From Isoetes taiwanensis (taxonomy: Eukaryota > Streptophyta > Lycopodiopsida > Isoetales > Isoetaceae), in assembly GCA_021234155.1 (NCBI GenBank), contig JAJEKV010000075.1, forward strand, positions 1,548,001 through 1,612,000: a stretch of 64,000 nt of DNA. Reading direction: 5' to 3'. Below the pieces are notes generated by a model that ran no database searches, was not told where the DNA came from, and saw only the letters and a list, made by a program, of their open reading frames with translations. Numbering within the stretch: the first letter of the stretch is position 1; the number at the start of each line of letters is the position of its first letter. Position numbers and translations under genes: made by a program. Below, piece after piece: positions 1 to 64,000 of the stretch.

Positions 1-232
1 AGAAGTTAAAAATCAACAGAAACAAAATGGTTTAGAAGCTTACCTGCAACTTTGAACACTTGTAATGCACCTCAACAAAACCAAGAAACTGTAACACATG
101 AAGAGTGATGTGATTAACTATGGCACCAAGTTACAAACAACTGAACTTGATAAAGTAAGAGCAAAATGCATTAGAACTTATATTCAAGACAAGAGATTAC
201 ATGAAGTTATTGAAATGGAGGTTAATTCTTTT

Positions 233-1326
233 TCACAGGCCAAGCTTCTCCAAATGGTCATGTGCTTCTTTTCTATACAAGTCATCCAATGCTTTTGTTT
301 TTGCAATGTATTTTTCAGATTCATCAAAGCTATCAGTGCATGAAGAAGAGGCTGGTTTTTGTGCAAGTTTGTCTTCTTTATCCCTGCAATGTTGGTCCCA
401 GCTGCAAATGTGTGTCTCCTCCAAACTACAACCTATAAGCTCATCTTCTTCAAGAGGCTGGCTGTCTTGAAACAGTGGCTGCTGCACATCAAGAGGCAAG
501 TCAATAACAAGATCTACAGCTTGTCTTTGCTGGCTATTGGCACCTGCAACACTCATAGAAGGTTTGTTAGTAGGAACAATATTTTCTTGGTCATTCTCCA
601 AAGCATAATTTGCTTCCAAGGCTGCCTCTATCTGTTGCACCTCCTCTTCATCACTTTCCATGTCATAATCTTCATACCTCCTTTGCTTTCTCTTTCTTTG
701 AGGCCTAATTGGCCTCTTTTCTTCAACTGCCTTTCTTTTCTCCTCATACCTCAACCTCTTTGCCTCTTCCCTTCTCTTCCTTTCTTCTTCCTTCGTCTTC
801 TTCTCCCTCTCTTTTGCCTCCCTTTTGCTCTTCTGCACTCTCTTCCTCTCGGCATCTTTCTCTTGTCTTATCCTAGCAGCCTCTTCATGCTTCTTTTGCA
901 ACTCCAGCCTAGCATTAATGACATCTTCTGCTGAAACATACAACCTACCTCTCAAAGACTCTGGAATTCTTGCCCTTCTTGCCTTTTTACCTTGGTTTCA
1001 AGACCTTGGTACTGCTGGTTGGATTTCAGACCTTAGTGCAGGGTCAAGTGGTTGAGCTGCATCATCATTGGGGAGAATAGGCTCATTGCCTACATCAATG
1101 GCTGCAAAGATAGTGGCTTCTTGGACTGTACCTGCAAATGAGAAAGCTTTAGAGGGACGTGAGAAAAATAGACCAGAATTGCAACATATATACCTTCATC
1201 AACTCCTTCAACATCTGCTGCATCAGAATCTGAACATGCTTCAGCACCCTGATCCAAATTTGTTGGCACATCGGCCTGCCTTTCTTCATGCAACCTGTCA
1301 GCTAAAGGATCAGCTTGTACTCTCAA
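233..1326 (-). pseudogene. Pogo-like transposase, charged C-terminal tail
   Basis: Two blocks in different frames follow the DDE core. The downstream one (955-233) is strongly charged, with a long Arg/Lys/Glu coiled-coil-like stretch (roughly residues 10-75), a KRKQRR basic patch and then acidic sequence. Such tails are common after the DDE domain of plant pogo/jerky-like transposases. Position and strand rather than sequence motifs tie it to the transposase. An intron or frame breaks lie between 1326 and 955. Confidence 0.55.
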
Positions 1327-1703
1327 ATCATCAAGAGGCCAGATTCCAGTGCTAGAGAATCCAGCCTTGATGTTGGCCGGAGAACAAGAGAAATCAAAGA
1401 GGCAATGTCTTCTTTTGAAGGCTTCATTCCATAATTGTCATGCATGTACTTTGCCCTTAGCCTTCTAAAATTGGCTTTGAAAGGGGCAAAAATACATGTA
1501 TCTAGTGGCTGCAATCGATGGCTAGTGTGTGCAGGTAGATTAACAATGTGAAGGCCCATCTCCTTTGCTTTGATGATGGTCTCAAGAGTCACGTGACTCC
1601 CATGACCATCACAAATTAGAAGATGAGGCCTATCTTTAGAAACACCTCCTGGAACATGTCTCTTAAAGTTGTCCAGCCAAGACTCAAAAAGCAAGTCAGT
1701 AAT
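1323..1703 (-). pseudogene. Pogo-like transposase, second and third catalytic aspartates
   Basis: HLLICDGHGSHVTLE carries the second catalytic Asp, and LPAHTSHRLQPLDTCIFAPFK carries the third in the typical pogo context (LPxHTSHxLQPLD). This is the most diagnostic part of the element. The block is in the same frame as the preceding one, past its TAG. It ends at a TGA near 1323, after which the C-terminal part continues in other frames (1326-1090 and 955-233). Confidence 0.85.
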
Positions 1704-2074
1704 CTAAGCTTTCTTTTGAAAGCTAAGAATAGCACCTGCCTCACATCCTGCAAGCAAATTCGTGTCCCTAATTTTCTTCCCCTTGAAGACATACAAATTG
1801 GGGATCTTTTGGCCACTTGCATTCACACACGCTAAAACTGTCACCCATTCCCTATTTATAGGGACAGTTTGATTCACTGTCTTCACTTCTTGGCCAGAAC
1901 TCTCATGCCATGTTTGTCACCAGCTTGAACATCTGTTTCATCACAGTTCCATATTCTAAAAGCATCTACATTCAAGTCAGCATAAACCTGCATCAAGGTA
2001 CTATAAAGATTTTGCAAATTATGTGTGGTTATTGCCTTCATTCTGCTGGCCTCCACACATTGTGTTGATCTCAA
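1704..2074 (-). pseudogene. Pogo-like transposase, first DDE aspartate region
   Basis: Two blocks in different frames. The first (2074-1883) holds NCDETDVQ, which matches the first catalytic Asp motif (W/N-x-DE-T) of pogo-type DDE transposases. The second (1886-1704) holds REWVTVLACVNASGQKIPN, the strand that follows it in this family. The frame changes at about 1880, within the AKK/EVKTVNQ junction, which looks like a one-base deletion. The second block ends in a TAG at 1704-1706, with the next block continuing in the same frame, so this is a second nonsense mutation. Confidence 0.75.
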
Positions 2075-2845
2075 GACAAGATCAGGATGTCTCTTCTTAA
2101 ACCCCCTCTACCATTTCTGCCCTGGCAGCCCCTCCTTAAAACATGTTTGCCAATTAATTGTCATCTGCCCAACCCTCTCCCTCATCACATCAAGTGTCAC
2201 TGGCCTCCCTTCATCACATAATTGAAAGGCCCAATTAAGCAGCATCTCCTCCTCTTTCATTGTCAATCCCTTTGGGATTGCACCAAACTTGTTGAGTGAT
2301 AAACCATAAAGATGGTTTCTTAAGGTGGTTTGTGGTATCCCAAAGTGGCTTGCAGCTCCTCTTATGGATAGCAGTCCATCTTCAATTGTATCAATAGCCT
2401 TGTCTAAGTCTTCCTTGGACCAAGCTCCCCTCTTTGCACATCTAACCTTCTTAGGCCCTAAATCCTCATGCAACTCTTGCTGTTCTTGGATAAGTGGTCT
2501 TGAGGACCTCTTCTTCTTGCTGGCAGGGATTAGAATTACATCTTCTTGGCAGGCATGGGCTTCTGTTGGTTCTTGTGGAGGTTCAGCATAAGATCTCTTC
2601 CTCAGGTTCATATTTTCAAAGCTCCCAAAACTGCAAGAATTGACACTGCCACTATCAAATTCAAATGGAGGGACACGTTGCTGAGCCAAGAGGGATGAGC
2701 CATATTTAAAGGGTTGAAGGTGGCTGAAAGAAGGGCAGGGATGAAGGCATGTCGTCAATCCAAGAAGACATGCTATGACAGCCATTAAGGAACAAGAGAG
2801 AGAAGAGTGCACCATTAGAGAGAAGATAAGGGAAAGGAAGGGCAA
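2075..2845 (-). pseudogene. Pogo-like transposase, N-terminal HTH part
   Basis: The block from RGAWSKEDLDKAIDTIEDG through SIRGAASHFGIPQTTLRNHL is a classic Psq-type helix-turn-helix as in CENP-B and pogo transposases, which bind the element ends. It lies about 140-185 residues into the open frame. The first ~60 residues are hydrophobic and unlike a transposase, so the true start is probably an internal Met such as the one near MNLRKRSYAEPP. A second DNA-binding half (KGLTMKEEEMLLNWAFQLCDEG) follows. The frame stops with TAG after LPGQKW at about 2108; the codons beyond it continue in the same frame as the expected RGFKKRHPDL segment, so this is a nonsense mutation rather than the end of the gene. 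Confidence 0.78.
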
Positions 2846-5800
2846 GATGCAACCAGCTCATCAATCCACCAATTTGGAGCATCTCAACCTTTCATTTCAA
2901 TGGAAGATCAACAAGGTGAGCGCCAAGAATGCATGCAGCTGCAACAAAAGGCCCTTTGATCAAAAAAGCAAACAATGGAACTAAAAATTTGCATGCTAAA
3001 TCTGTAAGATACTTATCTTTTTTGACAGCCATGCATGCCTTCCAAAAATATGATGTTAAAATTGTTGAATCAGATTGAATGCCAACTGTTTTTGGCGCCT
3101 CAACAAGGGATGGAGCATCACCACCCGTTGGTGTTTGGAGCGTCATTAAGGGAAGACCACCATCCATTATGAGTGGCTGCTCCATCCATAGCGGGAAGGA
3201 GCTGTGCCATTGCTGCCAGGAACGATGTTCTCCACTGCTTGTCTCCATTAGGGTTTAGGGCAGGGCATACATGGGTACAGGTATATGCAATATCTCAATG
3301 GTTGGGGGGCCATTTTTGGGTGCACCATATGGGGCACCTAACCATTGGTGGGCACCTTCCCTTACGCATTATGGCGATGTTGCATCCTTTAAAGTTAAAT
3401 TGGGGAACATAACTTTCAACAGTATTGATTCAATGCATTATTGCCATAAGGACATCTTTCTAAACAACTCAGTTACTTTAGTACAGAAGATAGATAATAG
3501 TAGAGCCTTCCTTGAGAATATCTTCCTGCAGCTAGGAAGGACTTGCCGATCTTGAAAAGTTATGCAGTAAAGGTCATCTGGAGGAGGCACTAGGTATATA
3601 GATGATTTTAGAAGATCAAGCAGTTAGAACATGGCAGAAACATGCGTCTCCATATGGCACTGTTTGGGCTCAGTTAAAGGAGTGTTAGGTGCATGCTTGT
3701 GCCTTTTTGTGCTTTGATGCCTTTCCTTTTCTAATCGCAAAGCCTTTTTCTTTTTGCTTTTGGCTTCTGTATTCGGGTCCATGTGCGGCTTGTTTCAGGA
3801 GTTCTATCTCCATTGCTTATGTATGTTGCCAATATTCATTTTTCCAGTTTAACACTTCTGAAGTACGCTTTGATCCTCTTGTCGAATCAAATTTTACAAA
3901 AGATATGCCATAACATAGCTATCTATTTGTCATTTTTTGCATTCATAGTACTTAGATCTGAAAATAATAATAAAACATGTGTTCTACCCTTATAGATTTG
4001 TTGTTATCTGTTCCAGCTATGCATGCATTGCCTCATTGCTAAGATCATAGAAAATATGGGCATTGCTTGTTTGCCAAGGGCATACAAATGGAAAATGACT
4101 GCTATAATTGCATTTTGTTCATGGAATCTTTAATTTCAATCCCCAATGCTTCAAAGCAGACTTCGTTTACTAGTGGAATTTCATGGAAAACTAAATTTGT
4201 TTCCAACTCGAATGCATTGAATATATCCTAATCTAAACCATCACTACAAGAACATCAGTGAATCAAAGCAAAATTTAAAAAAAAAATGAAAATTTAAGGC
4301 TCAAAGCTAAATATATCATACATTGTATAACTTAAATCTCTGCTATTTCATAAGGACAAGGCCTTAAATTTCCATAAAACCAAGAATACATAACTAATTT
4401 AACTTTTTAATTTGAAAACTAGAAAATGCTGGTACCTTAAATGCAGGGGCATCATCTAAAGCAGTTAATCTTGCACTATCTTCCTGAATCCCATGCACCA
4501 CTTGTTATCAGCTAACATATGTATTATGCATAAGATGAAAGTTTTGAGTTGCATACAAAAAAATTTGATATCGACCTCTTACAAGAAACCAAATGCAAGA
4601 AAAATGAAAATGAGATCAAAAACATTACATAAACCCTTGCAATACCACCAAAGAGAGCTACAACAACCTCATATCCTACCCCTTTGAAACTCGAAAATAC
4701 TGGTAGTAAATGCAGGGGCATCATCTAAAGTATTCAAATAGCATATGCTTTTTGTACTCTGAAATGGTTCACAATATGGTATCATAGATAATAAAATTAA
4801 TTTCTACTTATATCACGTTGCCCTACTTAGGCTATTACCTTGCTAAAGCCTTTTGGTATGCTTCTTGCTAATTTTTTTTTCCTTAGAACACCTGGGGGGG
4901 GCTTAATACATAGAAATCAATCTAATGTAAATTTTGATACTGCATCATGGTCGTCCCTGGAGATTCAAATGCTATTCTTCAGTTCATGAATCTAGAGAGA
5001 TGTTTGATCAGCTTACCTCAAGTCCTGAAAGCTTGTTGTTTGACCTAATGTAGCAGAGAACAGAAGAAAGAAAGGGAAAAAAAAAAAAAAAGATCTTTTC
5101 TGAACAAAAAAACCAAAGAGATTCCTAATTTTGCAAGAATTCAATTTGCTATTTGTTATTGCTGATATTATTCAATTTGATATTTGATGATTCTATCTTT
5201 TAAATGCTTAGCAGGCTTTCCTATTTCCCTCTACAACAATCCCTGCATTTCTAACCTATCCAAGTGTTACGACACCCCAACTGAAAATTGACATGGATGA
5301 ATTCTAGCTTTTGAGTTCTTTACCTTCCATCAGGCGGCTGCAAAATTTAGAAGTTTCGAACTGCTATTTTGTGTTTTAGTATACCCGATGCAATTTTGAC
5401 CATCGCCTCCAACATAGTTCTTTTCCATGAAGAAAGTACCTTTACAGATCTAGGCTCAGCAGGCTTTTGAAGTCGTGTGAAGGAGCTGAAGCTACTCCAA
5501 AATGATAAAATGATGTAGATTTTGAGCCAAATTACTTGATTCTTATATCTCACAAAGCCATGGCCTATAAAAAGCATGTCTTTTTACTCTAGCTTGTTGA
5601 ATGCTCTCCTGGGATGGAAGAAATTAATGTGTAGTGAAATTTGTATCTCTTGCATGGAAAAACTTGAAATAGAGAGATTATTTGCTTCTGGAAATATTAA
5701 AAGAAAGCCAATTAGTCTGTAGGGTGCTCATGGAACCAGGGTTTGGAGGGGGAAATTGAAAGCTTTATGCATGGCATGGGTATCTGAGTTCTATTCTTTG

Positions 5801-6830
5801 TTTGAGGACTCCATGACAACAGACAGTTTTTGAAAATATCCCTTCTTCTAACAATCCTTGCTCAAGAAGAGCAGGGTCATCCTAGATAGTTAACGATCTG
5901 AAAGGTACTACATTTATCTGCCTATTTTCTTGTAGAAGTCATTATTTGGGACTTTGTATATAACATCTAAGATGTGATTAATTCAAACAAGGGTGTGGTT
6001 AAATTCGACAACTGTTATCATCACAAAGAACTGCATAGTTTGAAGCCCAAAAACCAATTGTTTTTTTTTTTTCATTTTTGATCAATTTAGCTCTGTTTCG
6101 CCTCAAATCTCTTCCTCTCTTTATCTAGCATAAAAGGGCCTTATAAAGTGATTGGCATACTTTTTAAATCATATCTAGCTACTCATGAAGTAGCAAGATC
6201 CATTTGATCATAATTTCTGCCCCGTCACACAATTCTACGCTTCGTTTTTTGTATGGATTAACCAGGTTATATTCAGATTAACCAGCTGGCTGACATCAGA
6301 TGTCTGGATTAACCACCCTGTCTGATATTGGATGTCAGGATTAACCACATGCTTGTGCCTTGATTAATCACATTCCAGATGACATTATTCTACTCTGATG
6401 ATGCAAGTAGTCTTTTTTTTTCAGTTAATTGTTTTTTTTTTTAATTCTCGGCTTTCTGTCCAAGCCAAACTGAAGAAGTCTAAATGAGAACTTCATTGTG
6501 TATTTAGGTATTTTAGTTATCAAATTAGGTACTGCTTTGGAAGCCTGCACAAGAGTTCTATTTTTGCAGATATTTATCTGGAGCTTTGGTGGATCTCTAA
6601 GTATCATATAGAATGCCGCATTAATCCAAAGCATGTATATGCATTTATTATAGGAATTTAACATCAGAATAGCAAAGCTTATCGAGCAGATAACAAACTC
6701 TTTTAAAGATTGATACCTTTATCATCTTATCAAAAGAAGATTTTCCATACACCAGTTCTTTGCATTTTATCGTGATTTTTATTGCAGTATGGAAATGGAT
6801 GTGCATATAGGAGGAAATCATGTAGCTGAA
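2846..6830. other. Non-coding interval, no gene recognised
   Basis: No convincing gene. Short open frames (2892-3248 minus, 3173-3555 plus, 3689-3995 plus) have no recognisable domain. There is a ~50 bp direct repeat at 4416-4462 and 4685-4732 around the string ATGCAGGGGCATCATCTAAA. A set of GGATTAACCA motifs lies at 6256-6370, and homopolymer A/T runs are scattered. Confidence 0.5.
6256..6370. repeat. GGATTAACCA-motif short tandem repeat
   Basis: The string GATTAACCA recurs at roughly 6257, 6278, 6313 and 6350, with a diverged GATTAATCA near 6361, interleaved with two related strings (GACATCAGATGTCTGGATT and TATTGGATGTCAGGATT). It is a short degenerate array with a unit of about 30-45 bp. 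No coding potential is associated. Confidence 0.5.
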
Positions 6831-6837
6831 ATGCAAT

Positions 6838-7035
6838 GTAATGTACGCGCATGCACGCATTTACGAGCATGCATGCATTTACGTACGTTTACGCATTGCA
6901 TTGCATTTACGCACGTATGCATGCATTTACGCATGCATGCATGCATGCATGTACGCACGCACGCATTTACGCATGCATTTACGCGAGCGAGCGAGCGTGC
7001 GTACAAAAATTTACGCATGCGGCGAGCGAGCGTAG
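6838..7035. repeat. Alternating purine-pyrimidine TTTACGCATGCA minisatellite
   Basis: About 200 bp built from variants of ATTTACGCATGCATGC with long uninterrupted alternating purine/pyrimidine stretches (GCATGCATGCATGCATGTACGCACGCACGCA) and GAGCGAGCG inserts. All six frames are open here, which explains several overlapping ORFs on both strands; they are repeat artefacts. Alternating runs of this kind are candidates for cruciform or left-handed DNA. Confidence 0.85.
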
Positions 7036-7543
7036 GCAAGAATGATGGCATTAGATGGGAAACATGGGGCAGTATATGAAAATAATAGTGTAGCATGTGT
7101 TATTTGAGAAAAGATGCAAAATCATGTCATTGGATATACTGTTTTCCTATAGAACTTACCCTCCAGTTGTTTCATACGCCATACGTCCATCGTCATGTCG
7201 TCTGTCTTAGGATAAACCATTTAACTTAACTCACCATGTTACAACCATTAACGCCACAATCATGTTCGACCCAATTTTATATAACAGATATGTTCAGAAT
7301 AGGGCAACTCTTCCTACTTTCATTACTCAAGTATGGGCACTCCATGCATATGTCATTCACATCAAGAATAGTTATTAAGTTTCAAAGATAATCTAATAGC
7401 TTCACTTTAGAACTCCTTTAGAAAGTCGAAGGACTCAAGATATTAATGGCCGTAATCAAAAAAGGATTTTAGGACTATGGTAGGACTTTGGGCAGTGGAA
7501 CAACTTCTTCTATGGTATAAAGTCTTTGGTGAGATTATTTCCA

Positions 7544-7546
<3 letters not shown>

Positions 7547-7576
<30 letters not shown>

Positions 7577-9327
7577 TAGAAATTGCATTAAGTATACTAA
7601 GCTTAGAAGAATGATTGAATAGTTGATATGTTAACAAATTAACATGGAAAGTAGCATAACTTCTATGTTAACAGGAACGAGGCCATTTATGGGAATGGGA
7701 AAGACACCACTCCTTTAAAAATACCAGGTATATACTAGGTAAGGAAAATTTATTCAATAATCTTAGGGTTCCGGATGGACTAGGGATCCGTCCATCCATG
7801 GACGGAAAAGCAAGTGACGGACCCGACCAACAAGGAAAAGAGACCAGGCAGTTATAGATTCCAGCTTGTAGAACTGGAGTGAAAGAAACATGCACAAATT
7901 TGGCCTGACGGTATTAGGGACAGGGACTAACACTTATTTAAAAGCAGACATGAGGATCGGCCTTAGAACAGATCCTTCTTTAGCTTGCCATTCCGGCCCT
8001 GCCACATCTGAGATAGGCCTTTTAGATGCATGGGAAGAAAGAAGGGGGACTTGAATATGGCCACCAGAAGGAGAATCGAAGCTGAGATGAAAGGGGCTGC
8101 TAAGAAGAAGAAAATATTTGATTTCCACAGGGTTGCAAAAACACCTGTGATGGCAGATTGCTCCAATAAAGGAGAAAAAATGGTTGAAGAAGCTAAGGAA
8201 AAAGCTAATGAGGGGCCTGAGCAGGTGAACAAAGGAACTGATAACAATGGGGGCACTGGCTTCAAGTTGATTATGCAGAATGATGCTATGCAGACAAAGG
8301 ACAAAGGAACAGCCATGGAGGAGATCCAACAAGCAAGCTATTCAGCAGATCTACAAGACCCACAGGTTCTTAGATATACTAAGTTTCATTCATTAAATAT
8401 GTGTGGGATTTACTACAAGGTTTCTTGGTAATTTGCATTAGCATAATTTCATAAGTAGCCATAGGCGATAAGGGCTGCTTTTGACCGATAAAATAAGGTA
8501 GAATGATGTTAGATCTTAGAAAAGATTGGAATAACTTCTCGGATGCATATTATGGCATTGAAAACAGGGGAGATCAAGGTTTGACATACCGGGATCTAAA
8601 GACATTATACATTATTTTTGGTTGTGGATCTTTGCTAACAATATTTGGGAGTCTGCTAATGTATTGGGACAGATGTTTGAGGTAGCACTTATATAATTAA
8701 GATCTGGTATCAAAGAAGAATGAGACAAGAGATAATTTAAGGAGACAACTTATGGGCATCTTTCATTGTCATATATGCCATGATTACCACTGAATTTTCT
8801 CACATGGTCGCCATATTATTTTAATTTACATCAGGCAAATGTGAAGGGGATAACCCAAGAAACTTATAGCTTACCTGCTAGTGACTTAGGCTTTTACCCT
8901 TCTTAGGCTAACAGTCCTTTGGTTTCACTGCAGGTAACCGAGTTTCTTGCTCTTTTGCTTTGATGTTCTTGGTCAAGCTACAAGTATTCACGAATTCTAC
9001 AAATTGTTTCTAAATCTTTGAGTAAGATCTTTTCAAATGACTAGCTATTGTGAACTCATATAGATCTGATAAATCAGATCTATTTGATTGGAACATACAG
9101 ATCTTTTACTATTATCAACTCTTATAGATTGTAGATTTCTAAAGATTATGGAATTATTCTATTTGCAAATTGTACTCTAGACTTATAGTTTATTACAATG
9201 AAAAGTAGAGACTAGAAAAACATGACTATGGCCTTGAAGGGAATCACCTGTAACCTGATAGGGCTGCAAGTTGTACTCTGAAGTACTTGATTGTATTAAG
9301 AGTAAAAGGTCTTAGACTTTAAAGGTT
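7547..9327 (+). repeat. PLE left pseudo-LTR
   Basis: Starts with a run of 28-29 T (7546-7574), followed by ATTAGAAATTGCATTAAG, and ends in GACTTTAAAGGTT. It is nearly identical to 19464-21213, except for a cluster of substitutions and indels between about 8485 and 8815. It lacks the TG...CA ends of true LTRs. It contains the putative first exon of the PLE (8030-8366) and, by position, should contain the promoter. Confidence 0.85.
8030..8366 (+). CDS. PLE putative first exon (basic N-terminal peptide), in left pseudo-LTR
   Basis: The frame opens with MGRKKGDLNMATRRRIEAEM and is strongly basic for its first ~40 residues (KGAAKKKKIFDF). It then becomes polar and runs to a stop at 8431. I propose that it splices at CAG|GTTCTT (8366/8367, phase 0) to an acceptor TTATAG at 9422, giving a junction reading ...QDPQ|ENVNRN. 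The identical frame in the right repeat (19919-20320) shows no disabling change, so it is not freely drifting. The basic start could be a nuclear localisation or nucleic-acid-binding segment. The start codon and the splice are inference; an unspliced 133-residue peptide is the alternative. Confidence 0.5.
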
Positions 9328-9422
9328 TTTTTATTTCATACTCAGTTTTCTAGTTTTACTAGAAACCATAGTTCATGTCTTAAATTCTCAGGTGATTTAC
9401 ACTAATTCCATTGCGTGTTATA

Positions 9423-10479
9423 GGAAAATGTTAACAGAAACAAAACTGACCTATCAGAAGAAGAACAGTGGATCAAAGAGCTGGTCCCATTCAAATACAA
9501 AGAGAATGGCATTATGGCCCCTAATATGGCTGTTCAAAATATACTGGGTTGCATCCGGAATTCTGATATACACAGTCTGATCATTTTCAATGAGAAGAAA
9601 CTGAAAGATAGAAGACTTTCTCCTGTCATTTGCCTAGGATTCAGCGGATGGTTTAAACTATTCGGGCAGATTAAAAAGGCCAATTATGAATACAGCAGAT
9701 GTAAGGAAATTATTAATTCCCTTTACAAGGACATTGGCACTATACTTTACAAAAGGACCTGCTTAGAAGATGAGATGGCACGGAAATTTATAATTGGACT
9801 TTCTATTCTTGAAAAGGTCAATGAAATTGACCCACCTACTTTTGATTTGGAAGATAAGAACTGCAAGAGCAGCCCCAAAGTAACCCCTGAAGTCAATGAA
9901 GATTGCCTCTTCTCTGATTTAGACCTTTCTGAATTTGATTTTCAGACTGCAGAAAATGACAGTGGTAAAGCTGAAAAGGTCCGAATTGATGGAGACTCCA
10001 GCACATTTGCAGCATTTGAAGAAATTCCCAACCTCACACTTGGTAACTCATCCTGTTTTCCTATCATCATTGAGCAAATGGTTGAATGTATGGGAGCATC
10101 TTATTCCCATGCTATATGGAGGAGCCAAAACTTTGGTGCACTTGCCCCTATTGACTTAGATACCTGGATAGCATTTGCTGGTATCACTAAGGAAGAGGTC
10201 AATACAGCTAAATTTACGGCTACAAAACTTGAAAAAACTTTCAAGATGACTGAGGTAACAGTACCATTTGATATGGCCACCTTCGATCAGATCTGTATCA
10301 GAAATAAAGGAATACAAATTGGACAAAAAGGACACATGGCTTATCCTAATGAAGATAGGGATGATTTTTATCTGAAAAGAGTATGGCGCACTCACTGCCC
10401 ATACTTTACTTGTCTTTGCCCAAAACACAAGAATTCACCATGTCACTGCGGCATTATTTGGTTTGATCATGCAATATGG
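9423..10479 (+). CDS. PLE N-terminal region with Cys/His cluster
   Basis: An open frame begins right after a TTATAG acceptor with ENVNRNKTDLSEEEQWIKEL and runs about 350 codons. It shows no family domain I can name. Towards its end is a tight Cys/His cluster, THCPYFTCLCPKHKNSPCHC followed by GIIWFDH, which has the look of a zinc-binding module. The frame runs into the poly-T tail of an inserted LINE at 10480, so its natural C-terminus continues on the other side of that insertion (10888 onward). The frames on the two sides are offset by one, so a small indel accompanies the junction or a splice is missed. It may be the N-terminal part of one long polyprotein or a separate ORF1. Confidence 0.55.
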
Positions 10480-10887
10480 TTTTTTTTTTTTTTTTTTTTT
10501 TTTTTGGAGAAAAGGAAGATTTATATTACTCATCAAGTAGTTACATCAGAAGATATGGGAACCATATAGGCTCTCAAAATTGTGCCTTTAGCACGCATAT
10601 GTATAACATCAAAATTGGATCCGAAGCCTTTGTACATAGAGAAACCCAGCTGCAACAGTAATTCGGTCGATTTCAGAGTGGAGGAACTGGAACTATAAAA
10701 TCAAGGTCTGAATCAGTCTCCTCCTCGTCAATGATCACCAAATCCGAAGCCACTGGATCCACCTGCCAACCAATGTCATTCCATTCGGGTGGGAAAGCAA
10801 AAAACCAAAGAGGGGCTGTTTCAGAGAAAAGGATCAAAGCCTCTCCGTGAGCATCTTGCAAGGCCTTATGGTGGTTTGTGCTTAACC
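10480..10887 (-). mobile_element. 5'-truncated LINE insertion in the PLE
   Basis: A run of about 26 T at 10480-10505 is the A-tail of a minus-strand retroelement. ATATGG flanks both sides (10474-10479 and 10888-10893), a short target duplication. Inside, a minus-strand frame (within 10987-10673) ends ...DEEETDSDLDFIVPVPPL with a stop at 10673, followed by a ~165 bp 3' UTR. That is the structure expected for the last coding bases of an L1-type LINE. The C-terminus is not the same as that of the larger LINE at 24.1-30.6 kb, so it is a different family. Confidence 0.7.
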
Positions 10888-11414
10888 ATATGGAAGAACT
10901 GGATCTGGGCACATCCCCCATCATGAGAATGGTTAATTTTACCAAACTTCTCAATAAGACACTGAAACCCGCAGTTATTGCATACATTTCCTACCTGGAA
11001 GTAAGGAAAGTCATGCTCGACATGACAATGGATATGGCACAGAACCCTAATGCAAACCTCAAGAGCAAATATGGTAACAATAGGATGGCAGATATTGTGG
11101 AGAAAAGTGTCAAGCCTATCTCATTTTTGAAAGCTTATGCTGGCAGCAATAACAGAGGTTACTCTAAAAAAACTCTGGCTGGCAAAAACCTGCATCAGCC
11201 TAACACTACTAAGGGCATACCATGGATGCCACCAAGATTGACATATGACCCTGCACTTGCAAGCAGTGTTGAAGCAAAGGGCTCTGGGCTTAACAATGAA
11301 AAGAAAAACAAGGATGCTAAAAATATTGGACAAGAAGTTGAGAATGTTATCCACCTTGATGAAAATACACCTGACAGTTTGGAAATTGTTGAAGATACCC
11401 AAAATGAAAACTAG
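10888..11414 (+). CDS. PLE middle ORF, continuation after the LINE insertion
   Basis: Open frame reading HMEELDLGTSPIMRMVNFTK onward for ~175 codons, hydrophilic and Lys/Asn-rich, ending ...SLEIVEDTQNEN. No domain recognised. It follows the LINE directly and precedes the RT-bearing frame by about 200 bp with stops. Both frames are in the same phase, and a TACATGTAG acceptor lies at 11604-11612, so an intron is possible, though no strong donor is obvious. The region probably links the Cys/His-rich N-terminus to the RT. Confidence 0.5.
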
Positions 11415-11612
11415 TACAAGAGACCATATGGGCCATGAAAAGACAATGCTATCTGAGTTCGTCTTGATGTTCTTTCCTTTGATAAAATAACAATTATATC
11501 TGAAGTTGTTTGGATATACTTTTTCCTTTGATATCTGTTATATTGTTATATGGCATTGAATCTTATGGAAAAATGTATCTCTCTACATCACTAACCCATG
11601 ATATACATGTAG

Positions 11613-12343
11613 GTGAATAAAAACAATCCAAGAACTATCTCCAGAGACGTTAATATGATGAAACACCTGATCAACAGCAAGGATAAGAAGGACAAAAAGA
11701 TTGTGCACTTTAAATTCTTGTCCAAAAGTCTCGAAAAATTCGAGGTCAGAAATATCTTTCATATAGTACTATCTGAAATTCTAGAAGAGAAAGGAATTAA
11801 GCTACTAGACAACACGATTTTTGCATGGAAGTATTTGGATCAATTAAGAGAAATAGTATACAAACCATTCTCTGTTTTTGCTGAGGCAAGATGCAACAGA
11901 TGCCCATGCTCCAATCCCAATCTAAAAATCTTTCTTGACCATGACATTGGACATATTAGAACTACAGATTTAGCAATCATCCACAATGCCAAACTGAGAA
12001 AAGCATTTGGGAAAGGGCTTAATAACATCCCTGATTGCAGCTTCAGTGTGCAAAAATTCATGGAAGAATTCGAAATTACATGTACACAGTTCTTCACAGT
12101 ACACCAGTATGACTTGATTGATTTAACAGCAGATGATATACAACACATTAGCAACATGCTAATGCAATATGCACATATGGAGGTGGTTGAGTTCAGAAAG
12201 CACATGAAAGAAAAAAGATTTCTCTGGGATGATCCCAATGTAAGAAAAAATGTTGAATGGCTGGTTGGTAACTTTTACATTTCAGGCCTGGATAAGGCAA
12301 ACAATAATCCAGTATTCATTTGTCAGAAACACATATTTGAGAA
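11613..12343 (+). CDS. PLE reverse transcriptase ORF, N-terminal part (interrupted by Copia)
   Basis: Begins at an acceptor-like TGTAG with VNKNNPRTISRDVN and runs 243 codons to the Copia insertion site. The stretch WLVGNFYISGLDKANNNPVF then ICQKHIFE corresponds to the conserved block before the fingers in PLE proteins (an 'xxxDKxxxxVV...Y' motif). A CNRCPCSNPN pair of CxxC-type cysteines lies upstream. Removing the Copia element and one copy of its GAGAA duplication joins this frame directly to the RT frame at 17965, so the insertion broke an otherwise intact gene. Confidence 0.7.
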
Positions 12344-12979
12344 TGTTGAGAATTGAGATCATGTGATATTTGTGGATGAATGTTGATACTGTGTAGCAGA
12401 ACAGACTGGCAGACAAGATCATAGAGTAGCAGGTTCTATAAGCAAGGGGATTAGGGACCATATTGTGGCTCCCCTTGTGTAAGCTGAGTTATGGTGCGTG
12501 AACTTAGTGTTGGTTGTTTGAATGAAATTGAATAATTAAAATGGAGATAAGGTTCAATAGTTCATGGAGCCAAAATGTCAAGTGGAGCATGTGGGATAAT
12601 TCGAGCAGAAGCTCAAAGGACTATTTGGCCTGTGGGATATATGGGTGCAGTCGGATTTGTAGGAAGGAAAGTTTATCTAGCTCCATAACCGCCGGATCAG
12701 AATATACATAAGAAGAAAGGGGGATACGAAGGAGGCGTGTGCCGGAATGTACATCTGAAGATGTGGTCAGAGATGCTACAGTGAATCATTCATAGCCGAG
12801 CTACAGTGGTTTTTCAAAGAGACCATTACCTTGTAAACTTGTATACTAGAAATTCATGATATCTTATCTTGAGGGGGAAATTATGTCTATGGTTAAAACT
12901 TGAATAGCTCAAAGTTGTCCATGATATAAGGTAGATTGATTCTTAAGTGGTCTAACGAGGTAAAGAAAAAAAACCAACA
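12344..12979 (+). repeat. Copia 5' LTR
   Basis: Begins TGTTGAGAATTGAG and ends AAAACCAACA, i.e. TG...CA ends. Nearly identical to 17323-17959, with a substitution near 12572 and a substitution plus one-base indel near 12600. Should contain the promoter and polyadenylation signal of the element. Confidence 0.95.
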
Positions 12980-12993
12980 GTGGTATCAGAGCA
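12980..12993 (+). promoter_or_regulatory. Copia primer-binding site (initiator Met tRNA)
   Basis: GTGGTATCAGAGC follows the 5' LTR directly. TGGTATCAGAGC is the standard plant Copia site complementary to the 3' end of initiator methionine tRNA, which primes minus-strand DNA synthesis. Confidence 0.92.
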
Positions 12994-13007
12994 CAGGTTT
13001 TATAATC

Positions 13008-15533
13008 ATGACAACAAGATTTGGAGCTAACTTGTTAAACTCAATTGAAGTATTTAAAGGAGATGGAGGATTTCAAGTTTGGAAGGAAGGCATTAGGAGT
13101 GTGCTTGAATTTGAAAAGCTGTGGTATCTAATTAGTGGCAGCCCAGTTGTGAGTGCAGGGGCATCTAGTTCAGGTGGTTCAAGTCCTGCTGGCAGTTCTA
13201 ATACTCAGTCTGAAGGTGGTTCAGGCACTGCAAGGGAGTCTCAGGCAGGGGGAACAGCTGCCAGCCCTGCCAGCCCTGAAGGTGAAGAAGTTAAAATTAT
13301 GGAGGCTCAAGCTATAATTATGAGTAAAGTGGGAACTGCTTTGAAACTGAAACTTCGAGGCATGAAGCCTAAGGAAATGTGGGAGTATCTGGTTAAGCAC
13401 TATGAGCAGAAGAGTTCTTCACAAATAGATATGTTGGAGAAAGAGTTAAGAAAAATGAAGCTTGTTGAAAAGGATGATCTAACGAATTTCTTAGAAAGAT
13501 TTGATTCAATTATTGCAGATCTTGAGGGAGCTGGCAATATTCTAAATGAGCAGTATCAAATCTTAGCTTTAGCAAGGGCGGTGTCTCATAATAGTCATTT
13601 GGCAACCTTGCTCAGGAATGTAGCAACTTCAAAAGAACATGCCATCAGGATGATACGCACTGAATTTGAACAATCCAGTGTTGCACAAGAGGAGGCAGAA
13701 CAGTCAGCAGAAGTATTGTACACGGGTAAGGCAAAAAAGTCTGGTTTTAAAAATTTTCCTAAAGGAAAGATAGGACCTTGCTATGTGTGCAACCAATATG
13801 GTCATTTAAAAAGTGAATGTCCTAGTAATACTGAAAGAGAGCTGAGGTGTTTTAACTGTGAAGGTAAGGGTCACTTTGCTTTCAGTTGCTCCAGTCCAAA
13901 AAGAGGGAGAGGTCGAGGAAGAACTGGTAGCTACAGGGGTGGCAGAGGCAGGGGAAGGTTTAGAGGAGGATCAAGTGTCAACATAGTTGAGAAGCATGAG
14001 AGTAGTGAAGGAGAACTTGAAGATGATACTATTGAGGTAAGGAAATATTTAAATTGTAATGTTTCTGTATCTCAGAATGCAAATGATGAAAAATTTGTTG
14101 TGATAGATTCAGGAGCAGAAAAAAGTGTGATGTGTGACCTGCATTTGCTGAAAAATAAGGAGAAAAAGGAAGGATATGTCAAGCTGGGTGATGGAGGATT
14201 AAAGAGAATTGAAGATGCTGGTGTGTTGGAATTATTTGATCTAAATGGAAAAGTGATCAAGTTAAGAGATGTTTTGTGTGTACCTGGACTTGTGAGAAAT
14301 CTTATTTCTGTATGTCAGTTAGTGGATCTAGGGTATAAAGTGTTGTTTGAACAACTTCAATGTAAAGTTTTCTTAAATGGTGAATTGAAGTTTATTGGTA
14401 AACGAGTTGGGAATTTGTTTGGATTAAATGTGGAATCTTTACATGAAGTTAATCTCATTGAATATCCGGATGTAAAATTATGGCATAACAGACTGGGCCA
14501 TGTAAATTCTGCAATAATTACAGCATTGGAGAAAAAAGGATTCATCTCAGCAAAAGTAGAAAAAGAAGAAAAATTCTTATGTGGAGGATGTCAACTTGGA
14601 AAACAAGCAAGGTTGTCATTTGAAAGGTCCAAGAAAAGAGCAAAGGGTATTTTAGATTTGATACACACGGATTTATGTGGACCTATTAATGTCACTAGCT
14701 TGAGTGGATATAGGTATTTTATGAGCTTTATTGATGATTTCAGTAGAAAGACCAAATGTTACATTCTTAAGACAAAAGATCAAGCTAGTGAGGCTTTAAA
14801 ATTGTTTGCTGCTGAGACTGAATTGGAAACTGGGAGGAAAATAAAATGTATACGGTCAGATAGGGGTGGAGAGTATATCTCTGGGGAATTTAAAGAATTT
14901 TGTGCAAATAAAGGAATTAGGAGACAACTAACATGCAGATATTCTCCACAGCAGAATGGAGTAGCTGAAAGAAAGAATAGGACCTTACTTGATGCTGTGA
15001 GGTCCATGTTGAAGTATTCTGGTTTACCAAACTTCTTATGGGATGAAGCCTTGAAGACAGCAGTCTACATTCAGAATTTGTTACCATCCTCCAGCATAAA
15101 AGGTGCTATTCCAGAGATGCTATGGTCAGGTAAGTCTCCATCATATGATGATTTAAAAGCATATGGTTGTTTGTGCTTTGTACATGTTCCTGAGGAGTTA
15201 AGAAAAAAATTAGATGACCGGGCATATATAGCCTATCTGGTTGGATATGATTTAAATTCAAAGGCCTTTAGACTATATGATCCTGCAAGAAGAAAAATCT
15301 TAATAAGTCGAGATGTCATCTTTAATGAAAGGGAGTTCTATAGAAAACTCCCTAAAATAAATTCAGAAGAGTCAATCGAAAGTAAGGTAGCTGATGCAGT
15401 TGAAGAATCAAAACAACAAGTGACTAGTGAAGAAGCAAAAACTGAAAGATTTGAGCAAACATGTATAAGTGATTCAGATAATGAGTCAGAGGTGGCATCA
15501 GATAATTTTATGGAACCAAAGACTAGAACATGA
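13008..15533 (+). CDS. Copia gag-protease-integrase polyprotein
   Basis: Start chosen at ATG 13008 (MTTRFGANLLNSIEVFKGDG), just after the primer site; the frame is open further upstream but that part is LTR. Gag (UBN2/retrotran_gag type) occupies about the first 250 residues. Two CCHC zinc knuckles follow, CYVCNQYGHLKSEC and CFNCEGKGHFAFSC, then a GR-rich basic stretch. The aspartic protease has VVIDSGAEKSVM with the DSGA active site. The integrase has LWHNRLGHVN and CGGCQLGKQ (His/Cys zinc domain), then HTDLCGP, DRGGEY and QQNGVAERKNR (DDE core). The frame ends with TGA at 15533, about 15 codons after acidic linker sequence. Confidence 0.92.
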   Translation: MTTRFGANLLNSIEVFKGDGGFQVWKEGIRSVLEFEKLWYLISGSPVVSAGASSSGGSSPAGSSNTQSEGGSGTARESQAGGTAASPASPEGEEVKIMEAQAIIMSKVGTALKLKLRGMKPKEMWEYLVKHYEQKSSSQIDMLEKELRKMKLVEKDDLTNFLERFDSIIADLEGAGNILNEQYQILALARAVSHNSHLATLLRNVATSKEHAIRMIRTEFEQSSVAQEEAEQSAEVLYTGKAKKSGFKNFPKGKIGPCYVCNQYGHLKSECPSNTERELRCFNCEGKGHFAFSCSSPKRGRGRGRTGSYRGGRGRGRFRGGSSVNIVEKHESSEGELEDDTIEVRKYLNCNVSVSQNANDEKFVVIDSGAEKSVMCDLHLLKNKEKKEGYVKLGDGGLKRIEDAGVLELFDLNGKVIKLRDVLCVPGLVRNLISVCQLVDLGYKVLFEQLQCKVFLNGELKFIGKRVGNLFGLNVESLHEVNLIEYPDVKLWHNRLGHVNSAIITALEKKGFISAKVEKEEKFLCGGCQLGKQARLSFERSKKRAKGILDLIHTDLCGPINVTSLSGYRYFMSFIDDFSRKTKCYILKTKDQASEALKLFAAETELETGRKIKCIRSDRGGEYISGEFKEFCANKGIRRQLTCRYSPQQNGVAERKNRTLLDAVRSMLKYSGLPNFLWDEALKTAVYIQNLLPSSSIKGAIPEMLWSGKSPSYDDLKAYGCLCFVHVPEELRKKLDDRAYIAYLVGYDLNSKAFRLYDPARRKILISRDVIFNEREFYRKLPKINSEESIESKVADAVEESKQQVTSEEAKTERFEQTCISDSDNESEVASDNFMEPKTRT

Positions 15534-17328
15534 ATCTAAAGGGGTAAATACACATCAAGAGACAGACATGGCTAGTCCTATTAAAATAAAAAGGAAACCA
15601 AAAAGGACAGAGGCTCAAATTCTAGCAGATGAAGCCAAATGTAAGTTGGAATTACATGGCAGAACAGAAGGTGGAAGAAGCAAAAGGCTGAGATCTGATG
15701 TAGGAGAAATTAACACCTTGTTTGATATCCTTATTCTTGAAACAGATAAAACTCCTCAAAATTATGCTGAAGCTATTCAAGACTGCAATGCAACAAGCTG
15801 GCTTAATGCAATGGAAGAAGAAATGGGATCTTTTAGAAGAACAAACACATACACAGTAGTAGACATTCCTGGAGATAAGAATATAGTGGGCAGCAAATGG
15901 ATATTTCGTATAAAACCAGGAATTGATAAGAAAACAAAAAAGTTTAAGGCTAGACTTGTAGCACAAGGTTTTACACAAAAAAGAGGTGAGGATTTTGATG
16001 AGACTTTTTCACCCTTGGTAAAAATAAATAGTTTGAGGATGTTATTAGCCATTGCAAATGCCTGTGATTATGAGTTACACCATATGGATGTAAGTACAGC
16101 TTTTTTGAATGCTAAGCTAGAAGAAGAAATATATCTCAGACCTGCTTCTGGTTTTGAAGAAGAAGAGGGAAAGGTTTGGAAGCTGAATAGAGCAGTATAT
16201 GGTCTTCGACAATCTCCAAGAGAATGGTATAAGTGTATGGACGGATATTTGTTAGAACAAGGTTTTGAAAAACTTAATAATGATGGAAATATTTACAGGT
16301 TTACCATGGGAGGTAAATGGTGTATAATTGCTCTATATGTTGATGACAACATCATGGTAGCAAATGACAAGGAAGTATTGAGTCATTGTAAAAATATTTT
16401 AAAGAAACGGTTTCAAATGAGTGATCTTGGGGAACTCAAAAGATTTTTGGGTATTGATGTACACAGAGATAGAAAAAACAGAAGGTTGGCATTAAGTCAG
16501 CAAGGACATATTGAAAATATGCTCAGAAAATTTCATATGGAAGAATGCCATGAAGCAAGTACTCCTATAGTTCCAGGTCATAAAATATCTGCAGAGATGA
16601 GTCCAAGAAATGAATGTGAAGCAAAGCAAATGGAGAGGATACCATATAGAAGTTTAATTGGTTGTTTATCATATGTGGCTAATTGCACTAGACCTGACAT
16701 TGCTTTTGCAGTTAATATTTTAAGCAGGTATAACAACAAGCCAGGAAAAGCACATTGGAATGCAGCAAAACGAGTTTTGAAATATTTGAAGGGTACAATT
16801 CATTTTGGTATTTTGTTTAATGAAGCTGACCTGCAGCTACAAGCTTTCTGTGATGCTGACTGGGGAGGGGATTTAGATAAAAGAAAGTCAACCTCAGGAT
16901 ATATCATTCTATTAGGTGGTGCTCCAGTGGCTTGGAAATGTAAAAAACAGGGAAGTATTGCACTATCTAGTGCAGAAGCTGAGTATAATTCAGCAGCCTT
17001 GCTGACTAAAGAAGTGATTTGGGAGAGGAGACTTATGACAGAATTAGGCTTTGATCAAATAGGACCAACAGTTATTTATTGTGACAATACAAGTTGTATT
17101 GCCATGACAAAAAACCCTATTTTACATGAAAGATCAAAGCACATAGACATGGAGGTTCACTTTATCAGAGATATGGTAAAGAAAAATCAAGTTCATTTGA
17201 CATATATTAGCACTGCAGATCAAAGGGCAGACATTCTCACTAAAGCCTTACCAACATCCAGGTTTCAGGAATTAAGAACATTATTAGAATGTAATGATGT
17301 GAAATATCACATGAAGGGGGAATGTTGA
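15534..17328 (+). CDS. Copia reverse transcriptase-RNase H
   Basis: Continues the polyprotein in the +1 frame relative to the upstream part. After a linker (KRKPKRTEAQI) comes the RVT_2 domain: SWLNAMEEEMGSFRRTNTY, GSKWIFRIK, ARLVAQGFTQKRGEDFDETF, MDVSTAFLNAKLEEEIYL, and the catalytic ALYVDDNIMV near 16330. RNase H follows with FCDADWGGDLDKRKSTSGY and SSAEAEYNSAA, ending HIDMEVHFIRDMV and the usual terminal ADILTKALP segment. Ordinary Copia elements use one frame, so the break at about 15.53 kb is either a recent one-base mutation or a programmed +1 shift. The first is likelier, since no known shift site is evident. Confidence 0.9.
17310..17322 (+). promoter_or_regulatory. Copia polypurine tract
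   Basis: GAAGGGGGAA lies immediately before the 3' LTR and is the expected plus-strand primer. It overlaps the last codons of the RNase H frame. Confidence 0.85.
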
Positions 17329-17959
17329 GAATTGAGATCATGTGATATTTGTGGATGAATGTTGATACTGTGTAGCAGAACAGACTGGCAGACAAGATCA
17401 TAGAGTAGCAGGTTCTATAAGCAAGGGGATTAGGGACCATATTGTGGCTCCCCTTGTGTAAGCTGAGTTATGGTGCGTGAACTTAGTGTTGGTTGTTTGA
17501 ATGAAATTGAATAATTAAAATGGAGATAAGGTTCAATAGTTCATGGAGCCGAAATGTCAAGTGGAGCATGTGGGATAATTTCAAGCAGAAGCTCAAAGGA
17601 CTATTTGGCCTGTGGGATATATGGGTGCAGTCGGATTTGTAGGAAGGAAAGTTTATCTAGCTCCATAACCGCCGGATCAGAATATACATAAGAAGAAAGG
17701 GGGATACGAAGGAGGCGTGTGCCGGAATGTACATCTGAAGATGTGGTCAGAGATGCTACAGTGAATCATTCATAGCCGAGCTACAGTGGTTTTTCAAAGA
17801 GACCATTACCTTGTAAACTTGTATACTAGAAATTCATGATATCTTATCTTGAGGGGGAAATTATGTCTATGGTTAAAACTTGAATAGCTCAAAGTTGTCC
17901 ATGATATAAGGTAGATTGATTCTTAAGTGGTCTAACGAGGTAAAGAAAAAAAACCAACA
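17323..17959 (+). repeat. Copia 3' LTR
   Basis: Second LTR copy, following the polypurine tract and ending AAAACCAACA just before the GAGAA duplication. One base longer than the 5' copy. Confidence 0.95.
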
Positions 17960-17964
17960 GAGAA

Positions 17965-19321
17965 GGCTCAGGAAAGACTAAACAGTCCAGACTTTGAAAG
18001 AACTACACTTACTCCTACTTGTACGGCTGAAATAGCCAAGAAAGAAATCCAAAAGTTTATTGGTATGGATACAGAAATACAAAACAGACTACCATATCTT
18101 ATGGCAAGCTACAAAGCACACAAACATGAGTACAGGTGGCTAACAAATGCACATGACTCAAGCTTTTCTGAGCTAGCTGACCTGATTACGGCAATATTGA
18201 ATGATTTTCTTGAAACTTGGCCCCTGGTTTGCTTCAAAATAACAGCAAAAATCAGATTATTCAGGAATTTCAGAGTCAATGCATCATGGATTATTGACTC
18301 ATCATATGACATGGTTTTAAACCTACCACAAAAGATACACAACGTCTTTGCAGCAGATATTACACATTGTTATGAGACAATTCCTCTTGAAGGGGACGAT
18401 GGCTTAATTGAGATAATGAACGAGATAATTGACATGATTTGGGAATACATGGTAACTGAGAACCATAAGTTTCACTTACTGTACAGAATCAGGGAAGGAA
18501 ATTACATGATTAAATGGGAAAAGAGTATCAAAAGAAACCTCCATATGACATGCTGGAGAACTATTGAGAAAAATGTAATCAAGCAGATGAACACTTGGCT
18601 ACTTTCCAACTGCTATTTACAGCTTGGTAAAACAATTTTTAGGCAGAGAAAAGGGATCCCAATGGGATTTTCTTGTAGCCCAGCATGGTGCAATCTATAC
18701 CTTGCGTGGCATGAATTGAAATTCATACTCAAATTGGCTGACAAAGGCAGATATGAAGATATTAAGAGATTCCAATATACAACCAGATATATGGATGACC
18801 TCAAAATTGTGAATGGAGGTAACATTAAAGAATTTTTTGATCCACGGGCAGAGATTACAATATATAATATGGACTACATAGGGATAAAAGATGAAACTAC
18901 ATACAAAAAAGGTGTACAGGATACAACTGAATCCGTGGGATATAAAATCAATTATATGAATGTTACCATTCAGGTCACTGACCCAAACAGAGGCATATTC
19001 ATAATGACTAGGTATGACAAAAGGGACAAGTTACCTTTTCACGTCAACAAATTCATCAAAGCTGATAGCTGCAGACCATATAGGCAAGCTATGAAAGTCA
19101 TCATCTCACAGATACTACCCTATGTTTATGCGCATTCAAGCCACACCACTGCTGCTGCTGATGTAGCAGGACTTATTGAGGCATTCCAGAATAATGGCTT
19201 TAACAGAAACATGCTTATCAGATTGGTATTGCACACGCTCCAGAATGACAAATTCCCTGGACTTATCTATAATATAAAAGAGATGCTGATAACACTAAAA
19301 GACATTCTACATGCAGTCTAA
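17965..19321 (+). CDS. PLE reverse transcriptase ORF, catalytic part
   Basis: After the Copia element the frame resumes (AQERLNSPDFERTT...) and runs to TAA at 19321. Visible motifs, in order: a KAHKHEYRW segment aligned with the PLE 'KxHK...RPI' block; FAADITHCYETIPL (catalytic Asp of motif A, in PLE style 'DxxxLYTNIP') near 18346-18388; RKGIPMGFSCSPAWCNLYL (motif B) near 18648-18705; YMDD (motif C) at 18788-18799; and a thumb region DKLPFHVNKFIKADSCRPYRQ similar to the PLE post-RT block. The protein ends about 50 residues after that, with no GIY-YIG domain. The element would therefore need nicks, telomere-type ends or another enzyme to prime reverse transcription. No internal stop is seen. 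Confidence 0.8.
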
Positions 19322-19456
19322 TAAATGCAGATGTTTCGAGTTTTTCATACGAAAAATAGGGAGGGCAGGGCCTATGTGTTACAACAAGGCCCTGCTCCCC
19401 TTGTTGTAACAGTCATATGACAATAAAGGCCACCTCCACTACGGAAGGAGGTAGGA
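19322..19456 (+). promoter_or_regulatory. PLE 3' UTR with pseudoknot-like RNA structure and AATAAA
   Basis: Two complementary pairs interleave. GCAGGGCC (19365-19372) pairs with GGCCCTGC (19388-19395), while GTTACAACAAGG (19378-19389) pairs with CCTTGTTGTAAC (19399-19410). The order A-B-A'-B' is that of an H-type pseudoknot, with the two pairings sharing two bases. AATAAA follows at 19422-19427, then a small hairpin ACCTCC/GGAGGT (19432-19437 with 19447-19452). Such a structure just before the terminal repeat could be the RT recognition site or part of a ribozyme; that role is inference. Confidence 0.6.
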
Positions 19457-21213
19457 TTTTTTTATTAGAAATTGCATTAAGTATACTAAGCTTAGAAGAA
19501 TGATTGAATAGTTGATATGTTAACAAATTAACATGGAAAGTAGCATAACTTCTATGTTAACAGGAACGAGGCCATTTATGGGAATGGGAAAGACACCACT
19601 CCTTTAAAAATACCAGGTATATACTAGGTAAGGAAAATTTATTCAATAATCTTAGGGTTCCGGATGGACTAGGGATCCGTCCATCCATGGACGGAAAAGC
19701 AAGTGACGGACCCGACCAACAAGGAAAAGAGACCAGGCAGTTATAGATTCCAGCTTGTAGAACTGGAGTGAAAGAAACATGCACAAATTTGGCCTGACGG
19801 TATTAGGGACAGGGACTAACACTTATTTAAAAGCAGACATGAGGATCGGCCTTAGAACAGATCCTTCTTTAGCTTGCCATTCCGGCCCTGCCACATCTGA
19901 GATAGGCCTTTTAGATGCATGGGAAGAAAGAAGGGGGACTTGAATATGGCCACCAGAAGGAGAATCGAAGCTGAGATGAAAGGGGCTGCTAAGAAGAAGA
20001 AAATATTTGATTTCCACAGGGTTGCAAAAACACCTGTGATGGCAGATTGCTCCAATAAAGGAGAAAAAATGGTTGAAGAAGCTAAGGAAAAAGCTAATGA
20101 GGGGCCTGAGCAGGTGAACAAAGGAACTGATAACAATGGGGGCACTGGCTTCAAGTTGATTATGCAGAATGATGCTATGCAGACAAAGGACAAAGGAACA
20201 GCCATGGAGGAGATCCAACAAGCAAGCTATTCAGCAGATCTACAAGACCCACAGGTTCTTAGATATACTAAGTTTCATTCATTAAATATGTGTGGGATTT
20301 ACTACAAGGTTTCTTGGTAATTTGCATTAGCATAATTTCATAAGTAGCCATAGGCGATAAGGGCTGTTTTGACCAGATAAAATAAGGTAGAATGATGTTA
20401 GATCTTAGAAAAGATTGGAATAACTTCTCAGATGCATATTATGGCATTGAAAACAGGGAGATCAAGGTTTGACATACCAGGATCTAAAGACATTATACAT
20501 TATTTTTGGTTGTGGATCTTTGCTAACAATATTTGGGAGCTGCTAATGTATTGGGACAGGATGTTTGAGGTAGCACTTATATAATTAAGATCTGGTATCA
20601 AAGAAGAATGAGACAAGAGATAATTTAAGGAGACAACTTATGGGCATGCTGCTGTCATATATGCCATGATTACCCTGAAATTTTCTGTCATGGCTGCCAT
20701 ATTATTTTAATTTACATCAGGCAAATGTGAAGGGGATAACCCAAGAAACTTATAGCTTACCTGCTAGTGACTTAGGCTTTTACCCTTCTTAGGCTAACAG
20801 TCCTTTGGTTTCACTGCAGGTAACCGAGTTTCTTGCTCTTTTGCTTTGATGTTCTTGGTCAAGCTACAAGTATTCACGAATTCTACAAATTGTTTCTAAA
20901 TCTTTGAGTAAGATCTTTTCAAATGACTAGCTATTGTGAACTCATATAGATCTGATAAATCAGATCTATTTGATTGGAACATACAGATCTTTTACTATTA
21001 TCAACTCTTATAGATTGTAGATTTCTAAAGATTATGGAATTATTCTATTTGCAAATTGTACTCTAGACTTATAGTTTATTACAATGAAAAGTAGAGACTA
21101 GAAAAACATGACTATGGCCTTGAAGGGAATCACCTGTAACCTGATAGGGCTGCAAGTTGTACTCTGAAGTACTTGATTGTATTAAGAGTAAAAGGTCTTA
21201 GACTTTAAAGGTT
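19457..21213 (+). repeat. PLE right pseudo-LTR
   Basis: Second copy of the ~1.75 kb repeat. It begins with a run of 7 T, then ATTAGAAATTGC, directly after the 3' UTR structures of the PLE body, and ends in AAAGGTT followed by the CACAT flank. The shorter T-run than the left copy suggests slippage on the left. An orphan copy of the first-exon ORF lies at 19919-20320. Confidence 0.85.
19919..20320 (+). CDS. Copy of PLE first-exon ORF in right pseudo-LTR
   Basis: Identical translated frame to that starting at 8030 (133 residues, MGRKKGDLNM... to ...YYKVSW). In this copy there is no downstream PLE body to splice to, so it is probably non-functional here unless transcription reads into flanking DNA. 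Its exact conservation is due to recent duplication during retrotransposition rather than proof of selection. Confidence 0.45.
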   Translation: MGRKKGDLNMATRRRIEAEMKGAAKKKKIFDFHRVAKTPVMADCSNKGEKMVEEAKEKANEGPEQVNKGTDNNGGTGFKLIMQNDAMQTKDKGTAMEEIQQASYSADLQDPQVLRYTKFHSLNMCGIYYKVSW

Positions 21214-21218
21214 CACAT

Positions 21219-22352
21219 CGTCAATTGTTTCTCGAGGTTCAATTCAATTCATACTGTTAACAGCTTGACAATATGCTGCCCTAACTAATGGTTGGTCCAA
21301 TTGGTTAGATATATAGCATGTGTGACGAGACCACTGATAACACATTTTGAGGAGTTCTTAGTAGGGAGCATTCTCCTCAGATGGTGCAATATATGTAGAG
21401 AATGAAAGCAATATGAGTAGATCATGCACGAGGGATGACAAAAGGGTTTAAAGACCCGGTAAAAGGATCTCCAATTCAGTACCCTTTAAGTGATTGCCAT
21501 GCCTGAAGATGTGCATCCTAGAAATGGCATCACGAAAATGGACCAAGAGGTGTCGCGGGCTGTGCTGCTCCAACCCGCTGAGCCGAGATAATGCCATCCG
21601 TCTGTATGTGCATAACCTTGGTAAAAAAAATAAAACACTATGCCTCAGTTGTAGCAGAACAACCATCATCTCCTCAGTATCAACGAGACGTAAGTTCAGG
21701 GTTAGTGTGTGATCGTCCTTCGATGATCTGCGGGGCTCTTAAGTGGGGATTTCTGCCTGGACAAATTTCGCAGTCGAAGTCTATACAAACATGTCTACCT
21801 TATGAACTTGCACAGTCACTATGATGGGCATTGTAGACGTTGTTGGCGGGACACAATGTGACTTGCCAAATCTAGCACTAACTGCAAATGTTGTACCCAG
21901 CTTCCCAAAGGCAACTGAACAGATGTCCCGGTGATAGCGGTGTGGGACTGGATCGTTTCAATCTTGGCAAGGATTGCTGATGGCAGACAGTGGATATGAG
22001 CCAACAGCTTATCCAAAGCTGTACGTAGAAGCGTGTCTGAAACTCTTTTTGTCTGCGCCAAAATAGGTCGTTGAGGTCCAAAGAACGGTGTTGCAAGAAG
22101 GTAAGATTCAATTGTAGGATCAAGAAATGTCCTGATGAGGTTCCTAGCTTTCCGAGTCTCCCTTGCCATGGACTTGATTCTGCGCGTCATGGTAAGTGGC
22201 TATGACACTGTTAGGTTGGGTATGGGTATACCAAATCAAGGGCAATCCAAATCAATGCGAATGATGTGATGGACAAAGCTGCCTTTTTAATAAGGGACAA
22301 GGGAATAGTGTCCAGGAAGATGCTAACTGGACCAATAAACTTGATCACCCTG

Positions 22353-22383
<31 letters not shown>

Positions 22384-24088
22384 CCGATTTGTCCTATGGC
22401 AAACCTTCCTAAACTTTCTTAAAGCTGAGCAGATTGAGGCTGGTAGATTCATAGCTGTGGAAAATTCGTGGCCTCACATGTGCGGGAAGGAGCAAGGAAA
22501 AGCAATACTGGATGAACCTGGTCTGGCGGAGGCAGAAGGTGCAAAGTGGCAGACTCGTGACTACGGCTAGAGGTGCGGATTGAAGAAGAAAAGGCAAAGG
22601 GAAGAAAACAAAAGCGAACTCGCTGTTTCGAATCGGCCGATTCAAGCTCGGGTCAGCCAGGTGCCGACCATGCGGTCCAGCATCGCTATGCTTTGGGTCT
22701 TCTTACTAGCGCCTAGCAGTGCTACGTACTTTGTTTGCCTACAACGTCTTTATACATATTGGGCTCTCTACCCATCTTTAATACCCGATTTAATACATTG
22801 AGATACTCTTAGACGACAATTTCAACACCATGAATAATTAGATAGATAGATAGACACACATCCACTTTAGCAAATATCAACCTTTATCACTCTGCAACGA
22901 CATCGCACATGATTTGTCGGGAGAGAACTCACTTACATTAAAGCCAGATAAAAATACACAAGGTTCTACTGTAGTGCGACAATGTTGGGCACATGTTTAC
23001 GAATACAAGAAATTTATCGTGCCGCCGCGAACATTTCTTTAGTTCCGTACTTGTGTGGTCGGATCTGCTCTTAATGTCCAACATTTGATAATGGTTCCTT
23101 GCTTAGTAATGACATTTGTGTCAGTCATACGGAATATGTTCCTAAGCATATGAGATCAAAGCGCTTAAGCATGCCAAATAAAAGTTTACGTGGAAGCAAC
23201 ATGAACTTAGAAGAAGAACTAAATGTAGCACGCAAATTACCACAAGAAGAAACCAGAGACAATGAAAGAAAAAGGATGTTAAGAGAAGAGAACATGTGAT
23301 AAATTGTAGTCGTACATAGTAGAAGGAAAATGACGCACCTAAAAACCTTTCAAAGTAAAGAGGGCTAGAAAGTAAACTTTGTTTAATTGAATGGGTTTTT
23401 CCATGTCTAAAAGGAAAGCAACTTCGTTAATTGATGGGTTTTTCCATGTCTAAAGGGAAATGATAAGTGGCATATTTAGGGCATATTTGTGATTCACTGT
23501 GACTCTATTTCTTTGGTATATTATGCAACTGGAGTTCTATCCCAATAGCTTCTATAAATGGTAAGAAGGATCATAACAGCTTTGGTAATGGGGACAGAAG
23601 GATCGAAATAGCCAGAAGCATCGAAGTGCTTTTACATTATTTTTTGACTAACTGTCCTCTGGTTTCACTGCAGGTAACGGGATTTCTTGCTCCTGTGTAT
23701 GTTTTTCCATTCATTCAAGTTGGAGAAGCTACAAGACGTGATGACATTGAACTTACATTTTTGACAAGGCTACTGAGCTATAAGGTGTTGATTTAAAAGA
23801 CAAGTGAAATCCTAAACTTCGTGTTCAATCTTATGTTATTTTTGAGTCAATTCTGAATTCTTTTAGGGGTAAATATTATGTATTGAACGAGAAAATTAAT
23901 TGGATTGACAAGAGGAAATTTTTATTTATAAGAGAATCTGGTAATTTCTTTTGCTTTGATCAACGTTAACCATTTTTAAGGCTTAAGTCAAATTGACACC
24001 TGTTTTGGCTTAAGGCTGCATATTGACCGGAAGTGGTCTTTGCAAAAGTCCATGGAAGGTAAAAGTCTGTTGAACAGATTTTAAAAGG
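21219..24088. other. Intergenic interval with small relics
   Basis: No gene recognised. A minus-strand frame at 22190-21819 (123 codons, Arg/Leu-rich) has no family I can name. An A-run of about 29 bases at 22353-22381 may be the tail of a plus-strand retrocopy. A short tandem repeat lies at 23390-23465 around GGGTTTTTCCATGTCTAAA. At 23648-23700 there is a diverged match to the PLE pseudo-LTR. Confidence 0.45.
23648..23700 (+). repeat. Relic of PLE pseudo-LTR
   Basis: The string TGGTTTCACTGCAGGTAAC plus flanking CTAAC(T/A)GTCCT and TTTCTTGCTC matches 8904-8955 and 20790-20842 with several differences. It suggests an older member of the same family beside the present one. Confidence 0.55.
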
Positions 24089-24539
24089 TTTTTTTTTTTT
24101 TTTTTTTTTTTTGAAGTTAAGATTGTTTTTTCCATTAATTAATAAAAGCCATACATAAGTTTAACTAATGAGGGAAGAATCATCCTCATTAGCTATAACC
24201 AAAGTGCAGAAGTGTCAAGTAATATCCATTTGGAACATTATCACCACAAAATATGGTAACTTCCTGAGAAGAACCAAAAGATTCTGGCAGACTGTCATGT
24301 AAGAGAGTGCACAATAAAAATAAACTGCCCTAAAATGTTGTAGCTGGAAAACAGATATTGCAATATATTCTCCAATCCAACTGAGATCCCAATTCCTGCA
24401 AAGACAAAATTTGGTCTTCAAATACATGTGTAAAGTGTTAGACAAGAGCTAGATTATATACTGAGCAACAGTTTATGACAAAATATGGAGATGCAATATT
24501 GGAGTAGAGGGATAGGGTGAGTGGTGGCAAGGCTGGAGT

Positions 24540-25956
24540 TTAGGAGGATTGCACGGCTTGGTCAAAGATACGGTTGTAGACCCAGTAAAACCCAGAGTCA
24601 GTACCAAACTTATAACTGTTATGCTCAGAGCCATTCTCCATGAGCAGCTGATGGATATCTTCCTTGGCCATTAGCAGGAGCAGGGTACCATAGAGATCAG
24701 CCAAAGATTTTATGGGGAGTAGTATAACTCCCCTGTACCTACTAAGTCGCCTTTTTCTTTCAAGGAGAAGTGGTACATGAAAAGGAATCAATAAACGTAA
24801 TGTCCGCACCACTTCCCTACAAAATATTTTTTCGCTAAGTCGACTCATTGCTTGTGCTCCTAACCTTGTACAACATGATGTCATCCGAGCTTGCTAGTGG
24901 TCCTGGTGGTTCCAAATTTGAGACACCTGAGCTATTTCAGTAAAGTGCAGCTTCCTGATATGTCAACATTGTGTCAAACTTGCACTTGCCCTCCCCTTCG
25001 AAAAATCCGTGTACTCTATCAAGACAATCAGAAAATGGAGCATTAGAATTAATGACATTGAGGCATGAGATATATAACTTAAAAACATCTGTGAAATTAC
25101 CAACAGAATCCCATTTCTTGTCATACTTGTCTCCCAATTTACTCCTGTGAGCAGTTACAATGGCTTCCAAATCTAACTGAAATGCATCTTTATCCGTAAA
25201 ATAGAGATTTTTTATTGCCAATATACAATTACTGTTTCTAGCCTTCCATATATTCCAAAGAGCAAAGAAAACAATGGTGTTTAAGAAGGCATCATTATTT
25301 TGAATATGATGGAGCAAGTTGCCATGAGGTTGACCTTGGAAAAAAAGCACTAAATTTATTATAGAACCAAGACCGAGAAGTCATCAATTTTTGGACATTG
25401 GAAGATGTGTACCATAGATTCTTCCCAGGAGCAATCCATTTTACAATTTGGGAGAAACAAAGGGGGATCTTTCTAGAATGAGAGACCAGATTAGGGAGGC
25501 TTTTATGAGCAATTAACCAAATAAAAAATTGATCTTGGGAGGACAATAAGAATTCCAAAGTTCCTATAAAGGGACTTGCATTCAATTTCAGAAATAGACC
25601 ATTGAGTCCGAGCTTTTAGCGTAAGTTTCCTTTTTGGTTCAAACAGCATACACAAAGACTAACTTTATATTTGTCAATCCCATTAATCTTAAGAGAAAAA
25701 CCACCAGATTAACACGGAGATTAGCAGATTGACTCGTAATATTTTTAAAATGATGGAAAGTCAATTTGTCACTAGTAGTGCCATGAATAAGCCTTCTCAA
25801 ACTAGTCCAAGAAATAATTAGACCATTGCTAAATAAATGCTTGACATGAGAGAGGCCCTTGTCCAACCATTTCTTATAGATTCTTGGGTGCCTTAAAGCA
25901 GGGATATGACCATTGATGTCCCGAAACTGGGGAGACCAAAAGAGGGAAGAATCCAT
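24540..25956 (-). pseudogene. LINE ORF2, C-terminal region
   Basis: Four small frames continue the LINE: 25956-25639, 25585-25295, 25350-24937 and 24884-24540. The second contains FIWLIAHKSLPN then a CFSQ...W pattern like a zf-RVT domain, and the third FALWNIWKARN, the usual block after it. The last ends ...YNRIFDQAVQSS with TAG at about 24540, followed by ~430 bp of 3' UTR up to the A-tail. Confidence 0.8.
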
Positions 25957-26045
25957 AGTAAGATCATTAGCATCGGAGTGTCAAAGCAAAAGAGTGAACA
26001 ATATTCCATGCCTTAATCATGTTTTGCATCAAAGGTGAGGTGTTT

Positions 26046-27024
26046 CTACCGGATGCAAATAGTTAAGGGCGAGTCGAGTAAGCAATGCTTCACACTTGGG
26101 TGACCATCGTGAAAAGAGCAGTTCAGCCAATATCTGATAAAAGTAGAAGCTTTAGAATTATTACCAGACAAGATCCTCCAAATAAATTTACCTGCCAGGG
26201 CACATGCTTGCAAATACAGGTTTTTGCATCCTAGACCACCATTAGGCTTAGATCTAGTGACAGTATCCCAATTCACAGAGTGATTACCTCCCCAAATAAA
26301 GTTTCTGATGGTTTTCTCAAGCTCATTGTAAATGAATTTAGGAGCCACAAGAGCAGAAGAGAAGTATATATGAGAAGATGCTAGAACAGAGTTGGCAATG
26401 ATAGTTCGACCAGCAATAGACAGGGAGTTCCTAAAAGAATTTAACTTCTTCCTAATTCTCTGAAGAATTGGATCCCACAACCCTTTGATACTCGGATTTA
26501 GAGATAATGGCATGCCCAGCAGCTTGGTTGCCTGCATTGTATTGAGAACCTTAATGCCACAAATATTATTCTCATTTGTGTCTCCAATAATCACACTCTT
26601 TGTAATGTTAAGGCAAATTCCAGAGGCTGCAGAGAAAAGATCAATGATTCCTAAGAATTTGGCAATGTTATTAGTTCCGAGTCCGAAATGCAAAGGTGTC
26701 ATCTGCATACTGGGAAATAATAAGACTACCATTATTGTCAGGAAGATTTAGGCCTGTAATATGACCAGCAGATTGATGGAAAACCACTGCCCTTGTGAGA
26801 AGCTCAGCAACTACCAGGAAAAGATAAGGTGCCAAAGGGCAACCTTGTCGTACCCCTCGAGAAAGATTAAAAAAAGCAGAGGGGGAGCCATTTATAAGCA
26901 CAACTGAATTTGCTTTAGAGTTTAATCCCATGATAAGAGAAATAATTTTGGGATTAAAACCAATTTTAAGCATAGCAAATTCTAAGAAATCCCACCACCG
27001 AATCAAGGCCCTTTTGAAATCCAA
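26046..27024 (-). pseudogene. LINE ORF2, RT palm with YADD and thumb
   Basis: Two overlapping frames. The first has DFKRALIRWWDFLEFAM and GVRQGCPLAPYLFLVVAELL (RT block B), then ISQYADDTFAF with the YADD catalytic pair. The second continues with LGIIDLFSAASGICLN, LGMPLSLNPSIKGLWDPIL and IRNFIWGGNHSVNWDTVTRSK, the plant L1 thumb/linker. The frame change lies just after YADD. Confidence 0.92.
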
Positions 27025-27026
27025 TT

Positions 27027-28469
27027 TTAAAAGAATGCAATTACAGTCGAAACTTTATTCCAGTGCAACCCTTCCATAGCCACTATGTAATTATCCAAAA
27101 TGAATCTATTAGGGAGGAAAGCAGATTGCTCGGGACTAATATTCATCTGAAGGAAAGGTTTAATCCTGTTGGCTATGATCTTAGCACACAATTTATATGT
27201 GGAGTTAGTCAAGGATATAGGCCTCCAGTCTGCGAAAGTTAATGGTGAGTCAATCTTTGGAACTAGAGTTATAAAGCCAGCAGAGATAGAGGAATGTAAA
27301 TGATTGGCTTTCCAATAACCATGAACTAGATTAACAATGTCACCATTTAGAATATCCCAGAACCCCACATAGAATTCAGGAGGTATGCCATCAGGTCCAG
27401 GGGATTTGCTCTTAGAGAAGCTCATGAGGACCTTGAAGATTTCCTGCTCGGAAGGGATAGCAGCAATGGAATCATTCATCTGGTTAACAAGGGCAGGAAT
27501 GATTTGATTGATTAAAGAGATGAACTCATCCTTTTTAGAGGGAGAGCTAGGAAAATTCATGTCCCTGCCATTAAACAGAGAGGCATATTTCTCATGAAAG
27601 AAATGCTTAATATCGTTTGGGGAGTCCATATTTGAGCCACTATCAGTTTGGACCTGAGTAATTGAATTATTTAACAACCTGTGCCTTGCTGTTCTATAGA
27701 AAAATTTAGAGCTCCCAAGATCCATTTCTTTATTATATTTCATCTTACATTTGATAGCATAGCTTTTGGCATCTATTTCTTCAATTGATTTTATCTTATT
27801 TTCCAACAATTCCTCTCCAATTTGAAGATTTAGATCATAAGGATGGTCTTGGAGTTGGCTCCTAATAAACCTCATTTGCTCCAAGTATTCATCTTTGAGC
27901 TTATTCTTCTCCTTGTATATTCTGTGAGACCAAGTCTTAATCCAAGATTTTACTTTCTTAATCTTAGAATAAAAAGATTTTATGGAGAGATGACTATTAG
28001 GGCCAGTATCAGAGCTTTGGTTTTCTTGTAGAGATAGATAAAAGTTTCTAAAGTCCATACAGAATTTCTCATTTCCCAAGAGAGAGCCATTTAATTTAAA
28101 AGGGATGTTGGTATCTCTAGGAAATTGCAAAAGGTGCTTGGTATGCAGGAATTGAGGTTGGTGATCAGAAATAGAGGTTGTCTCATCACTTACTACAAAG
28201 CAGTTATCCCAAAAGGAGGTAGAGGAGCTGGAAACATAGAACCTATCTAAAGCACAGAAAACTCTGTTTGAATTTTTTTGCTTATTCGACCAGGTAAATT
28301 TTGCAGTAGAAGAAGGGATATGAATCAAATTAAGGTCAGATATCATACCTTCCCAGTTAATCCTCTCATTTTTGGACATGTTAATTCTGTTGCCCAACTT
28401 CATGTCCCAATTTGGAGTATTATTGAAGTCTCCAGAGACAATCCAGTCAATTGTAGGTTGGGAGGACAT
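27027..28469 (-). pseudogene. LINE ORF2, endonuclease C-terminal part and RT fingers
   Basis: WIVSGDFNNTP is the endonuclease DFN motif and ISDHQP the catalytic SDH motif. After a linker comes the RT start: SKSPGPDGIPPEFY, ITLVPKI, FADWRPISLTNSTYKLCAKIIANRIKPFL and SPEQSAFLPNRFILDN. All are textbook L1 RT blocks 1-3. The frame breaks at 27027, within the sequence before MDFKRA. Confidence 0.92.
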
Positions 28470-28843
28470 CCAAAATAAATTTCAGGCCATAGGTTTTCTC
28501 TATCTTTTGGACACGTGGAGGCATAAATGTTGATAACTCCAAAATTAGAATTATTCATGGAAAAGATAACTGCCTGCCAACTTTTACTTTTGCTGTTATA
28601 AAAGGAAACTTGAGGCAAAGTTTTCCAGATCATAATAAGCCCCCCACAGGTACCAGAGGACTCAATCCAAATTGAAGAAGCTCCAGGGTAGATCCAATCA
28701 GCAAGAGATGAACTCTCAAATTTAGGGAGTTTAGTTTCCTGAAGCAAAATGAGATCAGCCTTATACAGCCTTAATTGAGAGATAATCCTTCTTCTTTTAA
28801 TTGGGCCTTTCATTCCCCTCACATTCCATGACATAATCTTCAT
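28400..28843 (-). pseudogene. LINE ORF2, endonuclease N-terminal part
   Basis: Starts MKIMSWNVRGMKGPIKRRRI, the standard start of plant L1 ORF2 with the endonuclease Asn. LLQETKL provides the catalytic Glu and GVINIYAST the following strand. The frame is lost around 28.45 kb, where the next block takes over (WIVSGDFNNTP), so one frameshift splits the endonuclease domain. Confidence 0.88.
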
Positions 28844-28878
28844 GGTGGAGATAAAGGGAGAAAAGAGGGAACAGGGGA

Positions 28879-30580
28879 TTATCTAGCTCTCCTATTCTTT
28901 TTGCTTCTAGTATTACCAGCAGGGGTCTTGAGAAGGTAGGTAGAAATGTCTGGTTTGGCCGAATTTTTAGTCTTTTTGGATTTAGATTCCTTCCTAGACT
29001 TTTTGGCAGTAGAATTATCAGAGAGAAAATTTTCATTCCCCCAATTCTCTTTATCACTACCATCATTATTATCATTATCAGAACACCCCCCAGGAAAGAA
29101 TTCAAATAAATTATTAACATCCTCTTTAGAGGTCAATTCATTGCAGTTATAAAAGAGAGGTACTTGCCTGGTAGAGAAGTCTGCCCTGTTGCTTTCTGAT
29201 TGTGAGTTTGACATATGAGAGTCCGAGCAGTCCATGTTATCAGCCTTGACTTCCAAACCATTTACCATAGATCCCTGTTCTTGAGTTTCTTTTACAATCT
29301 CAGTATCTGACCCTTCTTCCTTATAATTGGAGTCTTGGACCAAGCCATCCTGCAGGGTGGCTAGCTGCTCTGCAATTTCCTTGGAAATTGGAGAAGATGT
29401 GTTTGGCAGATAGGAAGGCAAATTATGGATATCTATTATGGGGCAAGCTTGAGTTTGACACGGGGTGAGGGTGGTGGCTACAGGAAACAAAGTGGTTTCT
29501 TGATGGTGATCAACTTTATTGCTCAGAAATAAATCATACTCTTGTTCAACACTTAAACTAGCAAGTACCTGAAATTGATTTGAACAATCAATTTTGTTTA
29601 AAGAGTTGTCTTGAGGGTCTTCTTGCAGGATTCCACTGTCTATGCATTTTGCTGATAATTCTTGTTCATTGCCAACCTTGTCTTGATTTATTTGTGATGG
29701 ATCTGCATGAACATCATGGGATGGCATAGTTGAGGTACCTGGAACAATGGATCCAGAGTTGAGGTTGATGGATTTGTCCACCTGACAGTTCATCTGATGA
29801 GAGTTACTGTCCAAAGCTGACTTATTAGATTGAGCCTTTTTCTGTGGCACAGATTGCTTATCAGCTTTGACAACTTTGAAGCTCTCTGCCAGAACTTTGT
29901 CACACAATTTTAAACCTTTAAGAATAGCAGGTTGATGAGTGCCATGGCTTTTAATAATTAATGGAACATTCTTAACTTTAGTATGCCCCAGGTTTTCAAA
30001 CGAATCCTGTTGTAGCATTTTGAGATTTTCCTTTGAGTTCACAAAAACTTGGTCCAGTAAATCATGTAACTTTTCTGTTTGCATATCATTATGTAGCATT
30101 GGAGCTTTCCCTTTATCCTTAAATTTTTCATATTTCTGTAAAACTTTGACTCCAGAGGAGTTATGCACCATAGAAGATTTGCTGGAGAATAGTAGGCCTT
30201 TGCTTGTATTTGAGAGGTGAGAAACCTTATCCATTCTGTTAACTTGATTATTCCTGATCCTCCTTTTACTTCCATTAACCCTGTTCCATTGGAACTTCTG
30301 TTCAGGGTCTTGAGAGGTCAAACTGGAATTGGCTGACCTTCCAGATGAAGGCTTCCCATTGACATTATTTACATTGTCAATGTTTAAATCTAATCCTGGG
30401 ATCCGAATATCCACTTCATCTCTACTCAAAGTTGATTCCCTGTGAGGACACTCCACATACCAGAAATGTCTCTTTGAACAACTTTGACAATGAGGAGGTA
30501 GGCCTGACCATCTCAAAGATAGACAGGTGTTCTGGCCAAAAGCATCACAAAAAGGGATTGAGGTAGGGCAACATGATGGA
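28879..30580 (-). CDS. LINE ORF1 (zinc-knuckle and linker part), 5'-truncated
   Basis: The frame reads back into HPSCCPTSIPFCDAFGQNT and then LSLRWSGLPPHCQSCSKRHFWYVECP, a Cys/His-rich zinc-binding region as found after the DUF4283 domain in plant L1 ORF1 proteins. About 480 residues of polar, Ser/Asn-rich low-complexity sequence follow, ending in a basic tail SRKESKSKKTKNSAKPD...TRSKKNRRAR. ORF1 proteins bind element RNA. The upstream RNA-binding half is absent here; a different copy of such an N-terminal half is found at 59984-60910. Confidence 0.78.
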
Positions 30581-30854
30581 TGCCCTAGGTGTTGAGGATA
30601 AGGAAGGCATAATCATTGTGGATGATGACGCTCTAAAGTGTTGCTTCAATCAGTCACAGTCATTGAATCCGCCATCCTATCATCCTCAAGATTTTGACAA
30701 AGATGACTTCCTGTTTCGCTTTGTTAGTGTCCTGCAGGAAATAGCTTCAGGAAAAATGGTCGAAGAGATACACACACTATACCCACAACTTGATCGGACA
30801 GGGGAAATTGACAGGGAACTTGAGAAAATCGTCCTAGAAAGGGAACTTTTTTGA
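30573..30854 (+). CDS. Small unidentified ORF, 93 codons
   Basis: Reads MMDALGVEDKEGIIIVDDDALKCC... to ...REWELF-type acidic/polar end, with an alternation of charged residues typical of real protein rather than noise. No domain recognised. It overlaps the 5' edge of the LINE on the other strand. It is followed by an AT-rich segment and, 260 bp on, a second small ORF. Function unknown. Confidence 0.3.
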   Translation: MMDALGVEDKEGIIIVDDDALKCCFNQSQSLNPPSYHPQDFDKDDFLFRFVSVLQEIASGKMVEEIHTLYPQLDRTGEIDRELEKIVLERELF

Positions 30855-31115
30855 TATATATGTATACAGGAAATACACTTTCCAAAAAGTTTTGAATATG
30901 AAATATACTTTATACGAAAGGTTTTGAATATATATTGTGTTCTTTTATCAGCATTATTGGTTCTGTGTACGTATTGTTTTTTTATATTATGTGTACGGTT
31001 TGCTATACTTGCAATAATTTGTAGGTATATACTGTCAATAATTTTGGTGTGTATAAATAGGTATGCATGAAATAGCCCCTGAATCGGCTTCGGTCTCCGC
31101 CTTCTCCTTGTTATT

Positions 31116-31346
31116 ATGGCACATTCTATTACCTGCAAGATGAACCATGCGGACCTCTGCAGGTGCCGCGAGCTAGAAATAGAACTTCAGGACTGGCTTG
31201 ATGTCGTTGCTATGAATCCTGTCCGCTTCTATCCTGATCCCTTTGATGTTGTAATCCATCTTATATGGAATCCAGAGCATGGTTTGTTCATGATCGACAG
31301 GATCTCAGGACCGCCTGCAGCGCCTGAGGACGATGAATCTGATTAG
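31116..31346 (+). CDS. Small unidentified ORF with TATA box, 76 codons
   Basis: Starts MAHSITCKMNHADLCRCREL and ends in an acidic tail PPAAPEDDESD. TATAAATAG lies at about 31052, some 60 bp before the ATG, a good core promoter spacing. A CxCR cluster and WLDVVAMNP stretch suggest real coding sequence, but I cannot assign a family. It may pair with the ORF at 30573. Confidence 0.35.
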   Translation: MAHSITCKMNHADLCRCRELEIELQDWLDVVAMNPVRFYPDPFDVVIHLIWNPEHGLFMIDRISGPPAAPEDDESD

Positions 31347-33100
31347 TTTTTGTAGTTTATGTTCTATTGTAATGTGTTATTTATGCCAAGCAACACGCGC
31401 GATTTGAACCACGAAAATCTCTGTTTTGTAGCAACTTGCTTGTTGTTATTTACTCGTAAAGCATTACAATTTCAATGTTTAGATTTCGTTGTCGTCCGTG
31501 AATGTGCGAATTAATAGGCAATTTCCTGCTTTTTCAACTGCCTACATTCTGTCATAATATGGGTCATTTGCATCGAATATTTGAATGCCTTTGCATTTTC
31601 ACATAAAATGCATATTCCCAGCCCGAAAATGAACACAGTGCAAAAGTGTGGTTAATTCAATATAATGGTCAATAAAATGCTTATACGGCGCGATTTTGGA
31701 ATAGACATAATCCCAATTTAATTGAATGATGGTTTATTCATGCCTTAACAAGGCTACATGCATCCATGCCTTATCTATGTCTTAAATAAGGTTACATATA
31801 AACCATTAAATTATTGTATTTAAATTTATCATTTATTCAAATACAAGCCATTGAGGATGAATGCCACACCTTTCAAAGTTGCATGGCGTATAATCAGATT
31901 CGGATATGCTACCCTTTGTTGGTCAAGCCTGACGAGCTGCTAGATGTGATACTGAGCACGGCCATAAGTAAGGTGCACTATTCTTGCCACCTCCATAACG
32001 TAGCTGAATCCACAATTGAGAAGGTGAAGGGTCTCTATCTAAGATGGAGTGCTAGAGACACAAAAGGCCTGTGTGTTTTGGACAATAGGAACCTGTTGAA
32101 TAAGGTTGTACACTTTGTATTTTATCACGGCGGCCATAGACTCACTCCTAGCCTGACGTTTACTGTTTGCAGGATGCTCAGGAGTGGAAATTACACTTTG
32201 AGCAGCAGCTGGATCATTCCTTCCAACAGTGCTAATGTGAATGAGCACATAGTCGCAAACCTTTAGATGCATCAGCAGCAGGCACCAAGACATTATAGTA
32301 ACATCCAAACACATTAGCTACTTTATGTACATAACCTTGGGGACATTTATGCTCATGTAGGTCAGGATGTTTTTCTAATTTGCTTACAAATTTGAAGGGG
32401 CATAAAATATTGGCCACTACTTATCTTGGATAATTTGCTAGGCATAGTTTGGCCTAGCCATTTTTCAAATTGTTTACATCAAGAGGTTGTAAGTTAAATG
32501 GCAGAATCATGAAACTAAAGTTTTTCACAAAAATCAAATTGGCCACATCCGACATCTAGTGTGTAAAGTTGGTAGCCACATCAATGTCTGTCTATGATGC
32601 TCTATATAATTGTCACAAAAAATGCACGCTATGCCTTTCTAACTAAGATTACTATAAGATCAAATATCTACCATTATAACAGGAGTTTTTTTTTGTAATT
32701 TTATATGCTTTTCCCCATGGTTTTTCTATGATTTTGGTGTTGTTTTCGTTGGGGCATCCTAAAAAGTATTTCTAGAGTGCGCCTTTTTGGAGCGTTGATC
32801 TAGATTAGGTTAAACAATCTAATGGTTGCTAGATATTGATGGCCTATGTTTTAGAATTTTTAGAGTTTTTAGAGTTTTCGACCTTTGGGCTTTCGGCCAG
32901 TTAGGCTGTTCATCGGATTTAGGTACACAGGAGGTCGACTAATGACCTTGGCAAACCAGATGATGGCGAAGCGCACAAGAGGCCCACTTTGGGAGGAGCC
33001 AGACCCACGTCGATGTCGGACTGGCCGTGGCCCGACTGAACGAGGTAACCATCATACCCAAATTTTTTATTTTCAAATTCCAAAACAAAACCCAATTCTT
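31347..33100. other. Intergenic interval, one weak ORF
   Basis: AT-rich. A plus-strand frame at 31850-32266 (EDECHTFQSCMAYNQIRIC onward) has a protein-like composition but no recognised domain and starts inside AT-rich sequence. Nothing else supportable. Confidence 0.35.
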
Positions 33101-33382
33101 CTCCAGTTACTTGTCTGAGCAGATCTCACAGCAGAGAAACCTATCAGTTTGCCATTGGCCTTGATTGTGGACCCATATGTGCGAAGAGATGAAGTATTCA
33201 GCTCGGTGAAGAACTCTAGTTTTCTGGGCAGAGCTCTGAAGGCGATAGCCCATTACGTAGTTCCTGCAGTGGAGGTGTTGTTCTCAGATAATGCGCAGTT
33301 CAATTCGTTTGCCGAAGTGAAGGCCGACTGCTGCAGAGGTTGTTCGCCTTACTGGTTCGGGCAGAGGTTCTTCCATTTTTAG

Positions 33383-33905
33383 CACACAAACCCCTGAAGA
33401 ATGGGCCGCTACAAGAATTCAAACAGCCTTTCGTGGATATCTGGTACGTTCTAATCGTCTCCAATCTCCTATAATCCCTTCGTAATAAAAAAGCCTTAAT
33501 CACTGTTTTCTGCACGCATTTCTTCATCAACAACATTCTATTTTAAATATGCATAAAAAAGCAGAGGCTTCGTATAGTGCCTTTGTAATGTGAGTTGTCG
33601 GCTAGCCATTATGGTCTATTCTTGCAAACATTCTTGAAAAGTACTGTTTTACCTCGGTTCTTGCCAATGCGCCAGCACTTGTGCTTGCTACAGAGCTTCT
33701 GTTGATTCATAGCTTTTTGTAGTTAGAATTTTCCCCTTTAACCCAGGCCATTATTAGAAGACTTGACTTTGCAGAATACTGAACTCATCAGCAAATCTGC
33801 CTGTCGAATTCTTTATGATGAATTAAACTTTTATGATTTTGAAGCTGTATTTAATTGCTAGAACAAGCTAGACATGTCCTTCGAGCATTGAAGGTGCTTG
33901 TATCT
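33383..33905 (+). pseudogene. IQ67-domain (IQD) gene remnant
   Basis: The exon at 33383-33443 reads TPEEWAATRIQTAFRGYL and ends at a GTACGT donor. It matches the first IQ motif of plant IQD calmodulin-binding proteins. At 33867 the sequence GCT AGA CAT... reads ARHVLRALK, matching the codons after the conserved phase-0 intron of the IQ67 domain (ARRALRALKG). The acceptor immediately before it is AA instead of AG, and after VLV the similarity stops. It is therefore a decayed piece, with an intact intron position but a broken splice site. No further IQ repeats are seen downstream. Confidence 0.6.
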
Positions 33906-34600
33906 AAGGTTAGATTGCTGGTTTATTTCTTCAAAAGCTTGCATCGTTTCATCTTCTGGTCAGGAAAGGAATTTATGTCAGCTTCGAAAAGGGATATGTT
34001 TGAACTTTGCATTTAGGATCTGCCATCATTTCAATTCAGAACTATGACAACTAACTACTGCCAAAGACATCACAAACATGAGGTATTTTACTGGTGGTTT
34101 CGATGCTGGTTGTGGAAGATTGCAAGGAGCCTCAGCCGTGGAGCCTGATTATAAATTTAATGCTATTTCAAATCTTTTTCTATATAGTACTTTTTCTACT
34201 ATTCATGATCAAAGTTTATAACAATGATTAGGCTGAGATAGGTTCTTAGGAAACTAGCTTGCTCAGATATATGGTAAATTTGGAGCTCTGCAGGATGCCC
34301 ATGTAATGTTTGATAACATATATATGAAGAATATATTATGGATTGTAATGCTTTCAGCAGTGGTTTGTTTACCTTGGGAATGGCATCCTTTATTGTGAAC
34401 ATTGTACAACGCTATAGTTTTGGAGTAAGGGGTGGAAACTAGAGAGAACGTTAAATCACATTCTTAAATTTGAAGTTGACAAGGACGAGAATAACAATGG
34501 TGTTTTCTAAATACTTGTGTTTTATGTATGCAAAGTTGTATTCTTTAACAATTTGGTCAATGTGTAACTAAGTGCACATGGATAAATGTTTGTTTTTGTT
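33906..34600. other. No feature recognised
   Basis: AT-rich sequence with no convincing reading frame, repeat or RNA gene. Confidence 0.4.
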
Positions 34601-35398
34601 AGGGCCCGAAGGGCCCAATGGAGTAGAATCTTTGCAATCTTGGTAGGAAAAACAGTTCTTGGATTTAACATCACAATCTTAATTTCCCAGATCTTTCCAG
34701 CAGATGGATTTTCCCTCTTCTCCTGCTCTTTCTTGCTAGGAGAAAGGTATAGAGATTGATTCTTGAAAATGCAGCAGGAAATCTTTTCATTTCTACAGAC
34801 ATAGCAGCAATATGTGAGACCAATTTGGATTGCCGAGCTAGGGATTATCTGGGCAAGAAGACGCTTTTACATCTTGAACCAGGCTTTTGGGGAGAAGTTT
34901 GGCGGCTGGGCTTTGTGTCTGGCCAGCATCAGGCTGATTGCTACAGGTCCCGACAATGCAGCACCTTTTTGGTCTCATACTTTTGTCTTCAGAATTACTG
35001 GTTGCTTAACTGTATTGTTGATTAGATCTTGGAAGCAGGTAGCTTCTTTGAACATTGTGGCAGAATGTTCATGTTTCTGCAGTTCTTTTTCTATTCACCT
35101 CTATTCTTGCAGGAGGCTTTTCTATATGCATTTAGGGATTATTTGAATCTTTTGGAAAGTTGGTACTTGTCTCCTCTAGTACTCTTTCTAGCTGGGAAGA
35201 TGGTGATTTCCCCTGTAGTACTAGTTAGACTGAAGAAGAGGTTGAGAGAGGCCTCTGAGTATCAAAGATTTAGATAGGATATTTGATCCGTGTGGGATCT
35301 TATGTGCTTAATTTTCTATTTGATCCATGAGGGATCTATATGCTGTAATACTTCCATTTGATGAATAAAATATCTTCTTTCCTTCAAAAAAAAAAAAA
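34596..35398 (+). mobile_element. Probable 5'-truncated retroelement or retrocopy tail
   Basis: AATAAA at 35364 is followed 25 bp later by an A-run of 12-13 (35385-35397), the signature of a polyadenylated insertion on the plus strand. Two overlapping frames (34756-35025 and 34814-35146) read protein-like sequence but show no domain I can name. The sequence at 34603-34617 (GGGCCCGAAGGGCCC) is a perfect palindrome near the left edge. Family unknown. Confidence 0.4.
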
Positions 35399-35430
35399 TT
35401 TAACACAAACCATTACATCTAACAATTTCA

Positions 35431-35747
35431 AATTAAAAACCCCTGAAACCTCCTTTGGTTTGGGTGCATATTCACAAGGGGTTATGTAGGGCAGCGAGAG
35501 CCCCTAAAAACTTATAATACATGTACAAAATTAACACCATTAAGTACAATTCGAAAAATCTTATAGTATTTTGCAAACCTCGATATACAGTATACAAAAC
35601 TTGTACAGGCATACCTCATAAACGAGGATCGCTATGTATGGTTCAGATTAAGGAATAAAGGGCTAATATGCCCATCTGACAGCTCTCATTGCCCGGAGTA
35701 ACCTGCCGTGTGAATATGCACCCAAACCAAAGGGGGTTTCAATTAAA
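35431..35747. mobile_element. MITE with 32 bp terminal inverted repeats
   Basis: TGAAACCTCCTTTGGTTTGG plus GTGCATATTCAC at 35444-35475 is the reverse complement of 35710-35741 with one mismatch. The interior is short (~235 bp) and non-coding. AATTAAA occurs at both outer flanks (35431-35437 and 35741-35747), a possible 7 bp target duplication, although six extra bases separate it from the left inverted repeat. The superfamily is not certain. Confidence 0.75.
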
Positions 35748-38700
35748 TGTATTTGCATGCTGACCGTAGACAGAGGAACACAGATTCGGTCGGATGGATC
35801 TCATCAACCATATGGAGTCTAACCTTGATTTGGCTTGAGACGACATTGAGCAGGTTCGGCCGGGATGACGAAGAGCAAATTCGAAATGCAAATTGCAAAT
35901 TGAATCAAGCAAAATTGAATCAAAGTCATTAGAAGGAAAAATACTATATTATTAGAAAGACCTTTCGAAACTGGTTGCTAGTGCACATTATATTTTGAAA
36001 TGGCCACACCCTATTGGTTTGAAGGTTTAGCAAATATCAAATTGGCCATTTATGGAGTGAAAATAACCAGTTAGTATTTTGAATTGGCCACTATCCATTG
36101 GTCATGGTGAGAATGCATCCTACTTCGATGTGATTGACTATTTCTTGAAAAATTGGAATGCATGGTCAAATGGCCTAGTGGAGCCACTAAAAAAACACCA
36201 TGATGTAGGTAGCAAAAAGTAGTAGAAAACTTAGACAGAACATGTTCCTTTTACTTTGGAAAGAAGCCACTTCCCTTACATTCCAAGGCAAGAGGTTCAT
36301 GTGCCTTGAATGTTATGTTCTACTTCCATACCAATGGAGACAACATCAACCATGTTTATCTTGCACGATTCTAAAGGGAGGTCAGCCCATCCGGTCCTGA
36401 AAATTGCAAGGGGAAGCCCCCTCTTCGTTCCACCATTCCATTGTTTTGTTTAGTATTTGGTGAGGGAGAGCCCCCTCTCCCCTCCTTCCCCCTCCCCCAA
36501 TTGTTTTACTAAGTAATTGGCAAGGGAGAGCCTCCTCTCTGCTCTACCCTTCCATGCAAATTCTCAAGTGCATTTATGATATGAGAAACAGGTTGACTAG
36601 ACTTGTTACAAGTAGCTTTTTTCAAGTTAACTTTTTTCCATCCCTCTTGCATTTTCATGAAGCTCTTGAACTTTTTCATGCTACTCTTGCGTCTCTTGGA
36701 TCTTTTATAATTTGGCCATAGCATCCTCATCAAAAATATGATCATGCACAGTCTTATGTGAGATAGAGGCTTTAACAGTTGATACAGACCGAGATGGGGC
36801 TTGAGTAGATAGAATGGCAACAAAAGAGAGTAGCATGAGCAGAAGGAATAGAAAGTGAAGGGAACATAACAATACTAGTAGAAGGCATAAAAGAAGAAGG
36901 GACCATTGCAGAACGATCTCCCTTAGCATGCAAGTTTGTAAATAGAGCAAGTTGCTAGAATAAATCAGCAAGTTGAGGGCCATTGAGCAACTGCAAAGCA
37001 AACTTCAAAGAGATAGTGCCCCTTTTAACAACTGCACAATCATGAAGACCACGACCAGAGGGAAGAGAGACACAAACTTTAGCTCCATCAACAATAGAAT
37101 GGGTCAGATGAGTACACAAACTATTAGCAATGGCTAGGTACACAAACGACATTGAAATCCATGTGATGTGGAATTGTTTTTTGTTCTAACCACGGGAAAG
37201 GTGAACATGATGGCAAGACTGTTGAATTGAAGAGATCGTTAAGACAACTGCAATTAAAGTATAGCATCATGAGATTGGGTAATGCTCATGAAGTGGTAGA
37301 AGTTGTTGAAGAGATATTGATGTGTGGAACATCCGAGTGAATGAACACATCTGAAACCAGCAAGAGAAAAAATATAAAAAAGTTCTTGGGGAAGTCAAAA
37401 TGGAGGATGTAGATAGAAGGAAAGCATCGTTTACAGACCTAGACATTAGGCAGATCCATTATGTGCATGCTTTCAATCATGAAACTTCATTGTAGTTGCA
37501 TACGAGGGAATTTTCATGTTGTACTGCTTGGATGGCATGGACAGTTTTTCGCAAAACTCAAAAATTTTGGAGTTTTGTGCTTAAGCTATGAAAATGAGTT
37601 TATATTGAGTGAATGTTTAACAAGTGAATGTCATAGTATTTTGTTTTTTAATTTGTGTAGTCTTGCTTTCCTTTGAGGACTTGAATTCCTTTGTGATGCC
37701 TTTATTTTATGATAAATCCAGCAAAAACACATATGATTGAATATGAAATTTCATTCAAATAAATCGAGATTACAATAATAGTTATATACAATGAGAAAGA
37801 TATACAATTATTTGAAGGTATGAGGCGACTCATGCACCTACATATTTTTCAATACATATGTCCTCTCAGTTCCAGCCTCTATTGCTTCTAATCTTAAAAT
37901 TTTAAGCTTAAACATAACATCCAATAGATCTTGGTCTGAAATGTCCATAACCTGCAATCACACTTTGTCAATAACAGCAATTAATTTGTCTGTTGAATTT
38001 GAGATAACTTACTAGATTAGGTAAGAATATGCACTCCTTTCAAATACCCTGTAGAAGATGTATTTGGTTCATAGTCATGCTGCTTAAGGAAGTATTTCCA
38101 TGTCATATGTTATTGTTAACTATGATAAGATTAGAGTGTTGTCATTTTTTAGTGCAGTTGTAGAACTTATGGACTTGAAGTGGTATAAAAGTCCTTATAT
38201 GATATTTTTCAATGGTTAGAATTGTGATGAGGTGGCATGATCCGGAAGGACATGTAAGCTATTGGAGATCTAGCGGTGGAGTTTGTTCAAAGATGAAGGG
38301 CTGAGATTTGTTGTGCAAGTTTAAGAGAGGCGTACATCTCCTCATTTTCTCTCTCTTTCACTCTTGCTCTTGGAAGAGATTATCTATTGTATAGAGTGTT
38401 CCATGGAAGAAGTAATAATAGAAGAGGAAGATGAACCTTCAGACTTGTTTTATCTCTTCTCTTCTTCATCTGTGATTGGTGCTTAATCTATTTGCTAGTA
38501 GAATGAGGATTTAATCCACTACATAGACTTTGCGATTTGCTTTGCCTTGGTGTTGAGATTCTGATGTGTGCATACGAAATTTCCTCCACATACCCCCTCA
38601 CAAATTTGTGCATATTTTGATGTGTGCATACGAAATTTGCTCCATGGACCCCCTCACAAATTTATGCATAAATGAACATACGGCAAGGCCACAAGAATGA

Positions 38701-38800
38701 CTACCTGTTTAAAGATTTCTCATTGCATTTTGCTGGTATCACATAATCATAAAAAACTTTGAATATAGGTCTTTGGAATTGCTTGGATGCCCTAAGATGT
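35748..38800. other. Non-coding interval with short repeats and one degenerate frame
   Basis: A ~66 bp tandem repeat lies at 36400-36560 around GGGAGAGCCCCCTCTCC, and a 57 bp tandem duplication at 38561-38670 (GATGTGTGCATACGAAATTT). The minus strand at 37152-36955 reads YLAIANSLCTHLTHSIVDGA and onward like decayed coding sequence, without a recognised family. Nothing else supportable. Confidence 0.4.
38561..38670. repeat. 57 bp tandem duplication
   Basis: Two near-identical copies of a unit containing GTGTGCATACGAAATTT and CCCCCTCACAAATTT lie head to tail. Confidence 0.75.
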
Positions 38801-38809
38801 TTTACAACC

Positions 38810-39118
38810 TCAGATGTTATGAAAATTTCTAGAAGGCAACCTTTCAATATATCTGCTCATGGCATGCAAGCCCATGCTATCAAAGTGACATATTCCTAGT
38901 TTATATCTATGTGGGAGACATGCACGGCTTACGATAAGAAAACAGGTCCAATGAAGTTCATCACAAGGATAAACAAATATGTACTGACACTTATCCAGAT
39001 TCACGTGTTTCCTTATTGTTTTGTAACTATTTATGTCTTTGGACAATGTCAAGTGCAAAAGAAGCTCAAAGAAATGAAAGAAATGGCTCACTCCTTGCAA
39101 TATCAAGTAATATTCCAT
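38810..39118 (-). pseudogene. Ulp1-like cysteine protease fragment
   Basis: YIFVYPCDELHWTCFLIVSR and KLGICHFDSMGLH match the central His (HW) and Asp (FDS) regions of Ulp1/C48 SUMO-protease-like domains, which cleave isopeptide bonds. The nucleophile Cys region, expected further downstream, is not found. Domains of this type are common in plant MULE and other transposons, and this copy lies downstream of a decayed NIF-like HAD sequence on the same strand. Either host or transposon origin is possible. Confidence 0.6.
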
Positions 39119-39419
39119 GTACTTGCAAACATATGCACATAAAACACAATCCTGATGATCACAAATCAGATGAAGGTATCACCTTGAGAAAATGAGGATT
39201 AATCGATCATTGAACCATTATGTATCAGCTTTCAAATTTTCGATGTTGGTGCAGCTAATCATGACAGCAATTCCACTCGGCAATATTTCCAAATGTGTAT
39301 GTGGCTTTAGATAAATAGACTGTCAAAGCTCTCTCATCTCTAGTTCAAAACATATATGAGAATATTTGCTCATAAATCCATTCAAATATGTAAAATTGAA
39401 AAAGTAGAACACATATCAT

Positions 39420-39420
<1 letters not shown>

Positions 39421-39488
<68 letters not shown>
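39421..39488. repeat. (AT)n microsatellite
   Basis: About 34 uninterrupted AT dinucleotides. Confidence 0.97.
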
Positions 39489-39490
<2 letters not shown>

Positions 39491-39526
39491 AATCTAACTT
39501 ATATATGTTCTTATGTTTGTCGCGCT

Positions 39527-39935
39527 TATCCGACCGTCCGTTCGAGATCCGACGGCTCACGTGGCTTTGGGACGTATCCTACGACCCAGATGGCTTGGGA
39601 GTTTATATATAATCCGTATAGACACGATCCTACGGTTCAGGTTGATCTGATCCTGACCGCCGGTCCGAGATCCTACGGCTCAAGTGGCTTTGGGACATAT
39701 CGTACGACCCAGATGGCTTGGGAGCTTGTTTGTAGCTTATATGTAAGCGATCCTACGGTCCATGTTGATTTGATCCTGATCGTCGGTCCGAGATCCTACG
39801 GCTCACGTTGCTTTGGGACACATCCTACGGTGCACATGACTTTGGGAATTATATGTAATAGATCCTATGGCTCATGTTGCGTGAGATCTCGACCCTTGAT
39901 CGGGTCCAAGATCCTACGGCCCAAGTTGAATGCTC
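39527..39935. repeat. ~122 bp tandem repeat, about 3.5 copies
   Basis: GATCC(T/G)ACGGCTCA followed by GTGGCTTTGGGACATATC recurs at about 39546, 39668 and 39791, with a partial fourth near 39866. Short submotifs (GGTCCGAGATCCTACGG) recur within each unit. Confidence 0.8.
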
Positions 39936-40104
39936 ATCCCTTAGGAAAAGGCTTTTAAAATTTTTATGTTGTGTGGAGGATTCGAACCCTGGCTATTGAC
40001 CTCCCAACCCCCCATTCTAACCACTAGACCAAGCATTAATTCTATGAATAATTATGTTTCACATGTACTTAAGGGCAATGCTCCCATTAAGATAAAATAG
40101 ACTA

Positions 40105-40745
40105 TAACATTCTAGCTAGTTCAAGAAGGTTCTAGAATGTTCTGGAAGGCTCTAGAAAGTTCTAGAATCTTCTAGAAAGTTCTAAAACATAAGAGAATCT
40201 AGGGAGATCTAAGAAAATTCTTCCAGAAAGTTCTAAATTATTCTAATAAGTTTTAGAATGTTCTAGAATGTAGGGGAATCTATGGGAATGTAAGGAAATC
40301 TAGGGAAATACTTCCAGAAAGTTCTAGAATATATAGTTCTAGAATGTAAAGGAATCCAGAAGAATCTAATAGAATGTAAGAAAATCTTATAAAATGTAAG
40401 AGAATCTAGGAAAATATTTACAAGCCTAATTAAGGGAATCTCTTAAATCTGGGGGATCTAAAGGAATCTTCATAAAATCTAAGGGAATCTAAGAAAACGT
40501 TGATGAAATCTTAGAGTATCTAAGGGAATCTTTATAGAATCTCTTTGAATCTAAGGGCAATCTGATAAAATCTAAATGAATCTAAGAGAATCTAAGGGGA
40601 TCTTCATAGAATCTTGGAGAATCTAGGGAAATTTAATGGAATCTAGAGGGAATGTTATAAAATTTAGAGAAATGCTCACGAACCCTCTAAGAGAACCTTG
40701 GTAGAATCTTAGAGAATCCATGGATTTAGAGTATTCTCAAGAGAT
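40105..40745. repeat. TTCTAGAA / GGAATCTAAG decamer-like satellite
   Basis: The left part (40129-40191) alternates TTC and GAA at 5 bp spacing (AAAGTTCTAGAATCTTCTAG), exactly the pattern of heat-shock elements. To the right it grades into degenerate ~10 bp units of the type GGAATCTAAG for another 500 bp. No coding potential. Confidence 0.8.
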
Positions 40746-40858
40746 TCTTTTACAAGAACTTGCACGTAGGAACATGCTAAAACTCGAACATGCACCGTAG
40801 GACGCATTAAATTTCTTGTATATATACTTTTATTGACTATCAAAAGGTTTTATAAGAT

Positions 40859-41640
40859 TCATCTACAAAAATACTTGTCGAGCATTTTCATATAGTTGCG
40901 CGCCTTTTCAGAATCCCATATGTTCCACATTGGATTTTCCTTCACATAAGCAGGTACACTTTCTACAGCCAGAAATCCTTCCAGCCATGGTTTGAGTTGC
41001 TCCGAAAGGAAATTGGAATTTAATCTGTCAGGAGCAAAGGTATTTAGACATATCATACTGTTTGGTTGGTTGGCAGCTTCATCTACCAACAATGTGTTCT
41101 TCGTTTGGTATTTCCAGTAGTTTTAGTACACTTTGCACAGATCCTTAAGAAAAATTGGCGTATTAACCACTTTTAATTTTTTGTTGGTGCAGTCATCCTT
41201 ATTCCAAATAAAAAGAAACCTGCCCTTATATTCCTGCAGCAATTTCGTCAGCAACAAGTCGCCATTATTTTTAGCCATGTTGACCACAATCCAGACCTAG
41301 AAACTGCTGCCTTTTGGTGGTTCAATTTCTGGAGAATAGCTTCTGGCTCGACTGATGCAGGGATCCTCTCTTTCAAGTCAAAAAACTTGCCCAAGACCTC
41401 ATTAAAGTCCAGAACAAGAAGAATTTCAATTAATCTCTTTGTTTTCCTTGGTTGAGAGGTACTGGACTTGATGAACAGGTTGCATCTTGTTCAGCTGGGA
41501 TTTCTTTGTCAACTTCATCACCTGCACCTCCCTATGGCTCATGTTCAGCAACAAAACTTTTATCTGGTCCAGGATCCCGTGATGAATGAGTTTCGAGGAA
41601 ATTAATTTTCTCCTCTACAACAGTTATATGAGCTTCTTCT
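40859..41640 (-). pseudogene. NIF/FCP1-like HAD phosphatase, decayed
   Basis: Reading the minus strand: EILLVLDFNEVLGKFFDL (about 41430-41380) is HAD motif I of the NIF/FCP1 type, with the second Asp replaced by Asn, as in many plant NIF-like proteins. After a frame change comes KGRFLFIWNKDDCTNKKL, PIFLKDLCKVY, a TAA, then NTLLVDEAANQPN (the motif with Asp near the active site) and LKPWLEGFLAVESVPAYVKENPMWNIW, the usual C-terminal block. Upstream (to ~41640) lies acidic low-complexity sequence. The family removes phosphate from phosphoserine or similar substrates. A stop and a frame change make this copy a pseudogene, unless an intron removes them. Confidence 0.65.
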
Positions 41641-42365
41641 ACATTGAGAATCTCTTCTCATGGTTTGCAGTAACATTTATATCTGTAACATAATTGAGAT
41701 GAGGAAGACCAAAGAGAAATGTGAATACATAAATCATTTCTATGGCATTGCTACTTACTTGACACGACTGCATTCTGTTCACTATCCAAATTTTGTTTTA
41801 GATTCGTCCATGTTAGCAAGCAGGATTGCCTTTGAAGTATCCAATGGACTGAAGTTTAGGTGCACTCGGGTGGTATCTTGCAGTTTCATATTCGACCGAG
41901 TCGTTGTTAGGAGTTGGATTTCCTTGGTCTCAAATTCCTGCAATTCTGCAAACACTAAGTCAATAGACCTCTGACAACATCAGAAATATAATTTGTGTTT
42001 ATTGGTTCTTATGGTGCCACACAAATAGTAAAAGCCAAAAGCCATGTCTCAGATATGATGTGGGTATAACTAGGGCTGCAATTGGAGTATCTACAAAACA
42101 AATCCGGTATCAATAAAGCTTGCAAACAAGATTATAGATGATAATGTTCACCTCAAATGGCATGACAAACATGAAATACGATATTGGTGACTGCATTCTG
42201 TTATGACAACTGGCAACAGTTTACTCTCCCATTTCAGACACCGTCCACAATATGGATAACCTTCATCACCCTCTTCGTCTTCCTCAGAAAGCATTGGAAG
42301 TGAGGGATCTAAAGGAGTGTTGTAGCCCTACGTTCAGGAAAAATCTCCAATATTTGTATTCGAGG

Positions 42366-42610
42366 TTACAGCTCCAGAAGTAAGGCTTCACATGCCCTTA
42401 GCTCAACTTTAGTTTCTGCTAGTTTCTTGTTCAATTGGCTCAACCCAGGTAAAATTGTACCATTTAGCTCTTCATCCTTCAGTCCACTTACAACCCGAAC
42501 ACCCTCTGTTGCTTTCGGATTTGCCATCATGATTGAATGCCATCTGTGCAAATCAATTGTAATTTCTGATGGTTTATGATCCATCAACTCAATCTTTCTA
42601 TTGACATCAC
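42366..42610 (-). CDS. Coding-like fragment, coiled-coil type, possible upstream exon of the HAD locus
   Basis: Reads MDHKPSEITIDLHRWHSIMM then ...LNGTILPGLSQLNKKLAETKVELRACEALLLEL, an amphipathic helical stretch. Composition and codon pattern look like real coding sequence, but no domain is recognised. It lies on the same strand between the NIF-like relic and the fragment at 43246-43653, so the three could be exons of one former gene. Confidence 0.35.
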
Positions 42611-42799
42611 TCTCTCTCTCTCCTCACTTGCTTGCATCTATCAAACGTAGCTGATGTTGCAACCAACCATTTCTTCACAAGTACCATAGTATACAACATA
42701 AAACACTCCATATATTTCAGCCTCCTAACATTATAAACCACATATTGATGGAAGACCACAATCACACACTACACAATACAAGCTACACCACATAAACAA

Positions 42800-43300
42800 C
42801 ACATAGTAGCAATACCATTGGTAGCACAACACCCTCCACCACACTACAATAGTATAGCATTCACCACGCACCACATGCTACCATTGCCACCACTACTGGC
42901 AGGTGTTGACCCTATACCACTTTACCCAACACAAATTGGTTTCACCACTGGCAGCACAACACCCTACACCACACCACAATGGTACACCACACGCCACATG
43001 CTACCATTTTCATCATAATTGGCAGCACAACACACTATACCACATCACAGAACACAAACTAGCAACGCTAGTGGCAGCCTAACACTTTGCACCATACCAC
43101 ACATTACACACTACACAGTACACTCACTGTACACACCTCACAACACACTACACACCACACCGCATACTGCATATACCACACACCATAGACTATATTGTCA
43201 TCACTTTTGGCGGCACAATAACCTACACCATATCACAGTGATACATCACACCTCACTTGCTACCACTGTCACTCCATATACGCCATACACAAGGGACAAT
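42800..43300. repeat. CA-rich interspersed minisatellite
   Basis: Repeated blocks containing GGCAGCACAAC, ACACCACACCACAATGGTAC and CACATGCTACCA at about 42820, 42950, 43020 and 43210, embedded in ACCACA-rich sequence. It creates open frames on the plus strand (42818-43426) that I regard as artefacts. Confidence 0.8.
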
Positions 43301-43653
43301 ACCATTGCATGCACCAAATCTACTACAACCTTTAAAAAAAAATCCCCAAAACCATGGGTTAGGAATGTTTTGCCTATGCTTTCTCTTGGGTCTAGAAGAG
43401 CTCGCCTCTCATCGGGGGTTTTATGATAATCCAAGAAGCTCTTGCAATTGACAGCCTTCCCCTTTATATGCAGATAATAAGCCATTGCCCAAGTTCCAAG
43501 AGCCATTTCACCCCATGTGTATGGCTTCCCTATAATTCCTTTGTAAATTTGCATGAACTCCTTATATTGTTCATTGCTTAGATTCTTCAACCTATAGAAG
43601 AAAACATATGCCTTCAGTTTCAATTTTGAACAAACATTTGGGGAAAAATACAT
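43246..43653 (-). CDS. Unidentified coding-like block
   Basis: The central part reads LKAYVFFYRLKNLSNEQYKE then FMQIYKGIIGKPYTWGEMAL and AMAYYLHIKGKAVNCKSF, ending ...DERRALLDPRESIGKTFLTHGFGDFFLK. Composition is that of a folded helical protein. I do not recognise the family. The last ~25 codons fall in the CA-rich minisatellite. It may be an exon of the same minus-strand gene as the NIF-like sequence. Confidence 0.4.
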   Translation of the reverse strand: MYFSPNVCSKLKLKAYVFFYRLKNLSNEQYKEFMQIYKGIIGKPYTWGEMALGTWAMAYYLHIKGKAVNCKSFLDYHKTPDERRALLDPRESIGKTFLTHGFGDFFLKVVVDLVHAMVLSLVYGVYGVTVVASEV

Positions 43654-43918
43654 GTAGCCATATTTATTTGACGCTTTGTCACCTCAAAACTTCTTAGAAC
43701 TTCATGGGACACAATCTCTTATTTGAGGAGAGATTTCATCATGTGACCAGCGACATTCAACTCTCACTCCATTAGGGTTCAATCGTCAAGAAGCGGCAAA
43801 AAAACAAAAAGGAAGAAAAAGTGATTATTTTCCTAATTCAAAAGGAGGGACGATGACGTGGCATATAATTCAAAATAACTGGCGCTTGTTATATCGCACT
43901 CTTGCAATCTCTGCTTTG

Positions 43919-45600
43919 CTATACATCACCCGATTCTACCGCACAAAAGGTACAAATATGTGGCATCAAAATACGCGTTTTTGATACTCCACAATGCACT
44001 CTTATCCTTTTAGAGTTAAACAGCATAAACAATAACACATAAAATGGTAGGATGAAGAACCATATAGCTACAATATGGATGCTCAATATACCTACCGTAT
44101 ACCATCTTCTAGCTCCAAATGTAGCAGCATATTGCAGGAGAGCAAGTCCCTGAAACACATGTGAAATGTTTATGAATCTGGTCCAAAAAGTTCAAGCTTC
44201 ACTCTTGACCAGTGCATAAAAATTTGAGGTTTTTTGTTTCCTTTTTTTTTTTTGCATAAGGAATGATCCGCAAAGATAGACTTACTAGCATCTGATTAGC
44301 CATGCCAAAATAAGTGCCTCGTAAACCATTGGTTGACAAGAGTAGCATACCAATACGAAATAGTTTCCATTGATAAAGCACCCCAACAAAGAAATATATG
44401 AACACTAAATCATAGATTACTAAAAAGCAAAGAATTGAAAGTAAATGGGTTAGTGATCTAAACATTGCAATCTTTTAGGTGACATATGTCAGAGTTGGAC
44501 TAATAAGAGCCCACTACTTCTAGTAGATAAAGAACATAAATGGTGCTTCAAGGGGTTGTGGAAGGGACTAGGGAGTTCAATTAGGCATTAAAGACTTGCA
44601 ATTGCCGATTAGACATGTAGCATTAGTTCTCCTTCATTCTCATACTGCTTTGTGCCAAAAGCATGCAAACCCTGGGCATGAAAGTCAATGGTGCAACATG
44701 AATAGAAGAAGGGAACTTGATTGCACTTTCAAACTTCAGTCGTTAAGCACAGATCTTCCATTCATAAAAGTCGACTTTCATTTATAAGCAAACATCAGTT
44801 GATGGTTCATCTAGGATGGCAGACATTGATTTACCTGGTTTCTATCGAACACAAAGTGGACCCACATAGGAAGGTTGTTAGCATTACATAGTAATGATAC
44901 AAGAGAATCTCCGATAGCATGCTACAACAAAGTAAAATTTCATCCAATTGTATTCCATGCATACAAGAACCCAAGTACAGAGAACTTGAGGTTGTATCAT
45001 AACGTCATTCCCTTCTTCTTTTTTCCCGTCAATTTTCGACTAAAGCCTTCCCGCGTGTCGTCCTCAAGCTTTTTTCAGCACAAAAATATTACAACAAACA
45101 AGAATGATAACTGCTTTATAGATGTTGTGAACAATGTTGCACTCCTCTCAATACTTGCAGTAGAAAGGACAAATCTTATGAGAGTAAATTAGGTATTATG
45201 TAAAATAGACATTTGTTGAAAGTATGTGCATGTTGAAATAGTATTAATTTTACATAACACAATGTAATTTCGTAATAATTTCGACAAAAGTCCTTTTACA
45301 GCCTATAACATGTTAGCAAGGCTCAAATTTAACAATAGTTGACAATTGTCATATGAAATGACCAACATATAGTTGTTTTGCTGCAATGACTAATTAAACA
45401 GTAGAATACACTAGGCACCATCCTATTATGAATTCATGGCCTACATTTCTTTGATTCCGAATAAATACATGTTCCACAAAAATACTGTTATTTAGATGGT
45501 ACCATAGAAACCATAATGAGGCACGAGATAAGTTTCTGAAAGAGGAAAAAGAACATGTGATGCCATCATATGGTACAACCAGCAATGCCAACCTCTTCAA
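43919..45600 (-). pseudogene. Unidentified spliced minus-strand gene or remnant, membrane-protein-like exons
   Basis: At least three exon-like blocks with consensus splice signals. The one at about 44917-44834 reads AIGDSLVSLLCNANNLPMWV then HFVFDRNQ, between TTGTAG and GTAAAT. The one at about 44400-44286 reads WKLFRIGMLLLSTNGLRGTY then FGMANQML, ending at GTAAGT. The one at about 44153-44098 reads LALLQYAATFGARRWYT, between TTTCAG and GTAGGT. Together they suggest a multi-exon protein with hydrophobic segments. Some junction phases do not fit, so either an exon is missed or the gene has decayed. Family not recognised. Confidence 0.4.
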
Positions 45601-45763
45601 GAGTAACGGGTATGCACACAGAAAACCGTGTCAAATCTTGTGGCCAGATCTTTGATTCAGTCCAACCAAAATAACCTATATAACAAAAAACTTCATGAAT
45701 AACCAGCAGCCAACATCAGCTCATTACAACATCTGCTAAGCAAAGAATTTCTCAGCTCAACGA

Positions 45764-46586
45764 ATGGCAACTTCTATGGCCTTCTTCATAGCTGTATGCT
45801 CTGCAGCCTTGTTCTTTGGAGTGAGTGGTAAGCAGCTAATGTGCTCAGGTTATATATCACACTCTTGAGATATTCTAAGTTGTTTTTGCAATAAATTATA
45901 GGAAATATGGAGTGTGAGGAGCTCCCTATAAACAAATGTGCATATGCTGTTTCATCTTCTGGAGCTCTATGTGTACTAGAGAAGTATGCTCTCAAGGAGG
46001 ATAGTCCAATCTATCAATGCCAGGCAAGTATTAAATATTGTAAAATAAATTGCACATTAACTCATGCATACAAAACTTAACTTGCAGACATCAAATATCA
46101 TGATGGAGAAGAAAAAAGCATGGATCGAGACTGATAAATGTATAAATTCATGCGGCCTCACAAGAATGTCCATTGGCATGTCCAGTGATGCGATTCGGGA
46201 TCCAGCATTTGCACAGAAATTCTGCTCTACTGGATGTCAGAAAAATTGCCCCAGTTTAGTAGACCTATTCGTCAAACTCGCAGCAGGGGAAGGTAAAACT
46301 CACTCCACAGCAAGACAAAAGAAAACTCTTAAGCTGATCAGATTAATATTTTGATGCAGATATATACTTACCTCATGTATGCGCCTATCTAAGACCGTCA
46401 AGGCGGATGATCGGAGGTCCAATGGTGTTGTCAAAGAGCACACATTTCATGATCCAGATGCTACATAATCAGAAAAAGGAAGGAAATATGGCTACGGCTA
46501 TGGCAAGCGCTCCGGCTATGGCTTTGCAAAGTGCAGCCGAGATGCTGGAGATTAATGAAGCTCCAGCCCCTGCTCCGTCGTTCTAA
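45764..46586 (+). CDS. PAR1: PAR1 family secreted protein (photoassimilate-responsive 1 type)
   Basis: An intact four-exon gene: 45764-45827, 45902-46023, 46088-46292 and 46360-46586, giving 205 residues. Residues 1-21 (MATSMAFFIAVCSAALFFGV) are a signal peptide, so the protein is secreted. The PAR1 domain follows: CEELPINKCAYAVSSSGALC and VLEKY, YQCQTSNI, WIETDKCINSCG, RMSIGMSSDAI, FCSTGCQKNCPSLVDLFVKL, AAGEDIYLPHVC, with the conserved cysteines. The tail is Ala/Pro-rich (EAPAPAPSF). Intron 2 uses a GC donor (CAG|GCAAGT); the others are GT-AG. All introns are short (64-74 bp). The family is induced by sugars or pathogens in tobacco; its biochemical role is unknown. This is the only clearly intact host gene in the window. 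Confidence 0.93.
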
Positions 46587-46904
46587 ATATTTTGATATAA
46601 GTTAATGCGAAAAAGATACAAGCAATTACATAATGTATGTAGGAAAAAGATTATATATGTATTTTTCCAAAAAACAATGTATATGAATATTCCTCTAAAA
46701 TGGAGCATGCCATGTTTAAAAAAGACACAATCCCATACCTCAAATTAAAATAATGCCAAAATATTACTACAAAAAAAAAAACAAGGTGTGAGAGCAGAGT
46801 CCATTGCAACATAGCATTGTCCTCCTCTAAATAAGTATATCCCATGGTAACATCTATTTGTTGCATATATTTACGGTGCATTTATTGGCTCTCGATTTGG
46901 ACTT

Positions 46905-47300
46905 GGATTCCAGGGGGGTATTAGACTCGTGGAATAGGGGGGTATTAGACTCGTGGTTTCGGCGTGCACACTTATTCCACAAGTCGAATACTCCAAATTT
47001 CGGGTCGATATTAGGCAAGTCAAATACCTCCAAAATTGAAAATCTCCTTCGCCGGAACTGCTATTTCAAAAAAAAAGGGTATTAGACTCGTCTAAACTCA
47101 CACCTGCATTACACAAGTCGAATATCCAAGGGGTATTAGGCTTGTCTAAATTAAGGTATGTATTGTGGAAGTCGAATACCCCCTTGGTTATCCCACAAGT
47201 TGAATAACCCCTTACCTTCCTTTTCAAGAATTTCAGTATACGAGTATTATGGTTTTTTAAATCATGGATTTATTGCACAACAAGTCGAATAAGTCTCAAG
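46905..47300. repeat. Interspersed direct/inverted motif cluster GGGGTATTAGACTCGT / ACAAGTCGAATACCCC
   Basis: The motif GGGGTATTAGACTCGT occurs at about 46914, 46938, 47077 and 47131 (variants). Its near reverse complement ACAAGTCGAATACCCC occurs at about 46978, 47015, 47113, 47168, 47202 and 47279. At least ten copies in 400 bp, in both orientations. Confidence 0.75.
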
Positions 47301-48417
47301 GTTCAGTGTTACTACGTAGGATTCATATTCGATTCATATGTAAGCAATACATTATGAGGCATAGATTATTTTTCTTTCGTTAAAGCATCAAGATTGCAAA
47401 TAACTCCCAACGTATAATGCTTTGTTGTTTTCCAACGTAACTAATTCTTTTGAATATTTGTTACATATAATTAACAAGGTGCTGCGCACGAGGAGTTGCC
47501 CTCCAGTGGCCTGAGAGTGTGTTTTTATAGTTTGTGCTTCGTTGTTTCATGTTGAGTCTTTTTTGTTTTGTACAGCCGTGTGAGCTATAAAGTAGGGTGT
47601 CATTTTCTTAGCCCAAGAAGATTTGGCCACTGCTATTAGCCAATTAGTCTTTGCATAGACGTTAGAATTATAAGTTCAACTCATACTTCTTGGTTACTAA
47701 ACTCGTTTGCCTTAGATATTGACATTGTCGTCATCTATTAACCTAATAGCACGCCATTTTAAAGCTAATGACATTTTAAAGCTTTTAGATAGTACGTAGG
47801 TTATACCCTTGGCCAAGAAATGGTGATAGAATATGTATATGCTAATAATTTTAGACATTTGAATGTATAGCTAAAATTCGTAAGAATGATTATGAAATTA
47901 GGAAGGAGAACATAAAATTACTAGCATGAGATAGAAGATGCGACAGAACAGCCTGAGCATGCATTCTGAAGATGTGACAGAACAGCTTGAGCATGCATTT
48001 TGACATTATATAGACGTCATCTAGAAGCTCTTTAATGATATATTTGGCCTGTAGCAAGGATAATTATAAGTTACACACCTTAACATCATAATGTAGACGT
48101 GAAAGATGGTTTTAGAAGAAGCCTCTAGTGCCTTCTCTCTCACATTAATAGGAAATAAACCAAACAAAAATGCAATTTCCAGGACTGATATCCTTAAGGA
48201 GCAATCTCAATATAACTTGAGCTTTTAAGTTATAATTAACACAACTTTTCGAGGCTTTTACTGTTTCAAATGGAAGGACATGATTGATTTTCGTGGCCAA
48301 AAAATGATACAAGAAAATAACATGATTGATTTTCTTGGCCAAAAAATGGTACAAGAAAATGAATGTTATTACAAATACATATAGAATATAAACTATGCAT
48401 TTATTCCCCCTATCCAG

Positions 48418-48633
48418 ACATGCCATTTTCTTCAGCTGCAGCTGCCTCCATCAGTTCATCAAACGATTTCACAAGTATAATCTCCATATGGAAGGGAGAA
48501 ACTTTAGTATTAACTGATAGCACATGCCATTTTCTTCAGCCGCAGCTGGCTCCATCAGTTCATCAAATTGTTTGGATTTTTTAAGTATAATCTCCATCTG
48601 GAAGGGAGAAACTTTAGTATTAACTGATAGCAC
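48418..48633. repeat. ~108 bp tandem duplication, coding-like on the minus strand
   Basis: Two copies of a unit (CATGCCATTTTCTTCAGC... to ...TATTAACTGATAGCACAT), with a small indel between them. The minus strand of both copies reads a peptide such as FDELMEAAAAEENGM, preserved in both. It may be a duplicated exon end of an old gene. Confidence 0.75.
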
Positions 48634-49529
48634 ATACTAATGGGGTTAGCAAGGCTCACTTATGGAACAAGTAATACCTTGGCTTTCTGGACATGCCTCA
48701 TCTCCCATGTCAATAGTTGATGTCAGAATCTCTTAGCAGTTTAATCGGTGCATTAGTTATGACCGAAAAAATGCCTATGCAAGGCCACAGTAGAATGTGC
48801 ACATAATATTTCCCTACAAAGAATCACAATGCCATTTATAGAAAGTACTCACTTTGTTAACCCATTGTTCTTGAGAATTTCTACGATAGTGACCACAGTT
48901 GCAATTGCTACTACCATGTGAACTTCCAATTTAGAATAAGATACCCCGCCCCAGGTTACAAAATGTTATGCATTAACCTGCAGATGCACAAGTTAGACAT
49001 AAGCAACCAGAAAGGAACTTCTTTGAAAGATAAATAAGGAAGTCTACGCACCCCTTGCAGCAAATGTTGATTCATAAAGGCTATCTAATCGCAATGCTAA
49101 CATAAAATCATCCAATTGAGGTCTATATAATTTGAAGAGAATCAGCCTCAAGCACTGAAATGGTGGTTTTGTGGATGTTTTGTGATTCCTTGAGGGATCT
49201 TGAGACTACATTCTCATAGCAAGAATATATAGCATCAACAACTTATAAGACTGCGGCTCGATTGGATCGCCGTCAATGCAAGGAGTCGACAATCTACTAA
49301 ATTCTATCCTAGAATTAGAGTTGTACGTCTGACTGATTATACTATCTAGAAGGGCTACTGTCACATCATGATCATTGGGAATGTTTGGGAATCCAAGTCC
49401 TTGGAGAATAGCCTCTAGCAAGGCCTCATCCATCAAGGCTTGGGCTCGCACAGGTCCCAAGAAGGCGCTTATGGTGGCGCCCAATGTTCATTCTGTTCAT
49501 GTACCCTCACTGATGCAATTATCACAGAT

Positions 49530-50287
49530 AGGGATCCAACATTCTGTTGCAAATTTTTGTCAAGACAAATGAAGAATTTGTGCACCACTTTGAAGTTTGT
49601 TATGGCCTATCATCCTCAAATAGATGGCCAAACAAAAGTTGTTAATAGAACTATTGAGGATATGTTACGAGCTCATGTAGCAGAAAGGAAAACTCAGTGG
49701 GAAGATTAACTATATATGCTAGAATTTGCATATGACAATATTATCCATTCGATAACATAAAAAACTCCATTTGAGATTGTCTACAGATGTGTAGATTCAC
49801 CCATCAAAGGTTGGAGATGAAGTTCCCGCTTCAGATAAAGCCACTCATGATTTTACTAAAATTTTGAAAGAAGTCAAGACTCGCATTCTCAAGAGTCAGA
49901 GAGCCATGATGTCAAGGTTGGCAAAGAAGCAGAGAAAAGTTAAACACAAACAAGGACAATGGGTGTGGATCATCTTCCTAAGAAGAGACTCCGAAAAATG
50001 GGTAAATATATGTGAAACCGGTACCCAAGTATTATGGACCATTCCAAATTGAAGATAGAGTAGGTGAGAATGCATATCGCCTATGTCTCTATGGGATATG
50101 GATTGACCTTCATTCAATATTTAATGTTGTGATACTAAAGCCCTTCAAAGGAAGTGAAATTTCTCCCGAGGCTTTGCAAAAAATGGACTATCTAGATCCT
50201 CCTATCATTAAAGGAGATGAAGAGATACTAGAGGTTGAGAAGATCCATACACATCAAGACAAGGAGACACACAAATCTTCCTATTAA
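49530..50287 (+). pseudogene. Ty3/gypsy integrase C-terminal relic
   Basis: ITDRDPTFCCKFLSRQMKN and MAYHPQIDGQTKVVNRTIED with MLRAHV are the integrase core around the second and third catalytic acidic residues. After stops, KPVPKYYGPFQIEDRVGENAY then ...SIFNVVILKPFKGS is the usual C-terminal block of gypsy integrases. At least five stops or frame changes interrupt it. The rest of the polyprotein is missing upstream. Confidence 0.88.
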
Positions 50288-50300
50288 ATGTATAAAGTTT

Positions 50301-50600
50301 AAGTGGGGGTGTCAGACCTAAGTCGGCCCACATGCGGTGAACGGCTATAAGCCTAGCACACTATAAGCCCTCTCATATCCATGCTCAGCAAGGCCCTACC
50401 TCCACATCTCCATTCTGTCCATTATCTTGTGCTCAATCATCGCACAGTCAGACAGACAGACGGACGGACGGACGGACGGATGGACAGATAGACAGACAAA
50501 CAGACAGACAGACAATATTGTAATGTCACGCCACTAGGCAGCATCCATACCATACAAAAATACCATACGTCCATTCATAACTTCATAACTAGAATTCAAC
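50301..50600 (+). repeat. Gypsy polypurine tract and partial 3' LTR
   Basis: AAGTGGGGG (50301-50309) is a polypurine tract directly followed by TGTCAGACCTAAG (50310), a TG-type LTR start. The LTR's right end is not clear because no second copy exists in the window. It contains the GACA/GACG array at 50446-50513. Confidence 0.6.
50446..50513. repeat. (GACA/GACG)n microsatellite
   Basis: About 17 tetranucleotide units, GACA at the edges and GACG in the middle. Confidence 0.95.
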
Positions 50601-52450
50601 ATGAGATCTAACAGTTATCTAATCAAACAAGGGTAAGTTCCTATCTAGAACTCCTCCTCCTTCCTCAACCTTCCTAAATCGATTTGGGAAGGATTGACAA
50701 AGCTTGCCCTAAGGCGCAATTCCCGAAATATCACTTTCTCCCTTGGCCAATCGAATTTGGAAAAGTGAATGATCCTAGAGGTTCAATTAATAATTTAACA
50801 AACAAAGCTGACTTTCCTTGTTAAATATTGACATGAATAATTAGTATATGGTGACCTATCATGCATTTGTACAAACTGCATGAAAAGTACTAGAACGTCA
50901 CAAGACCTAGATCACCGTTGTTAGAACTAGGGCTCCAAATTCTAGTTCAGCTTCATTAATGGATGCAACTGAAGGTACCCAATTTGAAGAAATAGAGACT
51001 AAATCCTTAAAATGAAAAATTAGTTCCAATGTACTTTGTAGTTTAGGGTTCCATTGTTCTAGGTTTGTTAGGTTTAAGAATGGAGCTTCTGGAAATGATT
51101 TGTTTGAATAATTGGACAAAATCAAAAACATCGAAAAGGAGACTAAAATGTCGAATGGAAAACTAGGGTTGGAATATGTCGATGCTAAAATTATAATAGC
51201 AAAATACCTTTTATTGCTGATGTTGAGGAACAATAACCCTGTATTCCAATGTGTAGCCATGTTCCTTTAGAAACATATATGTAGACGTTTTATTATCTAG
51301 CTTGGAGTAAAACTTTAAAAGCACTCCTCAAATGCTTGGTTATGGCTTATAACTCATTGAAGTTAACACAAATTTGATCTTTCTATAATAAGGTGCATAA
51401 AAATCATTTATAAAATGAGTAAATTTCTAACTTGATTAGTCCGTCACACATGTTTTGACATGCATTACCTTGTTATGTATTGTATATTTAACTTTGCAGT
51501 TTTGAGTACCCACCATGATAAGTTTATTGTATACAAGTCATATTTCTCACTATCAAAGCTGTGTGGTTGTTTTGGACTTATGAGAATTGTTGGTGACACT
51601 ATTGCACGGAACCCGCTCGGCCTCTTGGCCTCGCAAGTAATTTGACATAACCCGCTCAAGGCGAGGGTTAACCTTCTCATGAAAGCCTCTGCATATCTCC
51701 CATTTAGTTTCGGCAAACAATCCTAGAAGATTTGTGACGACACAAACCATCTTAATGTAAGTGATAGACATCATAAAAGTATCGAAGGAAATATTGGCTC
51801 CAGATTTCAGCTTCGATTCCAGTAAACTCTAAGCCGATTACCTTCGCGTGGTATTCGGCCTGCATTTTCTTTCTTTTTTTCGATCATAAAACCCGGCAAG
51901 GGGGTATTTAACCTGCCAAGTCAACCTCTCTAAACATTGAACCGAATACGCCTGGATTGGAATTGTAGGTCGAATACGCCCTTGATTGAAACTGCAGGTC
52001 GAACAAAGTCTGCTCCAAGATTTGGAAGCCGAATAGGTCCAAAGTCTGTTCTAGAATATGGAAGCCGAATACCTCCTGCATGCGATCATCTGGGTCGAAT
52101 GCCCCCAAAACCAAGCTGTAAATCCATCGCATGGCACAGTTTCCCGCCAGCAACAGCAAACAAGCTCAACAGAGGTTTTTTTTGTTGGCTCAATCTTCCA
52201 TTCTGATTCTCATATTTCTGCTTCGATTGTTATAACTACTATGTTTTGCTTTGATTCTTATCAAATCTATACAATTCTTGAGTCTATTTTAGTTCTAGCA
52301 GTAGAGTATGTTCTTCAATGTTCAATTTCCAAAGGTGCTCAACAGCTAAACTCAAATAGTTTTATGGTATTCTCTTCAGTATTCCCCATCACACGGCCTT
52401 ATTTCCCACCGACAATAGCAGGCAAGCTCAACAGAATCCACAGAATCTGT
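50600..52450. other. Intergenic interval with GGTCGAATACGCC motifs
   Basis: No gene recognised. At 51855-52110 there are repeated GTCGAATACGCCC / GCCGAATACCTCC strings and reverse complements, related to the cluster at 46.9 kb. A minus-strand frame at 51260-50907 has no recognised domain. Confidence 0.45.
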
Positions 52451-52454
52451 TTTG

Positions 52455-52685
52455 CTTGATGAATCCACGTGCAATGTCTCTACTCCTTTTGATTTTGGAG
52501 ATGGACATGTTGATGATGAAAGAGCTCTTGATCCTGGCCTTGTTTATGATGTAGAGGTTAAGGATTATGTAGATCTTCTTTGCACCTTGAACTACTCAAA
52601 TAAGGCTTTGTCTCTGGTGATGAGAGGGATGTTCCCTTCTTGCTCAAAGAAGGCAAATTTTGGCACTCTGGACATGACTACATGA
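52455..52685 (+). pseudogene. Subtilisin-like protease (SBT) C-terminal fragment
   Basis: STPFDFGDGHVDDERALDPG then LVYDVEVKDYVDLLCTLNYS corresponds to the end of the peptidase S8 domain of plant subtilases, just after the catalytic Ser. FPSCSKKANFGTLDM follows, where functional members usually continue LNYPS. The upstream catalytic residues and the downstream fibronectin-like domain are missing, and the frame ends at 52685. It is a stranded fragment. Confidence 0.85.
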
Positions 52686-52943
52686 TTACTCTGCGTATTT
52701 TATGACATGTTTGTTCTTTTTACTCAGAAAAGAAGCTCATTTATAAAGACCTTAGTATGTCTGTAGAAATAAAGAGAAAGTATTACCTTGGTCTCTCGCG
52801 TGAACTACATGCAACAACTCTACTATACCGTTTTCACATGTCATGGGAGGGTATTTGGCGACTGAATTACTAGTTACGGATTGTTGGTAAGTGCAATTCA
52901 ATTTTTGAGTTTCTAGTTTAATACTTTAAAATCAATCACGAGT

Positions 52944-54365
52944 ATGCCCCTATTCAGAGGTGGAAGATTAGGTACCAATTCAGATATTGTCGAGGATGGG
53001 ATGGATGATTGGAAGCATCTCGGGAAGGTCATATATCATCATCCACACAACACATTTATTCCTGACCCGAATAGGCGCCCTTTGACATGTGTGATTCAGG
53101 ACGATGCAATGCTTCAAGCAGCGATTAAATATAGTGGTAATGGCAGTTGGGCGATCGACTCAACATTTAAATCTAACATGTATAATTGCCCTCTGTATGC
53201 AGCTATTATTCCCGTAGTAGGTGGTGTAGGTCATTCTGTCTTCAACGTGCTCGGCAAAAAATCACCTCCAGGTGCTAAATATGAGCACCTAGCTTTGCGA
53301 ATTGCCTTTCTATTGACCTTTCAAAGGATGGGAAATGTTAGACCAAAATCTGTCACCATCGAACTTGATGGAGTCGAGCGTCTAGTCATTACAGAGGTGA
53401 TCGCCGGGGGCCCACTGTCATAACAACAATGGTGAACAGGTTGCATGTCACATTTTAGCATGCTGGTTTCATGCTAAACATGCATGGTTGCACACCTTGA
53501 TCCCCAAGATTGCGGGAGTATATAAAAAAAGGGATGTGTTCCGTAGATTGAGCAAGATGATGAGGGCATCCTCCATGGTTGCATAGCTTCTATGGCGTGT
53601 ATGGCGAAAATGAAGAAATCATCAGGTACCTGCTAGTTGATCTTCTTGAATTAATATGCATTATGTATACTAATACAAGCATAGAAAGTATTATCATCTA
53701 GTTACTTGGAAGAGGGTTGCGTGTTTAGCGCAATATGGGACGATGAGTGGCAAAGGTTCGTGTGGCTATTTGAACACACGAATTTAGATACGACAAATCG
53801 TGTTGAGTCGCATTGGCAAGTTTTGAAAGTTCATGTTCTAGATCGAATGAACAATATTCATATGTACACTTTGTTATCACATATAATGGGCCACCTGATG
53901 GCCATAGCTTAGCTTCAAGCTCTCTTCTCGAGCACTGATTTGAGAGAATGTTTCTTGGCAAGATTAATCCATTTCGACTCTATCGTTTCATACATAGTCA
54001 TACGTACATTGATTGTTTATGTTTCATAGCTGAGTTTGGTAGATACATCCCATATGCATATAAAAAATGCTCTGCTGCTGCCCAAAGGTTACTAAAATAT
54101 ATGGGGAGGGGGGGGTTCTGCAACCATGGTTTTGGAGGATAGAGGGCTCATGACCTTATCGATGGCTAGTGAGACCTATACTGGAATAAGATATACTCAA
54201 CAAATGATGTCCCATTGCTGTGACTGCCCCTCATTTCATATTACACGCAAACATTTAATTGCTGGAGTTCAATTCCTTGGCCAAAATTATCCAGATTTCC
54301 TTGATATTCTTCAACTAGGTCGTGAAGTTCATGTCATCCAATCGCAACACCTCCTGCTCCAATAG
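52944..54365 (+). pseudogene. MULE-type transposase, decayed
   Basis: GSWAIDSTFKSNMYNCPLYA carries the first catalytic Asp in MULE style (DxTFKxN). VTIELDG lies near the second, and ILACWFHAKHAWLHTLIPKI corresponds to the CWFH-type helix before the third. Further on, NLDTTNRVESHWQVLK is the NTTNxxES motif, and CCDCPSFHITRKHLIA resembles the SWIM zinc finger (CxC...CxH) with one Cys lost. Four or more frame changes and stops split it (52944-53423, ~53425-53585, 53706-53912, 54126-54365). Terminal repeats were not identified. Confidence 0.75.
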
Positions 54366-55454
54366 TAGATAGAGTACTTTATGCTCGATTGATCACTGAA
54401 TATTTAACAATGCTCGAAGTGGAATCCACACACCAAAATGAAGAGCTGTAAATTGTCAATTCCACTATTCATTCTGATTATAAGGAGGGGATTGAGAAAC
54501 TCAGGAGACAAATGCGCTACTTTCGAGATGCCATAGGACCATCTGGCCATCTTGAGCGTGGCATATGCGTAACAACAACAACATGCTCGTGCGGGATTAT
54601 ATCCATAATGCACCTCGCCATTAGTTCCGAGGGAGCATCCACCCCCTTTACTCCCGTAGACGCGCTGGGACATCTACGCGTGTCTGATTGAACTTTTAGC
54701 AACATTATGAATAATCGATGTGTATTATGGCAATGTATATTATGTAGACTTTATATTGGATAGTGATCTCAACTAGTCTTTTTGGGTTGCCCCTAGGGGG
54801 GCAAACCCTTGCTCATGTGGATTTTCAGGATATTTTAAGCATATGCTGGAATATCCATAGGATTTGCCGGAGACTGCTCCAAACTCATTGTTGGCTGTAA
54901 ACTGGTGGTCGCCAGTGTTGCAGGGCAGCCGCTGTGCAAACCGACTAACCGGCACCGCCATTGTGCAAATCTTTTCTGGGTTGCTCGTTTTAGAAATGCA
55001 CAGGAGCTACTTTCATCAAGTTTCTATAGCCTTCAAGAATTAGGAGCCATGGATTCGCCATTACCACTTTGTTTGATCGTAAGGAGTTTTTGATCCCATT
55101 TACAAAGGTGTGTTGAAAGCTTCTGGAAATAAAAGTTTTTCCTCAGTTCTCGTCCGTTTCTGATTTGCGAACGTATTCTGACTCTGTTTTGGTCGACATA
55201 TTGCTCAGAGATTGATCTTGTGTGTTTGCAGGTATGCCATCATTATCGAGTTACATTGGATGTTGTTAAAGCTTCCTCTTTGATTCTAGGTTGGTGATTG
55301 ATCGTGATCCCATGTTCTCGAACATTGATTTTGTGGGTTGGAAAATCGCATTTCCCACATGTAACGTGTTGTAGATCCAACAATAGTTTATAGACTGTCA
55401 AATTCCTTGGGAAAATGGAAATGCTGGGGAATGACTTCTATAGTTCTTCTTTCT
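54366..55454. other. No gene recognised
   Basis: Small open frames only. Nothing supportable beyond the MULE tail to the left and the kinase fragment to the right. Confidence 0.4.
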
Positions 55455-55464
55455 TGTGGTTGCA

Positions 55465-55650
55465 GGTTGAGACATGGGGTTGGATGGGAACAAAGGTCTT
55501 GAAACCTGCACCATATGACGAGAAAGCAGATATTTATAGCTTTGGAGTTGTTCTATGCGAGCTTATTACTCCGATTAAACCTTTTAAAGGCTACCATCCA
55601 ATGCAGGCTTATTTTATATATGAAGAATTTAAATCCTGTTCTTTATTTTC
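55465..55650 (+). pseudogene. Raf-like (STY/ACT type) protein kinase C-lobe fragment
   Basis: VETWGWMGTKVLKPAPYDEK then ADIYSFGVVLCELITPIKPF and KGYHPMQA match the activation-segment end and helix F of plant Raf-like kinases (TGTYRWMAPEVI...YDxKADVFSFGIVLWELLT). The conserved APE is altered to GTK, and the protein part stops within an intron-like region. No N-lobe or catalytic loop is found upstream. It is a stranded exon. Confidence 0.75.
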
Positions 55651-55756
55651 TCCAATACCGCAGGAGTTTTGCTGTCTGTCATACTTAGATGATTGTCTAG
55701 AATTTATGTGTCAGCTGAATCTTATGATCATGCATAGTTGCCTCTTAAATAGGTAA

Positions 55757-58700
55757 GCATTGAATTGGTTCGTTTGGGAACGGAAATTGCTAGTTTAATT
55801 GGATGGAGTCCGTACAATCTCATGTTCCTGTCCATCCTGTTTTATATCATATCAGTGTATCCTCAGTTTTAAAGATGTCGAGGTCTTCTAAGCATTAACT
55901 AATAATCGTTCTCAAGGATGCAGGGGACGGGTAATGCTTTATACTATTGCTTTGTTGTTTTGCCAAAACCATTGATGATGTAAAGTGTAAGAATTTGGAG
56001 AAGTATTTGGCCAATTTGCAGGTGCCCTGGTAGTTATGAAGAGGTGTAGTACATTTAAGAAAATATTGAGGACACTTCCGTTTCCTTCTGATGAACCAAG
56101 AGAAAGTGGAGAGCAAATATAGGGGCTATGCCCATTGTGACCCACACTGTTTGGCTTGTTTGTAGATGAACTTGAATAAGAAGGAGTCAAGATAGGACAG
56201 TGTATAGTTAAGCTTCTGCTAATATGCTTGTATGCCAATGATCTAGCGTCAATGTCTTGAACAAAATCAGGTTTCCAGAACATATTCAAGCTCTGGAAGT
56301 TCTTGCAATGAGACAGATGAAAGTAGACAAAAGTAACACGAAATTTGTCCAAAAAGTAAAAGATGGATATAATTTTTGAAGGAGAATCCTTGGAGCATGT
56401 GTTATCTAGGACAAACAACTTTCTATGGACTTATAGAGTCCACTTATAGAAGGATTGGAGGAGGTTTCAAGCTTTATACAACACAATGTGGTCCCTGGCA
56501 TGCTCCAAAGAAGTGGAGGTGAAACGAACTAAAAAACTGTTATTCTTGGTAGATCTTGGACATACCCAATGTTGTTGGCCAAGATGAGGATGCCATTGAT
56601 GGAAGCGAATGGTATGTGTCAAGCACTAGAGGGTGTGGGACCTTTAGCTACCAGATTAGCTATCAGATTGATATCAGATCGATAGGTTTACCTCAAAAAC
56701 ATTGAATAAATTTATTTTATCTCTCTCAACTTGGCAACATCCACATTGTAATTGTTACTATCTGGTCGTAAGAGGTGTTTTTTGTGAAGATAGTTTTTCT
56801 GCATTATGTTTGGGAGAAGCTTTGATTCATTATTTTTCTTTGATGTTTTCCATAGATCATGAGGGCAATTGACCGTGGTGAACGACTGCAAATACCAAAA
56901 AGCATGAACAAACATCTTTGAGTTGGGAAAAAAGAGCTAAGACCCGGCAGCGACGACAGTGTTCGGGGTCTGGGTTTGAGATCGCCGGCAAGACAGCCCT
57001 CTGTGAGGACCCTTTGATCAAGCAGACAAATCCTAGCAGAATGTCACGCGGGATTTTGCAAAGAGATCAGAACAGAAAGAAGGAAACAAAACAGAAATAC
57101 AAAGAGTCTCTATGACAAGGTAAGGCTCCTTGAATATCAATAAGAGTACATTAACTCTCGTCAAACGAGAAGAATGAAACAAGACAACTCTAAGTCTCAT
57201 CTAAAAACTTGAGATCTATCTCTACTGATATATATCGTACAATGGCCTTGGGCCCAGAATAGATAGATGGCAGCTTTTTGGAGTTGCGAAATGTTTTTCC
57301 TCTCTTCCCCATCCCTTGAGGTCCCATGGCATCTGAAATCATTAAGGCCGAGCTCCCCGGAGGCCGTGTGTTGCCTGGCTCTCTTCTTTGACGGGGGCGT
57401 GAACTTCTACGTGCTTTTCAGCGGGGGCATGGGCTTGTTACCTGACGCTTGACCTGGTGCCTTGCTTCTGCCCTGCGTGGTATTCAGAAATAGTCCTGTG
57501 CCTGGCTACACGGGACTAACATACAGTCTTCTAGCTCCGTGAAATCTATGAGAGGCAATTCCACCAAGTCGTCTTCGGTGATCTTCTGTGGTATTCTCTG
57601 TTCCACTACTGGGCAGAAAATTTGAGCAAAGTTTTTGCCATTATGGCTACAATTCCTGCACTGTACTCCATGCCTCCCAAATTATATGTCTCCACATGCT
57701 TGCCTAGCCTATATTTGTTGACAATCACAGCACTCCATGATGATGTTGATGAAAACAACTGCACTTTATAAAAATCCTAATGGCTGACTTGATCTTGGTT
57801 TTTTCCAGCATAGCTCTGAACACATTGTCCATTTCTAGTTGTTGGAATTTTTACTAGAATTGAGAGCTCAGATTATGAATTGGCAGCAAGAATCAGCAGC
57901 AACGCAATAGGATTGTTTAATTCCCTTGTAGAATACAGAATTAGCTTCTCTTTTGCAGTACAAAACTGCTTGAATAGATTCGACCACTTCTGGCTTTTTC
58001 GTATATAGTCCATCCGTTGATTTTTCATGCCAACCTTTTTTGTTACGGTCCAATCTACTTTAGAAAGTCACATGCCAATTTCGTGGCCCCTAGGATATTT
58101 CAAAATATATACACATATTAGAATCATTACCTAAGATTTCCATTTTATTTTAATGGTTCCATGGCTAACCTTTTGTCTAACCTATTCAATTCACTCTTTG
58201 CTTGCAGGAGGTAGTTTGAAGACGGCATTTTAACCATAGACAATCTGTTCTCTTTGAGTCTTTATTCTTTGCGTTTCTTTTTGCCATGTCTTCTTGTTTG
58301 GATTTTAATTTTTAAATTATCTCATACGATCATTTCATTTTTGTTCTAGTCGTTTAAAGCAATTTTCTTCAAATTTCCTTCAAGTTGCTTAACATAGTGC
58401 CCAGATAAGCAGAACACGACATGGCCACTACTCCATAGATTTAAAGAGCTCCATTGATCTAGTCTTGGTCTTGTAGATGCAAGTGCAAGTCGTTATAGCA
58501 TATGATCTCCAATCAGCACCGCCCTCCCTTTGTTTTCAGAGTTGCCGTAGCCACCAAATCGTTCAATGTTGTTAAACATATTGATATATTTTATTCGTAA
58601 GCTTTTATATCTTAAGGTATCCGATATCACAAGACCTCTAATAGCCAGACGACCTCCTCTTTTTGTAATCCGAATTCTGATCAGTACATTCCAATGCCAT

Positions 58701-59500
58701 CAAAAGTTAATCCGTTGTTGCTTTATGTTGTTGTCGCCAGTTTACATCATTCTTTATTTTGCTTTTGGTGTATCACTGCTAGACTATATGGTTGGACCTT
58801 AGGTTGTCATCTCATTACCTCAATTCGAACTTGCCCAAGATCATATTCATATTTTTGTTCATTCGATTCCATATTTCATATCTTTCTTCTTGGTATATGG
58901 TTGGACCTTAGGGTTGTTTATACGACACCTTCTTATGATTTTTTTCATTCTAGTCCTTTTGCATCCATTCTCGGTCATCTTGATCTTGATAGATTCTCTT
59001 TTATACATTTCTATAGCTCATATGACACATCTTTTTACCATGGAATCGAGTGGGATATTGACGTTTCTTCTTGTAGTTTTTCTTGAGAATTTTGTTGTTT
59101 TCATACTAATCTATCTACAATCTCCCCCATATCTATTGGCACCTTTAATCCAAAGGGCCCAGGGCTATACCTTAGTGCCATATTGTTGCATTTTACTTAG
59201 TAACTTTGACTTTGTTGTTGATGAAGTTATGTCCAAAGTCGTGCTTACATACTTTTCATGTGAATGAAATTTTGTTTATGCATCTGCAATTCTTTGTTCA
59301 ACTAGCTAGTATTGTATCAGTGCCCAGATTCTCTTCTTTAATAGTGCTTGTGCCTCCTCATGGGATCTTATTTAAGGTTTTTCATATTTTGATTCCATGG
59401 TGCACTCTGATTAGTCCACTAAAAGTTATGGGAATAATATCATGGAATATCAATCATATTTGGCTTTCTTTGCAACGGAAGAAATGATGGATTATTCAGC
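55757..59500. other. Intergenic interval, no gene recognised
   Basis: AT-rich with several T-rich open frames (58566-59487) of low-complexity, hydrophobic composition and no domain. Nothing else supportable. Confidence 0.4.
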
Positions 59501-59983
59501 ATGCTTTAACAAGTCTACATGTGGATTGTTTTCCTAGAAACTATTGCAAGGCGAAGAAGAGATAACTCTGCCATAATTATGTTGTCCGCTTGCAAGAGTT
59601 GCTCTGATAGTTAAGGATCTATAATGAAGAGTTGAGTTTTGTTAAAAGCTTGTAGAGTAAATCCGACGCAGCCAATTACCCTCTTATCTGTATCCTCTAA
59701 TGTGTAGACATTTCATGCTAATTTTTTCTGTATTAATTTGTCATAGAATTATAGGAGATGATTGAAACTAATACCATATTTCGTCATAATTAGATGAGAG
59801 TGACCCGTTACCAGAGAAATATTCTAAATCCACTTCCAAACAATTTGCAAACATATTTGCTTCTAAAGTGTTGCAACAAAAATAGATACAGCAAGAAGCT
59901 ACTACAAGAGCTTTTCAGGAAAAACACAAAAAAGAAGAATAGAGAAAGGAAGATTTACAGGAACATAAAGACGAGTTGAAAAC

Positions 59984-60915
59984 ATGGGATGTCGCCTTTC
60001 ATACCTACAAGACAGACCCTCCTCATTACAACCCCATTTACCTGACAAAAATATTAATGCAATATATCCAGTTGCGAATTTTAGCCCTAAACTCTTATCT
60101 TTGCTCCACTCTTTCTCGGCTTTATCGACTGAGGACCAAGCTGCTCTTCTACATCAGTTAATCTCTTTTCATAAGCATCCAAAGCATTTTGTCCTCTTTG
60201 GCAATTTCGCTAACTCTGCAGATCAAATCCAGGGCATGGATCCAACAACTTTCAAAACTCCAATCTGGGATAATTTCTCAAAGGACCCCGACATGTGGGG
60301 TCGTCTTCCTGACCTGGACCCAGTCACTAAAATCCCCTTGCCATATGGTGTTCCGAGACCAAATGCTGAAGCTCAACCTGATGAGAACTATGATGCTGCT
60401 TTGAAGGAGCTCCGACCTATTGAAGGGAGTAAACAGAAGATTTACCATGGTATTTCTCTTAATCTACCTTCTGTTCATTCTAAGATGTCCTCCCTTATGG
60501 ATACTGCTGTGCTTATAAAAGTCTCTAGATCGGGTATTAAATTGGATAAACTTTGGGCTTTTTGTCTCAATCTTCAAAAGGGGATCCTCATAAATGCAAT
60601 GTACTGGCTGAATTACCCCTATATCATGGTTGAATGTGGGAGCCAGAGAACTGCCAATTTCTTGCTTAAGTTGGGAGTGCAAACTTTTGAAGCTTTCCAG
60701 ATATCCTTTCTCAAATGGGATCCCAAACTCAATTCTGAAAACATGGAAAACCTATGTGTGGCCTCCACAACTTTACAAGGATTAAACCCCATCTACTGGA
60801 GTGAAGAATGCTTGAAACTTCTGTTCAAATCCATAGGGAATTACATTTGTACTGAATACTCACCCTCAAGATCCCCTAGAGCTTTTATCCAACTGGACGC
60901 AAGCATTTCACAAAT
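59984..60915 (+). pseudogene. LINE ORF1 N-terminal fragment (DUF4283-like)
   Basis: The frame starts MGCRLSYLQDRPSSLQPHLP and includes SGIKLDKLWAFCLNLQKGIL, INAMYWLNYPYIMVECGSQR, FQISFLKWDPKLNSENMENL and GLNPIYWSEECLKLLFKSIG then YICTEYSPSRSPRAFIQLDA. This follows the plant L1 ORF1 DUF4283 pattern (RNA-binding, with 'P..YW' and 'IG..LG..D' blocks). It ends abruptly at about 60910, where the minus-strand HAD ORF begins; the zinc-knuckle half and all of ORF2 are absent. It complements the half missing from the LINE at 24.1-30.6 kb, but the two are separate copies. Confidence 0.7.
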
Positions 60916-61251
60916 ATCTTTTTACCTGTCGGTTCTTTAGGGTTTGTGAATGAAGCACATTTGCTTTGATCCCAGATGGACGCCCAATTTCTATTTAGCT
61001 CAGGCACTACTTTCAAAACATCCTGTATATTTCTATGCTCCATGGATGACCAAATTGCACAACGAAACAGACTGAAGGCCTGGTCCAACATCTCCTTCAG
61101 ATAAGGGCGCGGGTAAACATATTTGGTACGTGTCTCAAATGGTTGTTGCGCATACCATGACTTTTCAAACGTTGCTTTAGGTAACGTTCTACATAGCACA
61201 CCATTCAAATCAAAGACCAGTACTTTTGGGGAAGCCAAATCATTTCTGTAA
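60885..61251 (-). CDS. NIF/FCP1-like HAD phosphatase, N-terminal half
   Basis: Read after an acceptor-like CTCCTTACAG at about 61252: LASPKVLVFDLNGVLCRTLP contains HAD motif I (DLN, second Asp replaced by Asn). YVYPRPYLKEMLDQAFSLF then RCAIWSSMEHRNIQDVL holds motif II (the Ser of WSS), followed by WDQSKC. The domain is cut after KEPTGKKIFVKCL, where the sequence runs into LINE DNA, so motif III with its Asp pair is missing. The family dephosphorylates phosphoserine proteins. It lies 86 bp downstream of a large unknown ORF on the same strand, probably a later exon of the same gene or element. Confidence 0.65.
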
Positions 61252-61297
61252 GGAGAACAATAACGTATGAGATGAAAGAAATGGAAAACAAAAACGC

Positions 61298-61384
61298 GCC
61301 AGGCGCGATTTCATTAATGATGCATGTCAACATAATTCAAAAGTATGTTCTAGGAAACTCTGAATCGCGCCAGGCGCGATTTCT
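61298..61384. repeat. GC-palindrome repeats 3' of the unknown gene
   Basis: Two copies of an AAATCGCGCCNGGCGCGATTT-type near-palindrome, at about 61297-61313 (partial) and 61363-61383. They are of the same type as those at 63480-63840. Confidence 0.85.
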
Positions 61385-63420
61385 ATATGCTTCTAGTTTG
61401 TAAAATGCATGGATATCAAAAAAAGGAACATTGTCACGATACCTTTCGTCTTCATCATTCCCCGTGTTCTCTTCATCCCTTGCATCTTTATTCTGACTTG
61501 CCTCCGGTCTGCTAGAAGCACCAACCACATCAGTTGAGATCTGTACAGTGTGAACTACGCTTGATAGTTCATTACTCTTTACGCTAACCTGGCTAGTGTT
61601 ATCAGATTTGGAGTCTGCTTCATCATCAATATTGTTATTATCATCATCCTTGGCATTGTCATACTGGTCTATATTTTCAGGGCCAAGAATGTTCACAGGC
61701 ATGTCGATAGGTACTTGGAGATCTGCCTGCTCGTCCATGTCATCCATGATGTTGGAGCCACGCAATGCCTGTCTCAGAATCTCCCGTTCCTTAAGCAAAT
61801 CTGAAGGTATTTCGGCCTTAGAGCTAGAAGCTTTGTTTTTTGCACTGCCGATTGGTCCCCTAGGGGCTTCCTCTAGTACTTTCTCAAAGAAGAGATCCAA
61901 AAAATTTCTGGCTCGATCATCGGAGACGACGCTCTGGCATTTCCTTGCTAACTTCAAAGCTTCTCTACCGATGTAACCTCCAACGTGAAGTTCCCAGCAA
62001 GTTGTTCCCAATGGACAAAATGCTTCAATGAGATACTGGGAAAGGTCCATAGAGAACCCGTTCTTGTTTAGCTTCCCCTTATGTGAAGTTAGGAGCTCAT
62101 ACTTAATGTGGCCCACAAGAACTGGGTCGTCCTCGTTTTCTTCCTCATCCTCCTCTTCCTCCTCTAACTCTTCCACGACCTTGACAGCCTTCCCCTTGTC
62201 TTCTTGCTCCAGATAGAAGACGTTTCGCAGGATGCGTTCATCTAACTGATAGCACTGCCATGCTAGTTTCTCTCCATCTGCTTTTCCCTTAAGCCTTTCA
62301 TATTCCTTATCATCCATCATGGCTATCATAATAATAAGCACATGAGAAATTTTACTTGCTGTGCTGAAGTCACTGTCCTTGTTTTCATCTATGAGGATCG
62401 CCTGTCGTATGACTTTCACGCATTCTAAGTCATTTGCAGCACTTAGAGCATATGCATAGGACATGTCGGAGGGACATATAGTGACGATTGTGTAATTCAT
62501 TTCTGTCGTGCAACCACTGCATATGTTGAAGAATGTATTATAGTCTTCGAGTGACCATCTGGCGCCTCGGCTATCAAGCACGAAGAGTGTGATATCATGA
62601 GGACCTTCACCCACTTCTGGCAAGGCACACTTGAAACCAGTGGACACTTGATAAAAAAATGTGGATTCCATCTCCGGGGTCTGCTTCACCAACGCGACTT
62701 TTCGTTTCAAGTCGGATGCAACTTTTGTGTGAATCCCACTGATCTTTGCAACGTTCTTCAACTTCTGCTGCTTGACAAAGTCCTTGGACCAAAATACATA
62801 CTTCTTTAGGTCGTCGTTGGAGACGTTATACTTTTGCATTAGTCCTAACTCCGACAATGACCACTCTGATGTAAGCCTTTGCAATTCCTCACCAACTGCC
62901 TTCTTGAGCACTCTAATATTCTTCATTTCGCATGCATCTTCAAAGGATTCCATAGCCTTTGTTGCTGAGGTTTTCTTGTAAAGGATTTCCTTTTTGATTA
63001 ACCTATCCAGGACTGAGATGAGTTCTTGATCTTCCAATCCCTGGGCCTTCCTCATCTCTGTTATATGGATATCAAAAATTGATGTGTCAACAGGAGGAAA
63101 TCTTCCTTGTGAATCTGGCAACTTCTTCTCCACGTGAGGGCGCCCTGAATTCATTCCATTTCTCCCAAACGGGATCTGAAGCAAAAACTATCTTGCAGGC
63201 ATCCTTGGGTACAGTTGGTTCTTCGGCAGCATCACCCTTTTCATCTCCTTTTTTTTTCTTTGATCTGGTGCTCTTGGTCTTGTCCTGTATTATAGTTTGA
63301 CTAAGTGTCCTTTCCAGCAACTTGAATTCAGCGCTTTTGGACTGGCCCTGTCTGGTAGGCATTGGCTTCCCATATTCAATCCACTGGTTCCGAGCATGCC
63401 GAAGTTGCTCTATATAGGGA
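61337..63420 (-). CDS. Large unknown protein, probably part of a mobile-element gene with the HAD exon
   Basis: An exon starts after an acceptor-like TTCCTTGCAG at about 63421 with PYIEQLRHARNQWIEYGKPM, then reads PTRQGQSKSAEFK and DPVWEKWNEFRAP in one frame. From about 63115 the frame changes, and a 600-codon frame continues to 61337. Recognisable features: a Lys-rich segment near residue 60 (TKSTRSKKKKGDEKGD), a core DITLFVLDSRGARWSLEDYN then TFFNICSG and YTIVTICPSDMSYAYALSA, an acidic run VVEELEEEEEDEEENEDDP, and an acidic, Asp/Asn-rich C-terminal part. I know no named domain for it. The C-terminus overlaps a GC palindrome (61363-61383). An upstream exon must exist; introns or a frameshift explain the frame change. 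Confidence 0.55.
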
Positions 63421-63479
63421 CTGCAAGGAATAACTTCGTTAGCTTTATAATCGTGAATTCAAACAATCCTTCTAGTTCA

Positions 63480-63502
63480 AAATCGCGCCACGCGCGATTT
63501 CA
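63480..63502. repeat. GC-palindrome repeat, upstream copy
   Basis: AAATCGCGCCACGCGCGATTT, one base off a perfect palindrome, immediately left of the large hairpin and upstream of the unknown gene. Confidence 0.85.
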
Positions 63503-63843
63503 TATTAGAAGGCAAATCGCCAGTAGCGATTTGCCTTCTCTAAATAGCAAAGGGTTTTTGAAATAGTAGATGGTTCTAGTCGTATAAGCAAATCGGCGCT
63601 GGCGATTTCATATTAGAATACAAATTAGCCACCGCGATTTGCCTACTTTGAGAAGAAACGGCTATCTTCAAGGGCGAGCCATGTCTCCTCGAGGGCTAGG
63701 GAAATCGCTGTGGCTCAACTTGTATTCTAATATAAAACCGTGCCAGCGCGATTTGCTTATTTGACGGGAAACGTCTACCATCCCAGGAACCCTTTGCTAT
63801 TTAGAGAAGGCAAATCGCGCCTGGCGCGAATTGCCTTCTACTC
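63503..63843. repeat. Large imperfect palindrome (hairpin) built of GC-palindromes
   Basis: 63505-63577 (AGAAGGCAAATCGC... to ...CTAAATAGCAAAGGGTT) is the reverse complement of 63777-63841 with few differences, and the inner segments (around 63580-63617 and 63718-63760, both with TATTCTAATAT and GATTTGC) also pair. Centre near 63672. Nested within each arm are smaller AAATCGC..GCGATTT palindromes. It could be the terminus of a foldback or DNA transposon, or a hairpin-forming regulatory RNA source. Confidence 0.8.
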
Positions 63844-64000
63844 GCTTTTTTGGTATCTGAAAAATAAAAATGTGGGAAGAGAATTACCTTTTGTATAAGA
63901 AAGTTTTTCCCATGTCATTTTAGAGTGCGCTTTTTTTTCGGCTAGTTCGGCGTGTTGTTGACCCGCCAGAACCGGCGGTTTGACGAATCTGACTTATAGA
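63844..64000. other. Window end, no gene recognised
   Basis: Contains a small hairpin (CCGCC AGAA CCGGCGG) near 63960-63980. Nothing else supportable. Confidence 0.4.

Follow-up and report, generated by a model that had tools for sequence, protein, structure and literature searches.

We analyzed a 64,000-nucleotide stretch of the Isoetes taiwanensis genome (the window) and found in it an element bounded by long direct repeats. The LTR-like 5′ terminal repeat (7568 to 9327, + strand) and the 3′ terminal repeat (19457 to 21213, +) are 99.0% identical over 1763 aligned columns, far above chance. Together with the same layout in related copies elsewhere, this identity bears out the ~1.75-kb direct repeats claimed in an earlier reading of the letters alone (the sequence-only reading). 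In related genome loci, the order is terminal repeat, ORF1, reverse transcriptase (RT), terminal repeat, with direct repeats of 1.7 to 2.4 kb on both sides of the body. The 3′ repeat of the window copy contains a second exon 1, from 19919, and a second RNA element at 20727 to 20841. The body is interrupted twice, by a nested Copia element that is foreign to it (12344 to 17959, +; GAGAA is duplicated at 12339 to 12343 and 17960 to 17964) and by a second insert near 10.48 to 10.87 kb. A conserved purine-rich motif (19430 to 19456, +) abuts the 3′ repeat, in the place of a polypurine tract; the pattern of this junction had 170 matches in the genome versus 0 in a reversed control.

The element belongs to a large family in I. 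taiwanensis, in which at least 92 RT copies were scored; identity of the remaining 91 to the window RT is 52 to 85%. Our comparative set consisted of 20 genome loci (L001 to L020) and the window copy. Since loci were picked by RT or repeat similarity, many of them for long open frames, 5′-truncated copies are possibly under-represented. Searches of viral_contigs and genome_contigs returned no relatives outside the host genome, and plasmids gave two matches, with E values of 1 and 3 only. No published description of such an element was found among the open-licence papers listed in our searches.

A probable repeat-borne exon and two predicted splice acceptors

A TATA-like word (7935 to 7941, +) lies 95 nt before the ATG of exon 1. 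In 12 of 17 copies, a word of this kind occurs 50 to 130 nt upstream of this ATG (mean of 2.15 and maximum of 7 in 300 shuffles). Exon 1 itself (8030 to 8365, +) has 112 codons, reads MGRKKGDLNMATRRRIEAE... from its start, and ends at CAG|GT in phase 0. Its N-terminal motif was found by pattern in 19 of the 21 loci (20 genome loci plus the window). The frame is open to a phase-0 AG|GT at codon 111 to 125 in 15 of these 19 copies; the other 4 are broken or have no donor. Extra phase-0 AG|GT sites are present in 8 of the 15 copies, and the donor was taken as the position common to the copies. For nine pairs of exon-1 sequences, NG86 ω was 0.20 to 0.44 in the six with finite dS, and over the first 36 alignment columns pN was 0 to 0.22 versus a pS of 0.31 to 0.90. 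The sequence-only reading had placed a promoter and a first exon inside the repeat, and the enrichment of the TATA-like word and the conservation of exon 1 support that claim. These data suggest a TATA-like promoter within the repeat and, after it, a first exon that is under purifying selection and ends at a phase-0 AG|GT.

The splice junction proposed earlier, in which the exon at 8030 to 8365 ends at CAG|GT with the intron starting at 8366, is upheld by comparison: donor and acceptor recur at the same places in related copies. The TTATAG acceptor ends at 9423, and exon 2 would begin at 9424, versus 9423 in the earlier proposal. Exon 2 (ORF1; 9424 to 11414, +), which is split by the insert at ~10.48 to 10.87 kb, encodes a conserved Cys/His protein in which no known domain was recognised. 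The first part of exon 3 (ORF2; 11613 to 12343, +) lies upstream of the Copia insertion, and the second part (17960 to 19321, +) holds the RT core and the C terminus. Frame sizes in the body are ~520 amino acids for ORF1 and ~690 for RT. ORF1 edges follow a TAG in 11 of 13 listed cases, a count that by itself is no proof since stop-to-stop frame lists start after a stop by construction. At ORF2 edges, an AG acceptor stands at the frame start or a few codons inside it in 15 of 15. The word CTAA[CT] occurs 13 to 45 nt upstream of 8 of the 11 ORF1 edges that follow a TAG (mean of 0.99 and maximum of 4 in 1000 shuffles) and of 8 of 15 ORF2 edges (shuffle mean of 1.42, maximum of 6), this strict branch-like word being absent at 7 of the 15 RT edges. 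No Met is conserved at the start of the ORF1 or RT frame across the compared copies. Because both body frames have phase-0 acceptors and no conserved start codon, one exon probably feeds two proteins, and alternative splicing would probably be what joins the repeat-borne exon to ORF1 and to RT. We also considered an ORF1-RT fusion through a donor close to the 3′ end of ORF1 and dropped it, because the last 80 codons of 8 copies have no phase-0 G|GT in common.

Covarying RNA and T-tract ends

A structured RNA element of ~115 nt has its first copy at 8841 to 8955 (+) in the 5′ repeat. Its model gave 39 sense matches and found the element in each of L001 to L020 (9 of these 20 matching loci being outside the training set) and in the window, and in 0 of 3 loci (L026 to L028) of an endonuclease-lacking (EN−) Penelope-like element (PLE) native to the same genome. 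Eight untrained sequences take the same hairpin fold, with two-sided changes at 19 of 34 pairs. A rival reading sees the conserved block not as an RNA structure with a separate role but as a splicing ratchet point (CTAAC...TGCAG|GTAAC): all 14 rows of alignment A3 share CTGCAGGTAAC and an upstream GGCTAA without change, and all 8 rows of alignment A6 share TGCAGGTAAC. However, the flanking stems covary, with 33 two-sided cells versus a shuffled mean of 8.4, and 0 of 500 shuffles reached 33; we therefore hold the ratchet point to be the less likely explanation by a good way. Further pair types show no excess over shuffles (131 of 500 reach the observed count). We take the covariation of the stems to suggest that the repeat carries an RNA structure of ~115 nt. 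A short covarying hairpin (9347 to 9365, +) directly follows the 5′ repeat on its inner side, where a primer-binding site would lie; it has 13 two-sided cells, a count that none of 500 shuffles reached, and two of five measures are weakly above shuffles (39 and 35 of 500).

The left edge of the window copy is an outer run of 29 T (7546 to 7574, +), compared with 7 T at the corresponding internal edge. CACAT flanks, as the sequence-only reading had said, are present at both ends (7542 to 7546 and 21214 to 21218); as a possible 5-bp target-site duplication, CACAT is a single case in the family, and T-tracts mark the ends of all other readable copies. On the left, the outer run reaches at least 10 T in all 11 readable copies, and on the right it reaches at least 11 T in 12 of 13, with 6 to 8 T in 23 of 24 internal counterparts of the outer edges. 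The window right end breaks the rule, with GGTT and then CACAT. We looked for the TG..CA ends of true LTRs, which would have spoken against the earlier reading, and found none; the readable copies end in T-runs instead. A 5-bp duplication at the window copy would suit an integrase, and the T-tracts at the other copies would mask any target duplication.

The element itself could have made the outer T-runs, either by slippage or by adding bases without a template as the cDNA is synthesised. The window copy fits such an origin, with 29 T on the left, 2 at the right edge, and CACAT on both sides. Against it, L017 adjoins an uninterrupted site that is nearly identical and has ~19 T of its own. Further uninterrupted T-tract sites exist: of the 73 listed matches (some places twice) to T10+ beside one repeat word, 2 fit the AAGG-T end of the element, L005 being a third by coordinates; the AAGG-T pattern misses long T-runs, and a few more of the listed matches may be element ends. 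We consider it improbable that the element makes these runs. Rather, the T-tracts look like preexisting targets at nearly all readable outer ends, the window right end excepted.

Affinity of the RT and the search for a nuclease

The RT motifs named in the sequence-only reading (DITxCYxxIP, GIPMG, and YMDD) are present in the frame at 17936 to 19321. Mean motif-block scores were 67 for PLE, 66 for telomerase, and 69 for group II RTs, versus 18 for Gypsy and 13 for Copia, scores that also exceed those of shuffled sequence. PLE, telomerase, and group II affinities were not separated in a 53-column motif-block tree, which had low support and contained no animal PLEs. A weak profile comparison of the family RT gave a probability of 1.3% to the native PLE and of 14.9% to a piece of the host telomerase, and 11 of 13 family members had weak group II family matches. 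What we take to be the sequence of an animal RT with a YDKRDDF motif scored 111 bits against the RT profile (E value of 4.5e-34 in a test set of 202 sequences), compared with 6.5 bits for the best shuffle. We conclude that the RT, judged by these sequence comparisons, sides with PLE, telomerase, and group II RTs rather than with those of Copia and Gypsy.

Pfam detected no GIY-YIG domain in the five element frames scanned. Genome-wide, 0 of at least 92 RT copies lay within 100 kb of any of at least 121 GIY-YIG matches (150 of 263 candidates scored), and the nearest to an RT copy, among the matches listed, was 104,984 bp away. For the window frames and for this 100-kb range, then, the earlier claim of a missing endonuclease is supported. 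Integrase, RNase H, protease, and recombinase (including tyrosine recombinase) had no Pfam match in exon 1, ORF1, or RT, for which the output was RVT_1 and single-member chance-level matches. A PDB search gave no match for the RT piece or ORF1. Four retropepsin rows for the RT profile against PDB (E values of 0.7 to 0.8) were taken as chance, and AlphaFold predictions made from single sequences for two window pieces were too poor to use (mean pLDDT of 34.5 and 37.5). ORF1 or the RT N terminus may contain a nuclease of an unrecognised fold.

The native EN− PLE lies near 7-bp telomeric arrays in L026 and L028, the two loci scanned, and within the examined stretches its RT is not flanked on both sides by long repeats; at L028, a 729-bp direct repeat has both copies downstream of RT. 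The L026 RT scored 1.1 bits against the family RT profile. We conclude from these comparisons that the element family is different from the telomeric EN− PLE of the same genome.

Proposed cycle and rival classifications

We think it likely that the family is a multicopy retroelement whose terminal repeats are long and direct, whose RT belongs to the PLE/telomerase/group II side, in which neither an endonuclease nor an integrase can be recognised, and which follows this cycle. Pol II would start at the TATA-like box of the 5′ repeat, as the motif enrichment indicates. The transcript would open with the repeat-encoded exon 1, and two phase-0 acceptors would lead, on the comparative evidence, to ORF1 (exon 2) or to RT (exon 3), giving both proteins one basic N terminus. 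Unspliced RNA would be the template, and introns would therefore persist. The repeat RNA and the adjacent hairpin may be recognition or priming structures, or else splicing regulators, because an invariant word resembling CUGCAG|GUAAC is hidden within the RNA stem. The cDNA would enter T-tracts by pairing of its T-run ends with oligo(A/T) ends at breaks or nicks, with no nuclease of its own.

According to one study, direct pLTRs, retained introns, and first codons in the pLTR are known in PLEs, the Pen2a pLTR contains a TATA box and the first 12 amino acids of the ORF, and Penelope has been reported to target simple sequence that is AT-rich (PMC3846280). The element could thus be an ordinary EN− PLE of the Athena or Coprina type, with known break- or end-priming insertion, whose long pseudo-LTRs happen to hold a first exon; judged by motif blocks, its RT stands equally close to an EN− PLE and to telomerase. 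We doubt this, since the native EN− PLE is telomeric and without flanking long repeats or the RNA element, and both its 1.1-bit score and the weak profile comparison speak against it. Hammerhead ribozymes are common in the pLTRs of PLEs, and positions 5000 to 24000 of the window had no Rfam hammerhead match up to an E value of 5. A degenerate or derived LTR retrotransposon of the Copia/Gypsy/DIRS line, with integrase and RNase H lost, would account for the full-length direct repeats, the purine-rich motif, the conserved structure at the primer-binding position, and the possible 5-bp duplication of the window copy. The low Gypsy and Copia motif-block scores, the lack of Pfam matches to integrase, RNase H, protease, or recombinase, and the T-run ends in place of TG..CA make this very improbable.

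We propose, tentatively and at less than even likelihood, a distinct eukaryotic retroelement order that would combine LTR-type anatomy, a PLE/telomerase-side RT of non-LTR type, no integrase or endonuclease, poly-T entry by end pairing, and an LTR with a dedicated structured RNA and a first exon shared by two alternatively spliced proteins. Athena and Coprina resemble the element in an RT outside Copia/Gypsy, no GIY-YIG found, and introns apparently kept (PMC3846280). In contrast to them, the family was not seen beside telomeric repeats, its readable outer ends lie in T-tracts, and it has direct 1.7- to 2.4-kb terminal repeats on both sides, covarying repeat RNA, and separate ORF1 and RT frames apparently fed by one repeat-borne exon. 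None of these features appeared in the examined stretches of the native EN− PLE. Terminal repeats (pLTRs) are a likeness to PLEs in general, as are the introns, apparently retained on comparative evidence. Pen2a_Av and its relatives (canonical Penelope) likewise have a TATA box and first ORF codons in the repeat (PMC3846280), whereas our element has an apparently spliced exon of 111 to 125 codons, two target exons, and no GIY-YIG found. The order LTR, primer-position structure, body, purine tract, LTR is that of Copia and Gypsy, but the RT is of another group and the termini are T-runs; unlike DIRS-like elements, ORF1 and RT have no tyrosine recombinase match by Pfam.

If two proteins take promoter, start codon, and first exon from one terminal repeat, inheritance of the repeat would be coupled to coding function, and an exon-in-LTR architecture would become testable in a land plant. 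A large LTR-like family without a detected integrase or endonuclease bears on the origin of LTRs and on integration with a PLE-side RT, and its presence in one host with a telomeric EN− PLE makes two strategies comparable. Assays of RT binding or of splicing could be aimed directly at the covarying RNA. The second acceptor before the RT frame, the covarying repeat RNA, the adjacent hairpin, the T-tract location, and the telomeric EN− PLE in the same genome all go beyond the sequence-only reading.

Organization of the family and its terminal repeat

The direct repeats that the sequence-only reading placed around an RT body are real: the terminal repeats in the window (7568-9327 and 19457-21213) are 99.0% identical to each other, and related loci share the same order. 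Between the repeats lie two ORF1 pieces (frames 9424-10569 and 10851-11414) and an RT frame that runs from 11613, is split by a nested Copia element (12344-17959; own LTRs 99.5% identical; GAGAA duplicated), and ends at 19321. The window RT piece matched RVT_1 in Pfam at 27.6 bits, slightly below the curated cutoff of 29.6, and had no matches in a PDB search; the other four element frames in the window matched no Pfam family. An ATGC-rich simple repeat immediately upstream of the element (6840-7097) produced miRNA-family matches that fell short of the gathering score and are spurious. Downstream, pieces at 23628-24115 are 74-92% similar to the family terminal repeats and are probably remnants of another copy, and ~1 kb at 34708-35687 is 75-82% similar to parts of two family loci, L012 and L018.

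The genome searched comprised 1,658,258,908 bases in 1110 contigs, with the window in contig C1084. At least 92 RT-piece copies were scored in a protein search (3899 first-look candidates); the window itself is 100% identical to the query piece, and the other 91 scored copies are 52-85% identical. Similarity to the RT or to the repeat guided the choice of 20 element-related loci (L001 to L020). When each was compared with itself and its frames were listed, a common order emerged of repeat, ORF1 (~520 aa), RT frame (~690 aa), and repeat, with part of the loci cut by the stretch taken or carrying other insertions or broken frames. A long repeat pair was not seen in the stretches taken for L006, L010, L012, and L018. 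Repeats were 1.7-2.4 kb long in well-resolved loci; those of L016 align across 2.6 kb, with an indistinct inner end. Aligned repeat pieces within loci were 92.5-100% identical. A pattern for the body/3′-repeat junction (ACGGNWGGAGGNAGGN{0,1}TTTTTTATT) had 170 matches in the genome versus 0 in a reversed control.

A first exon had also been proposed within the terminal repeat (exon 1, 8030-8365), and comparison of copies supports it. A pattern search found the exon 1 N-terminal motif in 19 of 21 loci, including the window, with no match in L006 and L009. The frame is open up to a phase-0 AG/GT at codon 111-125 in 15 of these 19 copies; in L001, L004, L007, and L019, the exon is broken or the donor is missing. 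Additional phase-0 AG/GT sites occur in 8 of the 15 open copies, the site at codon 111-125 being the common one. Omega was 0.20-0.44 in the six of nine pairs with finite dS (dS was saturated in the other three), and across the first 36 alignment columns pS was 0.31-0.90 versus a pN of 0-0.22. Of 17 copies, 12 have a TATA-like word, from a set picked after inspection of the window copy, 50-130 nt upstream of the exon 1 ATG, versus a mean of 2.15 and a maximum of 7 in 300 shuffles. Sequence comparison thus strongly supports a terminal repeat that carries a first exon. Pseudo-LTRs of Penelope-like elements (PLEs) can contain a TATA box and 12 codons, and PLEs keep introns (PMC3846280). Listings of open-licence literature showed no description of this element.

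Putative splice acceptors and structured RNA

Three features described below are new in this analysis: an apparent choice of two frames for splicing to exon 1, the RNA element, and the location at T-tracts. The sequence-only reading had proposed that exon 1 could splice into the body ORF at 9423. A TAG at a frame edge alone is no evidence for an acceptor, because frame lists begin after stops; peptide conservation and branch-like words, unlike TAG alone, are. Conserved peptide immediately follows the TAG acceptor of ORF1 in 11 of 13 listed loci, the rows of L012 and L018 not being true ORF1 edges. The RT frame starts after TAG in 13 of 15 cases, and in L014 and L020 a CAG acceptor lies several codons inside. 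All 26 acceptors (11 ORF1 and 15 RT) have a G directly 3′. CTAA[CT] occurs 13-45 nt upstream of 8 of 11 ORF1 edges, versus a mean of 0.99 and a maximum of 4 across 1000 shuffles; for RT edges, the count is 8 of 15, versus a shuffled mean of 1.42 and a maximum of 6. Eight copies had no common phase-0 donor near the ORF1 end, and the RT frame has its first methionine 7 to 146 residues in (L001, L002, L004, L005, L008, and L011). Most simply, alternative splicing would link exon 1 to either ORF1 or the RT frame.

ORF1 identity was 49-76% relative to the first of eight copies. Pfam gave only weak, single-member matches to ORF1 (best E value, 0.0043), and a PDB search matched nothing. The ORF1 alignment (A7) shows a conserved C-terminal VISLDD..TP..IE.VEDSQ-like tail, which we take to resemble a SUMO-interacting motif.

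A repeat block of ~115 nt (8841-8955 and 20727-20841) is conserved above its surroundings. RNAalifold placed 33 pairs in this RNA element from 14 sequences, and 13 distinct rows had 33 two-sided cells versus a shuffled mean of 8.4 (reached by 0 of 500 shuffles). Paired cells dropped to 29-49% in slid versions; further pair types were not above shuffles (131 of 500 reached the count). A covariance model returned 39 sense matches covering all 20 loci and both window repeats, 4 extra antisense matches with E values of 0.11 or worse, and no match in three PLE-like loci of the same genome. Nine of the 20 loci lay outside the training set; eight model-located sequences from these folded independently into the same hairpin, with two-sided changes at 19 of 34 pairs. 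Rfam gave only an antisense, chance-level match (20630-20740; E value, 1.3) grazing the second copy. The stem contains an invariant UGCAGGUAAC, and a role in splicing control is therefore possible; we infer that RT recognition is equally possible.

A hairpin just inside the 5′ repeat (9347-9365) had 96.9% of cells paired and 13 two-sided cells in 12 copies. Its covariation score was reached by 0 of 500 shuffles, and two further measures were reached by 39 and 35 of 500. A purine-rich motif (19430-19456) immediately precedes the 3′ repeat. The hairpin and the motif appear to take the places of the primer-binding site and polypurine tract of LTR elements, a likeness of position.

Probable integration at T-tracts

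At the outer left edge, the longest T-run measured 10-33 in all 11 readable loci; at the outer right edge, it measured 11-26 in 12 of 13, the window's right edge being the sole exception. Internal copies of the same edges had 6-8 T in 23 of 24 cases (L020 had 11). A near-identical uninterrupted site with ~19 T adjoins L017. A genomic repeat word flanking L005 and L019 on the right, preceded by at least 10 T, had 73 listed matches, including some places twice; 2 of these fit the element's end pattern, which misses long T-runs, and L005 is a third. Together, the uninterrupted sites and the edge T-runs support targeting of preexisting T-tracts by the family. The CACAT duplication of the window copy is at odds with this picture. 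The L020 copy seems to have inserted where an older family repeat ends in a T-run (L020:188-831). AT-rich simple sequence is a favored PLE target, and endonuclease-lacking [EN(-)] PLEs prime at breaks or chromosome ends (PMC3846280).

Endonuclease and affinity of the RT

The predicted lack of a GIY-YIG endonuclease was supported: the 100 kb around each of the 92 scored RT copies contained none of the 121 GIY-YIG matches listed, and 60 of the 92 were on the same contig as a listed match. Four GIY-YIG loci were opened. In the one checked, L024, a 144-aa GIY-YIG frame lies beside PIF1-like helicase frames (L024:400-3394), and several other matches have similar frame lengths. This neighborhood and the similar lengths suggest that the GIY-YIG frames sit in a Helitron-like carrier.

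The proposed identity as a PLE is plausible but not established. Motif-block scores (53 columns) were 69 for group II, 67 for PLE, 66 for telomerase, 18 for Gypsy, and 13 for Copia; all five were above 5000 shuffles, with low branch support. The low Gypsy and Copia scores make it unlikely that the family RT belongs to either group; the PLE score is inseparable from those of telomerase and group II. A group II model was weakly matched by 11 of 13 family RT members, and a weak profile comparison gave probabilities of 1.3% to an L026-type PLE and 14.9% to a host telomerase piece.

L026 is one of four PLE-like matches found in the same genome with a Penelope RT fragment as probe; three were taken as L026 to L028 (contigs C957, C920, and C1028), EN(-) PLE-like loci of a type different from the family. 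Identity to L026 was 93% for L027 and 98% for L028, and Pfam detected no GIY-YIG in L026. In L026 and L028, the RT frame has arrays of a 7-bp telomeric repeat close by. We take this type to be "Coprina-like." The family RT profile scored 1.1 bits against L026. Plant EN(-) PLEs have been reported from Selaginella and conifers (PMC9033089).

As a lead, RTs of this group may also occur outside plants: a sequence, presumably an animal RT, matched the family RT profile at 111 bits, versus 6.5 bits for the best of 200 shuffles.
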